Source of the DNA: Cheiracanthium punctorium
Lineage: Eukaryota > Arthropoda > Arachnida > Araneae > Cheiracanthiidae
DNA length: 64,000 nucleotides
Assembly (NCBI GenBank): GCA_038373885.1
Contig: JAWZYV010012283.1
Location: 310,001 to 374,000 of the forward strand
Direction: 5' to 3'
Below, one piece after another: positions 1 through 64,000 of this stretch. The position numbers and the translations under genes were made by a program. Each line of letters begins with the position of its first letter. Within the stretch, counting starts at the first letter, position 1. The notes beneath the pieces were generated by a model. That model saw only the letters and a program-made list of their open reading frames with translations, had not been told where the DNA came from and searched no databases.

Positions 1-1
1 T

Positions 2-936
2 TACAGAAAAATGCTAATGCAAAGCCTTGTGCCAAAAATGAAAGAAGTCAATACGCTGAGTATACTGTCGAAGTCTATAACAGTTTTAGATGCGATTTAC
101 TGGATCTCGGCAGCGGCTAAAAAGGTGCGTCCAGAAACAATAACGAGATGTTTCCAGAAAGTTGGTTTCGGTCAGGTAAGCAATATTTTTTATTTAATTC
201 TAAACAGTAGCGGATCCAGGAGAAGGGCTTCAACCCCCCCAAAAGAGATTGCTAAAGAGTAATATTCTGCTTTATTATACACTTTAAGTAGGTTAAATGA
301 TCTTTATTTATAACTTAGCCCTCCCAAAAAGCTTTGCATTACTTTAGACTAAAATTTTGCTTTATTGTACATTTTGTTTGGGCGAAATAAGCTTTTTTCA
401 AAATTTAGCCCCTCCCAAAAAAAATTTCTCAATCCGCTACTGATTCTAAACGTTCTTGATATCTGAATTCATAAAAATGACATATGTCTCATTCAAAAAT
501 AAAATTTTTCCTTCTCCCACCTTTTAAGGATAATACGATGACAGTGGACCATACCATGGATAGTACTGAAAATGATTTCTTAAAAGAGCTAATAGAAATT
601 TCATCTAGTGAAATTGAGGAATATTGCCAAATAGATAAGCATGTTATCACAGAATCAACATTTGACACAATTGATGAAATGATCGAAAGTATGACATCAA
701 AAAATAATGAATCTGATGCAGAGGACAATGAGAAAGATGAGGAGGAACACATTATTGAAACCAGTGTTAAGATGTACACTGATGTTTTGGCCGTTTTGAA
801 TGACGTGAAACAGTTTGCTCTTAATAGCAATGATGTTGAACTGTATTCACAAATGGCGGAATCCATTTCAATGACCGAAAGTAAAATTAGTAAAAATAAC
901 TGTAAACAAAAATTAATAACAGATTTTTTCTGTTAA
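2..936 (+). CDS. Tigger-type transposase, C-terminal part, two exons (2-175 and 529-936)
   Basis: The first piece reads through the family's conserved C-terminal helix block, seen here as VLDAIYWISAAAKKVRPETI followed by TRCFQKVGFG. It ends at a GTAAG donor at 176. The second piece starts after a pyrimidine-rich tract and AAG at 526-528 and gives an acidic segment (many E and D) ending KQKLITDFFC, the usual short tail of Tigger proteins. Both junctions are phase 0, so 2-175 plus 529-936 form one uninterrupted frame. The DDE catalytic core must lie upstream of the window. The protein would bind element ends and cut and paste the transposon in the nucleus. Splicing is inferred from sites and frame, not from transcripts. 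Confidence 0.7.
176..528 (+). other. intron in the Tigger transposase gene
   Basis: Begins GTAAGC and ends with a C/T-rich stretch and AAG. Both flanking exons are in phase 0. Without its 238-bp MITE plus one 8-bp target copy, this intron would be only about 107 bp. Confidence 0.6.
205..442 (+). mobile_element. hAT-type MITE, copy 1, inside the transposase intron
   Basis: Ends are CAGTAGCGGATCCAGG and, read inward from the right, CAGTAGCGGATTGAGA. It is flanked by a perfect 8-bp duplication ATTCTAAA at 197-204 and 443-450, typical of hAT elements. There is no coding capacity. A related copy in the opposite orientation lies at 16383-16662. Confidence 0.85.
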
Positions 937-1557
937 AAGTGTTACTGCTTTAAACAGTATTAAAAATAAAAAATGTTGTATTGCTTTTTTAATTCATGTT
1001 AATATTTTTAAAACTATATCGTATTTGATGACATTTAATTTTTTATAAGTATTATTAGTATTTAATATAAATAATGAAAAAAAAAGGTATAAAATAATCT
1101 CCCTACTGTTTTCAATAATAAAACTACTCTCATGTCGCGTGGGTATACAATTTTTTAAGACAAATCCAATCGTGCTACCAATTCAAACATTAACAGACAA
1201 GGTTAATCAACTAAATCATAAAAATACACGAAAAGAAAAAAAAAACTTTGAATTATATTATACCATGAAAAATATTAAATCCAATGTTTCACCTATTCTC
1301 ATAATATAAAATTTTGTACTTGTTTAATCTATATCGGAATTTTTAATAATTCAATTAAAAATATATTAATGATTATAATTTAATTTTAACGGTTACTATG
1401 AGTCTCATATCATGCACAGCATTCCTTCTATGAATCACGGTAACCATATGTCTAAATCTGAAAATCGAAAAACAAGACCTCCGAATACCGGTCACCTCAT
1501 ATAACGGCCATTTTTTGATGGAACCAAAGGTGGCCGTTCTTCAGAGGTTTCACTGTA

Positions 1558-2098
1558 CTATTGCAGTTTAAGACACTAAGGGATGGCATGAGTTTTGATT
1601 TCTACACTCAGCGTTTCACTGACATTTTAAATACTTGGCACACACGATTCACCATATTGTGGCTCTTCAGAAATATCATAAATCAACACATTTTACAGCT
1701 TTAGAGAGAGTTTTCACTGGGCACTAGGCCAAAGATTTACATATAAGATTAGAGATTATCCGTCATGCATGTCAAATTTATTTGTATCATGAGAGGCCTC
1801 CCAAGAAAAGGGTAACACTTCAATAACAATAAGCACACATCAGTGTTCATCCTAGGCGTTTTTCGAAGGGCGATGCGCCCTGTCCGCCCTTTAAAGCAAA
1901 AAATCCCGCCCTACTTGCCCTTTAAAAAAAAAATCGCCGCCCTTTTGCCACCCAAAAACAGCGCCCTGCCTGCCGCTCTTCTAGCCCTGATTTCATTCAT
2001 GGCGCCATCCTCTCCCTCTGTTTACATTTATTGCGTTGCGGCATCTCTTTCCTCTTTGTTGACATTAGTTAGCACCTTCACAGATTCTAGTGTTTAGT
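1558..2098. other. no gene; AT-rich, then C-rich low-complexity repeat
   Basis: 1558-1840 shows nothing recognisable. About 1845-2098 is a degenerate series of C-rich GCCC-type motifs separated by T and A runs, resembling short pieces near 3290-3470 and 7370-7920. It looks like a dispersed repeat fragment; the short ORF there lacks any family signature. Confidence 0.4.
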
Positions 2099-2895
2099 CT
2101 AGATTGATTTGGTAGGGCGCAGCGCCCGGCGGCCCTTTTATCGTCTTTTTAGTGCCCAGCTGCCCAATTTCTCTTCTTTCTGCCCCCCTCCTTTTAAATT
2201 TTTATTATTCTTAGTCAACAATCACTACTTTTTTTTTCCTACATACCATTTGCGGCCCATCACGAAAATACGTTAAATAAAACGGCCCCTTCACAGAAAT
2301 ACGATTGAGTACAATAACCCTATCATAAAAATAGGTTCGAATAAAAGCGGCCCTTTCACAGAAACAGTCTATGAAATCGGATCTTTCCCACAAGTGTAAT
2401 TTATTAAAATGCCTTTTTCAAATATTCTATTCTTTCAGATCGAAATACTGTTAATGCCTTTTTCATTGTCTGTTTTCATTTGCGCGAGCGAGTAACCCGA
2501 AAAGGCCCCTAGTGTGTTTTGTTTTTGCTGACTCAAGTGAGAAGCCCGATCGCAGGGCAGAACTACGTCTACGTGGGCATTTCAGTTGGGAGTTGGGGGA
2601 AGAAAATACGGTTGGGAAATTCAAATTTTTATAAAGTTATCTAAATATTTCTGATTGCATCTGTCAATCCTCAAATATTGGTAGCTACGTTTGACAAATA
2701 TGTAGTTACGAGTTATCAAACAATCATTATTCCAGTGTTCGTCGCCAGCTGTTGTTCTTCTCTATGTTTTTAATAGTTTTGCACACTAACAAGTTTATTT
2801 TTTATTTCCTCCCCTAAACGATTTCCTCTTTTTAATCGGCTTTCTTAGTACATATTATTCTTAATGTATAACAGTTATTTACTAATCATATATTA
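2099..2895 (+). repeat. dispersed repeat, copy 1 of a pair
   Basis: Aligns by eye over its whole length with 50650-51440 in the same orientation. Shared landmarks, in order, are CGGCGGCCCTTTTAT, TACATACCATTTGCGGCCCA, AACGGCCCCTTCACAGAAAT, GAAATCGGA, AGAAGCCCGATC and GCTTTCTTAGTACATATTAT. Neither copy has an ORF or clear terminal repeats, so the class is unknown. Confidence 0.8.
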
Positions 2896-4365
2896 TTACA
2901 GATGATACAGAAAGTATGCCTTAGCAAAACGACATTTTGCGATTCGAAAATTCTGCGGGATTTGTTTGTTTGTTATGGCAAGCCTAGACAAGGGATATCT
3001 CCCGGGGGGGGGGGGGGTGCTTGGTTGGATGACTTTTTAAGGAGTTCTAACTTGTATTGACTTTACATCTGTATGAAACCGACCAAAACTCCAGACCGAC
3101 AGTCGCGCGGCCGGGGCCCGAACGTGGGAACTTCAACACTTCAGCCGTCAACTATGTTCAGTGGCTTTATCCACTCAAATCGGTCTGAAAATCGAGCGAT
3201 TTGCGAATACAGCAATTGAAAAACATTATGCTTTTGCCAAATTAAGAGCATAATAATGATCTTTTGCTATTGCAGTGTAGCGCCAGGGTTTTTGGCTCCG
3301 GTGCGGTCCTTCAGTTTGCCGGCCCATTCTTTTTTAAGTTTCAGCATTCTGCCCCCCATTTCGGCCTTTTAGTTCTCCACCATATTATTTTTAGGTGTCC
3401 TGCCGGCCACCATCTTTTTTTTTACCTTGCCGCCCGGGCGGACCCCCCCCCACTTTATTACGCAACAGTTTTAATTGTACTAAAGTGGAGTAACTGCAGA
3501 ATTTAGTAAATCAGACTATTGACAAGATTTGGTATTCTAAATATTCATATTATGTATCTTCCGATTTTTAAAAAGTTCTCAACATTTTAATGAATGAAGC
3601 AAAATAAATAAATAAATAAATAAAAGCAATAGAAAGCTAGTTCTGGGAAAGAATGTCTTAAGAAAACAAATTGTGTCTTAAGTTATTCATAAAACTAACT
3701 GTCATCAATTTAAGCTTATTTTCAGTTTTTAAAAACTAAAAAATAAAAAAATTCGAAATGATTCTGGAAGTCTTTTTAATATGTAATTTGTTTGAGTACT
3801 TTTGACAACAGGATGTTAATTATTTTTATTATTTTAAGCTGATTAAAAACATTTGATAGTCAAAATATTTAATACTTTTTTTTTTTATTTTAAAAGTATT
3901 AAAGCAAGGTTGAAGAACGAAAATTTAGTGTTTTTAAAGAGAACTTTTTAAGTATGCTACAAAAAATTAAAAATAAAGCTATGAAAAATAAATTATTTAA
4001 AATATAAACTTTATTTCACACATTTGGACAATTCTGTGAGTTAAAAAAATATTTATTTTATACCTGCTAAAAAACTTACATGTAGTAATTATTTTTATTT
4101 TAAAGAATAGTGCTTTTAAAAAAACTTATATTCACTTTTTGTGAATGAGCAAACATTAAATTAGAAGTGAAAGAGAAGAACAAATATATTTCAGTAATTT
4201 GATTTCATATGGTGTACATTCCAACCATTGGATGCAATACAAAATTTGCATGAATGTCATTTATTCTAGCAATCTTCTGTGTTCAGAATTCAATTTTCCC
4301 AATTTCTATAGTTATCAATTGATGGATGAGTTAAATTGTTTGATCCAATTTTAAATGTCTAATAG
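2896..4365. other. no gene; G-run, SINE-like patch, AT-rich DNA
   Basis: A run of 14 G lies near 3003-3016. On the minus strand, 3185-3100 contains GTTCGGGCCCCGG, which resembles a pol III B box, so this may be a decayed tRNA-derived SINE (weak). 3280-3470 is another C-rich GCCC-type patch. 3600-3625 is a short (AAAT)n run. The remainder to 4365 is AT-rich with nothing recognisable. Confidence 0.35.
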
Positions 4366-4792
4366 TACCGTAATTTCCGGCTTATAATCCGCGGATTATC
4401 TACTAAAAAAGATGAAAATTTATCCAGTGCGTATTATGCATCGCTGCGTACTATCTACTGAAATTTTTCCTGAAGCCTTCAGATTTTACAATAAAAAACT
4501 TTATTTATAAAAACAAAATAAAAGTTAGTTTCTTTTTTTCCAATATATTTAGACCCTGAAAAAGATTTAAGTCTGTTAATCAATTACATGACACTAGATG
4601 CCACTGCAGTCGTTCAGTAGATTTCTTTAAGATTGGGAAAAACCAACAGGGACCTTTGAGGGTCATACGTCATAGTTTCCTGAAACGACTTCTGATTGGT
4701 CTCTCCGCTCTAAATGAATAGTCTGTGTAATGGGGAAATTTCGTCAAAAAAATTGGCATCACTACTTCATATTTAGGTACGTGACGATCCTC

Positions 4793-4836
4793 GCTGAAAA
4801 GATTCATACGAAAGACGTCGTATGAATCTTTTCAGC
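4793..4836. repeat. perfect 19-bp inverted repeat just before the transposase ATG
   Basis: Arms 4793-4811 and 4818-4836 are exact reverse complements, starting GCTGAAAAGATTCATACGA, with a 6-base spacer. The second arm ends 2 bases before ATG 4838. It may be a small inverted duplication or a hairpin in the 5' leader. Confidence 0.9.
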
Positions 4837-4837
4837 T

Positions 4838-6066
4838 ATGCGTCGAAAAAACGCATTAGCTATTCAGCTGATTTTAAACTGAAAGTAATCAGTAAAGCTG
4901 AAGAATTTGGAAATAGGGAGGCTGGACGACTATTTTAAGTCTATGAATCCAACGTTCGCTTATGGAGCAAATCTAAAGAGAAGTTAGAAAATGTGAGGAA
5001 CAAAACATGTAAAAGTCTTCGGTTTAGCCAGCCAAAATGGCCTGAATTAGAAGATATGTTACATTGCTGTATTACAGAAGAAAGAAGTAAAGGGAATCCG
5101 GTATCTACAGTTAAAATAAGAATTAAGGCTAAATTAATTGCCGAAGAAATGCAGATTAGAGGTTTCGATGGTGGCCCCACCCGGTGCTACCGGTTCATGA
5201 AGAGAAAAAAATCTTTCTGTACGGAATCGCACTACTGTTGGACAGAAACTGCCGACTGACTGGGAGATGAAAAAAGATGAGTTTTTACTTTACACCAAAA
5301 AAGTAATTGCAGAAAAAAAATTCACTTCTGCAGAAATATTTAACATGGATAAAATTCCCGTGTGCTTTGATTCTCCCCCAAACAGAACTGTCGACACTGC
5401 TGGGACTTTGTCCGTTGCAATAAATACTACTGGAAATGAAAACATTCGCTCACTGTAGTATTAACCTGTTCTGCAAGTGGAGAAAAATTACCTCCGATGG
5501 TTATCTTCAAACGAAACACCATTCCTAAAGAAAAATTTCCCCGTGGAATAGAAATAAGATGCAATGAGAAAGGTTGGATGAACCAGGACATTATGATCTC
5601 CTGGCTCAATTCAGTTTGGAAAAAACGGAGGTTTCTTTATTTAAACCTCGTGCGCTATTGATTTTGGATTCGATGAAGGCTCATCTGAAAGACGATGTTA
5701 GTGACCTGCAGAACATCAGGTGCAATCATTTCAGTGATACCAGGAGGACTAACGAAAATACTGCAACCCCTGGATGTTGGCATCAACAAGTCTTTCAAAT
5801 CGAAGATAAGAAACTCATGGGAAAAATGGATGGAAGAGGACATTCATGAGTATACGAAGAGTGGAAAAATGCGACGTGCATCGCATGCAGATGTAACCCA
5901 CTGGGTAAAAACTGCATGGGATGAAATCTCTGTACTATAAAAAATGTGGACTGTTAGAAGAAAATTTTGAATGGACCACTGAACTGAACGACGAATCTGA
6001 TAACTCCTTGGAATTGAATGATGATTTGTTTTTGGGTTTTCCAGATTCAGATGATTCTGATTTTTA
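4838..6066 (+). pseudogene. pogo/Tigger-like (CENP-B/jerky-type) transposase, frameshifted
   Basis: A psq-type helix-turn-helix start is followed by a CENP-B-like DNA-binding part (open at 4993-5259). The first catalytic aspartate lies in IFNMDKIPVCFD with NRTVDTAGTLSVAINTTG after it. The second lies in LLILDSMKAHL. The third conserved block is VIPGGLTKILQPLDVGINKS. The C-terminal helix region (WVKTAWDEIS) and an acidic tail ending at 6066 complete the family order. The frame is broken: an in-frame TAA near 4935, shifts near 5255, at about 5455-5575, near 5690-5760 and near 5935. All domains are present, so this is a full-length gene inactivated by point decay rather than truncation. Confidence 0.8.
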
Positions 6067-6686
6067 GTTTCTTTTTTTAATTACTTGTAAATATTAAGCA
6101 TAAATTTTGCTGAGTATTGGCTGTATTGATTACTTATTCAATATTTGCGGTCTATATATTATTCCAGTAAAAGGTTTATTGTTTGTATATAATTATTCCA
6201 GTAAAAAGGAAGGTCTCAGTTCAATTTTATTTTTCTTATAATAATGTCACTTGACTAAATAATTACGATGTTACAAAATATGCGATAAGTATTCTGCATG
6301 CTACCATACATTTTGTTTTGTTTGTTCCGAAAGAAATGTTCGCTTTCTTATTTTTGATTAATTTCATAATACAGTTCTTAGGGCTTGCAGGTAGAATGCC
6401 TAGCTTAAAAATTGTGTATCAATTGTGATTTAAATCGAAAAATGACCGTCAAAGTATGTTTGATAATTCTCATTCATAACAATAGACTTCTAGTAGGAAA
6501 TGTTTTACAGTAAGCCGATTCTAATATTAATACTGTGGTTTTACTATACATAGAAAATAATTACCAATTTCGGTCAAAGCATCGGCATACTATCCGCGGA
6601 TAATCTACCGCTGAGGATTATCTAAAGAAATTTTTTTTTCTACCTGAAAAAAAGCACCAGCGGATTATAAGCCAGAAATTACGGTA

Positions 6687-8159
6687 ATAATGGTAACTTC
6701 AAAAATCTTTACTTGGTACTCATTCAATAATTATTGTGAACAAAAGAATTTAAATTCTGATTTATATTATTAAATTTTATTATTTTTATTATATGCTGAA
6801 CACATCTATCCTAATCCACTTACACTGACAGTCCTTTTCTGTAAAAGTTTGTACCAATATAGGTAAAACATCCTATATGAGTGTGATCCAGTAATTGTGG
6901 TCCAGTAGTGATAGTGTGATAAAATTGAAGAACATAAATTAGCAGTCCCTCTGCCTTTCCCTACTGCCTAACAAATCATGTCTGGCTAAAAATTTCTGAC
7001 ACTTACTTCAACAAATTCTTATAAATAATAAACATGCAAGTTATGTAATTTCGAGAAAAAAAAAATTAAGCAGAAAATTCAAAATTACTTTTATTAAAAC
7101 TTCTTTTTTTTAAATAAAAAACTTCTAGTTATCTACAGATTTAATTCACATATTTATGTCATGCTTAGAGCAAAATATTATCAACCAATCCTTTTTCCTA
7201 TTTCGCTTACACTTACTTCTGCAGGATATTTTTTCCAAAAGATCAGGGGAAAAAATCTAACTATGCATTGTAGTCAGAACACATATTACAACTCTACATG
7301 TTAAAGTTTCGGGGATCAGATAGTTTCAAACCAGTGTCTATATATGTTAGCTACCTGTACATTCTCGTGGAACCCCAAAGTGCCTTTTTAAAGAACAGGG
7401 TGCCCTTTTTGAAATTTCCCCCCTGTCGACCCTTTTTTTCTATGAGTCAACACTATTCTAATCACCTCCTCTTGTAAGTTAACCATTTTTTTATGCCTAT
7501 ATAGCTATACATGAAAAATTTTAAGTGCCAATTATTTTATATGTAGACTCCTCACCCCCCCCCCTCAAAAAAAAAAAACTTTAGATACAATAAATGCAGA
7601 TTTAATATGAAAAAGCATTGTATTGTTGGCTGACCTTTTTTAAAAAAGTAAATGGAATATTCGCTTAGTATATACAGGCACGTATCCAGAAAACAGTTTG
7701 GAGGGGGGGGGGTCCAAACGGTAAAAAAGGTTGAATTTTTCACAAAAAGACTATCATTTTCATTTTAGTAACAAAAATGAAAATTTTGGGGGGGGGGGGG
7801 TCCTGGACCCCCTAAATACGTTCTTGAGTATATATATATATATTCATATAGTGCCTCTTTATATTCTGACGTGCCCTTGAAAGCTTAAATTGCCCTTTTT
7901 TAAGGACTAGCACCCTGCCCCTTTTTCATCCTAGGATGATCTCTGCACACATTATTAACTATGTAGAAAAGCACATTTCAAACTTTGGATGAGTTACACA
8001 TGATTCTTGCAAAAAAAAAAATTTGATTTTTGTAGAATAGAAAAAAAAAAGGAAACAAAACTTTAACAATTAAAACATGGATTTAAGAATGATTGTGGAG
8101 AAATTACAGGTTAATTATTGAAGGGGACTGGTACTAAGGAGAAACTAAGTTAAGGGGGA
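6687..8159. other. no gene; AT-rich with C/G-run repeat fragments
   Basis: 6687-7370 is AT-rich with nothing recognisable. About 7370-7940 contains degenerate CCCTTTTT-type repeats like those near 1845 and 3290, long G or C runs (7553-7564, 7703-7711, 7789-7801), a short (TA)n near 7829-7842 and a CATCCTAGGATG palindrome near 7929. 7941-8159 is AT-rich. Confidence 0.35.
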
Positions 8160-9406
8160 TGTGGGGCATGACGCCCGCGCCCAAAATGGCGCAACAGGAT
8201 GAGCAGAATGGAAGAGTGTCCAAATGGATGGCCGCAAGACACCGGGGGGGGGGGGGGTCCTAGATAAACTTTCATAGCCGAGGGAGACGGTCTTAGTGAT
8301 GTAAAATGATGTGGAAAGATCTTACTGCTTCATTCTGGGAGTGGTATGACAAAGGGACCGCTCCTTCAAACACGGGACAGCGATGTAGACCTCGGCGATT
8401 ACGTGCAGATAGCTCCCGCGACGACACTTGCAATAAAATGGAAAAACATCACCTGAGTCACTCCGATGACAGGGACTCCCCTTTCAGGCCGCGGTTCACT
8501 CCGCTGGACGCCGGTGCATCACCACTTTCATGGTGAATCAATGGAATTATGTGAAGATGCAACCGCCTCTCTCATAACTGCTCTGTTCCCTGCTATGGAG
8601 ACATCTTGAAATGGCCTGAGACTAACCCGACGCTAGTCTCCTTGCTTCAGGCCTCGACGAGGGAAAAAAATTTGAATCGCCACACACCTGCTCACTCCAA
8701 TCTCAACTGACGCTCTCCTCTCCTTCCAGCCGCCGCTTTCCTTCCTCCCCCCCCTCACGCGCTGCTTCCTCAACCAATGACAGATCGCCAACGCCAGCTT
8801 CCTTCTCGAAATCTCTGGAGAGAAACGCGCGGGAAAAAGGAGTCCGTGTGCAAAGCACCGATCTTCACTGAAAATGGCGGACGATTTTAAGATGGCGAGA
8901 AAACAGATGAAGCGTCACGCGAAATGAAAAAAAAAATGGCGATTGACCGAAACACTACCTAGGCCGTAAAAATGGTCAAATCGCACGGGGAAAAGCTCAA
9001 AATTAAGAATTATTCCTAACTAGGACCAAACTCTAATCCAAAATATTAGTAAAAGTATAAAATAAAAGGAAAACATTTAAATTTAAGTAAATATCTTAGG
9101 ATTTAGCTTCAGAAGTAGGAAGGAAAAAAAAAATAACATGGGGTCACCACATTGGTATCATAGAAAAACAGACTTAAGGCAAAAACATAATAAATAAAGT
9201 GAATTAAGCAAATATTGAAAAGAAAATATTTAAGGAGGCATTAAAGATATATCATTATTAACTTTAAAAAAGGTAAAATACTCATTAAAAGATAGCAAAA
9301 TTATTGTAAGTTATTGAAAAAGAAACACTTGTTGCAAAACTTATTATTAAAAAAAAAACACAAAAATGCTACTTTAAATAAACATGAAATGGGTTGATAC
9401 CACACA
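8160..9406 (-). mobile_element. candidate LTR of a minus-strand LTR retrotransposon
   Basis: This GC-richer block stands out from its AT-rich surroundings. On + it begins TGTGGGGCATGACG. At the other end it reads CCACACA followed by a pyrimidine tract (CCCTTCCCCTTCCC at 9412-9425). On the minus strand that is a purine tract followed by TGTG, the arrangement expected at a 3' LTR start. A Ty3/gypsy-like polyprotein tail lies further right on the same strand (11076-11324). A competing reading is an LTR ending CCACA at 9151 followed by TGGTATCA (9153-9160), which matches an initiator-Met primer site on the + strand. No second copy is in the window, so boundaries and strand are tentative. Confidence 0.35.
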
Positions 9407-11075
9407 TCATTCCCTTCCCCTTCCCAAAAAAATTTTTGGCACAAAAATTTTTCTTCACACAATACAAAAAATTTAACACAGGGACATGTCGCAAAGGCCA
9501 GGTGGACAGACAAGCATCGCAAGCAAAAAGATTTTAGTCACACAACCTACGTACAAAAAAATTTTTAAAAAGAAAAGGAATAATACCCGCACCAGAATCA
9601 CAGCAGTCGACACAGTTACCTACACCAACCAACCCACAGGGAATAAAAAAACAACTACCCCTTAAAAGAAAAAAAAAAATTCAGTACTCAAAAATATTTA
9701 AAAGAAAACACTTTGCCTAATACACTAAAGAACACTTTGCACCATCCCAAGTCTTACATTGAAGACATCACATGTTACAAAATGAATACAGGACAACTTC
9801 CTGGATTCCAACAGAATGTAATGATTATACTTGACATGAAACATTTATGAGTATAAAACAAAAGAAATTTGCACGAAACATGATTACATATACACAATAC
9901 AACCACGAAGAAAAATTTGTACAGTTGGGAAATTTGGCGTAAACCCAACATGGTGAGGCATCACCTAGACATAATTCGAGAAAGTAGTAAGCACAGAAAT
10001 TCTAGAAAACACAGAGGAAACCACTCTGCTTAGGATTTGAGGGAGCAAACAAAATTTGGCGGAGCCAGCCCAGTGTCTAGAATTTGGCTACCCCCCCATG
10101 CCAAACAAGAAAAATTGACTCACAGGAGTACAACATTAGTGTGACATACACACAAAGCCTTACCAGACCATATAAAGGGAAACTTAAGGTTTAAGTATGT
10201 AATTTTGACTCTTAAAAGAAACATGTACATTAAGACTGCTTAACAAGTGCCAAAGAGCAACAAAAATTTGTGATAAAAACAGCAAGGTTAAATTAAACTG
10301 AGAAAAGCAGAGAGCCCAGAGCCTCTTAAAGAAGAACCCTGTAGACTAAACAGCAGCCCCACAGAGAATTTAAGAGAGACAGTCGAAGAAAATAACAGGC
10401 TCAAATGATAGAATAGGCCTGCAGGAACACTATCCATCATTACTCCTACCCAAAAGATATTAAGTTTTGTATACAGAAGACATTAATTAAGTATGTACAT
10501 GACATAGCGAGAGAAAGAAAAACTTTACTTACACAAGTTACAAGAGCAAGTTAAATATTACTATTAAATGCATATTATTAAAATGAATTAAAGATTGTAG
10601 CATATTAATAAAAGTTTTAACAGCAGCAATTGTGAAGATGTCACACTATAAATTAAAATGAGAGAAGTGTCCTCAATTTTCCTGATCACCCAACAGGAAC
10701 TCCCAAATGCAAATTTAATGCTTAACGATAATTTCTGTACTCACTTTAGGTCACAGTCGAGGGAAATAGTCGCATCCATGTATATATAAAAATTTTGTTT
10801 ATCAAAACATTACAGAACAGTCTTTGTTTATTATTTGCTCCATTATGCGGAGCGATGGCACCCAAAATTACACATAAATTAAATCAAAACAACACCAAAA
10901 CATTTGATACTCATATTACATAGACTAAATGGACTTGAGATTGCAAAGTGATAAAAATTATAAACAATTTCCTAACATAAACCAAAGATACTTATGAAAT
11001 GGCAGTAAGCACCACTTCACCTAACACAAAATACATAAATTGAGTACTGAGCAACATAAAAAAAAATACACCAAA
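9407..11075. other. no gene recognised; AT-rich, possible 3' untranslated part of an LTR element
   Basis: A-rich on + with no ORF carrying a family signature. It lies between the candidate LTR and the gypsy-like polyprotein tail and could be the internal 3' region of that element. Confidence 0.3.
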
Positions 11076-11324
11076 CTATCTTTTAAGTACAAAACCAAAC
11101 TGATCCCTGGGCCTCAAATTATAACCATGACGTGGGATAGATCTAGTGCGAATGGGCGAAGCAGGGGGAGTGGTAGAAGAAGGTTGTAAGTCACTCACAT
11201 CTGACGCAGGGGATGCCATAAATGAAACGGGTGACACAGAAGTATTACGAAAAAAATCAAAGTCATCACTAGGAAGAGATTGGTTGTCAGGAGGTACAAC
11301 AGGGACAGAGGGTGGCATTGGCAT
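11076..11324 (-). pseudogene. Ty3/gypsy-like polyprotein C-terminal tail
   Basis: 82 codons rich in S and P, ending RHGYNLRPRDQFGFVLKR. The RYNLRPR-type motif after a Ser/Pro-rich stretch is common at the C-terminus of gypsy integrases. The ATG is immediately preceded by an in-frame TGA and nothing resembling an integrase core follows to the right, so this is a detached 3' scrap of pol. Assignment rests on this one motif and composition. Confidence 0.4.
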
Positions 11325-12143
11325 TCAAGTGCAATTAAAAAAAATCTACTCATTAAATGAGGCTCATTTTAATTTATTTTCATAGCTGAAGCGCTAACTG
11401 AGCTAACGTAATCATGAAAAGTACAAAACTACTTTAAAATTTAAATTCAAGAGCCATTACATGTGATTTTTTTTTTAATTTTAATTTACGTTCCCTTTCA
11501 AAAAGTGTTGTTTATCTCAAAAAATATGATGGCAGTAAGCGTACAAATTACAAATGAAATTTGTCCCACTAATATGCTATCCAAAAACTTTTTAATGTCC
11601 ATTTAAAGACATGTAATTATAAAGAAAGGCGAGTTTCGCTTAGCGCGGATAAAAACGCCAGAGCAGGCACCAACATCCAATGTTTAAGATTGCTGGACAT
11701 CCGATCAATTTATCACTGTTTAAATGTGCTCAAAATCTTAGCCGTTTCAGATTCACAATCTAATGTGGCTATGTGCTGCGTTGTCCTATTAATTCCGATT
11801 ATGCTTCGCGTAAGCGCGTTTTGTTGGGTCCCATGGTGGCCTGGGCGCTAAACTCCGTTCCCATAAGAACACTGCAAGTGAAGCAGCGTTTGCTTTGGCC
11901 AGTGCTTGAGAGGGTCAATTCCCTCTCAGCTTGACTACTGTGGGACCGCGTACCCTAATGGGAGATGGTGCAAGTAAAATCTGTCGTGGCTCCAATGTCC
12001 TCTGAGCTGTTAAAGGATACCTCTGGGGGTGACAATTTCAGGGGGTTGGTCCCTCCTCTGGAATGGGTTAAAAATTAGGAGACCACCGGGCTGAAGTCAG
12101 ACTGGGGCCCACTTAAAATGGCTCGAAAAATTTAATTTTCGTA
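11325..12143. other. no gene; SINE-like moderately repetitive segment
   Basis: 11325-11640 is AT-rich. About 11640-12120 is more GC-rich and contains TGGTGGCCTGGGC and GGGTCAATTCCCT, which loosely resemble pol III A and B boxes. It may be an old tRNA-derived SINE. No ORF. Confidence 0.3.
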
Positions 12144-12145
12144 TA

Positions 12146-12896
12146 CAGTAGAACCCCGATTCATCGTTTTTCAAGGGGGTGCGGAGGAAAAAACGATGAA
12201 TGCGGGTTCAAGTCAAACTACGAAGAAAGAAGTGTTTATGCAAGTACGCAATGACTGTATAACAAATATTAATTTGTTACAAATCAAATAAATTGAAGAT
12301 GAAAATAAGCGATACTTGTTTTCCAAAAATCAGTATTTTATGTTGGGTTTTTCATCATTTTTAAAATTAAACAGTGAATTTTCATGATTTACAATACTTT
12401 TCTCGACCTTTTCTGTGATTTTATGTTTGTATATAAAAGTTCATACTGTTTCAAATACCATTATTGCTTCAAACTTCATTCTAGTGCAATCTGTTCCTCA
12501 GTAGCAAGAATATTATTCTCTGCTTCGCCATTATTTTCGTTTTTTGCATTATCACACCCTCCTTTCATGTTTAGGATACCACATGCCTCAACTTCTTGAT
12601 TAATGGAAAAAATTATTAAATTTCACGCTATACACAACCTCTCCAACACGCAACCATTGTTCATCTGATCATCATCAGACCAAGAAACAATTACAGCTTG
12701 TATGCCATATTTCCACTTAACCTTCAATTTCGTTTTAGCCAGGAGAAAAATTTTACAACGATCGACGCGGGAAAGTCAACAATACATGCGGGTTCCTTTA
12801 ACTTTATTCAAATACAAGTTGTGCAGGGACCACAGAAATAAAATGATCAATACGGGAAAACGATGGATGCGGGAACGATAGATCGGGGTTTCACTG
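12146..12896. mobile_element. Tigger-type non-autonomous element (MITE)
   Basis: The left end is CAGTAGAACCCCGATTCATC and the right end read inward is CAGTGAAACCCCGATCTATC. TA lies on both sides (12144-12145 and 12897-12898). These are typical pogo/Tigger termini. The 751-bp interior has no transposase. GCGGGTTC / GATGCGGG-type motifs recur near both ends as subterminal repeats. Confidence 0.8.
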
Positions 12897-12898
12897 TA

Positions 12899-13904
12899 TA
12901 TTCAAATGTAATCTCCAAATAACTTTAATTTTTTTTTAATACATGCAACTTTGAAAATTTATCACGTATGACTAAGATCAGTTTATGGTATGTATTTTTA
13001 TAAAACTTTAACTCAAAAAAATACTTTTAAACGAATTAATTTTTGTCTTAATGTAAACTTTAAAAAATATTCTATCCATAAACAATACATGTACAATTGA
13101 AAATTACTAGTATTGCACACACAGAAAGGCATTATCTTGAAACAAAACATATAAATAAATAAAAGTATATAATCCCCATCATGAATATTCGAACTGTAAC
13201 TCGGTTTAAAATGCGATGACTTTCTCATTTCATTTCTCCTAGCTCTACATAATAGCCAAAACCATCATACTTTTAAAATTTCACTGAGCATCAAATATTA
13301 ACGACAAACCTAATACAGTTTTTAGCCGCATTTTAAATAAAATTTTTATCTGTTCCTTTTTTTGAATTTTCTAGGTCCTTTTTGAGCAACATTAAATGAA
13401 AATATAATTTTCATGTGCTTAATCTTAAAAATCAGGTAGCAGGGACCCGGTGATTTGAAAGAAAACTGGTTTTTTGGGGGTGATAATTTTGGAAGGTTAA
13501 TGCCGTTATTGCACACATACACACAATAACGTGTCAGCACACTCCGGGGAAAGGATACAAGCATTTAAAAATTATACTTTTGTAAAGGATACATTTAACA
13601 TGAAGAGATCATAAAAGATTATATAAAAAGTTATACTTTGCTTTAAAAATGTAAGTTTTTTTGTTTTCTTTTCTTTTTGTGGAATTTTAAGGGGAAAAAA
13701 AAACTATGTTATTTGAGAAAGGCATCTATATATTCAGCATTTATTTAAAATAAATATCAAACTCATGTATAACTGTTTTTTATAATTTAACAGAAAAAAA
13801 TATAAGTAATACAAACTATTATTAGTTCAATTGTTTTATAGATACACTTATCAATGAAAATATTTAATTTAGATTTCCAAAGAACATATGCTATTTTCAA
13901 GAAA
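12899..13904. other. no gene; AT-rich DNA
   Basis: Nothing recognisable; short ORFs have no family signature. Confidence 0.4.
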
Positions 13905-13906
13905 TA

Positions 13907-15316
13907 CACTGCTGGCCACCCAAATTGCAACACCAAGAAAAACAAGAGATATCACAACAAAATTTATTGTGTAGATAACATGTTGACCAAGTAACAAATG
14001 ATTAAATTTATAGCATTCTATGAAGCGTGGTTCCTGCCAAAATCAGTACCCAGAGTAGCCGCCGTTGTTGGAGATCACAGCTGCCACACGCCTCGGCATT
14101 GATTCAAAGAGACTTTGAATGTGTTCTTGGGGTACAGCAGACGAAGCAGCTTCCACACGTTGCCAAAGTTGATCTGGTGTGACAGCTGGGGATGAACTCT
14201 GAGTCAGTCGTTGAGCAACCATGGACCACATGTTTTCTATCGGCGAAAGATCCGGAGAGCGCGCCGGCCAGGGAAGCAATTCAATCTGGTGATTGACGAA
14301 GAACCCTTGGACAATGCGTGCCACGTGTGGCCGTGCATTATCCTGCTGAAATATGGCTGTTGGCAAGCCCTGAAGGTAAGAAAGGACAACTGGCTCCAAC
14401 ACCTCGGAGATGTAGCGCTGGCTGGTTAAAGTACCGGCAATGCGTACTAGAGGAGTGCGAGAGAGATATCCGATACCGCCCCATACCATAATACCCGGTG
14501 CAGGACCAGTGTGACGGTGCATAATGCAGCTGTTCAGCATCCTCTCTCCACGGTGTCTCCAGACTCGAATCCGACCGTCGTGGTGTTGCATACAGAAGCG
14601 TGACTCGTCAGTAAAGAGAATTTCATTCCATTCTGTCGTCCACATCCTTCTTTCATCGCACCATTGGCGGCGGAGACGTCTGTGGTTCCGCGTCAGAGGT
14701 AGACAAAGCAACGGACGTCTTGCAGGACAGACCATTCTGCTGTAAACGACGTCGAATGGTACGCGCAGACACTGGATGATGCGTTACAGACTGAATCTGC
14801 TGTGATATGGTTCGTGATGTGACTGAGCGGTCCGTCACTGCCATGCGTACAATCTGCCTGTCATCACGTGACGTGGTGCACTGAGGTCGATGCGGTCGAT
14901 CACGTCTGTCCGTCGTACCCTCCTGCACCCAACGATCACATATCCGCATCACAGTTGTTTGGTTTCGTCCAATACGACGACCGATTTCCCTGAAAGATAA
15001 CCCACAATCTCGGTATGCCACTATCCTTCCTCTGTCAAACTCGGATACTTGATCAAAAGATGATCGTTGTTTCCTACGAGGCATAATTTATCGTTTTTTT
15101 GAAAAAAAAGCAAGAAAAACACAATTGCTGTACTTGAAACCGTCGAAATCTCCAAGCCTTAAATAGCGCTTTGAGGTGGCGCCACAGGCGCGCTTGATGT
15201 GCGTCTGCGCTGAAATTCTAATCATTTGCATATCTCACCTCAGCTAATGCATGTTGTAAATTTCATATTATTTGCATGCTTCCTTCAGGGTGTTGCATTT
15301 ACGATGGCCAGCAGTG
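13907..15316 (-). mobile_element. full-length Tc1/mariner element
   Basis: The termini are CACTGCTGGCCACCCAAATT and, from the other end, CACTGCTGGCCATCGTAAAT; both continue into TGCAACACC. TA duplications are at 13905-13906 and 15317-15318. The length of 1410 bp is normal for the superfamily. One transposase gene fills the minus strand. Confidence 0.92.
14043..15084 (-). pseudogene. Tc1/mariner transposase, one frameshift
   Basis: The N-terminal half (from ATG at 15084) has paired helix-turn-helix DNA-binding domains: SFDQVSEFDRGRIVAYRDCG then REIGRRIGRNQTTVMRICDR. The C-terminal half carries the DDE catalytic triad as D in ILFTDESRF, D in IFQQDNARPH and E in SPDLSPIENMW. The E lies 34 residues after the second D, giving the DD34E class, and the GGIG box is present. 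The halves are in different frames and meet near 14720, where a one-base change in TCCTGCAAG shifts the frame; the family text resumes at RRPLLCLPLT. Otherwise the protein is complete at about 345 codons and no domain is missing, so this looks like a recently inactivated copy. Confidence 0.9.
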
Positions 15317-15318
15317 TA

Positions 15319-16382
15319 TAAGAAGGGGGAAAAAAAAATTTGGAGAGAAAAAAAAAAAAAAAAAGTAAGACATTTTTGTTTGTGGATTAAATCCGATTGG
15401 CTGCTCTAAGATCCTAGGTTTATAAGGGGAATGCCCTCCGTGGGGAACTTTCTAAGGGATACTAGCCCATATTCACGCCAGGTTTCGGATAAAAACGCGG
15501 AAAACTCCGAACGGCTAGGTCGGCTGGGGTTTTAACCTTCCACCTCCCGCCTTCAACTTTCGAGAGCAGAACCTCTCAGCCACTGGTGGGACGAACAAAG
15601 TAAGAAATTAGATTTTAAAAATAGGAAATTCGGAAATTAGAATTTAAAATAAATCTTAAAGTGGCACAATAGTATGGATTTTTTTAATGAAAAGTCGTTA
15701 GTAATATTTTCATTTACAACTTAATAAAATAGTGATGATAAATTCTATCATTGTAAGTACATTAAAATTTAGAACATGGGATTATTGAAATTGTTTAAAC
15801 AAGTTAGTTTTTCTTTTTCTTCACAATCTGGTGAGAACCGTGATTTTTAAAAACGGGCTTCAAATTAGATACCTTTAAAATTCACACAGTATAGTTATTT
15901 ACACGGTACACTTATTTGCAAATAGTTAATAGTATCCTTGTTTAACAAATTTTCCAAACTTAGTTATTTTTTAAAAGTAATAACAACGACCAGAAAAGAA
16001 CACGACACTTTTTTTATCAAACTTGAAGTTGGATTAAATTTAATACAATATATAAAAAAATTACTAAATTGAATATTAAAAAAAAAAAAAAATGCTGCTT
16101 AAGTTGCTCTTCATTTATTAAATAAAAATTTAGATTAATGAAAATAGGCTCAGATGAGGGTAATTATTACAACTTTTTACAAATTTAAACTTTGTGAATT
16201 TTAAACTTTTAATTACAGAGAAGCTTTTGCTTTCATTAATTTTCGGAAGTTTTGACCTTTAAAGCATATCTAGTAAAAATTTTGTTTCCGTAGAATTATT
16301 TTCTTAAGTGTTAAGGTGATGGTCGTAATTATCCAAACAAAATCACATGACTGAAAAAAATTTGAGTTATTATGATCACCAT
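15319..16382. other. no gene; minus-strand tRNA-derived SINE candidate, then AT-rich DNA
   Basis: On the minus strand about 15600-15425 reads GTGGCTGAGAGG, then 40-50 bases later AAGGTTAAAACCCC, in the place of pol III A and B boxes of a Ser/Leu-type tRNA. This suggests a decayed SINE. 15601-16382 is AT-rich with nothing recognisable. Confidence 0.4.
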
Positions 16383-16662
16383 CAGTGGCGGATCGATAAA
16401 TATTTTTTGGGAGCGAATAAACTTTGGAAGGAGCTTATTTTACCCAAACAAAATGTACAATAAAGCACAATTTTAGTCTAAACAAAACCAATGTAAAACT
16501 TTTTTGGGAGGAGCTTATAAAAAAAAAAAAAAAAAAGATAATTTTGCCTATCCAAAGTGTATAATTAAGCAGAATATTTCCTTTCAGCAATCTTTTTCTT
16601 TCTTTTTTTTTGGGGGGGGGTTGTCGGAAGCCCCATAGCCCCCTTCTCTGGATTCCCTACTG
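16383..16662 (-). mobile_element. hAT-type MITE, copy 2, opposite orientation to 205-442
   Basis: Begins CAGTGGCGGATC and ends with the reverse complement of CAGTAGGGAATCCAGAGAAG. It matches copy 1 in reverse: the AAAATGTACAATAAAGC block and the GTATAATTAAGCAGAATAT block correspond to their complements at 205-442. The flanking 8-mers do not clearly match, so the target duplication has decayed or the ends are slightly off. Confidence 0.7.
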
Positions 16663-19255
16663 ACAACAACTGGGTTTATCATAACTACTTAATTTCTTTT
16701 GATACATACGCTTACAAATTCCCCCCCCCCCAAAAAAAAACACTAAGGCTCTTTGTCTCCCGCCCATTCCTCGAAACAATGTCTGGATACACACTGGGAA
16801 AAAATAATCTCCAAATAAGTTCTTACCTTCTGTTTCTAAAGCAACATCAATAGTTTCAACCAGCAATGCTTCGTCTTTTTTAGAGTCTTCCGTTTTTGCT
16901 TTAAAAAAAAAAACTTTCAATATTGTGTGATTTTAACTTTGTTTTCGGCGGACCCATGGAAATTTAACAAAAAGGAGGACTCGGGGAAAAAATTCATGAT
17001 GCTCTGGGAGAGAAGACATACGACTGATTACATCCTGTAAACTCTACTGGTCAATAACAAAAAAGTACTTTTCCCTACTAATTTCCAAGAAAATGTTACC
17101 CACTCATGTACCCCCCCCCCCCAATGTAGATCCGTGTTTTTATTCCTCTCAGGGAATGGACGGAAGTCTTTTGTGAGACATCTTCGAGTGTTCGGACATG
17201 GCAGAAGGCTGAAATTTGAGCTAATCACTCTTCTCGATACCAAACTGAAGAGCGACTGAATAGTTTGTGCGGTCTTTAAAAGAAATTATGCAGATAAGAA
17301 GAATAAACCTGGGCAGAAAGCAAGATAAGAAGACATCGTGTGAATTTCTTCCTAGGGGAGCATCCGAATCTGATACTGTATTGTCCAGTAGTCTTAAAAG
17401 AAAAAAAAAAAAAAAGAAGAAGAAAAGAAAAATGTGCCCACTTCTCTCTCTCTCGAAGTGAGAGAAAAAGTTGCTTTGGGTTGTGACTTCGCCAATTAGT
17501 TTTTTTTCTTTCTTTTTTACTGTTAAGCATTTTTAACGAAAGTTATACAGTATTCCTCGGTCCCCCCTTGTCCCCCTGGTCCCGATAGCTTGCGACGCCC
17601 CTGGTTATATTTTTGGGCCCAAAACATTCTGAAATGTACAAGATTGTTAAAAAGAGTTTTTTCAGAAAAACCCCAACCCACTGGGTTTTTTCAGGGTTTT
17701 TTTTTTGGGGTTTTGAAGTTAGGTGGATTAAAAAAATTTCCTTATTACTGAATACTACTAATTAAACAAAAATGAATTAGATATGGAAAATATTTAAATC
17801 AATTACAATAATCAATTATAGATGAAAAATATGTAAATAATTAATAAAAATTTTAATACAAAATCAAGGCACTATACTAGTGCTGAATGAAACATTAAAT
17901 TAATGTTTGTTTATGGATAAATATTCTTATTAATTTTAAGTGATAGGCATCCAAAAATAAATAAATAGAACTTAGGAAAAGTTATTCTGAAAATTAGATT
18001 CTAAAGCTTACTAATGCATGTGATGTGTTGTAAAGTTTTTTTTTTTTTAATGTTTGCATTTTTAAAAATGTGTTGCTGTATTCTTAAACACAGTAAAGAA
18101 AAAGGTAGGATAACATCTCCTTAGGTAAAGTGACCATCGGTCCTGTATTATACAGGACAGTCCCATATTTTGTGGTTTTGTCCCGTATTTTCACCCCTGT
18201 GATCGCTACCACAAATTAATCATTCTTTGTACAAAATCATGATTTTTGGCACCACACAATATGACTTTTTCTTTAAGCAGTTATCAAAAATTTTAACAAC
18301 CCCACTCCCGGCTTATGTGAGTGTCCTATATTTTAACTTAAGATAGTCACTTAACCTTAGCCTGAGGTAAATGGAAATTTCACTTTACCCCTTTTAAAGC
18401 ATTCCTCTCCCACTGATTCAAAGGACAATGAAGAGGAATATCAAAGAGAAGAACAATTTCATTATTACTTCCATCTACTATTCTATAATCTTTTTCCTTC
18501 TGAAACTGGAGTGATGTCAGTATGTCACATAGTGACATCACTCCATTTTCAAAAGGATTTTTCCACTTTCCAAAAATCACCCCCAAAATAGTAATACCAA
18601 AATACATTCTAGAAGCTATTTACAGGGAAACTGGTGTTCATTTAATAATCCACCATTTCCCCATATCTCTCACAATAGTTTTAATTTAAAGTACAAAAAG
18701 TCAACCCACTATCATCATTGTACATTCCCTAATTTCACTGAAAAATTCAGTCAATTTTTAAAAATTAAAAACTCCTTATATTTGTAATGTAGCACACACA
18801 AATACAGGTTTAAGTTATCTCCCATAATTCTAGCATTATTAGAAGTCTGAAAACAATTACTTTGTTCATTTGAATTGCATTTTCTCTTGAGAACAAAAAA
18901 TACTTTTTCCAGCTGCTTAATTGTTTTCAGTGAAAATGCTGTCTCCTTGTCCTCCTGATTGGTTGGTTTGGTCTTTTCTCTTCCTAAATGTTTTTTTAAA
19001 GTTTTGTGTTAGCAATTCCATGCAGGAAAAGGTGTCCTAGTATTACATGACTAGTGACTTGTTTGGAAAGGTATTTCTCTTTCTCTAAAACTGATCTGAA
19101 TCTAGTTGTACTTACATTAACCAACAAATATCTTTTAAGCTATGCTACAGTGACAGTTTTATTCTGCTATTTTGCTTGTGAGAAATATTCTGATAAAATT
19201 AGTTGTTTTGAAAATATGTATGTAAGTTATAAGTAATACATAAACATAGTCAACA
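16663..19255. other. no gene; AT-rich with repeat scraps, possible 5' part of the hAT element
   Basis: 17655-17720 contains GGGTTTTTT-type repeats; an inverted counterpart lies near 26525-26580. 18127-18200 (GTGACCATCGGTCCTG followed by TCCCATATTTTG and TCCCGTATTTT) resembles termini of some hAT elements and could be the left end of the element whose transposase starts at 19256. 18508-18519 and 18533-18544 form a perfect 12-bp inverted repeat (GGAGTGATGTCA). A short open frame at 18380-18607 minus has no recognised family. Confidence 0.35.
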
Positions 19256-21353
19256 ATGGGTAAGGCTGAAGGATCTGGAAGAAAGCAATCTACTGAGTGG
19301 ACAATGGTGAACCAAACAAACAACAAAAATCAAGTGACCTGTAAATTCTGTGATAGCATAATTAGTGCAAAAACAGGGTTGCCACTGGTCAGGGAGAACA
19401 GGGAAAACCTGGAAAAGTCAGGGAATTTCATTTTGGCAAAAAAAGTCAGGGAGAAGTCAGGGAAAATTGCAAATTTTAGACCAAAACCTGGAAAATCATG
19501 TAATTTGGACTGGAAAATCAGTGTTTGTAAACAAACAATGTTTAACCTTACTTTGGGAAGCTAAAAATATCAAAGAAAATATACAAAGTTGACATCATAT
19601 ACATAAAAAATAGTCTGGATTTTTACCACATGATGGTCTGGAAAACCTGGAAAAGTCAGGGAATTTTTTTTCAGAAATTGAGTGGCAACCCTGAAAAATC
19701 GAGAGAATCCGTACTCATCTGAGTAAATGTAAGAAGTTTGCAGCCCATTCTTCTCCGCTACCAAATACTGAACATGGTGAGTCTTCATCAAGTACAGACA
19801 CATTTATTTCACAGAAAAGAAAACAGACAGTTGAAGATAGCATACTTGAGGGCACACATTCCGATAGTATGGATATTGAAATTCTACAATCATCAAAACC
19901 AAAGCGCCAAAGATCAATGGGAGAATATGCAATTAAAACAAGTGATCAGCAGAAGAAAATTCTTGATCAGAAAATATCAGAATTCTTCTCTGCAAATAAT
20001 ATAGCTTTTAACGTTGCTGATAGTGTTTTATTTAAAGAAATGGTTAGTGCTTTGTGTCCAGGATATGTTCCTCCCAACAGACAAAGGTTAGCTGGTCCAC
20101 TGTTAGATGAGGCAAATACTTCAGTTGATTTGCTTATGAAAGATCAATTAAAAGATGCTACTATTACTTTAATGTTAGATGGTTGGTCAAACACAAGCAA
20201 TGATTCCATTATTGCAGTAAGTATTCATACTGGCAAAAATACATATTTGATAGATGCCATAGATTGCGGATCTGAGAAAAAAACAGCTGAATTTTGTGCG
20301 GAAATAGCTGAAAAGGTTATTAGTGAGTTTAAGCAAAACTATGGTAAAAATATATTCGCTTTATGTACCGACAATGAAAATAAGATGAAAAAATTTCGGG
20401 ATATAATAACCGAAAAACATCCCCATATTCAGACCATTGGTTGCTCAGCTCATTATATGAACCTTGTTGCAAAAGAAATTACTCCTAAAAGTGTGATGAA
20501 ATATGTCGTTGAAATTCAAAAATATTTCAGAAACCACAATAGACCACATGGGTGGTTGATGGAAAAAAAGGGGCACAATCCGAAATTGCCTAATGAAACA
20601 AGATGGAATTCTGAAGAAGCCTGTATTTCGTCATTTATATAAAATTACCAAAAATATATAGTTATATCAATTGAACATAAAGATGATATTGACAAATATA
20701 TTATAACTTTTTTGGACAACAAAGGGTTATATAGAGAATGTGTAAACCTTCAAGTACAACTATCTGTTATTGTTAAAGCTCTTGATAAATTACAAACTGA
20801 TAATTGCACTCTTGGACAGACAGTGGAAATCTGGTTGGATGTCATAGAAAGTAAAGAACTGTCATCATATGAAGACAACATTAAACAGAGGTTTGAACAG
20901 GCTCTAACTCCAGCTCATTTTTTGGGAAATATGACAGACCCTGCTTTACAGGGAAAAAGATTGACAAAACAGCAAGATAGTGCAGCTGAAGAGTTCTTAC
21001 AAAAATTAAATCCTGAATTTGATATCAGTTTCAAGATGTTCCAAATAAAAGATAAGGATTATTATCCAGAGTCAATGTTTTTTCAGAATGTGACTGAATC
21101 ACTTCAAGCTAAAAAGTGGTGGAAAGTGATGGGTTGCAGATCAGAAAAAAATGATCTTTTAAATACAGATTTTTGTAATTTTTTAGAAAATCTTCATACC
21201 ATTACCTCTACATCAGCCTCCATTGAAAGGATCTTTTCCTCTTTTGGTCTGGTGTGGTCCAAACTTAGAAACAAACTTGGATGTGAAAAAGCCAAAAAAT
21301 TAGTAAAAGTTTATAGATGTCTTAAGTCCAAAGGAGTTGAAACAGACTGGTAA
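19256..21353 (+). pseudogene. hAT transposase (BED finger, DUF659-type), nearly intact
   Basis: Start ATG 19256 opens MGKAEGSGRKQST and an N-terminal BED zinc finger: CKFC before the MITE at 19374 and HLSKC after it. Removing the MITE and one AAAAA copy rejoins the finger in frame as SAKIERIRTHLSKC. The frame then runs through a linker, a DUF659-like segment (LMLDGWSNTSNDSIIAVSIH, first catalytic region), CTDNENKMKKF and TIGCSAHYMNLVAKEI, and the RNase H-like core. One TAA at 20640-20642 interrupts an otherwise continuous frame; GAA would be expected. The C-terminal hAT dimerisation region is clear (ITSTSASIERIFSSFG then KLRNKLG), and the gene stops at 21353. Only an insertion and a single nonsense change break it, so it is one of the youngest coding remnants here. 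Confidence 0.88.
19374..19693. mobile_element. MITE inserted in the hAT BED finger
   Basis: Perfect 13-bp inverted ends CAGGGTTGCCACT. AAAAA flanks both sides (19369-19373 and 19694-19698), and excision of element plus one copy restores the BED finger frame. The interior is built of AAGTCAGGGAAAA and AACCTGGAAAAGTCAGGGAA motifs. Similar motif scraps occur near 21590-21660, 25970 and 61790-61850. A 5-bp duplication is not the usual 8 bp of hAT, so the superfamily is uncertain. Confidence 0.85.
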
Positions 21354-23032
21354 TGATGACAAATAAGAAATATTCTACTGTATAGAATATTTTACTTCTA
21401 CTGTATTAAGGTGAAGGAATAAATTTATGATTATTTGATAAAAATTTTTTATTACTGAATTAAGTTGGGGTGAGGGTAGTTTGTGTTTAATTAAGCAACA
21501 TTTTAGACGGTTAAAACTGGATATCATAACATATGCAGAATTGCAAACTGGAAGAAATATTTGTTCAGGGTCTCTACCATCATGCAAAGGTCACGAAAGT
21601 CACGGAAAAGTCAAGAAACGGCAAAAAGGTCACGAAAGTCAAGAAAAGGTCAAGAAATGAAGCACTAGGTCACGATTAGCAGCTCAACTACGCTTTTTCC
21701 ATTTCATTCAAATTCTTGGTTTCTAATTTTTCTGTGTTAAGCTCGTTGAGAGAAATTATTTTATATATCTTTTCTTAACATCATTAATTCGTATTTAGAT
21801 TTCATAAGTGATTTCGAGAAAGGAAGTTGATTTGTTTAGTCTCGTATTAATGGTGTGCGTGGAAAGGGGGGGGCATCTGCTGAGTGTCCGCTCTTCTCCC
21901 TCCCGACCTGAGGAGAGGGTTACAACCGTTCGCTGCAGCTTCAGGTCGTAAAATATCTCATTAGAGAAACAATCTGTCATTCAGAAGAGTAGTCATAACA
22001 ATAAATTATTTCCTAGTGCAAATGGCGCTTTATGGTGTTTTATAAATGCTGTAAGTAATTAATAAACACCACTTGGTTATCGTTTATTTTTTCAGATTTT
22101 CAAAACACATGCATCCAAACTTATAGCTGGCTGCACGGAAAGATTAAGACCACGGCAGTTCTGGAAGTGTGGGGGAACCCCCTCCCCCTTTCCTTCCTGT
22201 TGATGTACTAAAAAGAATAGGAAAAAATCGATTCATTGACAGGGTGTCCAGCAGTGGGAAATGTACCTGAATATTTCTCACGGCGGGAAAGTCGGGAAAT
22301 ACTAATTGAAAATATCGAAAATTCCGGACAGCATCGGAGCCAAATTGATGACAGCTCTGATATAGAACAATTTTAGGCAGATAAGGGGGTGGGAACTGTC
22401 AGTACAGAATTTGTGCCTGTTTTGCGGTCTCTCCACAAAAATGAAATCGTCGGCGATTGCGAGAATACAAGTCTTTTGTCGACTGCACCCGTCCCTAGGA
22501 TGTTCATTTTCACTGTAACTAAGCGCTCAGCAAAAGCCCAATCGAGATTGCGAAAATGCGCGGTGGGGAGGGCCATGGAAACTATTTTGAATTCATCGAT
22601 TGGAAAATTAAAAATTTGTGCAAGAGGGAAATTCTTTACGATCCCAGAAGTTTCGGGAGTTCTTTTATAATTATGTAATTATGAATATTACTCAACAATA
22701 ATTATTAAGACTTCTTGCCTCTTTAGAAAATCCGTTGTCGCCACGATAAGAGATGCCATCGTTGTCCCCCCCCCCTTTTTTTTTTTACTATATCATGCAC
22801 TTGCAATTCCCCCCTCCTCCCTCGGACACGTCTTAGCTAAACTGGCATTCCTATAACAGGTTATTTCCAAATATTATGCATATACAGTGCTGCAACTAGA
22901 GATCACGCCGCCCGGGACAAACTTTTGTTTTGGCACTCCCTTTCTTCCATTTCCATTTTCACGTAACAGCACTATGCTTAGGGCAAGTGTCCCGATTCCT
23001 CCTCTAGTTGCAGACTAGCATATATAGAGTAA
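21354..23032. other. no gene; repeat termini and AT-rich DNA
   Basis: 21567 begins CAGGGTCTCTACCA followed by several GTCACGAAAGTCAAGAAAAG motifs, a terminus-like sequence. 22243 begins CAGGGTGTCCAGCAG, another terminus-like sequence. Facing ends (GTGGTAGACACCCTG near 26010, GGTGGACACCCTG near 41090 and 50625) are far away and cannot be paired with certainty. No ORF has a recognised family. Confidence 0.35.
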
Positions 23033-24681
23033 AAAATTGCAGATGATGCCGAATACAATAAAATTGGAATCTAAAACAGTGTTTTCGGTCATTTCCGGGT
23101 CCGAAAATTTTCGTGATTATGAAAAATTTGTTGGCAAAACCAAATTCCTGTTATTTTAGGATTGCGAATTTTTTTTTTTTTTTTTTAAATATTTGCTGTT
23201 GTTGTTGAAATAAAGCATAATGGTGGCCGTACACAACTTCAAAAGTGTAGATTTCATTAAATGAAAAATTTGGTAGTTTAAAATACAAATCCCACCGCTC
23301 TTGAATTTATATATTTTGAAGTATTTTTAATAAAATTACGACCCATATTTTGTTTTAAAAAATAATCTCTTAAAATTTACTGTAAATGAAAGTACTGTAA
23401 AATTGCACCTGAAAAGGATTAAAAAAAAAAAGAAAAAAAAAAGAAAGCCGTTTCTTTTACAAATGTTTTTTTTTCCCTCCTAATCAAAACATCCACTCCT
23501 TCATTTTCATTATTATACGTAGTTCCGTTATTTTGCGATTACAAAACTCTATAATTTTTTAGTTTATTCTTTATTTCAACAAAAAGAAAAAAAAAATGAC
23601 GGTCTTGTACAGTATTTAAAAGTGTAAATCGTATTAGTGAAAAAAATTTGGTATTTTTGGATACAAATCCCCACCACACTTGAATTTTCCACGCATGAGG
23701 AAAGAAGTAAAATCATTAAGACAATTTGAATATACTTGTTCATACTTTACTAATTTTACGCTTTCGTTGTAAAGTTGATGGTTTTTTTTCCAATTTTTAC
23801 AATTTTATACGAAACTTCCGTTTTTTATGCTTTTAAATGATTTTTTTGAAGTTTTTTATTTTAATAAAGTAGGCCCCATATTTCGTTGTAAAATTAAAAT
23901 CTCTTAAAATTTATTATTAATGTGATTTTTCTGCAGTTTTGTTTATTTTAAGATTACTGAATGCCACCCGCATCTCTTATTTAAATTTGAAATAAAAATA
24001 AAATTGATTCTTATTTCATATTTAAATTAATTTTTGACCACTTTTTAAAATACAAAATAGTAAAGAAAAATTTTCATTGAAGATCCCAGGTTCAAATATG
24101 AACGAAAATTATACCAAATGATAGTAATGATAATGAAATTGAAACAAAGGCTGTTTTGATTAGGAAAAGTAAAATATTTGTGAAAGCCAACGACTTGGCA
24201 TGTTTATATATTTTTTTAATTCTTCCTTTTCAGGTGTAATTCTAGAGTGCTTTTTATGTACTACATAATTGCTTTTCCTCCCTTCCCTAACATGTTTAAA
24301 ATCATATAAATTTTGTGTGCAGTGTGATTTTTTTTTCTTTTTGTTTAAGAAATATATATTAAGTGTGTGTTGTGTAAATTTTAATATTTTATTCTATTTA
24401 AACTATGCAAATAGACTTAAAAGACTTTCATGTGTTTATTTCATGGGGAAACATTAAAATACTGTCCGTATGCTATTTATAAAATTCATTTAAAATGTCA
24501 TTTACATGTTATTTATCAGAAATCATCAAAAATGATGTCTGCCCAAAAGTTGTATAGTATATTAAACTGACAATAGATCAATTTGTCAATTGCGTGTTGT
24601 TTTACACCTTGGGAATTTTCAGAAGTTGGCAAGTATATATATATCTTCAAAACTTGAGAAAAGTATATCAGTAACCCGCTC

Positions 24682-24712
<31 letters not shown>

Positions 24713-24790
24713 ACAAAAAAAAAAAAGTTTAAGTAGTTGGAAACATTATTTTTTCTTCTTTCATTCCCTTTAAAATTCAATGTTTTGCTT
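23033..24790 (+). repeat. long AT-rich dispersed repeat, copy A
   Basis: Corresponds in order and orientation to 38014-40110. Shared landmarks are TTGCAGATGATGCCGAATAC (A) and its close match at 38019, AAATTTGTTGGCAAA, GTGTAGATTT then TTAAAATACAAAT, TCATACTTTAC / TCATACTTGCC, TTCAGGTGTAAT, AAATTTTGTGT, and a final C-run at about 24680. The unit with GTGTAGATTT and ATACAAATCCC occurs twice inside, so there is an internal tandem duplication. No coding capacity. It ends near (CA)n at 24699-24714. Confidence 0.75.
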
Positions 24791-26189
24791 ATTTTCTACA
24801 TTTTCTTTTTTAAAAACAATTATTTGGATTCTACTTAAAAATTATAATTATCACTGATCTCCATGTTTTATAGCTAATAACTTCAATATTTTTGCATCCT
24901 TTTGGTAAATGAATATTTACCCTTAAGTATTTTTTGTAAGTTTTGCATTTATATCACTAAAATCACTTATCTACACAAACACATATTTTGAATTAATATA
25001 AATTTCATGATTTTTTAATCCATCTGAAAGTTTGTATGCAAACTGAAAAGCTACACATCACACTGATTCTGTGATTTTGAAAGGATACAGATTTGGATTA
25101 GACTGATTTTGCATGGCTAAATAGAGAAAAAAAGAAAAAAATGGCTGATTTTAATTTAAATTCTTCTTTTTTTAATGCAGTTTTTAATGTTTGACTTTAA
25201 ATTAAAATAGGACATTTTTGGTAATTAAACTCAAAAGCTTGAGTACTCAAAGTGTTATTACAGTGTATACATTGCAATTGAAGTAAAGGAATTTTATTTT
25301 AAATAACTGATTTAAAATAAATTTTAATCAAGATGTTTTTTATATAAATCTTTAATGAAATAAATTTGTTTAAAATATTTTTAAATTTTACTATTGTTGG
25401 CGATTAATTACTTTTTAAAGTATTACATACTATCATAATCTGTAGGTAATACTTTATATTGTTTTCTTTTATTGAGTAACTCACGCAACTTAATGTTACT
25501 ATACAAAAATATTTACTAATATATATATTAATAGTGTTAAATTTAAAAGTATAACTTTCCTTCATTCTATCGGCATGATGCTGGAGTATAAAAAATGTTT
25601 TAAATCGCAACAACCCATATGAAAATTTCCCCAAAATTTCATGATATGTTATAGACTTGCATAAGTTCTGTATTACCACAAATGTAAAAAGATCTGCAAT
25701 GTACAAGCTACATGCATGTTTACTAAATAGCAATTGGTACAAGTTAACAGAAAGCAAATGGCTGATCGGTGAAAATGTTGAAAAAAAATCGCTTTAAAAA
25801 TGATAAGGTAAAAGAAAAACTGGAAGAATTTTGTAATTCATTGTTATAATTGAAATCAGTTTTTTTTTTTTCTGCAAAATTTCCCCCCGATCCTAGATTG
25901 CCGGATTGCACATATTCTGCATCCCAGGCACAATGCATTTTTGATATTAAGATTTTGTATTTACTATGGTCAAGAAAAGGTCAAGAAATCAAGTTTACTT
26001 TATGTGGTAGACACCCTGTTGTAAATTATTTTTTTTACAACTAATTAATAGAATAAACCTAATAATTCTGCATAATTACATCATTAAAGTAGGATTTTCA
26101 GTATAACTTGAATTTTGTTATGAGTTTAAGAATCAACAATCTGAATGGTGCACCATCTTATTAAAGCTTGGAAATGTAAATGATTGGAA
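24791..26189. other. no gene; AT-rich DNA
   Basis: Only AT-rich sequence and a terminus-like GTGGTAGACACCCTG near 26005-26019, preceded by GGTCAAGAAAAGGTCAAGAA. Short ORFs show no family. Confidence 0.4.
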
Positions 26190-26375
26190 TACGAAAAAAT
26201 TTGCTTACACTGTTGACACTGTGGAATTTTGTGACACTGATGAACTGAAAACTCAGATTACAGAGACCATTCAGACTACTGATCCTTCAATGCTTCACAG
26301 AATGTGGCTTGAAATCTTGTATAGACTTGATATGCAGCACATGACTAATAGTGCACACATTGAAATTGTGCAATA
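26190..26375 (+). pseudogene. transposase-like C-terminal fragment
   Basis: An open stretch in one frame reads FCDTDELKTQITETIQTT, then MLHRMWLEILYRLDMQHMT and NSAHIEIVQ before a TAA. The pattern of a helical segment with a W-x-E-x(2)-YRLD core and a terminal GAHIE-like motif is widespread at the end of mariner/IS630-type proteins in arthropod genomes. There is no start codon or catalytic domain, so it is a scrap. AATAAA follows the stop directly. Confidence 0.45.
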
Positions 26376-27643
26376 AAATGTTGCAGAAAAAAAAAATTTG
26401 ATATTTTGTTTATGGAACATAAAAAACTGTAAGTAAATATCTTTGTTTATTTGTACTTAAATTTTGAAAGTTTTACTTTTCAGACATCCTATATTAGTTA
26501 GGCAATTTTATGTTGAAATTTTGAAAAAACCCAGTTGGGTTTTTTCAAGTGGGTTTTTTCGGGTTGGGCAAAACCATAACAACACTGGAAATGTACTATA
26601 AAATGACCCAATTTTTTTTTTTCAAAGTTACTTTTGATAGAAATTTTCTTAGTCTTCCTATTTTGAATTTCGGTCTAAAAAAAAAAAAGCAGTGTCTTTT
26701 CTTTTTCCTTTTTATGAAAATTAACTAGTCCTTCAAATTTTAGATTTACATGATTCTACAGTATAGTCTCAGAGGAAATATTTTGAAAATTTTCATATTT
26801 CTGGCACTGTAAATTTATTTCTTACCCGGAGTGAAAGTTAACCAAAAAGTGGACTTTTCTCACAAAATGCCAAGTTTAATAATTTTTTTCAAAAAATGAA
26901 AAAGCTTTTCGAATTTGAAATTTGTTTCAGTTCACAGTATGATTTCTGAGGAAACACTCCACAAACTTTCATAGTTCTGGCATTGTAAGTTTATTGCTGA
27001 TCTTTATTTTTATTGAAAGTCCATTAAAAACGTCTTCCTCTGAAAAAGTGTCAAGTTTAACAGTTTTTAAAAAAAAATTAAATTCAAATTTTATCTTAAT
27101 ATCGGACATCATTATAGTTTCCGAGGAATCATCTGGAAAATTTTCGTAATTATGTGACAGTAAGTTTATTCCCTATCGTTACCGAAAGTCAGCCAAAATC
27201 CTCCATTTCCAGGTAGAACAGCTTTAACATGCCATGACTATTTGGTATCGGAGTATCTTTGTTTACTTTTACAACCCTTGATGATAACTCCACCTTCAAA
27301 GTCTGGCAGAAAAGTTGTTCCAACAAAAAGTTGCTTGCATTTCACCGTTAGTGTGATAACCACATAGGCTGCTCCTTGACCAGTTGAGCTTTCCTCATCA
27401 TTGAGCTTATATTAAGAATTCCTTGGTGGCTTATCTCAAGTATCCCTAAAATTACACATTTACTACATAACCCTAAAATGCAACCATTTTCAGGTGATCA
27501 AAGCAAATGTAGTTTGTATGTTTTTTTCCTTCACTGCCTGACACTGCAACTCATTTAATTAATTTTAAGAAGCAACTTCTTTCTATAAAAGTTCTTATGT
27601 TTTAGATTATTATTGATATTGATAAGTCACTTTTTGCTTTTAG
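26376..27643. other. no gene; diverged tandem repeat and upstream flank of the GTPBP2 exon
   Basis: 26525-26580 has GGGTTTTTTC-type repeats. 26755-27230 carries about three diverged units of roughly 176 bp (see separate repeat entry). 27230-27640 is unremarkable and ends in a TTTTTGCTTTTAG splice acceptor. No promoter can be called. Confidence 0.4.
26755..27230 (+). repeat. diverged tandem repeat, about 3 units of ~176 bp
   Basis: Units begin near 26758, 26933 and 27108. Each contains, in order, a GAGGAAA/GAGGAAT motif, AAATTTTCATA-like text, CTGGCACTGTAAATTTAT (or its variant with GTAAGTTTATT) and GAAAGT(T/C)A. Units differ at many positions, so the array is old. Confidence 0.6.
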
Positions 27644-27851
27644 CTTCATCCACAGTCAATGGATTCCTTTGTGGGTCTTTTTGATCCTGAATGCCAAGAT
27701 GAAAATGTGAATTCTGAAAACACTATGATTCCCAAGTCTTTACCACCAGAAGCTGCTGAAGGAAATATCGAATATAAACTCAAACTGGTGAATCCATCAA
27801 ATAGTCGTTTTGAACATTTAGTAACACAAATGAAATGGCGTTTACGTGAAG
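27644..27851 (+). CDS. GTPBP2: GTP-binding protein 2 (GTPBP2), first coding exon
   Basis: This exon encodes the N-terminus of a GTPBP1/2-family translational GTPase, cytosolic relatives of elongation factors linked in animals to ribosome rescue and mRNA quality control. The acceptor is TTTTAG at 27638-27643; ATG 27659 starts MDSF, and the in-frame TAG overlapping the acceptor excludes upstream extension within this exon. After about 28 poorly conserved residues comes the family block SLPPEAAEGNIEYKLKLVNP and RFEHLVTQMKWRLREG, which matches GTPBP2 better than GTPBP1 from memory of the vertebrate proteins. The exon ends GAAG before GTAAAA, phase 1. The GTP-binding G-motifs lie in later exons outside the window. 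The CDS part is 27659-27851; bases 27644-27658 would be 5' UTR if the acceptor is used. Confidence 0.93.
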
Positions 27852-27915
27852 GTAAAAATACATTTTTAATGAAAATCACAATGCATTTTATTTGTTTTTT
27901 ACAATTAGTATAGTG

Positions 27916-28363
27916 CAGAGGTTCCCAAGCTTTTTTTGCCGTGGCACCCTTGTCAGGCTAAAAACATCTCGCGGCACCCTTCTAAGGCTGAAAATTTTCG
28001 CGGCACGTTACCGTTAAAGCAATTAGGTTCAAATGAAAGAGTTTTGGATGCATTTTTCATTACTTCTTTTATGTTGTTTATAGGCTAGCAAGAAAGTACT
28101 CTCTTGGGAAAGGGATATAGAATTTTTACATCTCTCTCTCATTTCAGGGAGTATCTGTGAAAGAGAGGCTACTGGACACTGAACTCTCTCCAACTTGACT
28201 GAAATATTTTAATTTTGCCCACTTGGTCACTGGCTTGGCTAACTTTTTTGTTGGATACCGGTTAGGAGGAAATTATTTGATTATACTTCACCGAAACACT
28301 TTTCTTAATTATCTCCACGGCACCCCTGACATACACTCGTGGCACACAGTTCGGGAACCTCTG
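27916..28363. mobile_element. hAT-type MITE 64 bp into the GTPBP2 intron
   Basis: Ends are CAGAGGTTCCCAAGC and, read inward from the right, CAGAGGTTCCCGAAC. A perfect 8-bp duplication GTATAGTG flanks it (27908-27915 and 28364-28371). CAGAGGTTCCCAA ends are widespread among animal hAT MITEs. No ORF. Confidence 0.92.
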
Positions 28364-29639
28364 GTATAGTGTAAACTGTTATTTTTTTTTTTTTTTACAA
28401 AGTTTCTATGTTCACGGGGAACAAAATGATTTTAAAAAAAAGTATAGCATGAAGGAAAAAGAAAAAAAAATGTGAATGTTTCCAATAATGAATTTTTGTT
28501 GTAGAAGAAATTTATTTAACAATGTTCAACAACTTAAATCAATATTTTAATCATAGTTAATTCATCTTTAAAATAAAATCACTGATAAAGAAAAAAATTA
28601 AAGTTCCTTTTTTATTTTATTTTTTTCATTTTTTTTCCCATAATTCTTATTTTTTATACAGATATCAGTAGTGCTGGTAAAATTTTTCTTACAGACAGCG
28701 TGTCCACTGGTGACTAAAAAGGAGACTTTTGCTACTAATTAAAAGATAATGTGACTTTGGCGAGTTTTTTGAATGAAAAACATCATTTTCATACTATTTT
28801 CAAGTTTTTTGGCTACTTGTACCTGTTTACTTTTAAAAAAGTACTTTTTTTTAAAAAAGTACTTACGTACTTTAAAAAAAAGAAAAGAAAATATATTTGA
28901 GGGTCAGCTGCATTATAAGAATAATGGAAACTTCATTAAAATGAGCAACTCTTTTGAAAACTCCTTAATGTAAACAGCAAGAAGAGAAATCAGTTAATTT
29001 TTAAAAGTTATCCAAGAAATATGAAAGTTAAAATCACACTAAAATTCCTATACAGTTTGCAATATTGTTTTTTAATTATTAATTTTGAATGTTGTTGCTA
29101 CTTACATACATTGGTGAAAAGTGAAATTAATTTCTTACCAATCGAATAATTTGACTTTTATTAATAATAGCTGAACAGCACTTTGTCAAAATTTCACCCC
29201 AAGTCCCAATCTGAGACTAAAATAACCGGTACTTCAATCTTTGGCTGATGCATGATAAGTCTGAATGGCCTTGTGGTAGCATGCTAGTCTGTGACCCAGC
29301 GGAGGAAGAGCTTTATTTTCAGAAAAACGGAAAGTTATCATCCAAAAAACAAAAACATAATAAACAGAACTGACATTTTTTGAAAATTTTGCTGCCAGTC
29401 GTTTATTTTTTATTAACAAATATATTTGAAACAGTTTATCGGTTTCTTTTCGTTATTTCATCAGAGTCATTGGGAAACGATGATTGGCTTTATGGCCCCC
29501 CGAGAGGACATTTTGTACCAGTTGCCGATGAAATTTCTCCTTTTTTGGATGAAAAGCCGTGATCGGCCATTGCTCCTTCTCCTCGGATTAAACTCACCTG
29601 CCTCTCATCGACCAATGGGTTATTGCTACTAGGGCCTTC
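28364..29639. other. no gene; AT-rich DNA, unidentified moderate-GC patch
   Basis: 28372-29420 is AT-rich. 28835-28870 has a palindromic AAAAAAGTACTTTTTTT run. 29440-29630 is less AT-rich but has no recognised family; a Tigger reading frame becomes visible only from about 29640. Confidence 0.35.
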
Positions 29640-30533
29640 TAATTTGTGCAAATGTAAGTGGAACTGATAAATTGCCCCTGCTTCTCATCGGTAAATGAAA
29701 GAAGCCGAGACCATTTAAAAATATTAATGTGAATTCCTTGCCTGTGAAATACACAAATCAGAGGTCTGCTTGCATGAATTCCGAAATATTTGAAAAGTGG
29801 TTCTATGATGAGTTTGTGCCACATGTAAAGGAGCATTTAGTGCAGCTAAATCTCCCACCTAAAGCAGTTTTGCTGATAGACAATGCTCCTTGTCATCCAG
29901 AAGAAATGCTCATTTCAGGAGAAATACGGGTGATTTTTCTTCCCCCAAACGTGACATCGATAATACAACCAATAGATCAAGGGATAATTGAAACAACGAA
30001 GAGACACTACAAAAAGAAACTCATCACTCATATTCTTGAATGCAAAGAAAACCTAAATGAGGCACTGAAAAAAATAAATGTGAAAGATGTTATCTACATG
30101 GTTGCCCAGACACGACAATTAGTGAATACAACTACAATTCGTAAATCATTCAACAAAATAATTGTTGAAAAGAGGAGATAGGGTGAATCCCAGCAGACAG
30201 TAAACACACCAACAGGCAGGGAACTTTGAGATCATCAATGGAATTGAAGGCTGTGAAGAAGTTTTGGAAGAGGACATTTGCGAGTGGCTGGACGTTGAAA
30301 ATCAGCATCCAAATTTTGAAATTCTCAATGACGAAGAAATCATACAAGCCATTAATCCTTCATTGGACATTAACCCTTTAAATGCCGCACTGTGATACAG
30401 GAATAAAATATATAATTAATTCATCAAAATTACATTGGAATACACCCATAATGACTATAAAACAAAAAAATTGGCATTAAAAAATTTCCTTCACTGATTT
30501 CTTGGATGTTCCATTTTTGGAACATTGGCATGT

Positions 30534-31453
30534 AATGCTATCTTTTCTTTTCTGTATTTGCTTCATGTAAACAACAAAACGCTGTATGATAACACTAAAA
30601 TTTTATGCAGTAATAAAGTTTTACTTGATAATTAGGTGCAAAGTGACTAAAATTTAAGCAAAACTCAATTAAAAAATTGCAATTTTAAAATTAGCATAAT
30701 ATTTTATAAAAAGTGCAATGCATAAATGTATAAAAGAACGATAAAAGCAATTTTACGCTTGCATACTCTTGACTAATAATACAGATAATATAAATAAATG
30801 CAGTTTTAAGAATGTCAGCTACCTGATCAAGAAGTAATAAAATATTTTATTCTTTAGAGGGTGGTTAGAATTTCAACCAGCAGTACAAAAATTTAAAAAC
30901 CCACTAAAACACTAATTTCTTTTAATTTTTTAGAATTTTTTTCGTAATGTCTATGATATTGTGGTAAGTATACATGGAGAATTTTCTTGCATTCAAAACA
31001 CATATTTACAGTATTTATTTGTTTATTTATTTATTGGTATATTAAAAAATGTCCTTATCATGTAAAAACGTCATGTGCATCCGAAGTTTTTGCAGATTTC
31101 CATTGATAGCTCCGGGTAATGTTGATATTAGGCTTCGTTTGAAACAAATTTAAATTAATTTCTCTTCTAAAATTCTATTGCCCACACGTTTCCAGGTGTA
31201 ATCAGCTCAAAACTATTATAATTTATTTCTTATCAGTAATGCACCCGTTTTCATCAAGAGGCAATTGACAAATTTCTACGATTGACTTGTTTCAATCATC
31301 TGACATGGAACTTTTTAAAAAATTAACATTGTCTACAGTTATGAATTTCTTTGACTGCACCATCTACATTGTTTCTACAAACATCTATACAAGTTCTTAC
31401 TGAAATGGCCTCGAAAATTGCAGAGCATAGAAAGAAAATCAGGCACGTGGCTT
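30534..31453. other. no gene; internal AT-rich part of the piggyBac-type element
   Basis: No ORF with a family signature. Contains a short (TTTA)n near 31014-31035. 35538-35879 is the other internal part and is likewise non-coding. Confidence 0.4.
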
Positions 31454-32484
31454 GATGTCACTAGGGCCGGCCCTAACAGTTTTGCCGCCCCGGACAAAAA
31501 TATAAAATGCTGCCCCCCCCACAGTAAAATTACTATTATAAGAAATAAATTGTTCACAGATACTGTTTTCATACCTATAAAACTGGAATAACTTTTTAAA
31601 CATAACACAGCATAAGAAAAACCATATTTATTAAAAACCACACATTAAGTTAAAATCCAAAAGAAAGAGAGAAAAATAGTTTTTTTTTTTCTGACTTTTA
31701 ATTCTGCAAAATTCCTGACTTTTTCTCTTAAATCAATTTTTCAACTAATTCATGTTCAATAGCCAATGTAGTTAAATTATTTAACCTATCTGGAAGAGTT
31801 ATGGAACATAAGAAATTTTTAGCTTTAATTTTGAGAAACCCTTCTCTGTACTTGCCACCCACACAATTATTGGCAAAGAAAGCGAAATTCTCAAAGCAAT
31901 AGCAAGATGTGGTGTAAAATCGATAGTTGAAATTAGCTTTGAAATTTCAATTGGGCTTTCCTTTTTGCCTAATAAGGCCGTAACTGACACTATTTCATTT
32001 ACTAGATCAAGCGCGTTTATATTCCCCGATTCCCCATCGGTCAGCATTAACTCCAATTGTTTACACTATAAACAGTGTTACACTGTGTTACAATGTTTAA
32101 TTAGCACTTTTTAGGAGTGTCTTTTAACTCATTTATGTCGTGCAAAAATTTAAAATAATTACATTGGGTACTTATTAAATTAAATCTGCACTCTAAGGTA
32201 TTAATCGCTTTGTTTACTGTAGAAAAATAAAACCATCTTAAATTTTAATTTAGGATCTTTCACCAGATCATCTCGTGATTCGCAATCAAAATTAATATGT
32301 TATGTGGCTGCTTAAACAGAGTGTTAGCCAGAATACTATGTCGTCGGTCAGTTCTCTTGCATAACAGAACATTTCATTTAAAATCGCATCCAATCGAAGA
32401 TCCTTTCAAAAAATCATTACAGTTATTAGGCAAGTTGGAGTGTATAGGCTGATTAATTTTATTTTTTACCAACTATGCGAAAAA

Positions 32485-32555
32485 TTCCAGAGCTGGGAAT
32501 CGAACCCAGGACTGCCGCATAACGTGCGGGTGCTCTACCACTGAGCTACTCTGGG
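32485..32555 (-). tRNA. tRNA-like sequence, unit 1 (probable pseudogene)
   Basis: Minus strand. The cloverleaf order is CCCAGAG acceptor, TAGCTCAGTGGTAGAGC D arm, CCCGC-ACGTTAT-GCGGC anticodon arm, CTGGGTTCGATTCCCAG T arm and CTCTGGA. Six of seven acceptor pairs and a perfect T stem form. Both pol III boxes (TAGCTCAGTGG and GGTTCGATTCC) are consensus. By position the anticodon would be GTT (Asn), but base 33 is C instead of the invariant T and one anticodon-stem pair is lost, so it is likely a tRNA-derived repeat. Confidence 0.55.
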
Positions 32556-32634
32556 ACGATTCCCAGATGAAATTTCTCGCATTAGAGCATAAATGCCAAC
32601 GGCTCTAATACGAGAAATTTCATCTGGGAATCGT

Positions 32635-32705
32635 CCCAGAGTAGCTCAGTAGTAGAGCACCCGCACGTTATGCGGCAGTCCTGGGTTCGATTCCCAGCTC
32701 TGGAA
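32635..32705 (+). tRNA. tRNA-like sequence, unit 2 (probable pseudogene)
   Basis: Same structure as unit 1 on the plus strand, with one change in the D loop (CAGTAGTAGAGC instead of CAGTGGTAGAGC). The acceptor, anticodon and T arms are identical. Confidence 0.55.
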
Positions 32706-32921
32706 TTTTTCGCATAGTTGGTAAAAAATTAATCAGCCTATACACTCCAACTTGCCTAATAACTTGAAAGGTGATGGAATCACTTTCTAAAAAAATGTAT
32801 AATATCCGCGGTGTAATGGAGTTGTCGCGAATTAATTGTTTCATCTGTTCTATCTGTGGTTTGCAGAGGAAGATGATAAATGCCAACGGCTCTAATGCGA
32901 GAAATTTCATCTGGGAATCGT

Positions 32922-32992
32922 CCCAGAGTAGCTCAGTGGTAGAGCACCCGCACGTTATGCGGCAGTCCTGGGTTCGATTCCCAGCTCTGGAA
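32922..32992 (+). tRNA. tRNA-like sequence, unit 3 (probable pseudogene)
   Basis: Identical in sequence to unit 1 across the 71 bases, plus strand. The consensus pol III A and B boxes remain. No T-run terminator follows directly: the downstream text is AATTTTTCGC, where the TTTTT could serve as a terminator. Confidence 0.55.
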
Positions 32993-33429
32993 TTTTTCGC
33001 ATAGTTGGTAAAAAATAAAATTAATCAGCCTATACACTCCAACTTGCCTAATAACTTGAAAGGTTGATGGAATCACTTTCTAAAAAAATGTATAAAATCA
33101 TTAAAGTTTCTTAAGAGTTCTAGAGCAGGTGGTAAATCCTTGTCTTTTGACTGCAATAACTTTCTTAATGGATTCACGCAATTGAAGATTTTGTACCAAA
33201 TAATAATAGAGCATAGGAACATGAACTGTTTGAGAGAGTTAAATAATCCTAGCCCCATTGGAATTAGATTTGTCAATACCTTTATACCTTACCAAGAACG
33301 CGATCTGTTCAATTTTTTTGGCATCAGGAATGCAATCTAGAAATATGGGATAATATTTGGCTTGTTGAAATTCATTAACAAACTGTAATTTGAATCCAAC
33401 TGGAAATCTTGTGAAAAATCTATGCAAAA

Positions 33430-34239
33430 TGTGTAAATATTTGTTTGAACATCACATATAAACAACTGAACAAGAGCGTAGCCAGGATTTTCATTAGGTG
33501 GGGGGGAGCACGACAAGGAGAGCCAGCAGGGAGGCAGCTGCCCCCCTGCCTCCCGCTGGCTAAGCCCATGCTACTGAAGCGAATGAAATTAAATTTATAG
33601 CAAGACCAAAAGTGGCAACTTAATTTAAACTGCAGTTGCTAAAATATTTCTAATTCGTTTAAAAGTTTTGAGATTTAAAACTGTTGTTTGAAAACTGTGT
33701 GTAAATGTATGTTCGCCCATCGTTAAAAAATGGCTCAATGGAATAGACTGAAATTTGGAATTATATTAAATGGTAAGTTAATTGAAACAATAGATAACTA
33801 TATTGTTTTAAATAATTTATAGGCTTTGAGAGTTTGTAAAAATTGCTTTAAAAGTTTGTTCTGGTATCCATCAAAAACGAATTAAGAGAACAGAATGAAA
33901 TTAGACCATATGATGGGTAACAAAGTATCATCGAAATTTTAAAAAGATTTGAATAAATTGAAAGGGTTTGCAAAAGCTCCATTGTATTTTTTCTTTTCTT
34001 TTTTAGGGGGCGGGGAGAGAAAGGGAGGGCTTCACTTTAAGGCGTCTGGAGGTAATAATAGGTGGCTGTTCGACTTACGTCGAACAATTACGACAAATTA
34101 CGTCGGTTTCTTGTTTTATTATTATTATTTTTTTAATTTGAGAAAATTGTGCAAAAACTTTTACAGGCATAATTTTAAAATTTCTAAAGTTAATAGAAAA
34201 AAATTCATTTACTATCGATGAGGTTGAATTAAGTAACAT

Positions 34240-34289
<50 letters not shown>

Positions 34290-34853
34290 TTGAGAAAATT
34301 TTGTGTGACCACTTCGTGAAAACAACTAGTGGTCAGACAAAAAGGGGATAAAATGAAATTTTGTTAAATAGTAGGCGGTCAGTAAATTAAAATTTCAGGT
34401 TTTTAATTTTCTACAAATTTGAATTATTTCTGAGGTATGACTTAAACTTTGATAAAGTTTTTCGCGCATCAAGTAAAATCATCAAAATATAATTCAATCG
34501 GACGTTGCAGTGTTAAACATTGGCTACTTGCTATTACAAAGGATTTTCCAGATATTCTGTTTTCAGTTTAATATTCATTATTAGCTTCTTCTTTTGCAAC
34601 TTTAAATGACATCTTGATGTAGGAAGCTCATCCACTACAAGAAAACGTTAATTTTGAATGTAAAATATTTTCTCTATTGACAGTTTGTCTTAGTAATTTG
34701 TTACTCTCTAACCTGTAATCTTTGAACAATACACAAGAGTTATAACTTTGTTTTCTATACTTCTGTCAGTATGTTAATTCCATTTTTGTTACTACTACAA
34801 TGCAAACGAAATTTCGCACGGTTAGTAAAAGCCCATCAATGACGGATGGGTAC
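33430..34853. other. no gene; internal hAT sequence, GC palindrome and (TA)n
   Basis: 33478-33580 has a GCGTAGCCAGGATTTT-type repeat ending, with a GC-rich hairpin at 33531-33563 (AGCCAGCAGGGAGGCAG facing CTGCCTCCCGCTGGCT). 33600-34230 is AT-rich. A (TA)n microsatellite of about 45 bases follows at 34242-34286. The rest is AT-rich and non-coding. Confidence 0.45.
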
Positions 34854-35361
34854 TAGAGATGCATTCAGGCTCATTTTTTGAAGCCCGAGCCCGAGGACTT
34901 TTAATCAGAGCCCGCCTGAGTCCGAGCAGTATTATTTAAGTCGGAGCCCAAGCCCGAAATCCAGTTAAAGATTTTTTAAAAAATTCAATTACTTCATTGA
35001 TAGAATACAATAAATTTTGCCGTTTGTGCAAATTAAAGACAAATATAGTTGCAAACTCCCAATGCACTTTCTAATTCTTTGTATCCATCCTTTATCAAAA
35101 AATGTCGAATCTCATGACTAAGGAGTATAAACCGCTGTTCTAAAATACCCAAAGAGCTTCACGCACCTTCTAGGGGCCGTGCCGCTATTTTTATTTGTTT
35201 ATTTATTTATTTTATAAGTACTTTTATTTTCCTAATGAATCACTTTTTAAAATCTATTTCAAGCAGTATGTTCAATAAAGGAGAAATTCTTCACCCGCCC
35301 GAGCCCGAACACAATTGTGAATTACAGAGCCCGGGCTCGGGCTGAGCCCGTCTCATCTCTA
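34854..35361. mobile_element. hAT-type MITE with GCCCGAGCCCG motifs
   Basis: Ends TAGAGATG and CATCTCTA are exact inverted 8-mers. They are followed inside by repeated AGCCCGAGCCCGA-type motifs on both sides. ATGGGTAC is duplicated perfectly at 34846-34853 and 35362-35369. No ORF. It lies inside the 31462-35529 hAT element, so it inserted later. Confidence 0.88.
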
Positions 35362-36614
35362 ATGGGTACATCAGCTAGTAAAGTTATATAGAATGATATT
35401 CTTCGGAATATTTTTTAACAATTCTTTTACTAATATGAAATGTATTTTTCAAATTCGAGCCAAAATGCCGCTCCTAAAATTTGCCACCCCGGACAGGGGT
35501 CCAGTTTGTCCGGCCCTAGGGCCGCCCCTGATGTCACTTCCTCCCATGAGTTCCCTCTACATGAGAAGGACTTAAAATAAGCAAACAAACCCTTGTGAAG
35601 CACGCATTCATACTAACAGAAGAAACAAGTAGCATCTGAGCTCAAATCAGAGGAATGCAGCACTAACTATCCACCTCCTTCTGGCAAAGGGGTAAAAGAT
35701 ATGACAACTTCCCCATTATCCCCCCCTCTATCTAGTCCTTCACCCTTCAAAAATAAATAAAACATCGGTTATGCCTTTGACAGACTTATGTTCAGCAGAT
35801 ATAAACGCTGATTGTATCAAAATCTAATAAAGGAACACAAGCAACACATACATGAGACATCCCTGATTTCGTATATCGTTACATGCCAATGTTCCTTTTT
35901 TGGAACATTGCACTTTTATGCAAGATTGAGAAAAGATACCTTGATATATTGTGAATTTTTTTAATTATTTCCTTGAATCCATCCATTGGAAATAGAATAG
36001 GGGAATTTTCGGGTGAATTTGAATTTTTTTGAATTTTATAGAATTTTTTTCTTGTGTACTGTAAAAATTGTAAAAAAAAAAGTGATTTTTAAAAAATTTT
36101 CTGGTCTGAAATTTTTACATTTGGAAAATACTTAATATATCAAAAAATTAATCACACTTTCAATAATAAGCAGTATTTTTTTTCAAACTGATAGACATGA
36201 CAGTTTATTTAAAAAAAAATATTAAACATGATGTTCCAAAAAAGGAACATTGGCATGTAAAAGGTTAATGATGCTGAAAATGAAGACAAGGTTTTTGAGG
36301 ATTCTACGAGTATAAGTCATAGTGAAGGTGTTCAAGCACTGACAACTGTCCTAAAATATTTGGAGCAAAGAAACGATGCTACACCAATTGATCTCCTGTT
36401 GCTCAAAAATTTGAGCGATGGGGCTGCCCATGATAGAAATTCTAGACTTTTGCAACGAAAGGTAACAGACTTTTTTAAAAGAATGTAAACTTAACCAATT
36501 AATGTATATTAAATTTTAAAAATACAATATTTTCTTGAAATTTGTATTATTTTTGAAAATGCGTCTCGATATTTAACTAAGTATAGTTAAAAAAAAAAAT
36601 TCCATTTTACTTTT

Positions 36615-37593
36615 AGTTAAAATCATATATCGAGGAACCTTAGTTTAGATTTAAAAACATAATTAAAAGCCTTAAAACTCCGTTAAAAAGTTAAAAACAA
36701 ACCATTGGCGCTTTCGGCAGCACTAGGCTGCTGCCATCTTCAGAACAGGTGAGATTGCTCCCAGCTTCAGCACTTCAGACCATGCATCTACCAAAAAACT
36801 ACTTTTAACTTTAAAATCTCAATACTCCATTCTCATGTTAAAAGAACTCTTGAAATATGTTCCAACCATAAACTTCTTAAAGAAGAACTGCTATTTATTC
36901 AACAACTTTCCCAAGAAGCTAATTATCCCCAAAATAGCATGTCCCGCTTAATTAAAGAAAGGAAAAAGAAACTAAACCGCATTAGGAATGCTCAGAAAGA
37001 AAAACCTACGTTCTCTCATCCTATCTCCTACTGTTGCGGTCTCGCCGTGAAATTCTCCAACCTTGCACGTAAAATGAATATCAGAATCCCAATAAAACCT
37101 ACTTGTAATATCTTTAAAAGAATACGTTCCGATATAAACCCTTTAGAAACAGCTGGCGTCTATAAAATAAACTTTACTTATAAAAACTCTAACCTTCCCG
37201 GCCACTACATTGGTGTAACAAAAAAGAAAATTAAAGATAAGATCAAAGAGCACATTAGCGACATTAAATATGATAGACAAAGTAGTGCCCTCTCCCGCCT
37301 TGCTTTAATAGAAAATATTGATATTGATTTCACCAATGTTAAAAAAATAGCCAACTACAACAACCATAGTTACAGTTTAAAACGGGAAGTGTTAGAAATA
37401 CTAACTCAAGGGGGTGCCGTCAACGATAAGACGCATGCTCAGATTGTTGATGCATGGTCTGAAGTGCTGAAGCTGGGAGCGAGCTCACCAGTTCTGAAAA
37501 TGGCAGCAGCCTAGTGCTGCTGAAAGCACTATTGGTTTGTTTTTAACCTTTTAACGGAGTTTTAAGGCTTTTAATTATGTTTTAAAATCTAAA
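36615..37593 (+). mobile_element. Penelope-like element remnant with GIY-YIG domain and long inverted repeats
   Basis: Arms of about 146-150 bp (36644-36790 and 37446-37593) are inverted copies with few differences. Both contain AAAGCCTTAAAACTCCGTTA and CAGCAGCACTAGGCTGCTGCCA-type text in mirror orientation. A 15-bp direct repeat TTCCATTTTACTTTT flanks at 36600-36614 and 37594-37608 and may be the target duplication. It sits in the 3' non-coding tail of the 29640-37864 Tigger. Reverse transcriptase is absent. Confidence 0.72.
36939..37514 (+). CDS. GIY-YIG endonuclease part of a Penelope-like polyprotein
   Basis: The frame is open upstream of the ATG back into the left inverted arm, so the ATG at 36939 is probably internal. 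Residues 1-20 are strongly basic (KERKKKLNRIRNAQK). A C-x-N motif follows near residue 56. The endonuclease motif is GVY at 73-75 and YIG at 90-92, with KKIKDKIKEH after it, where an Arg is more usual. Downstream SALSRLALIEN and a YSLKREVLEI segment fit the C-terminal part of the domain, and the last residues are encoded by the right inverted arm. In complete Penelope elements this nuclease follows a reverse transcriptase and makes the nick that primes integration. No stop interrupts the 191 codons. Confidence 0.75.
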   Translation: MSRLIKERKKKLNRIRNAQKEKPTFSHPISYCCGLAVKFSNLARKMNIRIPIKPTCNIFKRIRSDINPLETAGVYKINFTYKNSNLPGHYIGVTKKKIKDKIKEHISDIKYDRQSSALSRLALIENIDIDFTNVKKIANYNNHSYSLKREVLEILTQGGAVNDKTHAQIVDAWSEVLKLGASSPVLKMAAA

Positions 37594-38013
37594 TTCCATT
37601 TTACTTTTTAAAATTTCCATTTTAAAAAGTACTTTTTAAAATTTTACTAGAGTTGATTTCCTTTTTAAATCTTTTTAGGTGTAAGACATAAGTTCACATA
37701 TGTTTATTTTTATCATTTAAAACATGTTCTATTGTTTTTTTACTTTAAAAGTTAGTTAAATTTGCAAGCACGGAAGGTTTTTATACATGGTTTCTATTAA
37801 CCAAGATTTCCGATATCTGAGGTACTAGCAGTCCCAATTAGCTCGATTAATCGAGGTTCTACTGTAATTACAAACTACTACACAGCATTAATTATTGACT
37901 CTTTGACTCTTACGTCTCTCCTAGTCTTCCCCCTTCTTTCTATTTTGGCGTAACATCACGATACCTGGGGGCACATTGCCCTCCCCTAGTCGAGGCCTCT
38001 TCATACTTATTGA

Positions 38014-40110
38014 GAAAAATTGCGGATGATACCGAATACGAAAAAAATTTGAATCTAAAACAAAATGTTTTTGGTCATTTTCAGGTCTGAAAATTTGAAT
38101 TATTTTGGAAAATTTGTTGGCAAACCGATCAAGTAGGTTATTCTGCAATTAAAAAACTTGAAGTTTTCATGTTTTTGTTGAAAAAAAGCATGACTGTCTT
38201 AAAAATTTTTTGTAAAAGTGTAGATTTTATTAAATGAAAAAACTTGTTATTTTAAAATACAAATTCCACCACACTTTTGAATTTTCAACACATGAAAAAA
38301 AGTAAAATCATTAAGAGAGATTAAATATACCTATTCATACTTGCCAATTTTTACGATTTTACAGGAAACACCCGTTTTTCAATGATTTTATGCGAATCCC
38401 CAGTTTTTTACCGATTTTATAGGAAACACCCATTTTTTAAACCAATTTTATGCGAATCTCTCATTTTTTGCACTTTTTAAATGAATTTTGAATTTTTTTT
38501 ATTTTAATAAATCTCAGCCCATATTTTGTTTAAAAAAAAAGTCTTGAAATTTACCATTCATGCTATTTTTCTGCGTTTTCTTAAGATTACTTAATTGCCG
38601 GTAATCGACAGAAAACCAAAAAAACTGGAATCTATATTAAATCGAGAGATTCCATTTGTTGCAATTACAAAACTTTAATTTTTTGTGTTTTTGTTAAAAT
38701 AAAGCACAATGACGTTCTTACACAACTTTTGCAAAGTGTAGCAGATTTTATTACACCCATTTAAAAGAAAAAATTTGGAATTTTAAAATACAAATTTCAC
38801 CTCACTTTTGAATATTCAGCATCAATTCATTATATTAAAATCATTGACTACTCATACGTGCCAGTTTGTGTGCTTTCAGTTTAAAGTCTACACTTTTCAC
38901 CGATTTTTATGATTTTATGTGAAACTCCCAATTTTTTTTATGCTTTTCCTACAATTTTATGCAAAACTCCCCTTTTTACACTTTTTAATGAATTTTAGAG
39001 TTTTTATTTTAGTGGGACGTGATTTTATATTTTGTTTCAAAAAATAATCTCCTAAAATTTATCATTCATGAAATTTTCCTGCAGTATTGTTTATTTTAAG
39101 ATAACTTAATATCCGGCTTCTCCCCCCCCCCCCCCCCCCAAAAAAAAAAAGACTAAATCATCTGTTTGTTCATTGAAATTCTGGTAGGAAAAATTTTTTT
39201 GAGTATGCACCAGTGTCCCAATTTCAATCTTTTTCCATGTGTCTTGAGAACTAAAATTTTCCCTTTAGCATATTTTTATTTTAACCTCCAATACCATAAA
39301 TTATTTTTTAATCACTTTTAAAAATTTAAAATAGTAAAGAAGAAATTTCATTGAAGATGGCAAGTTGGAATATGAATGAAAATGATACAAAATAATGGTA
39401 GTAATAATGAAATTGAAACAAGGGATGTTTTGGTTGGAATTTTTTCTTTCTTTTTTTGTGAAAGCAAATAACTAGGCATATGTTTTGATTGTCTTTTCTT
39501 AATTTCTTTTCAGGTGTAATTTTACAGTTCTTTTTTATGCATAACAGAATTGCTTTTTTCCTTCTTTAATGGGTTTAAGATCATTTAAATTTTGTGTCCA
39601 GTATGAATGTTTCTTTTAGATGAAAGTAACTAAATTTTAATTATTATTTTGTTTAAGAATTATATATTAATTGTGTTTTATGTAAATTTTAATATTTTAA
39701 CTATGAAAATGGACGAATCTCAAGAGTTTATTTAATGAAAAACATTAAAATACTGTTCTACTGCTATTTAGTAAAACTTATTTAAAATTTCATTTGCACA
39801 TTATTTAGCAGTACTCAAAAGAAATGATTTCTGCCAAATAGTTGTATATTGAGCTGCCAATAGTTCAATATGTCGTTTGCATGTTATTTTGCACTTTGGT
39901 AATTTCATAAGTTGGCAAGTATGAATCTTGAGAAACGTGAAGACGTGAGAAAATTATAGCAGTTACACCCCCCCCCCCCCAAAAAAAAAGGGTTTTTATC
40001 TTTGTTAAAAATTGTTATATACAAGACTAATGTTTTTTCTTCCTTTATTTCCTTTTAAATGTGAGAAAATTTTGAAATTTGTCAGAACAAATAATAATAT
40101 TTCAGGAGAC
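38014..40110 (+). repeat. long AT-rich dispersed repeat, copy B
   Basis: Same order and orientation as 23033-24790, with insertions and deletions. It begins TTGCGGATGATACCGAATAC, contains TTTTCAGGTGTAATTTTAC, and ends around AGTTGGCAAGTATGAATC and a C-run at 39967-39980. The GTGTAG-ATTTTATTA/ATACAAATTCCACC unit occurs at about 38217 and again at about 38737. 38340-38470 adds a short tandem of ACGATTTTACAGGAAACACC-like text. A second C-run lies at 39122-39139. Confidence 0.75.
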
Positions 40111-40349
40111 TTTCAGTTCATATTTTCTGAAAAAAGGAAAGTATAATAAAAAAAAAAAAAAAACCGACTGTGCTCCTTAGAAACACATTTGCTTGAAGTA
40201 TTTTCTGCGTATGTGTTGATTAAAATACTATTTGATAATTTCATTAATATGAGATTCTTGAAAATTGTTATTTTGTGTGGTACTGTTAAAAATGAAAAAT
40301 AACAATTACATGTTGTATGGTGAAAAATATAAAATTGTTGATCCCACGC

Positions 40350-40385
<36 letters not shown>

Positions 40386-40690
40386 GTACATGGACTTTCC
40401 ATGAGCTGGAATTCTAGAAGAGGCTCATACTAGCTAAAAACAGACAGAAAAGCTTGCTTTGGGCATTTCCTAAAACCCACTTATTGGCAGATAGATGAAC
40501 CTGGTGTTTTTGTATTACTCTTATCTTGTTTTTAATTACTTTTTTTTTACAACTAAAGCTTTAATACTTACTTATTAGCAACTTACTAAAGCAAATTTAT
40601 ATTTTGTTCAAAATTGGTGTTAAAATTATTATTTGAAATCACTTTTATATGAATGTTTAACATTCGAAAGAACTGTACTAATAATTACTT
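40111..40690. other. no gene; AT-rich with poly-A
   Basis: Runs of A at 40149-40163 and about 40353-40383 (over 30 bases, with one or two breaks). The latter could be the tail of a retroposed copy, but no source element is recognised in front of it. Confidence 0.35.
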
Positions 40691-40696
40691 TCAAAG

Positions 40697-40910
40697 CTGC
40701 TCAGGTAGTGTAGTGGCTTAAGAACCATTCTGTCACGCCTTGGGTCTGGGCTCAATTCCCGGCTTGGATGTTAAATTGTCCATCGCTTCATAGGGGATAA
40801 CTCTGGCCACCCATTGGGTGCCGCCATAATAAAATGGATTGTGGTTTGTGCCTTAGTAATGACAAAGGCTTGTGGGCAGAGCCTGCCTATTGGGGGGAAA
40901 ATTTATTGTT
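40697..40910 (+). repeat. tRNA-derived SINE candidate
   Basis: AGGTAGTGTAGTGGCTTAAG resembles an A box region, and GGGCTCAATTCCCGG about 45 bases on resembles a B box. They are followed by a non-tRNA body with GGATAACTCTGGCCACCC and GCCGCCATAATAAAATGG. The spacing fits a tRNA-derived SINE head. No target duplication is identified. Confidence 0.5.
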
Positions 40911-42485
40911 TCCAAACAACAATTACTTAATATTTTTTTTTCTGCTTGAAAATATGACTATTTTTCTTAGCTAGGGGTAAGGGCTTTTCAAAAATATGGT
41001 GATCATTTTTTATGCGAGGGTCCTTGAAAAATTTAGAGATAAGCCTTGAAATCCTTGAAATGTGCTTCAATTTTTACTAACAATTTTGGTGGACACCCTG
41101 TTTTGGTTATTGTCAACTCCCCTTTCTTTTCAAAGCTATAATTAATCGTTCATCAAACATTCTAATGTGTTTTTTTAATCGTACTATAGAAATAAATGCA
41201 CTATACAGTGGCACATACTGGATTCTCTCTTGGAGGGGGTCCAGCTCATAAAGTTGTGACACCAACCAACCACCAAAATTTTTTCTCATGACCATGGCCA
41301 CTTTTTATGAAGGCATGCACATCAAAGTACTTACGTTTCGAAATGCTTCTGAATTATGTTTTTATTTATTTATCTTAGCTGCTAAAAATATGAATTTGAT
41401 AAATTCTTTTAACGTATTGAAATGTCAGCAGCTACATGGTGATTTTATGATGCTAAGTTACTAACTCTTTTGGGAGGGGTCCAGACCCCCTGAAACCCCT
41501 TCCTTGTGTGCTCCACTGGCATTATATGCTCTGTACTGTTTTGTAAGTTTTTTAACTTACTTTGTAAGTTTTTAACTTATCATTGTATTCAATCCTTCTT
41601 AAATGAATCTAAATGACGTATGCTTATTTCCTAACCACAAAAGCATGCAAAAATACTACTATTTTGGCTACCAAAATTTTAAAAATGGCTATTAAACTGG
41701 TGACTTTTTTACGTCCGTGAGGCTACAAAAGATACTATTTCATAGCTGCCATACCTTCCGATTTTTCCGGGAGACTCCTGAGTTTTAGAACGATCTCCCA
41801 AACTTCCAAAAAGTTTATAACTCTCCTGAATTTTTCCAAATTAATCCCATGTTTTATTTTCTTATCAATTTTACAAGAAATTTTACCAAACGTTTTAAAT
41901 GCTAATGATAATAATTGAAGAAACTTTGCTAAAGGCTGTGTGAATCAGATATTTAGTAATGATGTCATAGCACGTAGAACATAAGAAGCTTTCTCCCTGA
42001 TTCCCCATGAATTTCTGAAAGATGATGGTTGAGATTATCAATAATGCTCCGCAGAATCGAATTGCAGAGCTTTGTTCCCCCTCCACTCCACTCTGCACCT
42101 GCATGTTTTTTCCTCTATGGTTTATGTTCCTGAGGAACAAAACATCGTGAGGTCCAACATCTGCTTACCAGAGTTAAATTTGAAAAAAAGACAAAGCCAT
42201 AAATAGGCTAAAATACGTTTATTAAAGAACAATTTCTACTTACAAGTCATTATGACATTTTTCAGGACATTTAATATAAAACATGTTTACGGTCTTATTG
42301 TCTGTGTTTAGCAGAGTTTTTATACTTCAAAATTTTAAGCAGTGAAAGCTAGTAAGAAAATGAATTGAGGGCTTGCCAGGTAAAAGATGACAAAACCGTT
42401 TACCTTGATAGTTCTTTTATTTTAGTAATGAGGTGTGAGACATGTATACAGATGGAGATGAACAAAGGAAAAAACAGGTATTTGA
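40911..42485. other. no gene; repeat fragments and AT-rich DNA
   Basis: 41000-41105 carries CCTTGAAATCCTTGAAATG followed by GGTGGACACCCTGTTTT, a terminus-like sequence. 41215-41300 and 41462-41510 hold GGAGGGGGTCCAG-type scraps. The remaining sequence has no recognised content. Confidence 0.35.
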
Positions 42486-43818
42486 TGTAGTACAGCATCT
42501 ATGTGTCGTCGGACGTTCTGGACAACAAACCAGCCTATGGTACCGGGTCGAACAGCATCGTCTTGAGATAAACTTGCAGTGGCGTAATCAAAAGGCTTTA
42601 TTGGAAGCGGCGGTGGGAAGGCTCCAGGTTAATCGCTTGACTCAGCTCAGAGCATCTCACACGGCTGGCCACGAGCGTTCTTCTACACACATCTTGTCGC
42701 ATCACCCTTTTCGTCTCTCCTCTCGATCGCGGCGAACTTTTATACTGTCGGCCAGGCAACGACGTCACTAATTACTGCGAACCTGTGACGTGAAAAGAAA
42801 AAGGAAAAAATAGCTCCGCGGCAAGTCGCCGGGAGTACAGCGCCTCTAGCGGCCAAAAACAGAAACACATTATGCAAAATGTTTTGCAGCAATTAGGTGC
42901 TTGTTTGAAGCGTTGATATTAGAATAGTGTTAAGTATGAACTTTAATTAAGAAAAATAAGAGCTATCTGTGCCTTTAGATTTTAAGGCAAATAATTAAAG
43001 TTAAGTTATACAGCATTCAGTTATAATAAAGAAAAACACAACCACATGTCATGGAACCTTTAAGGTAAGGTTTACAGTTACTTTTCCTAACACTCATGAG
43101 CAATCAATTATAAGGAAACATTTTTAAGTTAAAGACATTTGGCTAAATTTGAAACGAACTTTTATAATTTACATTTTTGCAAAGCTTATGCAACTCGCGT
43201 AATAAGCCGATACTACAGCCAAAAAGATTTAGCGTAAAGTTTCATTTAACGAAAGATTTCTGCAATTCGCAGTCTAAATTAAATTAAGCGTGGCTTACAG
43301 CTGCTGGCTGAACTTTGCCCTACGCTCCCAGCTCCCAGCAAACAACTGAGATTGAGAGCTTTTTCTACAACGGTAGAAACTAGTAGAAAACGGCTGGCGG
43401 ACGTGGCGTCCAATCAGAGACCGCCGTGCGCAGGAGCAAAGATATTTGCATCTGGCGAAATGGTTAAACATTTGCATAACGATTTGTACATGCCGAAAGA
43501 ACGACTCGTGAGCAAGATCAGCTCAGAAAAGAATATTAACTTCGGCCAGAAGCACAAGAGCCGCTCAACTTTGCTGATAAAACTTGTTTTGATTTTAAAG
43601 TAAGCTCATGTGGCCGTTTACAAAAACCATTCCGGTGCTTCTACAGAACAGCTATTAAATCTTTTTGTGACAATGGGAGAACGGATTATAGTTTTGAAAC
43701 TGGGGAAAAGGTTATTATTTAAGTTTTAGTTATGTTTTATTTACGCTATTGTAAACAAGGATTAAGTTATTAAAGTTAGAATAAATTAATTTAAGTTTCA
43801 GACCGATTAATCCCTACA
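42486..43818 (-). repeat. copia 3' LTR with TATA box and poly(A) signal
   Basis: On the minus strand it starts TGTAGGGATTAATC directly after the purine tract GGGAGAAAGGGGGAG and ends CTGTACTACA, giving TGTAG...CTACA ends. A TATAAAAG box lies at 42744-42737 and an AATAAA signal at 42602-42597 (minus), in the correct order and spacing. Length is 1333 bp. The only copy in the window, so age cannot be judged. Confidence 0.65.
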
Positions 43819-43861
43819 AAACTCCCCCTTTCTCCCATCGTCGAAAATATGATGATTATAT

Positions 43862-45772
43862 TTACATTTTTTCTTTTGTGACTGGCTTGGTCAACAAATC
43901 TGCTACGTTCCAACTTCCAGGAACTTTCAATAATTGAAAAAGTCCATCATTTAACAACTCTTTTACAAAATGGAATCTTATATCAATGTGTTTATTTCTA
44001 GTATTCTCAACTTGATTTTTACTGTAATAAATAGCACTTCCAGAATCGCTGAACATAACAGGTTTCTCAATTTTAATTTTCAAAATATCTGCTCCTTCTT
44101 TGTAAATTTTATGCAGCCAAAGTAATTCTTTACAGCATTCAGATATGGAGATAAACTCAGCCTCCATCGTCGACAAAGTGACACACTTTTGTTTTCTTGT
44201 TTTCCAAGAAATTGGTATATTTTAAAAGAAAATTATAAATACAGAAAAAGATCACCTACTATCACGATCGGAGGCCCATGAAGCATCAGTAAATGCTTCT
44301 TGTTATCTATGGTTAAGGCTATGAAATATTCTTCAGTTGAAATTACATAATTTAAAACTTGACATAACAATCGTAAGTGTATTGAAGTTGGGCGAGAATT
44401 AAATTGAGCTAACATCGTCACCGCTAATAAAATATCTGGTCGGGATTGAGTTGCTAAAAACAATAACCATCCGATCAGCTGTCTATATTGGACTTCTCCT
44501 ACAACAGAAGGCTCATTGCCACTCGCTACAATTTGGCCAGGCGACATTGGCAATTTACATTTAACAAAAGGAATATTTTAAAATTTTTCTTTTAAGACGA
44601 CTAATATACTGCTTTTGGTGAATAGCCCAATTTCCCCTTGAATCCTTAAATTCTATACCTAAAATTTTCTTTATTTCTCCTAAATTTTTTATTTCGAATT
44701 TAGATTTTAAAAGTTCAGTGACTTCATTTAATTGAGAAAGAGATCTTGAGAATACTATTAAATCGTCTACATAGATCAAAAGTATACATTTTAAGGGGTG
44801 CACACAATTCATTTTTGAGAAGGGGGAAAACCCCAGATTTAACAAAGTAGTATTAAGCTCTGAATGCCACTGTCTACCGGCTTGATGCAAGCCGTAGATT
44901 GCTTTATTTAATTTCAAAACATGCAATTTTCGTGTAGTACCATCAGGAAAATTAAAGCCCATAGGCATCTTCATAAAATGTTCACGATCAAACCGACCAT
45001 AGAGGTAGGGGCATTTTACATCAAGGTGCCTATGGAACCATTTTAAGGAGAGGACCAAAAGACTTGTAAATTTTGAGGTAATTTATCTTTTTCTAACAGG
45101 TGAAAAAACTTTGTCGTAGTTCATACCAAATATTTGGTTAAAACCCTGGGCCACGATTCTTGCTTTAAAACCACTTTTTAATGGCGGCGTGGATTCCTTC
45201 AATTTGAAAACCCAACGGGAACCTATGATTCTTTTATCAGCTGGTCGAGGCACTAAGGTGTAGACTTCTCTTGCTTTCAGAGTAGAGAGTTTCTCATCTA
45301 TGGCATGTTTCCACTGGGAGGCTTCTGGGACCACTACCGCTTCTTCATACGTTGAGGGGTTCACGATGCATAGAAAGGAGATTTCACCTTCAGTAGAATC
45401 GGGCTCAGAATCTTCATCGCTTGTGACTTGAGGGGAGGGTGCAGGATTCGTATTTTTAAAGTAGGCAGCATCGTAGATTATACTGTGAGAGTCACAGTAC
45501 TCCTTGACCGTTTTGGCTCCTCTCAGACGTAGATTGGAGTTTGGTGGGTAGTAATACACATCAATCCGACCTCTCGTTTTGCTGCTAGCTCTCTCCTTCT
45601 CCACGAGATGCCAGGGAACATCTCGGCAATGTGTCGATTCAGCGGGGAATTCTTCGGAGAGGGGAACTGATCTTCTTGGCACAGTGTCTGCATTTTCTTC
45701 GGGAACTTCTGCCAGTTGAGGGATAAATCTGGAATTAGAATTGAACAAAACGTTTTTAGTGTATCCCTTCAC
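43862..45772 (-). pseudogene. copia reverse transcriptase and RNase H
   Basis: Read on minus from 45772. A linker leads to SRWVFKLKESTPPLKSGFKA and QIFGMNYDKVFSPV, the start of the copia RT. It breaks near 45070 and continues with WFHRHLDVKCPYLYGRFDRE, YGLHQAGRQWHSELN and the catalytic LLIYVDDLIVFS (ORF 45058-44561). A further break precedes YRQLIGWLLFLATQSRPDIL (44553-44233). RNase H is 44176-43862 with STMEAEFISISECCKELLWL, FSDSGSAIYYSKN, NKHIDIRFHFV and a closing NVADLLTKPV. Catalytic residues are present; three or four shifts break the frame. Confidence 0.88.
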
Positions 45773-47420
45773 AAGCTCATTAAACCGAACGTGTTTCGTC
45801 TCTAAAATTTTTCTTTCTCTAGAAAGCCATATGCGGTACCCAACGGTGTCAAACGCACATCCGACAAGGACACCTTCTTTGGTTTTTGGGTCAAGCTTAT
45901 CCCTCCTGTTTCGTTCGACATGTATATAGGCTAAACTGCCAATAACTTTTAAGTATCAAACACTGCATTTCTTTTGAAACAATAAAGTATAGGGAACTTC
46001 ATTAGCTATGCTTCTATGAGGAAAACGATTATGTAGATAAATGAAAGTATGTGCTAGCTCAGCCCACAAGCCTTTCGGTAATTCGGCTTTAATTCTCATG
46101 GCACGAATACCACCAGACAAGGTCCTATTGAGCCTCTCTGCAATGCCATTCATCTCTGGCGAGTATGCATTAGTCCTTTGATGGACGATCTCCCTATCGG
46201 TAAGAAATTCTTCAAATTTGTCAGAGCAAAACTCAAGGCCATTGTCTGACCAAACAGCCTTTACTGGCTTATCAAACTGTTTTTCCACTTTCAAAAAATA
46301 GTTGTTAAACTTTTCAAAACAGTCACTTTTATACTTGAGAGGAAAGACCCAGGCGAATCTTGAAAAATCATCAGCAGCCATGAGGAGATATTTCACGTGG
46401 CCAAATGAGGGACCAGACGCGCTACTCCATATGTCGGTATGGATTAATTCCAAAGGCTTTTCGACGTTTGTTCACCATAGCCTTGGAAATGGGCACGCGT
46501 CATCTTCGCTTGTATACAGGGGTCACAAAATTGCAGATTACTGCTTAACTTGCTCAGGCCATAAACTAAATTCTTTTTAGCTAAATATTTCAATACCTTC
46601 GCATTCTGGTGACCAAACCTGTGGTGCCACATCATGATGTCATTTCGACAATTACTTTTATTGCTGACCAAAACTTCTGCAGAAGGAAGGTCCGAAATGA
46701 TCTTTGAATGGAATAGATACAAACTTCCCACTAATGGGGCTATTCCCATGATGTTACCTCTAGAATTTATCATTGTACATTTTAAATTATAGATAACCTA
46801 ACGATGGCCATGTTTATCCATCTGACTTCCCGATATTAAGTTTTTCTTCAAAAACGGGCCCCAGTAGACTAAGAAGAGTCAGTACTTCGTTATGGCCATT
46901 CACGTTTAAGCTCAGTGAAACAGAACCATGGCCCTTGCCTTAATGGTTGTATCCCCTATACCTTGCACTTCAACATCGCATGACTGAAAATTTTTCAGAA
47001 AGGACTTGCAATGATCAGCGATGAAATGGTTTGACGATCCCGAGTCAACTACCCAGTCAACAGTTTTACCCGAATCGCTCAACAGACTTATTTCTTGATT
47101 GATTACAGCATAAGAACAATTATTGAGCTTACCTTTCGGTTTCACTTTTCTTCACTTCTTACTTTTCGGCATGATTTTACATTGGGGGGAGAGGTGTCCA
47201 GGTTGTCCACAACGGAAGCATTTTCTGGTTTCTTTTCTGACTTCAGGTTCGTCCACTTTTGGCCTCAGGAATCTTAGTCTAGTCCTGCTTCTTCTGGAAA
47301 TCAACACATTTTCGCTCCGAGCAGTAGTAGTTTCTTCTGCGACGTCACCAGATTCATATGCGGCGACTGCGCGCAGGGCTTTTGCACGCAGCCTTACCTC
47401 GAAAGAATCGAATAATCAAG
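45773..47420 (-). pseudogene. copia gag zinc knuckle, protease and integrase
   Basis: On minus, residual gag (KALRAVAAYESGDVAEET and following) leads into one zinc knuckle CFRCGQPGHLSPQC at 47220-47179. The aspartic protease active site is VVDSGSSNHF within 47145-46912. GAG-pre-integrase WHHRFGHQNAKVLKYL and an HHCC-like CDPCIQAKM follow at 46773-46444. The integrase core 46453-45956 has DDE residues in LIHTDIWS, AVWSDNGLEF and MNGIAERLNRT. A decayed linker (about 45955-45773) precedes the RT part. The polyprotein is broken near 46910-46790, 46450 and 45955. Confidence 0.88.
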
Positions 47421-47424
47421 GACT

Positions 47425-47945
47425 AGCTCCATGGCATAACAACTCAACTCCGCTGAGCCACCGAGTGCCGGGAGAATGTGAAGTGAACTACAGACATTCC
47501 ACTTCCCGCTTTGCTTCCACCTCTGTACCCGTCGCTTGCAGCACGCAGCGTTCTTTCTCTTTCAGCTGCCCACGTGCAGCAGGAACTTTACTGCTCTTTG
47601 TACCTGTCTCGCATTTTATTGTAAAGTTTTAGTATTGTAAAATTAATTGTTAAGTGTTTAATAAATGTATTTGAAGGGTAACACGTGTGTAATAGCTACC
47701 GCTGAGACAACCCAATTTACAGACGTCAGTTCCCCTTAGTGGTGACCCTCGACCGAAGAACGTGCACCCGCTATCTGAAATATCGTCAATCCCGTATGGC
47801 AAGGAATCTGAAAGAATCCACTCCCTTGAGCAGCTGGTATCCAGAGGCGACGCAGCGTCAGCGGAGAGAAGAAATAATGCTTTTCCTCCCCAAGACTGGA
47901 GATTCATCATCACAAACTGCATCACGTGGTTCGGCGAACTGATAA
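47425..47945 (+). mobile_element. LTR-end fragment with tRNA-Trp-like primer site between two copia elements
   Basis: GC-richer segment with AATAAA near 47660 and, after an LTR-like ...CGTCA end, TGGTGACCCTCGACC at 47740. TGGTGACCCCGACG is the primer-binding complement of tRNA-Trp used by several arthropod gypsy lineages. It therefore looks like the 3' part of an LTR plus the start of an internal region, cut off at 47945 by copia sequence. The LTR left end is not identified. Confidence 0.45.
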
Positions 47946-49185
47946 GAGTGCTGTGTGTCTGGGTTCATAAGCATATTGATGTTAAATGTGCATATCTTTA
48001 TGGCAAGCTAAATGAGAAACTTTCATGGAGATACCCAAAAATTTTGAATGTCCTGTAGATATTAATTCAGAGTCTCATGTATTAAAATTAAAAAAGGCCT
48101 TGTATGGCTTGCATCAAGCCGGCAGACAGTGGCATTCAGAATTGGAATCCACTTTAAAAACTTTAGGATTTTCTAACTTTTTAAACACAAATTGTGTATT
48201 TTCTAAATTGTAAAACTATCATTTTAGTCTATGTTGATGATTTAATAGTTTTTTCAAAGTCTGATTCTGAGATGGCTAAAGTAGTAAATCTGCTAAAAGT
48301 ACATTTTGAAATTAATGATTTAGGTCCAATTAGGAAAGTCCTTGGTATTGAATTTTCATATTTTAACAATAAATGGTAGCTACATCAAAAATCTTACACT
48401 TACATTGAACGCTTAAAAGAAAAATTTAAGATATCCATTTTGTAAAAACTAAATTGCCAATACCTCAAGGTCAAGTTATTAAACATAATGAAGATGAACC
48501 ATCTATTGAAGGAAAATTTCCTTATTGAAACTTGATCGGATCATTGCTCTTTCTCGCAACCCGATCAAGACCAGACATTCTTTTTTCAATTAGCTTGTTA
48601 GCACAATATAATTCCCATCCAACATTAGCTCATTGGAAATTCTTATGTCAAATATTGAACTATGTTATTTCAACTAGCGATTACTGTATTTCAATGATCA
48701 TAGACACCTCGAAACACTTAAGCGCATTTGCTGGTGCTTCGTGGGCCTCCGACCGTGATGACAGACGGTCATTTTCGGGTTACATAATGTTCTTTAAAAA
48801 TATCCCTATCTGTTGGAAAACCGAAAAGCAGAAGTGTGTCGCATTATCGACAATGGAGGCTGAATACATAGCCATTTCAGAAACAGCAAAAGAACTTATT
48901 TGGTTACAAAATATTTATGAAGAAAGCAGTAAAATATTGAAATTAGATTTTGAAAAAACCTTAATGTTTTCCGACTCTGAAAGTGCAATCTACTATACTA
49001 AAAATAACATAGAAAACTCTAGGAATAAACATATAAGTATTAGATATCATTTTGTGAAGAACTTTCTTTTAGATGGACTTTTTAAACTTTTAAAAGTTCC
49101 AGGTAAATGGAATGTGGCTGATCTACTGACAAAGACTGTCAGTAATGATACATTGGTTAAATATTGTAACCACATTTTTGGATAG
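47946..49185 (+). pseudogene. copia RT C-terminal part and RNase H
   Basis: Shared copia text is HIDVKCAYLYGKLNEKL, YGLHQAGRQWHSELE, the catalytic LVYVDDLIVFSKSDSEMA and IRKVLGIEF, then a decayed gap near 48380-48530. 217 open codons follow (48532-49185): LLFLATRSRPDIL, an RNase H domain with ALSTMEAEYIAISETAKELI, FSDSESAIYYTKN, RNKHISIRYHFVKN and NVADLLTKTV. Shifts lie near 48050, 48200 and 48380-48530. The open 217-codon 3' part suggests moderate age. Confidence 0.88.
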
Positions 49186-49203
49186 AGGAAGAAAGGGGGA
49201 CTT

Positions 49204-50099
49204 TGTTGGATGTTTCATGTATTTTTAATGTGTCTTTTAAAATAAACTTAACTCTACTTAAACGTAATTTTAAATCGTAATTATTAAATTTCATAAGTAT
49301 TTTAAAAATAGTTCCGTTTTTGTAAAAATTAAACGTTTCCCTTCTCCTAAAACTGCTTAAACTAAGTATAATAGCTCTAGTTTTTAAAATATAACTCAAA
49401 ATACTCAGCTTAATTTTATTTGTATAACCTGGAAACATCCCGGTTTCTTCCTCTCTCCCTAAATGCGTACTTGCATGGTATTGTTTACAAAATGACTGGA
49501 TGTGGCGCGAAAAACTCAAAGTTGAGATGTTCCTCGTTTGCCTGTAATTTGGCATTCAGTAGGTTTTTTTTTGCTCGTTCGCACTTGCGAACGATTATGA
49601 TATTTTGCGTATGCAAATTTTGCTTGAGCTAGAATTAAATGTCCGTCAACGTATGCAAATCTTTTGACGCATTTTGCGTGTCGCGTTTTGATTGGCTGCT
49701 AGGTATGTAGCTTAGTATATAAGCTTGGGATGTTTCGTATCTCCTCACTTCTTCTTGTTTTTCAGTTCAGATCGGGATGGTCTGTGACTAGCAGCTCTCC
49801 TGCAAGGGTTTGTAGGTGTTATGGCAAGTTGCCATGGTTAATTGTTAAGTATCAATTTTTTTCCCTAAAGGCAAGGGGTCTTAAAAAATAAAATGAATTA
49901 GTAAAGAAATTTTGATCATGTATCCCTAAATCTAAATATCGCAAAGTTTGATAACTACCTTTTGGCATCCAGCTCATTTAGTTACAAGTATAACACATAT
50001 TCTGTAAGTGTAATTTGGAATTGTTGTATTTTCAGGCAAATATTTAGAAAAATAAAGTAAATGTTTTTTATCAAATCTTGTCTTTAATTCGGTTGAACA
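49204..50099 (+). repeat. copia 3' LTR with promoter and poly(A) signals
   Basis: Begins TGTTGGATGTTTC after the purine tract and ends TTCGGTTGAACA; an alternative end is 4 bases later. TATATAAG at 49716-49723 and AATAAA at 50051-50056 give a normal U3-R-U5 order. No 5' partner is in the window. Confidence 0.65.
49716..49723 (+). promoter_or_regulatory. TATA box of the copia LTR
   Basis: TATATAAG, about 335 bases before the AATAAA signal in the same LTR. ATTTGCAT/ATGCAAAT-like words lie upstream at about 49610-49660. Activity is inferred only. Confidence 0.5.
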
Positions 50100-50136
50100 G
50101 ACAGCAACCCTTCATCTTTAAGCTTCGTTTGGTAAA

Positions 50137-50300
50137 ATGTCTGGAAAGAAGTATTTAATGCAGTTCAAAGCTGAATATTCCAATGACTTTATTTTTATTA
50201 AGCCATCAAAAAAAAGGTGCAAAGTTTGCTTTTTGCACATATTGCACATGTGATATTGCTATCGTGCTGGGGAGGCAGCATGTGCTATTAGCTTAAAAAT
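50137..50300 (+). pseudogene. hAT transposase N-terminal BED-finger fragment
   Basis: ATG opens MSGKKYLMQFKAEYSNDF then IKPSKK. After a one-base shift in an A-run near 50210 it reads KGAKFAFCTYCTCDIAIVLG. FC-x2-C with a following DI segment resembles the N-terminal finger of hAT-type proteins. The rest of the gene is not found before 50640. It abuts the copia LTR, so it may be interrupted by that insertion. Confidence 0.45.
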
Positions 50301-50649
50301 TTGACTCCGGTTTTGCTTCATCCCAGGATCTAAGTGTGATATAAGTAGAGTGCTTATTTGCAAAATTCATCATTTTTGTAATTAAACTCTCAAGGATCTG
50401 TGTGCAATATGCAGTAAGATTTTATTGGAAACATAATTTAGCACATTGGATTAATTTTTTTCTCATTATTTTAATTTATTTTTAATGCAAACAATTCAAA
50501 AGTATTTACTATAAGTTTTTTTCATCGATAACGAGGGTTTTTTAAAATCTCCCTAATTTTCATTCTCCAATGTTGGCAGCTATGCTGATTTTGCCTCCTG
50601 ACATTGGTGGACACCCTGTACAGATGGCATTCACCCAAATGAAAAACAT
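50301..50649. other. no gene; AT-rich, ends in a transposon-terminus-like sequence
   Basis: Contains TTGGTGGACACCCTGTAC at about 50619-50636, similar to the end near 41090. No ORF. Confidence 0.4.
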
Positions 50650-51440
50650 AGTGTTGATTCTAGATTGATTTTGCAGGGTGCAGCACCCGGCGGCCCTTTT
50701 ATTGTCTTTTTAGCGCCTGGCTACACTATTTCTCTTTTTTCTGTGCCCTCCTGCTTTTACATTTTTATTATTGTTATTCAAAATCACCACTTTTATTTCC
50801 TACATACCATTTGCGGCCCATCACGAAAATACGTTAATTAAAACGGCCCCTTCACAGAAATACGATAGAGTACAGCTATGTACTCCATCATAAAAATATG
50901 TTCGATTGAAAGCGGCCCTTCACGAAAACTGTCTATGAAATCGGACCTTTGCCACAAATGCCTTTTTCAAATATTCTAATCTTTCAGATCAAAATACTGT
51001 TACTGCCTTTTTCATTGTCTTTGTTTTCATTTGCATGAGGCGAGTAACCCGAAAAGTGGCCTCTATAGTATGTTTTGTTTTTGCTGACTCAGTGAGAAGC
51101 CCGATCAGCCGGGCAGAACTACGTGGGCATTTCACTTAGGAGTTGGTAGGAGAAAATACGGTTAGGAAATTAAAATTTTTCTAAAGTTATTTAAAAACTT
51201 CCAATTCCATCTGTCAATCCTCAAATATCAGTAGCTACGTTTGATACATATGTCGTTGCGAATTATCAAACAATCATTATTCCAGAGTTTGTCGCTAGCT
51301 GTATATAGTTATTGCTCTTCTCAATGTTTCTAATAGTTTTGCACACTAGCAAGCTCTTTTTAATTTCCCCCTAAACGATTTCCTCTTTTTAACCGGCTTT
51401 CTTAGTACATATTATTCTTAATGTATAACAATTATTTACT
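50650..51440 (+). repeat. dispersed repeat, copy 2 of a pair
   Basis: Matches 2099-2895 in the same orientation (landmarks listed there), with scattered substitutions and small gaps. The match ends around ATGTATAACAATTATTTACT at 51420-51439. Confidence 0.8.
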
Positions 51441-51774
51441 AACCAAATATAATTACTAGGACCCGGGTTTATATGCACAAAAAACTGGAGAAATATGCAC
51501 ATAAATATGCACGAAAGTAGGCAAAAATATGCATAATAATATGCGTAAACAAAATATGAAAAACTAAAAAATAATGGAATATCCATTAACATATGCAATA
51601 AACATATTTCCAAACAAGAAAATTAAAAAAAAATTACATACCTAATATAAACTATATCCAAAAAATAAGAATTATTTATTACATGCAGTGATCAATAATT
51701 ATCATCAGTTAATTATTGATCATCAGTGATCAATAATTAATTTGCAGTAAGCCTAAAACCAATGGAAAATGGTA
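51441..51774. other. no gene; ATATGCA-rich segment and palindromic AT block
   Basis: 51472-51600 carries at least six ATATGCA/ATATGCG words. 51688-51740 holds CAGTGATCAATAATTA repeated in both directions. The content is unclassified. Confidence 0.45.
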
Positions 51775-52514
51775 TGGGGTCCAATGGGACATTTCATAAG
51801 GGGTCTAATGGGACATGTCCCATTAGACCCCAAAGTCATTAAATATAAAAGCTGTAATATTACTGATACAATATTTATTTTAAATGATATATTTTGTGTA
51901 CTAGCAATTTAACGTGAATTATTCTTTCATTTCTATTCATTTTATACCATTTTACAAGTTTGCTTTCAGCAAAAGCACAAGATAAATTAAGATCTTATTG
52001 TTCAATTGTTTTACAAAGAAAAATAAATTTTTAAATTCAGATTTTGTTATTCATTTATAACACTGATATAACTTAGGAATTAAAGACTTATAAACAATGT
52101 ATAAAATTAAAACTAATTTAAATTAGCCCTTTCAGATGATTTGAGCTAAATGTCTAAATATACAACAAATCTTTTGCTGCAGATTAGCTTTTGTTAGCTT
52201 GTAAATAATTTCTTTGTTATAAATGAAATTTTTCTCACAGTACTTTATTTCCAGAAATTTTGCAAAATTTCCCAGGTAATTTTGCAAAAATTACCCCCCC
52301 CCCCAAACCATTTATAAACAGAATTCTGTGTCAAACTCTGCTGGATATAGTCAAAAGATTTGCATAAAATGTTTTTTAATAATACAGTTTCATTAATGTT
52401 GTCTAATAATTTTTCAGATGCCTAAAGTCAAAGAGAGAAAGACAGATAGAAAGAAAATTTCTGATGATGCTATGAAAGAAGCAATAGAAAGCATATTGAA
52501 TAATAACACACCAA

Positions 52515-52804
52515 TGTTAGCTCAACACACTAACGTAAACGTATTAAAGACAAACAAAACATTTATTTCTAACATAACGTACAGCGTTAACTTGAACTAA
52601 TTCATACATATACCGTAACTTGAATTTTATACAACACACTACGTACTTTTCTTTTTCTCATAATTTTCTTATTTTTAAATACCATCGCTTATACGCTGCC
52701 ACCAGTGAATTTGTATTACACTCTCAATATAATTAATCGTGCTCGTGTCAAAAATGTGTAATAATAAAAGAAATATTAGCATTAAGAAATGTTTAGTGTC
52801 TACA
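52515..52804 (-). repeat. gypsy 3' LTR
   Basis: On minus it starts TGTAGACACTAAAC and ends GTTGAGCTAACA. It differs from the other LTR by about seven substitutions or single-base gaps over 290 bases by eye. Confidence 0.93.
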
Positions 52805-52822
52805 TTCGGCCATCCTGGCATT

Positions 52823-53876
52823 TCAACTGTCCTCAGTTGAACTCTCATTGCCGTAACGCAACGGTTTTCGGACAGTTCGTTTAGGCCTCTGACTTTTGGA
52901 TTCCTCATCTGAATCTGCACTTGAGCTACTGCAATCGTCATTCCAGCTCCTCCAGGCTTTTAGCTGGCTAATATGAGCTGTTGTTGCATATAGGTGACCG
53001 TCGCTTCCTTCTAACTGCGATATTCTATATGTGTCACCAGGTAGTACTTCTGTCACAACCATTGGTCCTCAGTACTTTTGTTGAGTTTTTGTTGGCTCAC
53101 CGGTTGCTTTTGGATTTCTTCTTACCACAACTATTTCACCTTTATCAAATAATAATGTGCCAGACTTCTTTTTATCAAAATGTGCTTTCATTTTCTGTTG
53201 TTCCATCTTAATTTTGGATTGTAGTTTTTCTGGGTCATTCCAAACTTGAGCATTTTCATCAGCTAATATTCTCAATATTCCATCTTTAAATCGTGGTACA
53301 TATCCGTGAAGTATTTCAAAAGGGGTTTTTCCAAGAGTGTTATTCACCGTATTGTTCAAGTTTCTTTCTACATCCTTAATTTTGCTGTCCCAATCCTTTT
53401 GATTGATCTTTTCGATAGAAGGTATGATTGTAGATAAAATTGTTCTATTCACTCTCTCACACATTCCATTCCCTTGTGGATGTGATGTAGAATTTAAGGT
53501 GTGCACAATACCATTTTCATCGCAAAACTTTTGAAATTCGTGTGAGGTGAAACATGATCCTCGATCTGAAATTAAACGATCCGGTAATCCAAAATCTTGA
53601 ATTGAAGTCCTTTTATGATTTTAGAACATTCTTGGTCGAAGTGTCTCTGACAGGATAAAGGCGTACGAATCTCGTCATGTTATCAATAATTACAAGTAAT
53701 TCCTTGTTTCTCTTACTACTTGTTACAAATGGACCAAGGTGGTCTAAGTGTATAATAGCGAAAGGTCTGCGGCCAGTTGGAATAGGATGGAGAAGACCTT
53801 GTCTCTTACCACTTGGTACCTTATTGACTAAGCATTCGAAGCACATTGATATATGTCGACGAATGTATCTTTTCAT
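52823..53876 (-). pseudogene. gypsy integrase and C-terminal tail
   Basis: On minus, 53876-53613 has the end of the zinc-binding region (HISMCFECLVNK) and the first catalytic Asp in IIHLDHLGPFVTSSKRN. A break near 53600-53507 removes the second Asp from the readable frame. 53506-53069 resumes with SHPQGNGMCERVNRTILSTI, containing the catalytic Glu, and WDSKIKDVERNLNNTVNN. A stop at about 53065 separates MVVTEVLPGDTYRISQLEGS (53062-52823), an SH3-like tail, and an acidic, basic-ended C-terminus. Confidence 0.88.
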
Positions 53877-53885
53877 TGATGGAAA

Positions 53886-55780
53886 CTAATATAGTTCCTT
53901 GATCTTCGATACCGTGTTGTCTACTGCAAAATGTCCCATGAGGTCATGAAATTTTACAACCGTACTCTTCCTCATACTTTTCGGTAAAACGTACAAGAGT
54001 TTTTCCTTTCCATCTTCCTTGATTACCCGAAAAAGTCTATTTTCTTTGAGAATATAATGATCGACTTTATTATTTTCTTCTGGACTTCTTTCATCCATAA
54101 CTTTTTTGAGAATTTCTATTAATTCTTTTAAGGTTTCATCTGCTTGCTGCATCATAAGAACTTGGTCTTCTATACTCAACGTTAGGCATACTTCAAGCTT
54201 GTTTTCTATCAGGGAGTCTAGTGTATCCGTAGGATTCAAAACTGGAGCTCTGCTGATAGCATCGATGTGAGACATTTTGACACCTGGCCTGTGGCGAATT
54301 TCAAAATTGAATTCTTGAATGAGGAGACTCCAACGAGCAAGTTGAGGGTTACTTGATTTTTTTGCATTCATATAAACTAAGGCCTGACAGTCAGTTACTA
54401 CTGTAAAACTGATACCCAACAAAAACTGTCTTAGTTGTTCAAGTGTCCATACAATTGCCATTAATTCAAGCTTACTCGAATGGTATTTATTCTCAGTTTC
54501 TGTGATCTTTTTACTCACGCAGTACACCAGATGCAAATTAATATCGTTTCCACGTCCGTACATGCATCACAGTGAACTTGCATTTCTGGGTCAGGATTAT
54601 AGAGGGCTAAGATTGGTTGATTTGTCAATTCACGTCTTAAAGTGTCGAATGATTCTTCTTGCCCTTTTTCCTATTTAAAAGGTGCATTCTTCTTGGTAAG
54701 TTGAGTCAGAAACCTCACCTTCGTAGCATGATTCGGAATAAATCGTCTAAAGAAAGATGTCAAGCCAAGAAATCTTCGTACATCATGTATGTTTTTAGGT
54801 TGAGGAAACTTCGATATAGCTTCCACTTTCCTGAACCCAGGCTTGATCCCGCGTTCATTGATAACACATCCTAAGTATTCTACCTCTTTCCTTCCAAATT
54901 CACATTTAGGTAATTTTAAGGTTAAATTTGCAGAACGCAGTGCTTCAAATATGTCGGTTAATTTTTCGATCATAGCGTTCCAAGTTTTTGCTGGAATAAG
55001 TATATCATCCAGATAGCATAATACACCCCTGTTGTATAATGGCCCTAATGCGTGATACATCAAACGCTGAAATTCCGCCGGAGCATTTGTTAACCCAAAA
55101 ATCATTCTTTCAAACTGTCCTGTTTCATCTGGTGTTATAAAAGCTGTTTTCAGTTTTGCTTTTTCGGTTAAAGGTATTTGTAAGTATCCATGTGCCAAGT
55201 ACAGTGTAGTAAAATAGCTGCATTCATGTAACTGCTCCAACAAATCGTCTATCTTAGGTAAAGGGAATTTATCTTTTACAGTCTGATTATTAAGGCGTCT
55301 ATAATCAACAACCAATCTGTTTTTGCCAGTCGTTTTCTTTACTAATATGACAGGACTTGCATACGGAGATCTTGTTTCCGACACAATTCCATTTTCCTTC
55401 CACTCTTTTACAATTTCTTTTATAGCAGCTCTTTGAGAGGCATTCGTTTTATATGGCTTCATACATATGGGTTTTGATCCGTGAATTTCCTTAATATCCA
55501 TCTCTGTTATTGTTGTGCATCCTAGCTCAGAAATATTCAGTGCGAAACAGTCTCTATAGTCATTCAACAAATGAAGCAGTTCTTGCTTCTTCTCAATTTC
55601 AATAGTTTGGTCAATCTTGATTTCATTCAAAGTTATGGGGGTCTTTTCTTTTATATCTCGTAAATTAGGTGGATCGTTTGAAACTTCGCTACCTTCAACA
55701 TTTAAATCCTCGACCATGCTTGCTCTACCAACACACTGGTCCTTAAGAAGCATGACATTTTCATCTCCCGTATTCATCAC
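53886..55780 (-). pseudogene. gypsy reverse transcriptase and RNase H
   Basis: 55780-54671 is 369 open codons. It includes SPYASPVILVKKTTGKNRLV and VDYRRLNNQTV, then motif A reading FTTLYLAHGYLQIPL, where the family has an Asp (TLDLAxGY), so the first metal-binding residue is changed to Tyr. FGLTNAPAEFQRLM and motif C GVLCYLDDILIP follow, then the thumb (YLGCVINERGIKPGF). After a gap near 54600, 54563-53886 has RNase H with YHSSKLELMAIVWTLEQLR and TDCQALVYMN and LARWSLLIQEFNFEIRHRPG, then the integrase HHCC start (VVKFHDLMGHFAVD). Confidence 0.9.
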
Positions 55781-55801
55781 AGGTATATACGTTTTTCCAT
55801 C

Positions 55802-57604
55802 TTAAACTTCCAGTAGATAACCGACTTCAGAGTTTTCCAATAAAATTAGTTCATTGTCAATAAAATCGGTCTGAGAACTGACAAGATTGATTGTATTTTT
55901 CTCTAATGTAGTTGTTTCAAGAGTTCTGAGAGAAATGCGATTTACTTTTTCATCAATTAATAAATTTCTAAAAGGCTCATCTTCATGATACGCGATATGA
56001 AATGCATTTCCAATTCTAGCATAGGCGATGTATGGAAGATCAAGCCATGACCGTCCAATTAAAAGATCAACTGGTTGTGCGTCATCAGGAACAATGTATA
56101 TATTTATATTTTGATCTTTTACGTTATCAACTTCAATATCGGCTTCAATCTTCCCCATGACAGTTACTACAGGAGTGATTTGGTTTCCAAAACCATATAG
56201 TTCATTAACAGTAGGTTTGGGTCTCAATCCGAGTTTCTGAGCTACTGAAATCCTTAACAGACAACAAGAACTCCCTGTATCTACAAGAGCCTTAACTTTT
56301 CCACAGTCATTTATTTTTGCTTCCTTTAAACATTTTGCACACTGATCTGGACGTCCTCCAACCTGAGTAACGGACAAGCTTTTTTCGTTTGAATTATTAT
56401 TTTCAGTCTTAGCCGTACAGCTCTTTGCTTTATGTCCAGTTTTTCCACAACTACGACAGATTATGACGACTTTCGGTTGTGGGCAGTCCTTAGGAATATG
56501 TCCGTAAAAATTGCATTTAAAGCATTTTGGCTCTCCTTTCTCATTATGAGTTGCACTGTATAACCTTTTCTTTTCGTTGGTCGAAACAACATAATCATGA
56601 ACTGACATCAACATAATCTTTGAAATGACTCTTTTTCTCGAAATGCCCTTCTTTATGTGGTTGCTTGTTCTTGAAAGTTGATCTCACAGTTTCATAATCG
56701 TCCAGTTTTTCGACTAAATGATCGGGCGATATTAATTTCGGCCAGTTATCAATAAAATGATCTCTAATTTCTTGTGTTACTTTGCGTTTTATCTGATCTG
56801 CAATAATTAAATCACTTAATTTCTCAAAGGTATCATTTTTAACACCTCTTATCCATTCATTAAAGTAACTTTTTAACTCATATGCAAAGTTTTTCCACGT
56901 GCATCCACTATTCTTGCTATGTGTGAAAAATTTTTGGCGAAACTTTTCTGGTGTTAACTTCTATCGTTGCAGCAATATCTTTTTAACTTCTTTATAATCA
57001 CTTGCTATTTCATCTGATTCTCTGGTGATTAATTGGGCAACATCAATATGGTAGCAATCCTAGTAGATGACTCACCCACGTATTTTCAAGTGCATCTGCT
57101 TGTTTGGCTAAGAGTTCAAACATTGTTAAATACAAGCCTATATCACTTTCATCTGGATTAAATTTGTGCATCAAGTGGTGGAGTTATACAATTTTGGTTT
57201 CACTTGTACACTAGTACCATTTTGATTGGCGACAGGAATTGGAGCTCTACCTTCCATTTCGATACGTAATTTTTAGAGTTCAAATTACGTCTCTAAGGAT
57301 GAGATGTCAGTGTTGCTGACATCTCATCCTTACGTTTACGTTCTTCCATTTTCATTTCCTCTCGCCTTAATTTTTCTGTCATTTCTTCTTGGTGCTTTCT
57401 TTCAGCCAGTTCTTCTCTATTTTTTCGCTCATTAATTATCGTAGCTAACCATTCCTTGGCGCAGTTTTCGTCATACTCTTTACTTGCCAAAATCATTTTT
57501 TTCAGATCACTCATTTTGAGATCGTCATGAACTTGTTCACCTAATTCTTCGGCTAATACTTTTAAGTCACACTTCTTTGCTTTTCCAAACACAGACATGT
57601 TCAA
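55802..57604 (-). pseudogene. gypsy gag with two zinc knuckles, and protease
   Basis: Gag starts at 57604 with MNMSVFGKAKKCDLKVLAEE and a charged coiled-coil-like run rich in E, K and R. It breaks at about 57293 and is readable in pieces through 56615. 56614-55802 carries CFKCNFYGHIPKDC and CRSCGKTGHKAKSC, two CCHC knuckles, followed by an aspartic protease with VKALVDTGSSCCLL and LLIGRSWLDLPYIAY. Gag to protease order and spacing fit gypsy. Confidence 0.88.
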
Positions 57605-57744
57605 TTTCTTAATTAATTCAAAAACGAATTCGTATTTAAACGTACACTTGAAAAAAATAGAACTTATACTATTTTCTTATCGTAACTTATCTTCTCGTAC
57701 TTATCTTATCGTAAAATCTGGATTAGTTTATCCCACTTCTGAAT

Positions 57745-58035
57745 TGTTAGCTCAACACACTAACGTAAACGTATTAAAGACAAAAGAAAACATTTATTTC
57801 TAACATAACGTACAGTGTTAACTTGAACTAATTCATACATATACCGTAACTTGAATTTTATACAACACACTACGTACTTTTCTTTTTCTCATAATTTTCT
57901 TATTTTTAAATACCATTGCTTATACGTTGCCACCAGTGAATTTGTATTACACTCTCAATATAATTAATCGTGCTCGTGTCAAAAATGTGTGATAATAAAA
58001 GAAATATTAGCATTAAGAAATGTGTAGTGTCTACA
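57745..58035 (-). repeat. gypsy 5' LTR
   Basis: Near-identical to 52515-52804. On minus the internal region begins after GCTAACA with ATTCAGAAGTGGGATAAAC, the expected place of the primer-binding site; I do not recognise the tRNA. Confidence 0.93.
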
Positions 58036-59849
58036 CCAATAAGAGTTGCAGCAGAAAAATATAATATAAAAAAGTCAACATTAGACATTGATTGTTTAGA
58101 CATTTAGCTGTTGCTAAGAAAAATATAAACTGTGGAAAAACTAGTTTTTTTGTTCCCAGGTCTATTCCTAATCAGGTATTTTCTTCTGAACAAGAATTAT
58201 CTTTGGTGGAATATCTGATTACCGCATCCAAAATGCATCATGTATTATCTACTACAGAAACCAGAAAAATGGCATATCAGTATGCAAATATGTTGAAACT
58301 TTCTATGCCTGCTAACTGGGTAACAAACTCTGAGGCTGGACCAGATTGGTTATATGGCTTTATGAGGCGAAATCCCTCCCTTTCAATTCATGCCTCTGTA
58401 TCAACAAGTCTGTCCAGGGCAACAAGCTTTAACCCTGTAAATGTTAATTTGTTTTACAAAAAATTAGCAGAAGTATATCTGCGTTTTAAATTTGCACCTC
58501 ATCAAATTTTTAATTGTGATGAGACAGGTTGTACTACTGTCTACAGACCACCAAATGTTATAGCAGGAAAAGGAATCAAGCAAGTAAGGCAGATAACTTC
58601 AGCAGAACGAGGAAAATTGGTGACTGTTTGCTGCTTCATAAATGTCTCTGGAACATCTATTCCCCTTGCTTTTGTTTTTCCCTGAGCAACTGTACCTGAT
58701 TTCCTATTAAATGAAGCTCCACCAGGAAGTCTTGGCTTAGCGCCCAAAACTGGTTGGATGGCAGGTGATAATTTTTATAAAGTAATGGGTCATTTTGTAA
58801 AACACTCAAACACTTCACTTGAAAATCCATCTCTTCTTTTATTGGACAACCACGAAAGCCATGTCACTGTAGCTACCATTCAGTATGCCAAAGACAATGG
58901 CATGATTTTGTTGACATTCCCTCCCCACTGCTCACATAGACTTCAACCACTAGATGTTAGTGTATATGGCCCATTTAAAAAGAAGTTTAATATTGCTTTT
59001 ATCAAATCCAGGGAAAACAGCTACTTACCATCAGATTCCAAGTTTAGGAAACAAAGCATTTGTTGAAGCTTTCAAACCTAAAAATATAGTTTCTGGGTTT
59101 TCTGCAACTGGCATTACCCATTGAATAGAAACACATTCAGCGATAAAGATTTCCTGTCATCATTTGTTACAGACCGCCTGAAGCCAGATTCTGAACTGAC
59201 AGAGTCTTCAACAGTGTTGCTGACATCTGTTACATTTGAAACAGATAATTCAAACACTGAGATAGAAACAACTAATCCTTCTACATATCTGCTTACACCT
59301 GAAGCAGTTTGCCCATACCCAAAAGCCCCTGCAAGAAAAGTATCCATATCAGGTAGAAAGCGGGGAAAGTGCAGGATACTTACAGATACACCGGAAAAAA
59401 TGGAAATTGAAAGGAACTTTGAAAAGCATTTTTAAGAAATGTTCGAAGAAACCAACTCAGAAAATACCTAAGAAGCAAAAGAGAAAAGACAGTGACACAG
59501 AAAACAGTGACATCATGTCCCTGCATGACTCATCAGAGGAAGAGAAACCCTATTTTAACATTAAACTGAATGATTTTGTATTGATACGATTTGTAAGGAA
59601 ACAATCTCCTAAATTTTTTCCTGCCATTGTTGATGAGATCAATTTGCCAGCCAAAGAAATCCATGTTAACTTCTTGAGAAAGAAAAATGACTGTTTGAAA
59701 TTTGTATACCCAGAAAAAGCAGATGGGTCTTGAGTTGACTTGGAGGATGTTGAAACTATTTTAACACCGTTAGATTATGAGTGTTTGACTGAGCGAGGAG
59801 AATCTTGTGTTATATTCTCTGATAATATTTCTGGATACAATATAGAATA

Positions 59850-60061
59850 GTGTATTGTTTTATTATTTTGAAATTAAGCAATAAATGTGAAGTTGATGGC
59901 ATGTAGAATTGCTTAATTAGTATGTCCCATTAGACCCCAGAGTTGAGGTCTGATGGGACAAAATTTCATTTCACAAATTAAGACTGTTTTCCTCTTAATA
60001 ATTAAACAATGACTTGAATTTTTCATCCAATCACAGAAAACAATTTGTATTAACTATCTGC

Positions 60062-60092
<31 letters not shown>

Positions 60093-60350
60093 AGGAATTT
60101 TGGGAATTGCACTTTTTACAGCATAAAATGTAGAATGTGTCCCATTAGCCCCCAGTCTCCCCTACATGGCTTGTTCCATTCGAGCAAGAGGGTTGTTTCT
60201 TTATCTGGAACCAAACTGGAGTGTAAACGTTTACTATATATTGTATCAGAATTTTCCAACTTGAGAAGACTGACTGTCAGATGAAATGTAAAGTCTGAGT
60301 ATTATGTTGGCGGCTGTAATCCATCTCGAGTGCTACAGCTTTCCTGGAAT
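59850..60350. other. no gene; Tigger right end, poly-A run, AT-rich
   Basis: 59850-60165 is the non-coding right part of the split Tigger, including a run of about 28 A at 60061-60088. 60166-60350 has nothing recognised. Confidence 0.5.
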
Positions 60351-60896
60351 TCACCTACTCAAATTTAGGGAGTATTTTCTGGACAAAACTGCTTGACACA
60401 TTTCATATAAGTATTTTTGGTCAGTACTGAGCTTGCTATAGCTATAGTCTATTTCTGGGAAGATGCAAGAAACTGCTTCAAAATTGACAAGCAGTAGTTC
60501 CTTGCAATATTTTAGCAACTTTCCTATCGGTCCCGAATACTCATGGGGACCAGTAGTTCCACCATCAAGGAAAATGAACAAGTGATGCAGAGGCAGTTCA
60601 TTCACATGAAGTTGCAGATTAACCACTGCAAAGGCCGTCCCACTTTATTTTGTAAGAAGACGATAGCACCGTTCTTTCTTCCAGCATTCGTGGCCGTGCC
60701 ATCACAACCAACAGCTAAAAGTTCGTCAAGACTTAATTCATTTTCAATGCAAAAATTACATATTGCTGTCGTTACTTATTTCCCCATTCCGGAAGCCAGC
60801 GTCTTGGTTCTAGAAGCCAGAATTTGGTTCTTCTATCATAGATATATGTTCTTCACATATAGTTCTATGGTATCTGTCTCTAACAATTTCCTGTGA
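60351..60896 (-). pseudogene. transposon-derived coding fragment of unknown superfamily
   Basis: On minus, about 60760-60600 reads LDELLAVGCDGTATNAGRKN then GAIVFLQNKVGRPLQW. After a shift near 60610 it reads NLQLHVNELPLHHLFIFLDG, TTGPHEYSGPIGKLLKYCKE and LLLVNFEAVSCIFPEID. The GCDGT...GRPLQW...NELPLRHLF...LDG.T.GP pattern is one I associate with repeated uncharacterised proteins in arthropod genomes, probably transposases. I cannot name the superfamily. Stops and at least one shift show it is decayed. Confidence 0.5.
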
Positions 60897-61428
60897 CAAA
60901 GTTTTGTCATTTCTGCTGTCAAAATATACACTTTTCAAGCCTCATCCCCATCCAGTTTGTGAATTTTGAAGGGAAACATGTTTTCAGTCGCTCTCTTCGG
61001 GAAGGGAAGAAATTGTCCATTGTTAGGTTTCTTCCACTATTGTATAAAATTTTGCACTTTGCAGAATTCTCACTTAGCAAAACTATTTTTACGTATGTCA
61101 GGTCTATGTATATTTAAGAACACAAAAAACTGTTCTCTCTATATAAATGGTCACTGCTAGTAGTCATAATAAAGCAAAACGAAAAGATTTGTTTCATTAA
61201 AACTCTGTTAAAATATTTATATAAAAAAAAAATTTACTCTCACAAACACTTTCATATATGAGAAGTTATGATTGAAATTGTATTAAAGATTTTGTGCCAT
61301 AAAATAATTTTTAATTTTGATAGTAGATTAATAGGTAAAAACAAAAATGAAAATTTCTACTTATCATAACAGTAAGTCTATAGTAATGTAATTATTATTT
61401 TACTGTATAATAATATTTTTATTTTTAG
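60897..61428. other. no gene; end of the GTPBP2 intron
   Basis: AT-rich, possibly containing more of the decayed fragment to the left on minus. Ends in the AATATTTTTATTTTTAG acceptor. Confidence 0.5.
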
Positions 61429-61616
61429 GACAAGGAGAGGCGATATATGCTATAGGTGTAGCTGATGGTGGAATGCTAATTGGTTTAAATAAAGATGAAA
61501 TGAAAGAATCTCTTCGAACTTTACATAGAATGGCAGAAAAATTGGGTGCTGATATAACATCCTTAAGAGAAAGAGTTGTGGAAGACATAAATGGTGAAAG
61601 AAAGACAGTAATAGAG
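61429..61616 (+). CDS. GTPBP2: GTP-binding protein 2 (GTPBP2), second coding exon
   Basis: The exon opens with GA, completing a GGA codon with the G at 27851, and reads QGEAIYAIGVADGGMLIGLN, KDEMKESLRTLHRMAEKLGA, DITSLRERVVEDINGERKTV and IE. Vertebrate GTPBP2 has the same order in this region (xGEAxYxIGVxDxGxLxGL, LxTLHRMAExxGADIT). The acceptor is ATTTTTAG at 61421-61428. The donor is GAG before GTGAAA at 61617, phase 0, and reading on gives a stop within three codons, confirming the exon end. This is the N-terminal region preceding the GTPase domain; the P-loop and later domains must lie beyond 64000. No stop or shift interrupts either exon, so the gene looks functional. Confidence 0.94.
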
Positions 61617-64000
61617 GTGAAATGATATTTTGTATCACTATTCCCCTACATGCCACCATCTTATTTTGTTCTAAATTTCTAAGTGTATGAAAATTATAAA
61701 TAAAAGGCCCATTCCTCTTCATATTTGTAAGTAGAAGCACTTACTTTAAATGAAATAGTACATGAACTTTATGTACAATGTCAGGGTTTCTACAAACCTG
61801 GAAAGTCACAGAAAATCAAAGTCAGGGAAATAGCAAAAAGATTAGGAAGATTCATGTAAGGGAGAGCGGTAATGAATGGGCCTTTTTTTTTTTTTTGGTA
61901 ATTTTTCCTAACTACTTTCATGAGCTAAAAATTACATGATGTTTGCCTTAACTATTTGGTCACATAAAACAAAAGTAATAATTTGAATAAAAATTGTTTA
62001 CAGAAAGAGATAATGAAAAAATTTAAAGAAAAAGTTAGACCTATTCAAACCACTCGCAGGGTTGAATGAGTCATTGCAGGTTATGAATGGGTCACTAAAT
62101 GAAATCTGAAAAAAAATTACAAAAAGACAAAATAGTAATTGTCATGTATATATCATGTATATATCTCTGCTATTCCTGGGTTCGTCGTTCTAAAGTCCAG
62201 TTGGTGTAGAAAGTTCTAGTAAAAAGTCCACTGGTCAGGATGGAACACAACTTTATTGCTTCTAGAACTTCGTAGAACAATCAGCTGTACAAAATTCACA
62301 AGCACAATTAAACAGTAATGTGCTTTTAACAGTCCGCTTAGATCAGAAGCTCTCATAAATGCTGTATTTCTCACACAAAATGAAACATTTTCACTGGCAA
62401 AAATTGAGTGAAAATATACGAGAGATAACACTAACAGTCTCTCAAGACTTAGTGGTCAAGAATTTACACACAGCACTTAAATTCAAAGCTTCATAAACTG
62501 CACATAACACCGCTTCTATCGCAGAGCAAAGCAAGCATACTCACTCACAGCTTGATCCACACTGAACTCTCGGAGCAGTGCACTGGTATTTATATAGGAG
62601 GCAGAAGCTGCGAGCAGCTTCCAGAAAAGTCTATTTCTCAAAGATTCTACATAAAGTGAAAATTTTTATTACGTCATAGAAGAGAAATGTTAGGTTTTTA
62701 TGTGTTTTTAATGCAGGAAAACCAATTTTTAGGCCCCATTGGGAAAATTGTGCAAAATGTCGCCAAATTTGGTGCGAAACTAAGTCCCTAAAAGTGAAGT
62801 GACCAAAGCCCTAGGACTAATATTTCTCTAGATTTCTAGAAACCCATAGGAAAACAATGGGGAAACCGAAACCTCCATATCTCCGGTTCTAGTTGACCGA
62901 TTTTGATGCAACAAAAAGCAAAATTGAACTATTTGAAGCATAGAATACAAATTTTAAACTATTTTAAGCTCCAGAACAGCGGGTTGCCCCGAAAATTTGT
63001 AACATTGCCCTCTTCCCAAGGACTACACGTCCCAGGCAGTACAATCCCCAGTTAGGAGGTCTCACAAATATCTACAGTGTATAACTATTAACAGGATGTT
63101 AGAAACATAATTCAAGCAAGTAATCAATAAACACAATAAGCAAATGCACAATAATGAATAAATAATGAAAATAATAAATAATTACACACTAATAAGTAAA
63201 GGTCAAGATTCGTGGTCGCCACTCGCCACGCGGCAACTCAGTTTAAGAAAGTGGCGATGAAAAAAATTCATTACATTCGCCACTTTTTATTTTATTAAAT
63301 TTATGTGTTTTGGTTTACAATTGCTGTTTCTTACTCTCTCCAAAATACATGGACAGAATTTACAATTCACTTGGAAAAAAGTATCCCCTCCCCTCACCCC
63401 TTTTCCATCATTCTATTGTGAATTTATTGACACTAATACCACGAAATCGCAGATGCAGCAGACACACCTGCAAACCGGATCGACTCACTTCAGTAGGAAT
63501 GCGCAGAATAGAAGACGTTCTTGCTTTTGCACTTTGCTTGGAACAATTCTTTCTCCTTTCTCCAACCACGTGCGTATATAAAAAAAATCCATATTTTATA
63601 AACAAAGCCACGTGGGACTTCCGGATTTTTAAAAGATAAAACCAGAAGTGATAAGACCCCGAGATAAAACCAAAAGTAAATATGGCTTGGTTCGCTTATT
63701 ACATTCAAATTAATTGTAGTCAAAGGTGCAGTGTTGCTGAATGAAGAATTCAAAGATAATGCTAGTGCTTTCATAGAACCTGTAGCGCAGCCAGAAATTT
63801 TTTTTAGCGGGGGTCCAAATTACTTGGACTCGGGGGGGGGGGGGGGGGGGAGAGATCAGACACCCCCCCCTAAAATGATCATGTTGCTGTTCACACGGCC
63901 CCCGTAAATGACACCCATTTAAGTGTTTGTAGGGGGGGGTGGGACTGGTAATCTGAGACAGGCACTCAGCACTCATCCCTCCCCCGGAAGAAATGTTTTG
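61617..64000. other. GTPBP2 intron (start); repeat fragments, no exon found
   Basis: 61780-61870 has AACCTGGAAAGTCACAG and AAGTCAGGGAAATAG motifs like those in the 19374-19693 MITE. 61881-61896 is a T run. A candidate LTR lies at 62205-62651. 63205-63290 repeats GTGGCGA/CGCCACT motifs. 63825-63935 has G and C runs. No further GTPBP2 exon is recognised. Confidence 0.45.
62205..62651 (-). repeat. candidate solo LTR on minus
   Basis: On minus it starts TGTAGAATC and ends TTTCTACA, giving TGTAGA/TCTACA ends. TATATAAATA at 62596-62587 and AATAAA at 62257-62252 are in the correct order, and the U3-R part is GC-richer than the surroundings. No coding region adjoins it and flanking 5-mers do not match, so the call is tentative. 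Confidence 0.4.

Follow-up and report, generated by a model that had tools for sequence, protein, structure and literature searches.

A tRNA-bearing palindromic array within nested spider transposons has ends like those of Penelope-like retroelements

For Penelope-like elements (PLEs), represented by Poseidon PAc of Anolis and Penelope of Adineta vaga, the cited passages describe inverted ends arranged head-to-head, one of which carries a 30–40 nt tail, together with tandem organisation, short target duplications and, in vitro, a preference for AT-rich targets (PMC11167929, PMC3846280). As portrayed in the sections drawn on here, a 2024 in vitro study found that both target strands are cut and extended from two adjacent initiation sites, that the 30–40 bp "tail" is the sequence between those sites and that, for the Anolis element, start sites do not differ between top and bottom strands, and it regards later integration steps as yet to be validated (PMC11167929). 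The A. vaga copies have inverted pLTRs, a 31-bp tail on one of these and 8–10 bp duplications, and in the cited text the authors attribute the head-to-head arrangement to self-priming and treat the tail as optional (PMC3846280). Metazoan non-LTR retrozymes, in the passages cited, are non-autonomous 170–400 nt tandem units with strongly self-paired RNA and duplications longer than 4 bp, and they coexist with PLEs (PMC7229834).

Here we describe a dispersed family of tRNA-bearing arrays, of which we found no description in the open-licence paper listings inspected and which shares the PLE features named in the opening sentence and the retrozyme features just given. Like PLE insertions, its copies are inverted head-to-head within target duplications and have a 30–40 nt tail at one end. 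Unlike PLEs, its unit has no ORF and carries a tRNA-like gene, the short units number over 20 in some arms, a hammerhead was not found, and one A end plus one B end (defined below) occurs in all 20 duplicated copies, whereas the Adineta tail is described as optional (PMC3846280). It departs from retrozymes in its tRNA-like gene, in having no detected hammerhead ribozyme and in its palindromes, which are not among the retrozyme features given in the cited part of PMC7229834.

Nested insertions in a truncated Tigger copy

One array lies in a genuine nest of old mobile elements within the window, the whole 64,000-nucleotide stretch analysed. A truncated Tigger element holds a piggyBac-like element, which holds a hAT-like element, which in turn holds both the tRNA array and a Helitron-like repeat with a MITE inside it; a PLE copy also lies in Tigger. 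The features outside the array are:

29316..29634: dispersed repeat left of Tigger, matching the flanks of another tRNA array, C5068
29636..30373, +: Tigger/pogo transposase, left-truncated (DDE_1 PF03184 E=4.8e-41, profile 6-177)
30370..30373: TTAA target duplication, left, read directly
30374..36264: piggyBac-like non-autonomous element; terminal repeats CCCTTTAAATGCC / CCTTTTACATGCC (11/13), TTAA duplication
31462..35529: hAT-like non-autonomous element; ends TAGGGCCGGCCC / AGGGGCGGCCC (reverse complement), duplication GATGTCAC(T)
34691..35381: Helitron-like repeat hosting the MITE; 3' hairpin CCCATC..GATGGG then CTAGT; left limit is the start of similarity only
34854..35361: hAT-type MITE; terminal repeats TAGAGATG / CATCTCTA, duplication ATGGGTAC at 34846-34853 and 35362-35369
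36265..36268: TTAA target duplication, right, read directly
36269..36597, +: transposase C-terminus and 3' region, assigned to Tigger by eye; the open frame resumes past the piggyBac-like insert
36615..37591, +: truncated PLE copy; C-terminal ORF, putatively GIY-YIG-type, 36753-37511, between head-to-head inverted 3' ends
37609..37864, +: Tigger right part, then TA; its reverse complement begins CAGTAGAACCTCGATTAATCGAG, which we take to be Tigger's right terminal repeat

Empty sites or an uninterrupted open frame support the nesting and most of its order. A sequence-only reading had placed piggyBac within Tigger between duplicated TTAAs, and the coding frame agrees: with one TTAA kept, it is open and in phase across the insert (..NPSLDI / NDAENEDKVFED..). 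The same reading had hAT inserted in piggyBac, and the hAT-like site is indeed empty in 5/5 piggyBac copies fetched from elsewhere, one of which lacks a site base and another of which shows a 1-base shift. The duplication GATGTCAC, at 31454-31461 and 35530-35537, is 8 or 9 bp long, its register being ambiguous, and a Pfam search of 31462-35529 revealed no transposase domain. The piggyBac-like element likewise gave no hit to a piggyBac domain of Pfam in any of six frames. It is, in 35 of 38 other copies, alignable from base 30374, which is also the query's first base (40 scored of 784 first-look candidates), and the DNA beyond the TTAA differs among the copies in L057, L060 and the window.

The MITE had been assigned to hAT; its duplication holds, and its site is empty in a paralog, L026 (71% over 203 bp spanning the junction). 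Its immediate host, the Helitron-like repeat, had been missed. This repeat matches L026, L045 and L011 at 71–77% from 34691; the hairpin with CTAGT is present in both the window and L026, L045 ends similarly, and no 5' end was found. We call it Helitron-like on the assumption that a hairpin plus CTRRT, with insertion between A and T, marks such 3' ends.

Tigger itself was said to start at 29640. That point is a truncation, not a terminus: DDE_1 similarity starts at about 29636, at profile position 6, and the dispersed repeat to its left abuts at 29634, leaving the copy without its left terminal repeat and without a paired TA duplication. The copy is degenerate, with an in-frame TGA at 29696-29698, a stop at 30179-30181 and an open stretch up to the TTAA in another frame; the open piece still matches DDE_1 PF03184 at E=5.7e-33.

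Target duplications were described as perfect or nearly so, and they are: TTAA, GATGTCAC and ATGGGTAC in both copies, and AAATCATTACAG against AAATCATTAAAG at the array. A readable order of five insertions stands in part, for Tigger, then the piggyBac-like element, then the hAT-like element, then the inner inserts. The tRNA array and MITE cannot be ordered because they are sisters inside hAT, and PLE and piggyBac-like insertions, both within Tigger, likewise cannot be ordered. Calling the whole a nest of DNA transposons is too narrow, since the tRNA-like block is probably a PLE-type retro-insertion and the nest contains at least two further inserts, the Helitron-like repeat and the PLE copy (~36615-37591), which the earlier reading did not notice.

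Ends, centres and units of the tRNA arrays

The array in the window is laid out as follows:

32411..32422: target duplication, left, AAATCATTACAG
32423..33094: palindromic tRNA-unit array (672 bp), unit matches -,+,+
32423-32588, -: minus arm, end A at unit position 186
32484..32556, -: tRNA-Asn(GTT)-like gene, minus arm (ARAGORN; Rfam RF00005 55 bits)
32589-33094, +: plus arm, end B at unit position 227
32634..32706, +: tRNA-Asn(GTT)-like gene, plus arm (ARAGORN; Rfam RF00005 52.7 bits)
32921..32993, +: tRNA-Asn(GTT)-like gene, plus arm (ARAGORN; Rfam RF00005 55 bits)
33095..33106: target duplication, right, AAATCATTAAAG

At its centre, unit position 19 is joined to position 6 with no filler. 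Each family unit is 291 bp long and bears one such tRNA-like gene; because this is too short for a reverse transcriptase plus GIY-YIG protein, and a Pfam search of the copy in the window gave no domain, the array is non-autonomous at best. The family is dispersed: scoring 39 of the 566 candidate stretches gave at least 589 overlapping matches. We examined 27 insertions, drawn from the top of the match list, and fixed the windows for ends A and B after inspecting the first copies.

Several observations bear on how these arrays arise. First, 26 of the 27 insertions are head-to-head palindromes, the exception (L015) having minus units only. Second, exact common end strings of 10–15 bp flank 20 of the 25 insertions with both ends in hand. 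Strings of at least nine exact bases occur in these 20/25 as compared with 6/600 mismatched pairs, and the duplication at the window array is thus more than chance. In the other five (L011, L015, L016, L031, L035) a script found no exact 9-bp duplication, and L035 has a 13-bp one. The common end strings are 76% A+T, versus 66% for the window. Third, end A falls at unit position ~184 and end B at ~223, about 39 nt further on, and one A plus one B end is found in 20/20 duplicated insertions and 22/25 overall. Finally, among 17 array centres, eight have arms overlapping by 1–5 bp, two abut exactly and seven contain 4–27 nt of filler; the breakpoints differ in 15/17 copies, only L021 and L027 being alike.

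These ends and centres make it improbable that the family consists of fold-back DNA transposons whose long terminal inverted repeats are built of tandem units and which some transposase moves. Fold-back transposons do have long inverted repeats of tandem subunits, and the arrays carry theirs within target duplications. Their ends are unlike, however (A and B in 20/20 duplicated copies), the length of the end string varies from 10 to 15 bp, and there is no conserved centre: breakpoints differ in 15/17, the centres hold at most 27 nt of other sequence, and a Copia element in C5068 is off-centre.

A cloverleaf scoring 50–55 bits and a TTTTT run downstream of each tRNA-like gene would also suit ordinary host tRNA gene clusters. 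U33 is nearly invariant in tRNAs. The genes here, read by eye, have C33, one acceptor-stem mismatch and one anticodon-stem mismatch, and they are dispersed with target duplications in head-to-head palindromes, so that we give host clusters almost no credence.

The tRNA-like head, together with dispersal and target duplications, is shared with tRNA-derived SINEs. L1 twin priming can yield inverted 5' parts, and a SINE inserted by LINE machinery with twin priming could later expand in tandem by unequal crossing-over. Patterned variants could stem from such later block duplication: L014 has a variant in alternate units over seven of ten, and C5068 has one at three occurrences, every third unit. 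This origin seems a poor prospect, because inversion is the rule (26/27), the insertions are multi-unit palindromes and not monomers, the array ends inspected have neither poly-A nor a microsatellite tail of LINE type, and even short copies, including the window's, have A plus B ends whose offset fits PLE tails.

Missed adapters in long-read libraries can create palindromes, and collapsed repeats or palindromic reads might therefore have produced the arrays. Such an assembly or library artefact is very unlikely: matching duplications join the flanks, the same asymmetry recurs at different loci, and the window copy is present on two contigs at 99.9% (perhaps one locus, two haplotypes). The arms of one array, L013, also bear different fixed variants, a GC>CG change being present in 7/7 full plus units and 0/6 full minus units. 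The L013 arms look copied from separate templates. Mean unit differences are 2.25 within the same arm, 2.33 against the other arm of the same array and 3.66 between arrays; arm-specific templates are thus seen only in L013, since on average the other arm differs as little as the unit's own. This likeness, and the irregular mixing of variants in L012, L015, L016, L019 and L020, count against the reading preferred below.

Probable Penelope-type insertion of a tRNA-bearing RNA

Because the array ends match those left by Penelope-like retroelements, an RNA intermediate is probable for this family, which sets it apart from DNA transposons. The genome contains a PLE family, for which scoring 40 of 1767 candidates gave at least 106 matches. 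The window's copy has a left end B with the tail and a right end A, inverted arms (36644-36791 / 37446-37593) at 93% identity and a target duplication, AATTCCATTTTACTTTT, at 36598-36614 and 37592-37608. Among three loci scanned, RVT_1 was detected upstream of the same C-terminal ORF in L041 (E=6.9e-05, below Pfam's cutoff) and was absent from L047 and L055; in L041 the reverse-transcriptase motifs GVPMGSP and YVDD, and a GIY..YIG..K..EH motif, were read by eye, the latter with no Pfam hit, no homologs found and a poor model. Five of six two-armed copies have one A plus one B end, ~31 nt apart, and 12–18 bp are common to both ends in 3/6 (4–10 in a null of 30 pairs). The tRNA unit and this one PLE family have in common only a 15-bp stretch (E 0.056), so a helper can be no more than postulated.

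We consider it likely that the tRNA-like block is a copy of a PLE-type retroelement that bears a tRNA-like gene, is non-autonomous and was inserted here when the target DNA twice primed reverse transcription of multimeric or circular RNA. Tandem 291-bp units would be transcribed into such RNA, which a PLE reverse transcriptase/GIY-YIG protein may bind in trans. Both target strands would be cut ~12 nt apart, as follows from the duplications, and a separate reverse transcription would start from each cut end, at A for one of them and ~39 nt 3' at B for the other, the positions where array ends are observed. Copying would span the observed <1 to >20 units per arm, some tandem growth after insertion being possible, and the arms would join head-to-head with the 0–5 bp overlap or short filler seen at the centres, leaving tRNA-like genes as a palindrome within a target duplication.

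Alternatively, a PLE insertion could form its palindrome when a single cDNA, on a single (antisense) template, primes itself or snaps back, a published proposal for head-to-head PLE copies in the cited Adineta text (PMC3846280). Arms that on average resemble each other as closely as do units of one arm suit this proposal, but one A plus one B end in 20/20 is easier with two starts, and the L013 arms differ in fixed variants; we regard snap-back as rather unlikely. A strict one-A-one-B rule is predicted by neither the Anolis nor the A. vaga account, as far as the cited passages go (PMC11167929, PMC3846280).

Returning to two-sided priming, the RNA template may tentatively be pictured as a small, viroid-like, strongly self-paired circle of ~291 nt with a tRNA-like domain, bound by a PLE dimer in which each protomer copies its own circle repeatedly from A or B. 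The unit RNA has a predicted fold of -90.8 kcal/mol (z -4.03). Against multimeric RNA, a TTTTT run follows each tRNA-like gene, so that Pol III by itself would not be expected to make multimeric transcripts. No ribozyme family matched a 1-kb stretch of units (L012:3600-4600, E up to 10), and 12 PLE loci searched at gathering thresholds likewise showed no ribozyme. In 8/34 cases an inner arm end falls at unit position 19–23, a recurrence that hints at a linear RNA with a fixed 5' end. Were the circular template real, each insertion would seed a mirror-image tandem array of tRNA-like genes, the family would stand beside retrozymes as a counterpart that lacks a ribozyme, and PLE integration would always require priming on both sides, once at A and once at B.

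PLE integration is little known, and this family offers many natural, readable insertion products free of coding sequence. It would be a route that spreads tRNA-like genes as palindromic arrays, and because of such arrays, counts of tRNA genes and pseudogenes in animal genomes may be too high.

The window itself contains an uninterrupted paralog of the C5068 insertion site: the repeat at 29316-29634 matches the left flank of that array over 29634-29425 at 94% and its right flank over 29433-29316 at 93%, with a 9-bp overlap.

Order of insertions in the nest

The target-site duplications of the nest were present where the sequence-only reading had placed them. The five-step order proposed there held for Tigger, piggyBac, hAT and then the inner inserts, but the innermost elements do not form a single series: the tRNA array and a Helitron-like repeat are siblings. 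The readable order is thus Tigger, piggyBac and hAT, followed by these two siblings, with the MITE arriving after the Helitron-like repeat.

Elements of the nest (positions in the window)
30374-36264: piggyBac-like element, within a truncated Tigger
31462-35529: hAT-like element, within the piggyBac-like element
32423-33094: tRNA array, a palindrome of 291-bp units within the hAT-like element; target duplication AAATCATTA-like
33478-33580: compact repeat inside the hAT-like element, with ends GTAGCCAGGATTTT...CTGGCTAAGCCC and runs of G and C; probably an additional small insert
34242-34285: (TA)n, ~22 repeats, inside the hAT-like element
34691-35381: Helitron-like repeat, inside the hAT-like element
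36615-37591: Penelope-like element (PLE) copy, within the same Tigger

Position 29640, originally taken as a Tigger terminus, is instead a truncation, because a different dispersed repeat (29316-29634) lies immediately left of the DDE_1 domain, which starts at ~29636 at profile position 6 (Pfam, E=4.8e-41). No Tigger-type Pfam match to the N-terminal half was found on the plus strand of 20640-29640. The Tigger copy is degenerate: it has a stop within the DDE piece and a second one at 30179-30181, and its open stretch that reaches the TTAA is in a different frame from the DDE piece. This stretch continues in phase across the piggyBac-like insert when one TTAA is kept, in agreement with insertion of piggyBac into Tigger, and its right part was judged by eye to be the Tigger C-terminus. 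The piggyBac-like family is large: a first look gave 784 candidates, of which 40 were scored. Among those scored, 35 of 38 other copies align from 30374, which is the query start, and in two copies (L057 and L060) the DNA beyond the TTAA is unlike that of the window. Inverted subterminal repeats of 30 bp occur at 35879-35908 and 36231-36260 (exact at both) and at 30506-30538, and also in copies L057, L060 and L061.

Placement of hAT within piggyBac was borne out by all five piggyBac-like copies fetched across the hAT point, each of which is empty and holds a single copy of the duplicated site (lacking one base in one copy and shifted by one base in another). The MITE does lie within hAT, and locus L026 carries a paralogous empty site (71% over 203 bp), but its direct host had been missed: the L026 paralog is a repeat that ends in a terminal hairpin and then CTAGT, and the MITE therefore sits in a Helitron-like element inside hAT. 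No transposase domain was found in the piggyBac-like element, the hAT-like element or the MITE. The order of the PLE and piggyBac insertions is not readable from the nest, which as such is ordinary.

Other window elements, by open reading frame
14043-15087
19250-21353
43862-49185
53069-57676
58092-59733
These are a Tc1/mariner-like element (DDE_3), a hAT (DUF659 and weak Dimer_Tnp_hAT), two Copia-like copies in opposite orientation (by eye), one Gypsy-like element (by eye) and a Tc5/pogo-like transposase.

Structure and ends of the tRNA arrays

The window block holds three tRNA-Asn(GTT)-like genes, one in reverse orientation. A search of the genome (2.53 Gb, 15171 contigs) with the unit found 566 candidate stretches. 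The 39 that were scored gave 589 overlapping matches, and many of these belong to long arrays that repeat every 291 bp and run in both orientations. The 27 insertions examined were the highest in the list of matches. Contig C10712 is 99.9% identical to the window over 20 kb and is thus a second haplotype or a duplicate; it was not counted as independent, and its loci L009 and L010 were left out. The numbers L001-L003 and L005-L008 refer to the window, to C10712 or to loci already counted elsewhere in the series.

Unit length was exactly 291 bp in 130 of 139 complete units, partial units being excluded. In 26 of the 27 insertions, minus units are followed by plus units, pointing away from the centre; only minus units were seen in the remaining one (L015). 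The outer ends had at least 9 exact bases (10-15 bp) in common in 20 of 25 two-ended insertions, compared with 6 of 600 mismatched pairs. A 13-bp duplication at L035 was missed by the script because the arm match extended into it, and no end duplication was found at L011, L015, L016 or L031. In all 20 duplicated insertions, one end fell at unit positions 181-191 (site A) and the other at 218-227 (site B), windows that were fixed only after the first copies had been inspected; with L011 and L035 added, 22 of 25 have one end of each kind. Under independent and equal choice of A or B, 20 mixed pairs in 20 have a probability of (1/2)^20. For the array in contig C5068, an uninterrupted paralog of the site exists in the window, where the two flanks overlap by 9 bp.

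We rejected a reading of the C5068 array as two separate pieces; it is one insertion containing a Copia-type LTR retrotransposon (L017:2295-8461; ORFs, by eye). At L030 (C5891:173000-176000), one arm has 106-114 bp sub-units in place of full units; these span unit positions 71 or 78-79 to 184, a derived shorter repeat ending at A. Cloverleaf scores of the tRNA-like genes are 50-55 bits, but two stems contain mismatches and position 33 is C, which makes translational use doubtful. As accounts of the block, we rejected a fold-back DNA transposon, a plain SINE, an assembly artefact and a host tRNA cluster.

Comparison with Penelope-like elements

The arrays are likely to be non-autonomous, PLE-type retro-insertions, made by two target-primed reverse transcriptions. 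In published accounts, an Anolis PLE cleaves both strands of the target and extends each of them, with initiation at two neighbouring internal sites; the 30-40 bp tail is the intervening stretch (PMC11167929). In Adineta elements the pLTRs are inverted, one of the two has a 31-bp tail and the duplications are 8-10 bp long, though exceptions occur (PMC3846280). The arrays show the same three signs (inverted ends, tail and duplication) but lack coding capacity. Two points in these accounts fit the arrays less well: in vitro, no difference in start site between the strands was seen for the Anolis PLE (PMC11167929), and Adineta head-to-head copies are ascribed to self-priming (PMC3846280).

A palindrome formed by self-priming of one cDNA, rather than by two separate primings, is an unlikely course for the arrays. 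In its favour, self-priming has been proposed in print for head-to-head PLE copies (PMC3846280), and units resemble those of the opposite arm about as closely as those of their own arm. Both points count slightly against two primings and against the circular templates discussed below. Among the 139 complete units, mean differences were 2.33 from the other arm, 2.25 within the same arm and 3.66 between arrays. At L013, a two-base change is present in 7 of 7 full plus units and 0 of 6 full minus units, so either the two arms there had separate source molecules or one of them was later homogenised.

The helper protein for two target-primed reverse transcriptions would be that of a PLE, although the tRNA unit and the one PLE family examined have at most a 15-bp stretch in common. 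The PLE copy in the window has 3' ends inverted head-to-head and a 17-bp duplication. It belongs to a large family: of 1767 candidates, the 40 scored gave 106 matches. Some further copies (L039-L056) are likewise head-to-head. Among 19 loci inspected (the window copy and L039-L056), two arms were in reach in six; five of these six have an A end (arm position 141-150) and a B end (177-179), and three of six have 12-18 bp in common at the ends, compared with 4-10 bp in 30 mismatched pairs. Three loci were scanned for a reverse-transcriptase domain upstream of the PLE ORF: L041 gave RVT_1 below the Pfam cutoff (E=6.9e-05), and L047 and L055 gave none. By eye, L041 motifs (GVPMGSP, YVDD and GIY..YIG) fit a PLE. 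The L041 reverse-transcriptase piece had no match among PDB sequences, the putative GIY-YIG endonuclease part had none in Pfam, NCBIfam, PDB sequences or protein homologs, and a single-sequence AlphaFold model of the latter was uninformative (pLDDT 37). A PLE copy at L045 lies exactly at the end of a copy of the Helitron-like repeat, which also occurs at L026 and L011.

No ribozyme was found in a 1-kb stretch of tRNA units at E up to 10, and the array is therefore not a retrozyme by the defining feature; 18 PLE loci were fetched from outside the window locus, and the 12 of them that were scanned gave no HHR at gathering thresholds. PLE integration and retrozymes are already known. A ribozyme-free, tRNA-bearing and regularly palindromic version appears to be new: among the titles and abstract openings listed for the open-licence literature, none was on tRNA-bearing, PLE-type palindromic arrays.

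Templates and array centres

We propose only tentatively that the templates are viroid-like RNA circles of ~291 nt, each PLE protomer copying one from A or B. Variants are uniform in L024 (4 of 4 units) and L011 (21 of 21 units), alternate across seven of ten full units in L014, and recur at every third unit in C5068 (three occurrences, with one intervening unit unread). Uniform, alternating and every-third-unit patterns are consistent with templates that were circular monomers, dimers or trimers; later block duplication could also produce them. Variants are irregular in L012, L015, L016, L019 and L020.

Centres were analysed in 17 of the 27 insertions: the arms overlap by 1-5 bp in eight, abut in two and are separated by 4-27 nt of filler in seven. 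Of 34 inner arm ends, 8 lie at unit positions 19-23, compared with ~0.6 expected under a uniform spread, for a range chosen afterwards. This cluster, which precedes the tRNA-like gene by ~30 nt, may mark the 5' end of the RNA template, and it argues that some templates are linear molecules whose 5' end recurs. The predicted fold of the unit RNA has an energy of -90.8 kcal/mol (z -4.03), equalled by 0 of 200 shuffles, and a small hairpin of low stability lies within the A-to-B stretch (-3.9 kcal/mol, 48 nt folded).
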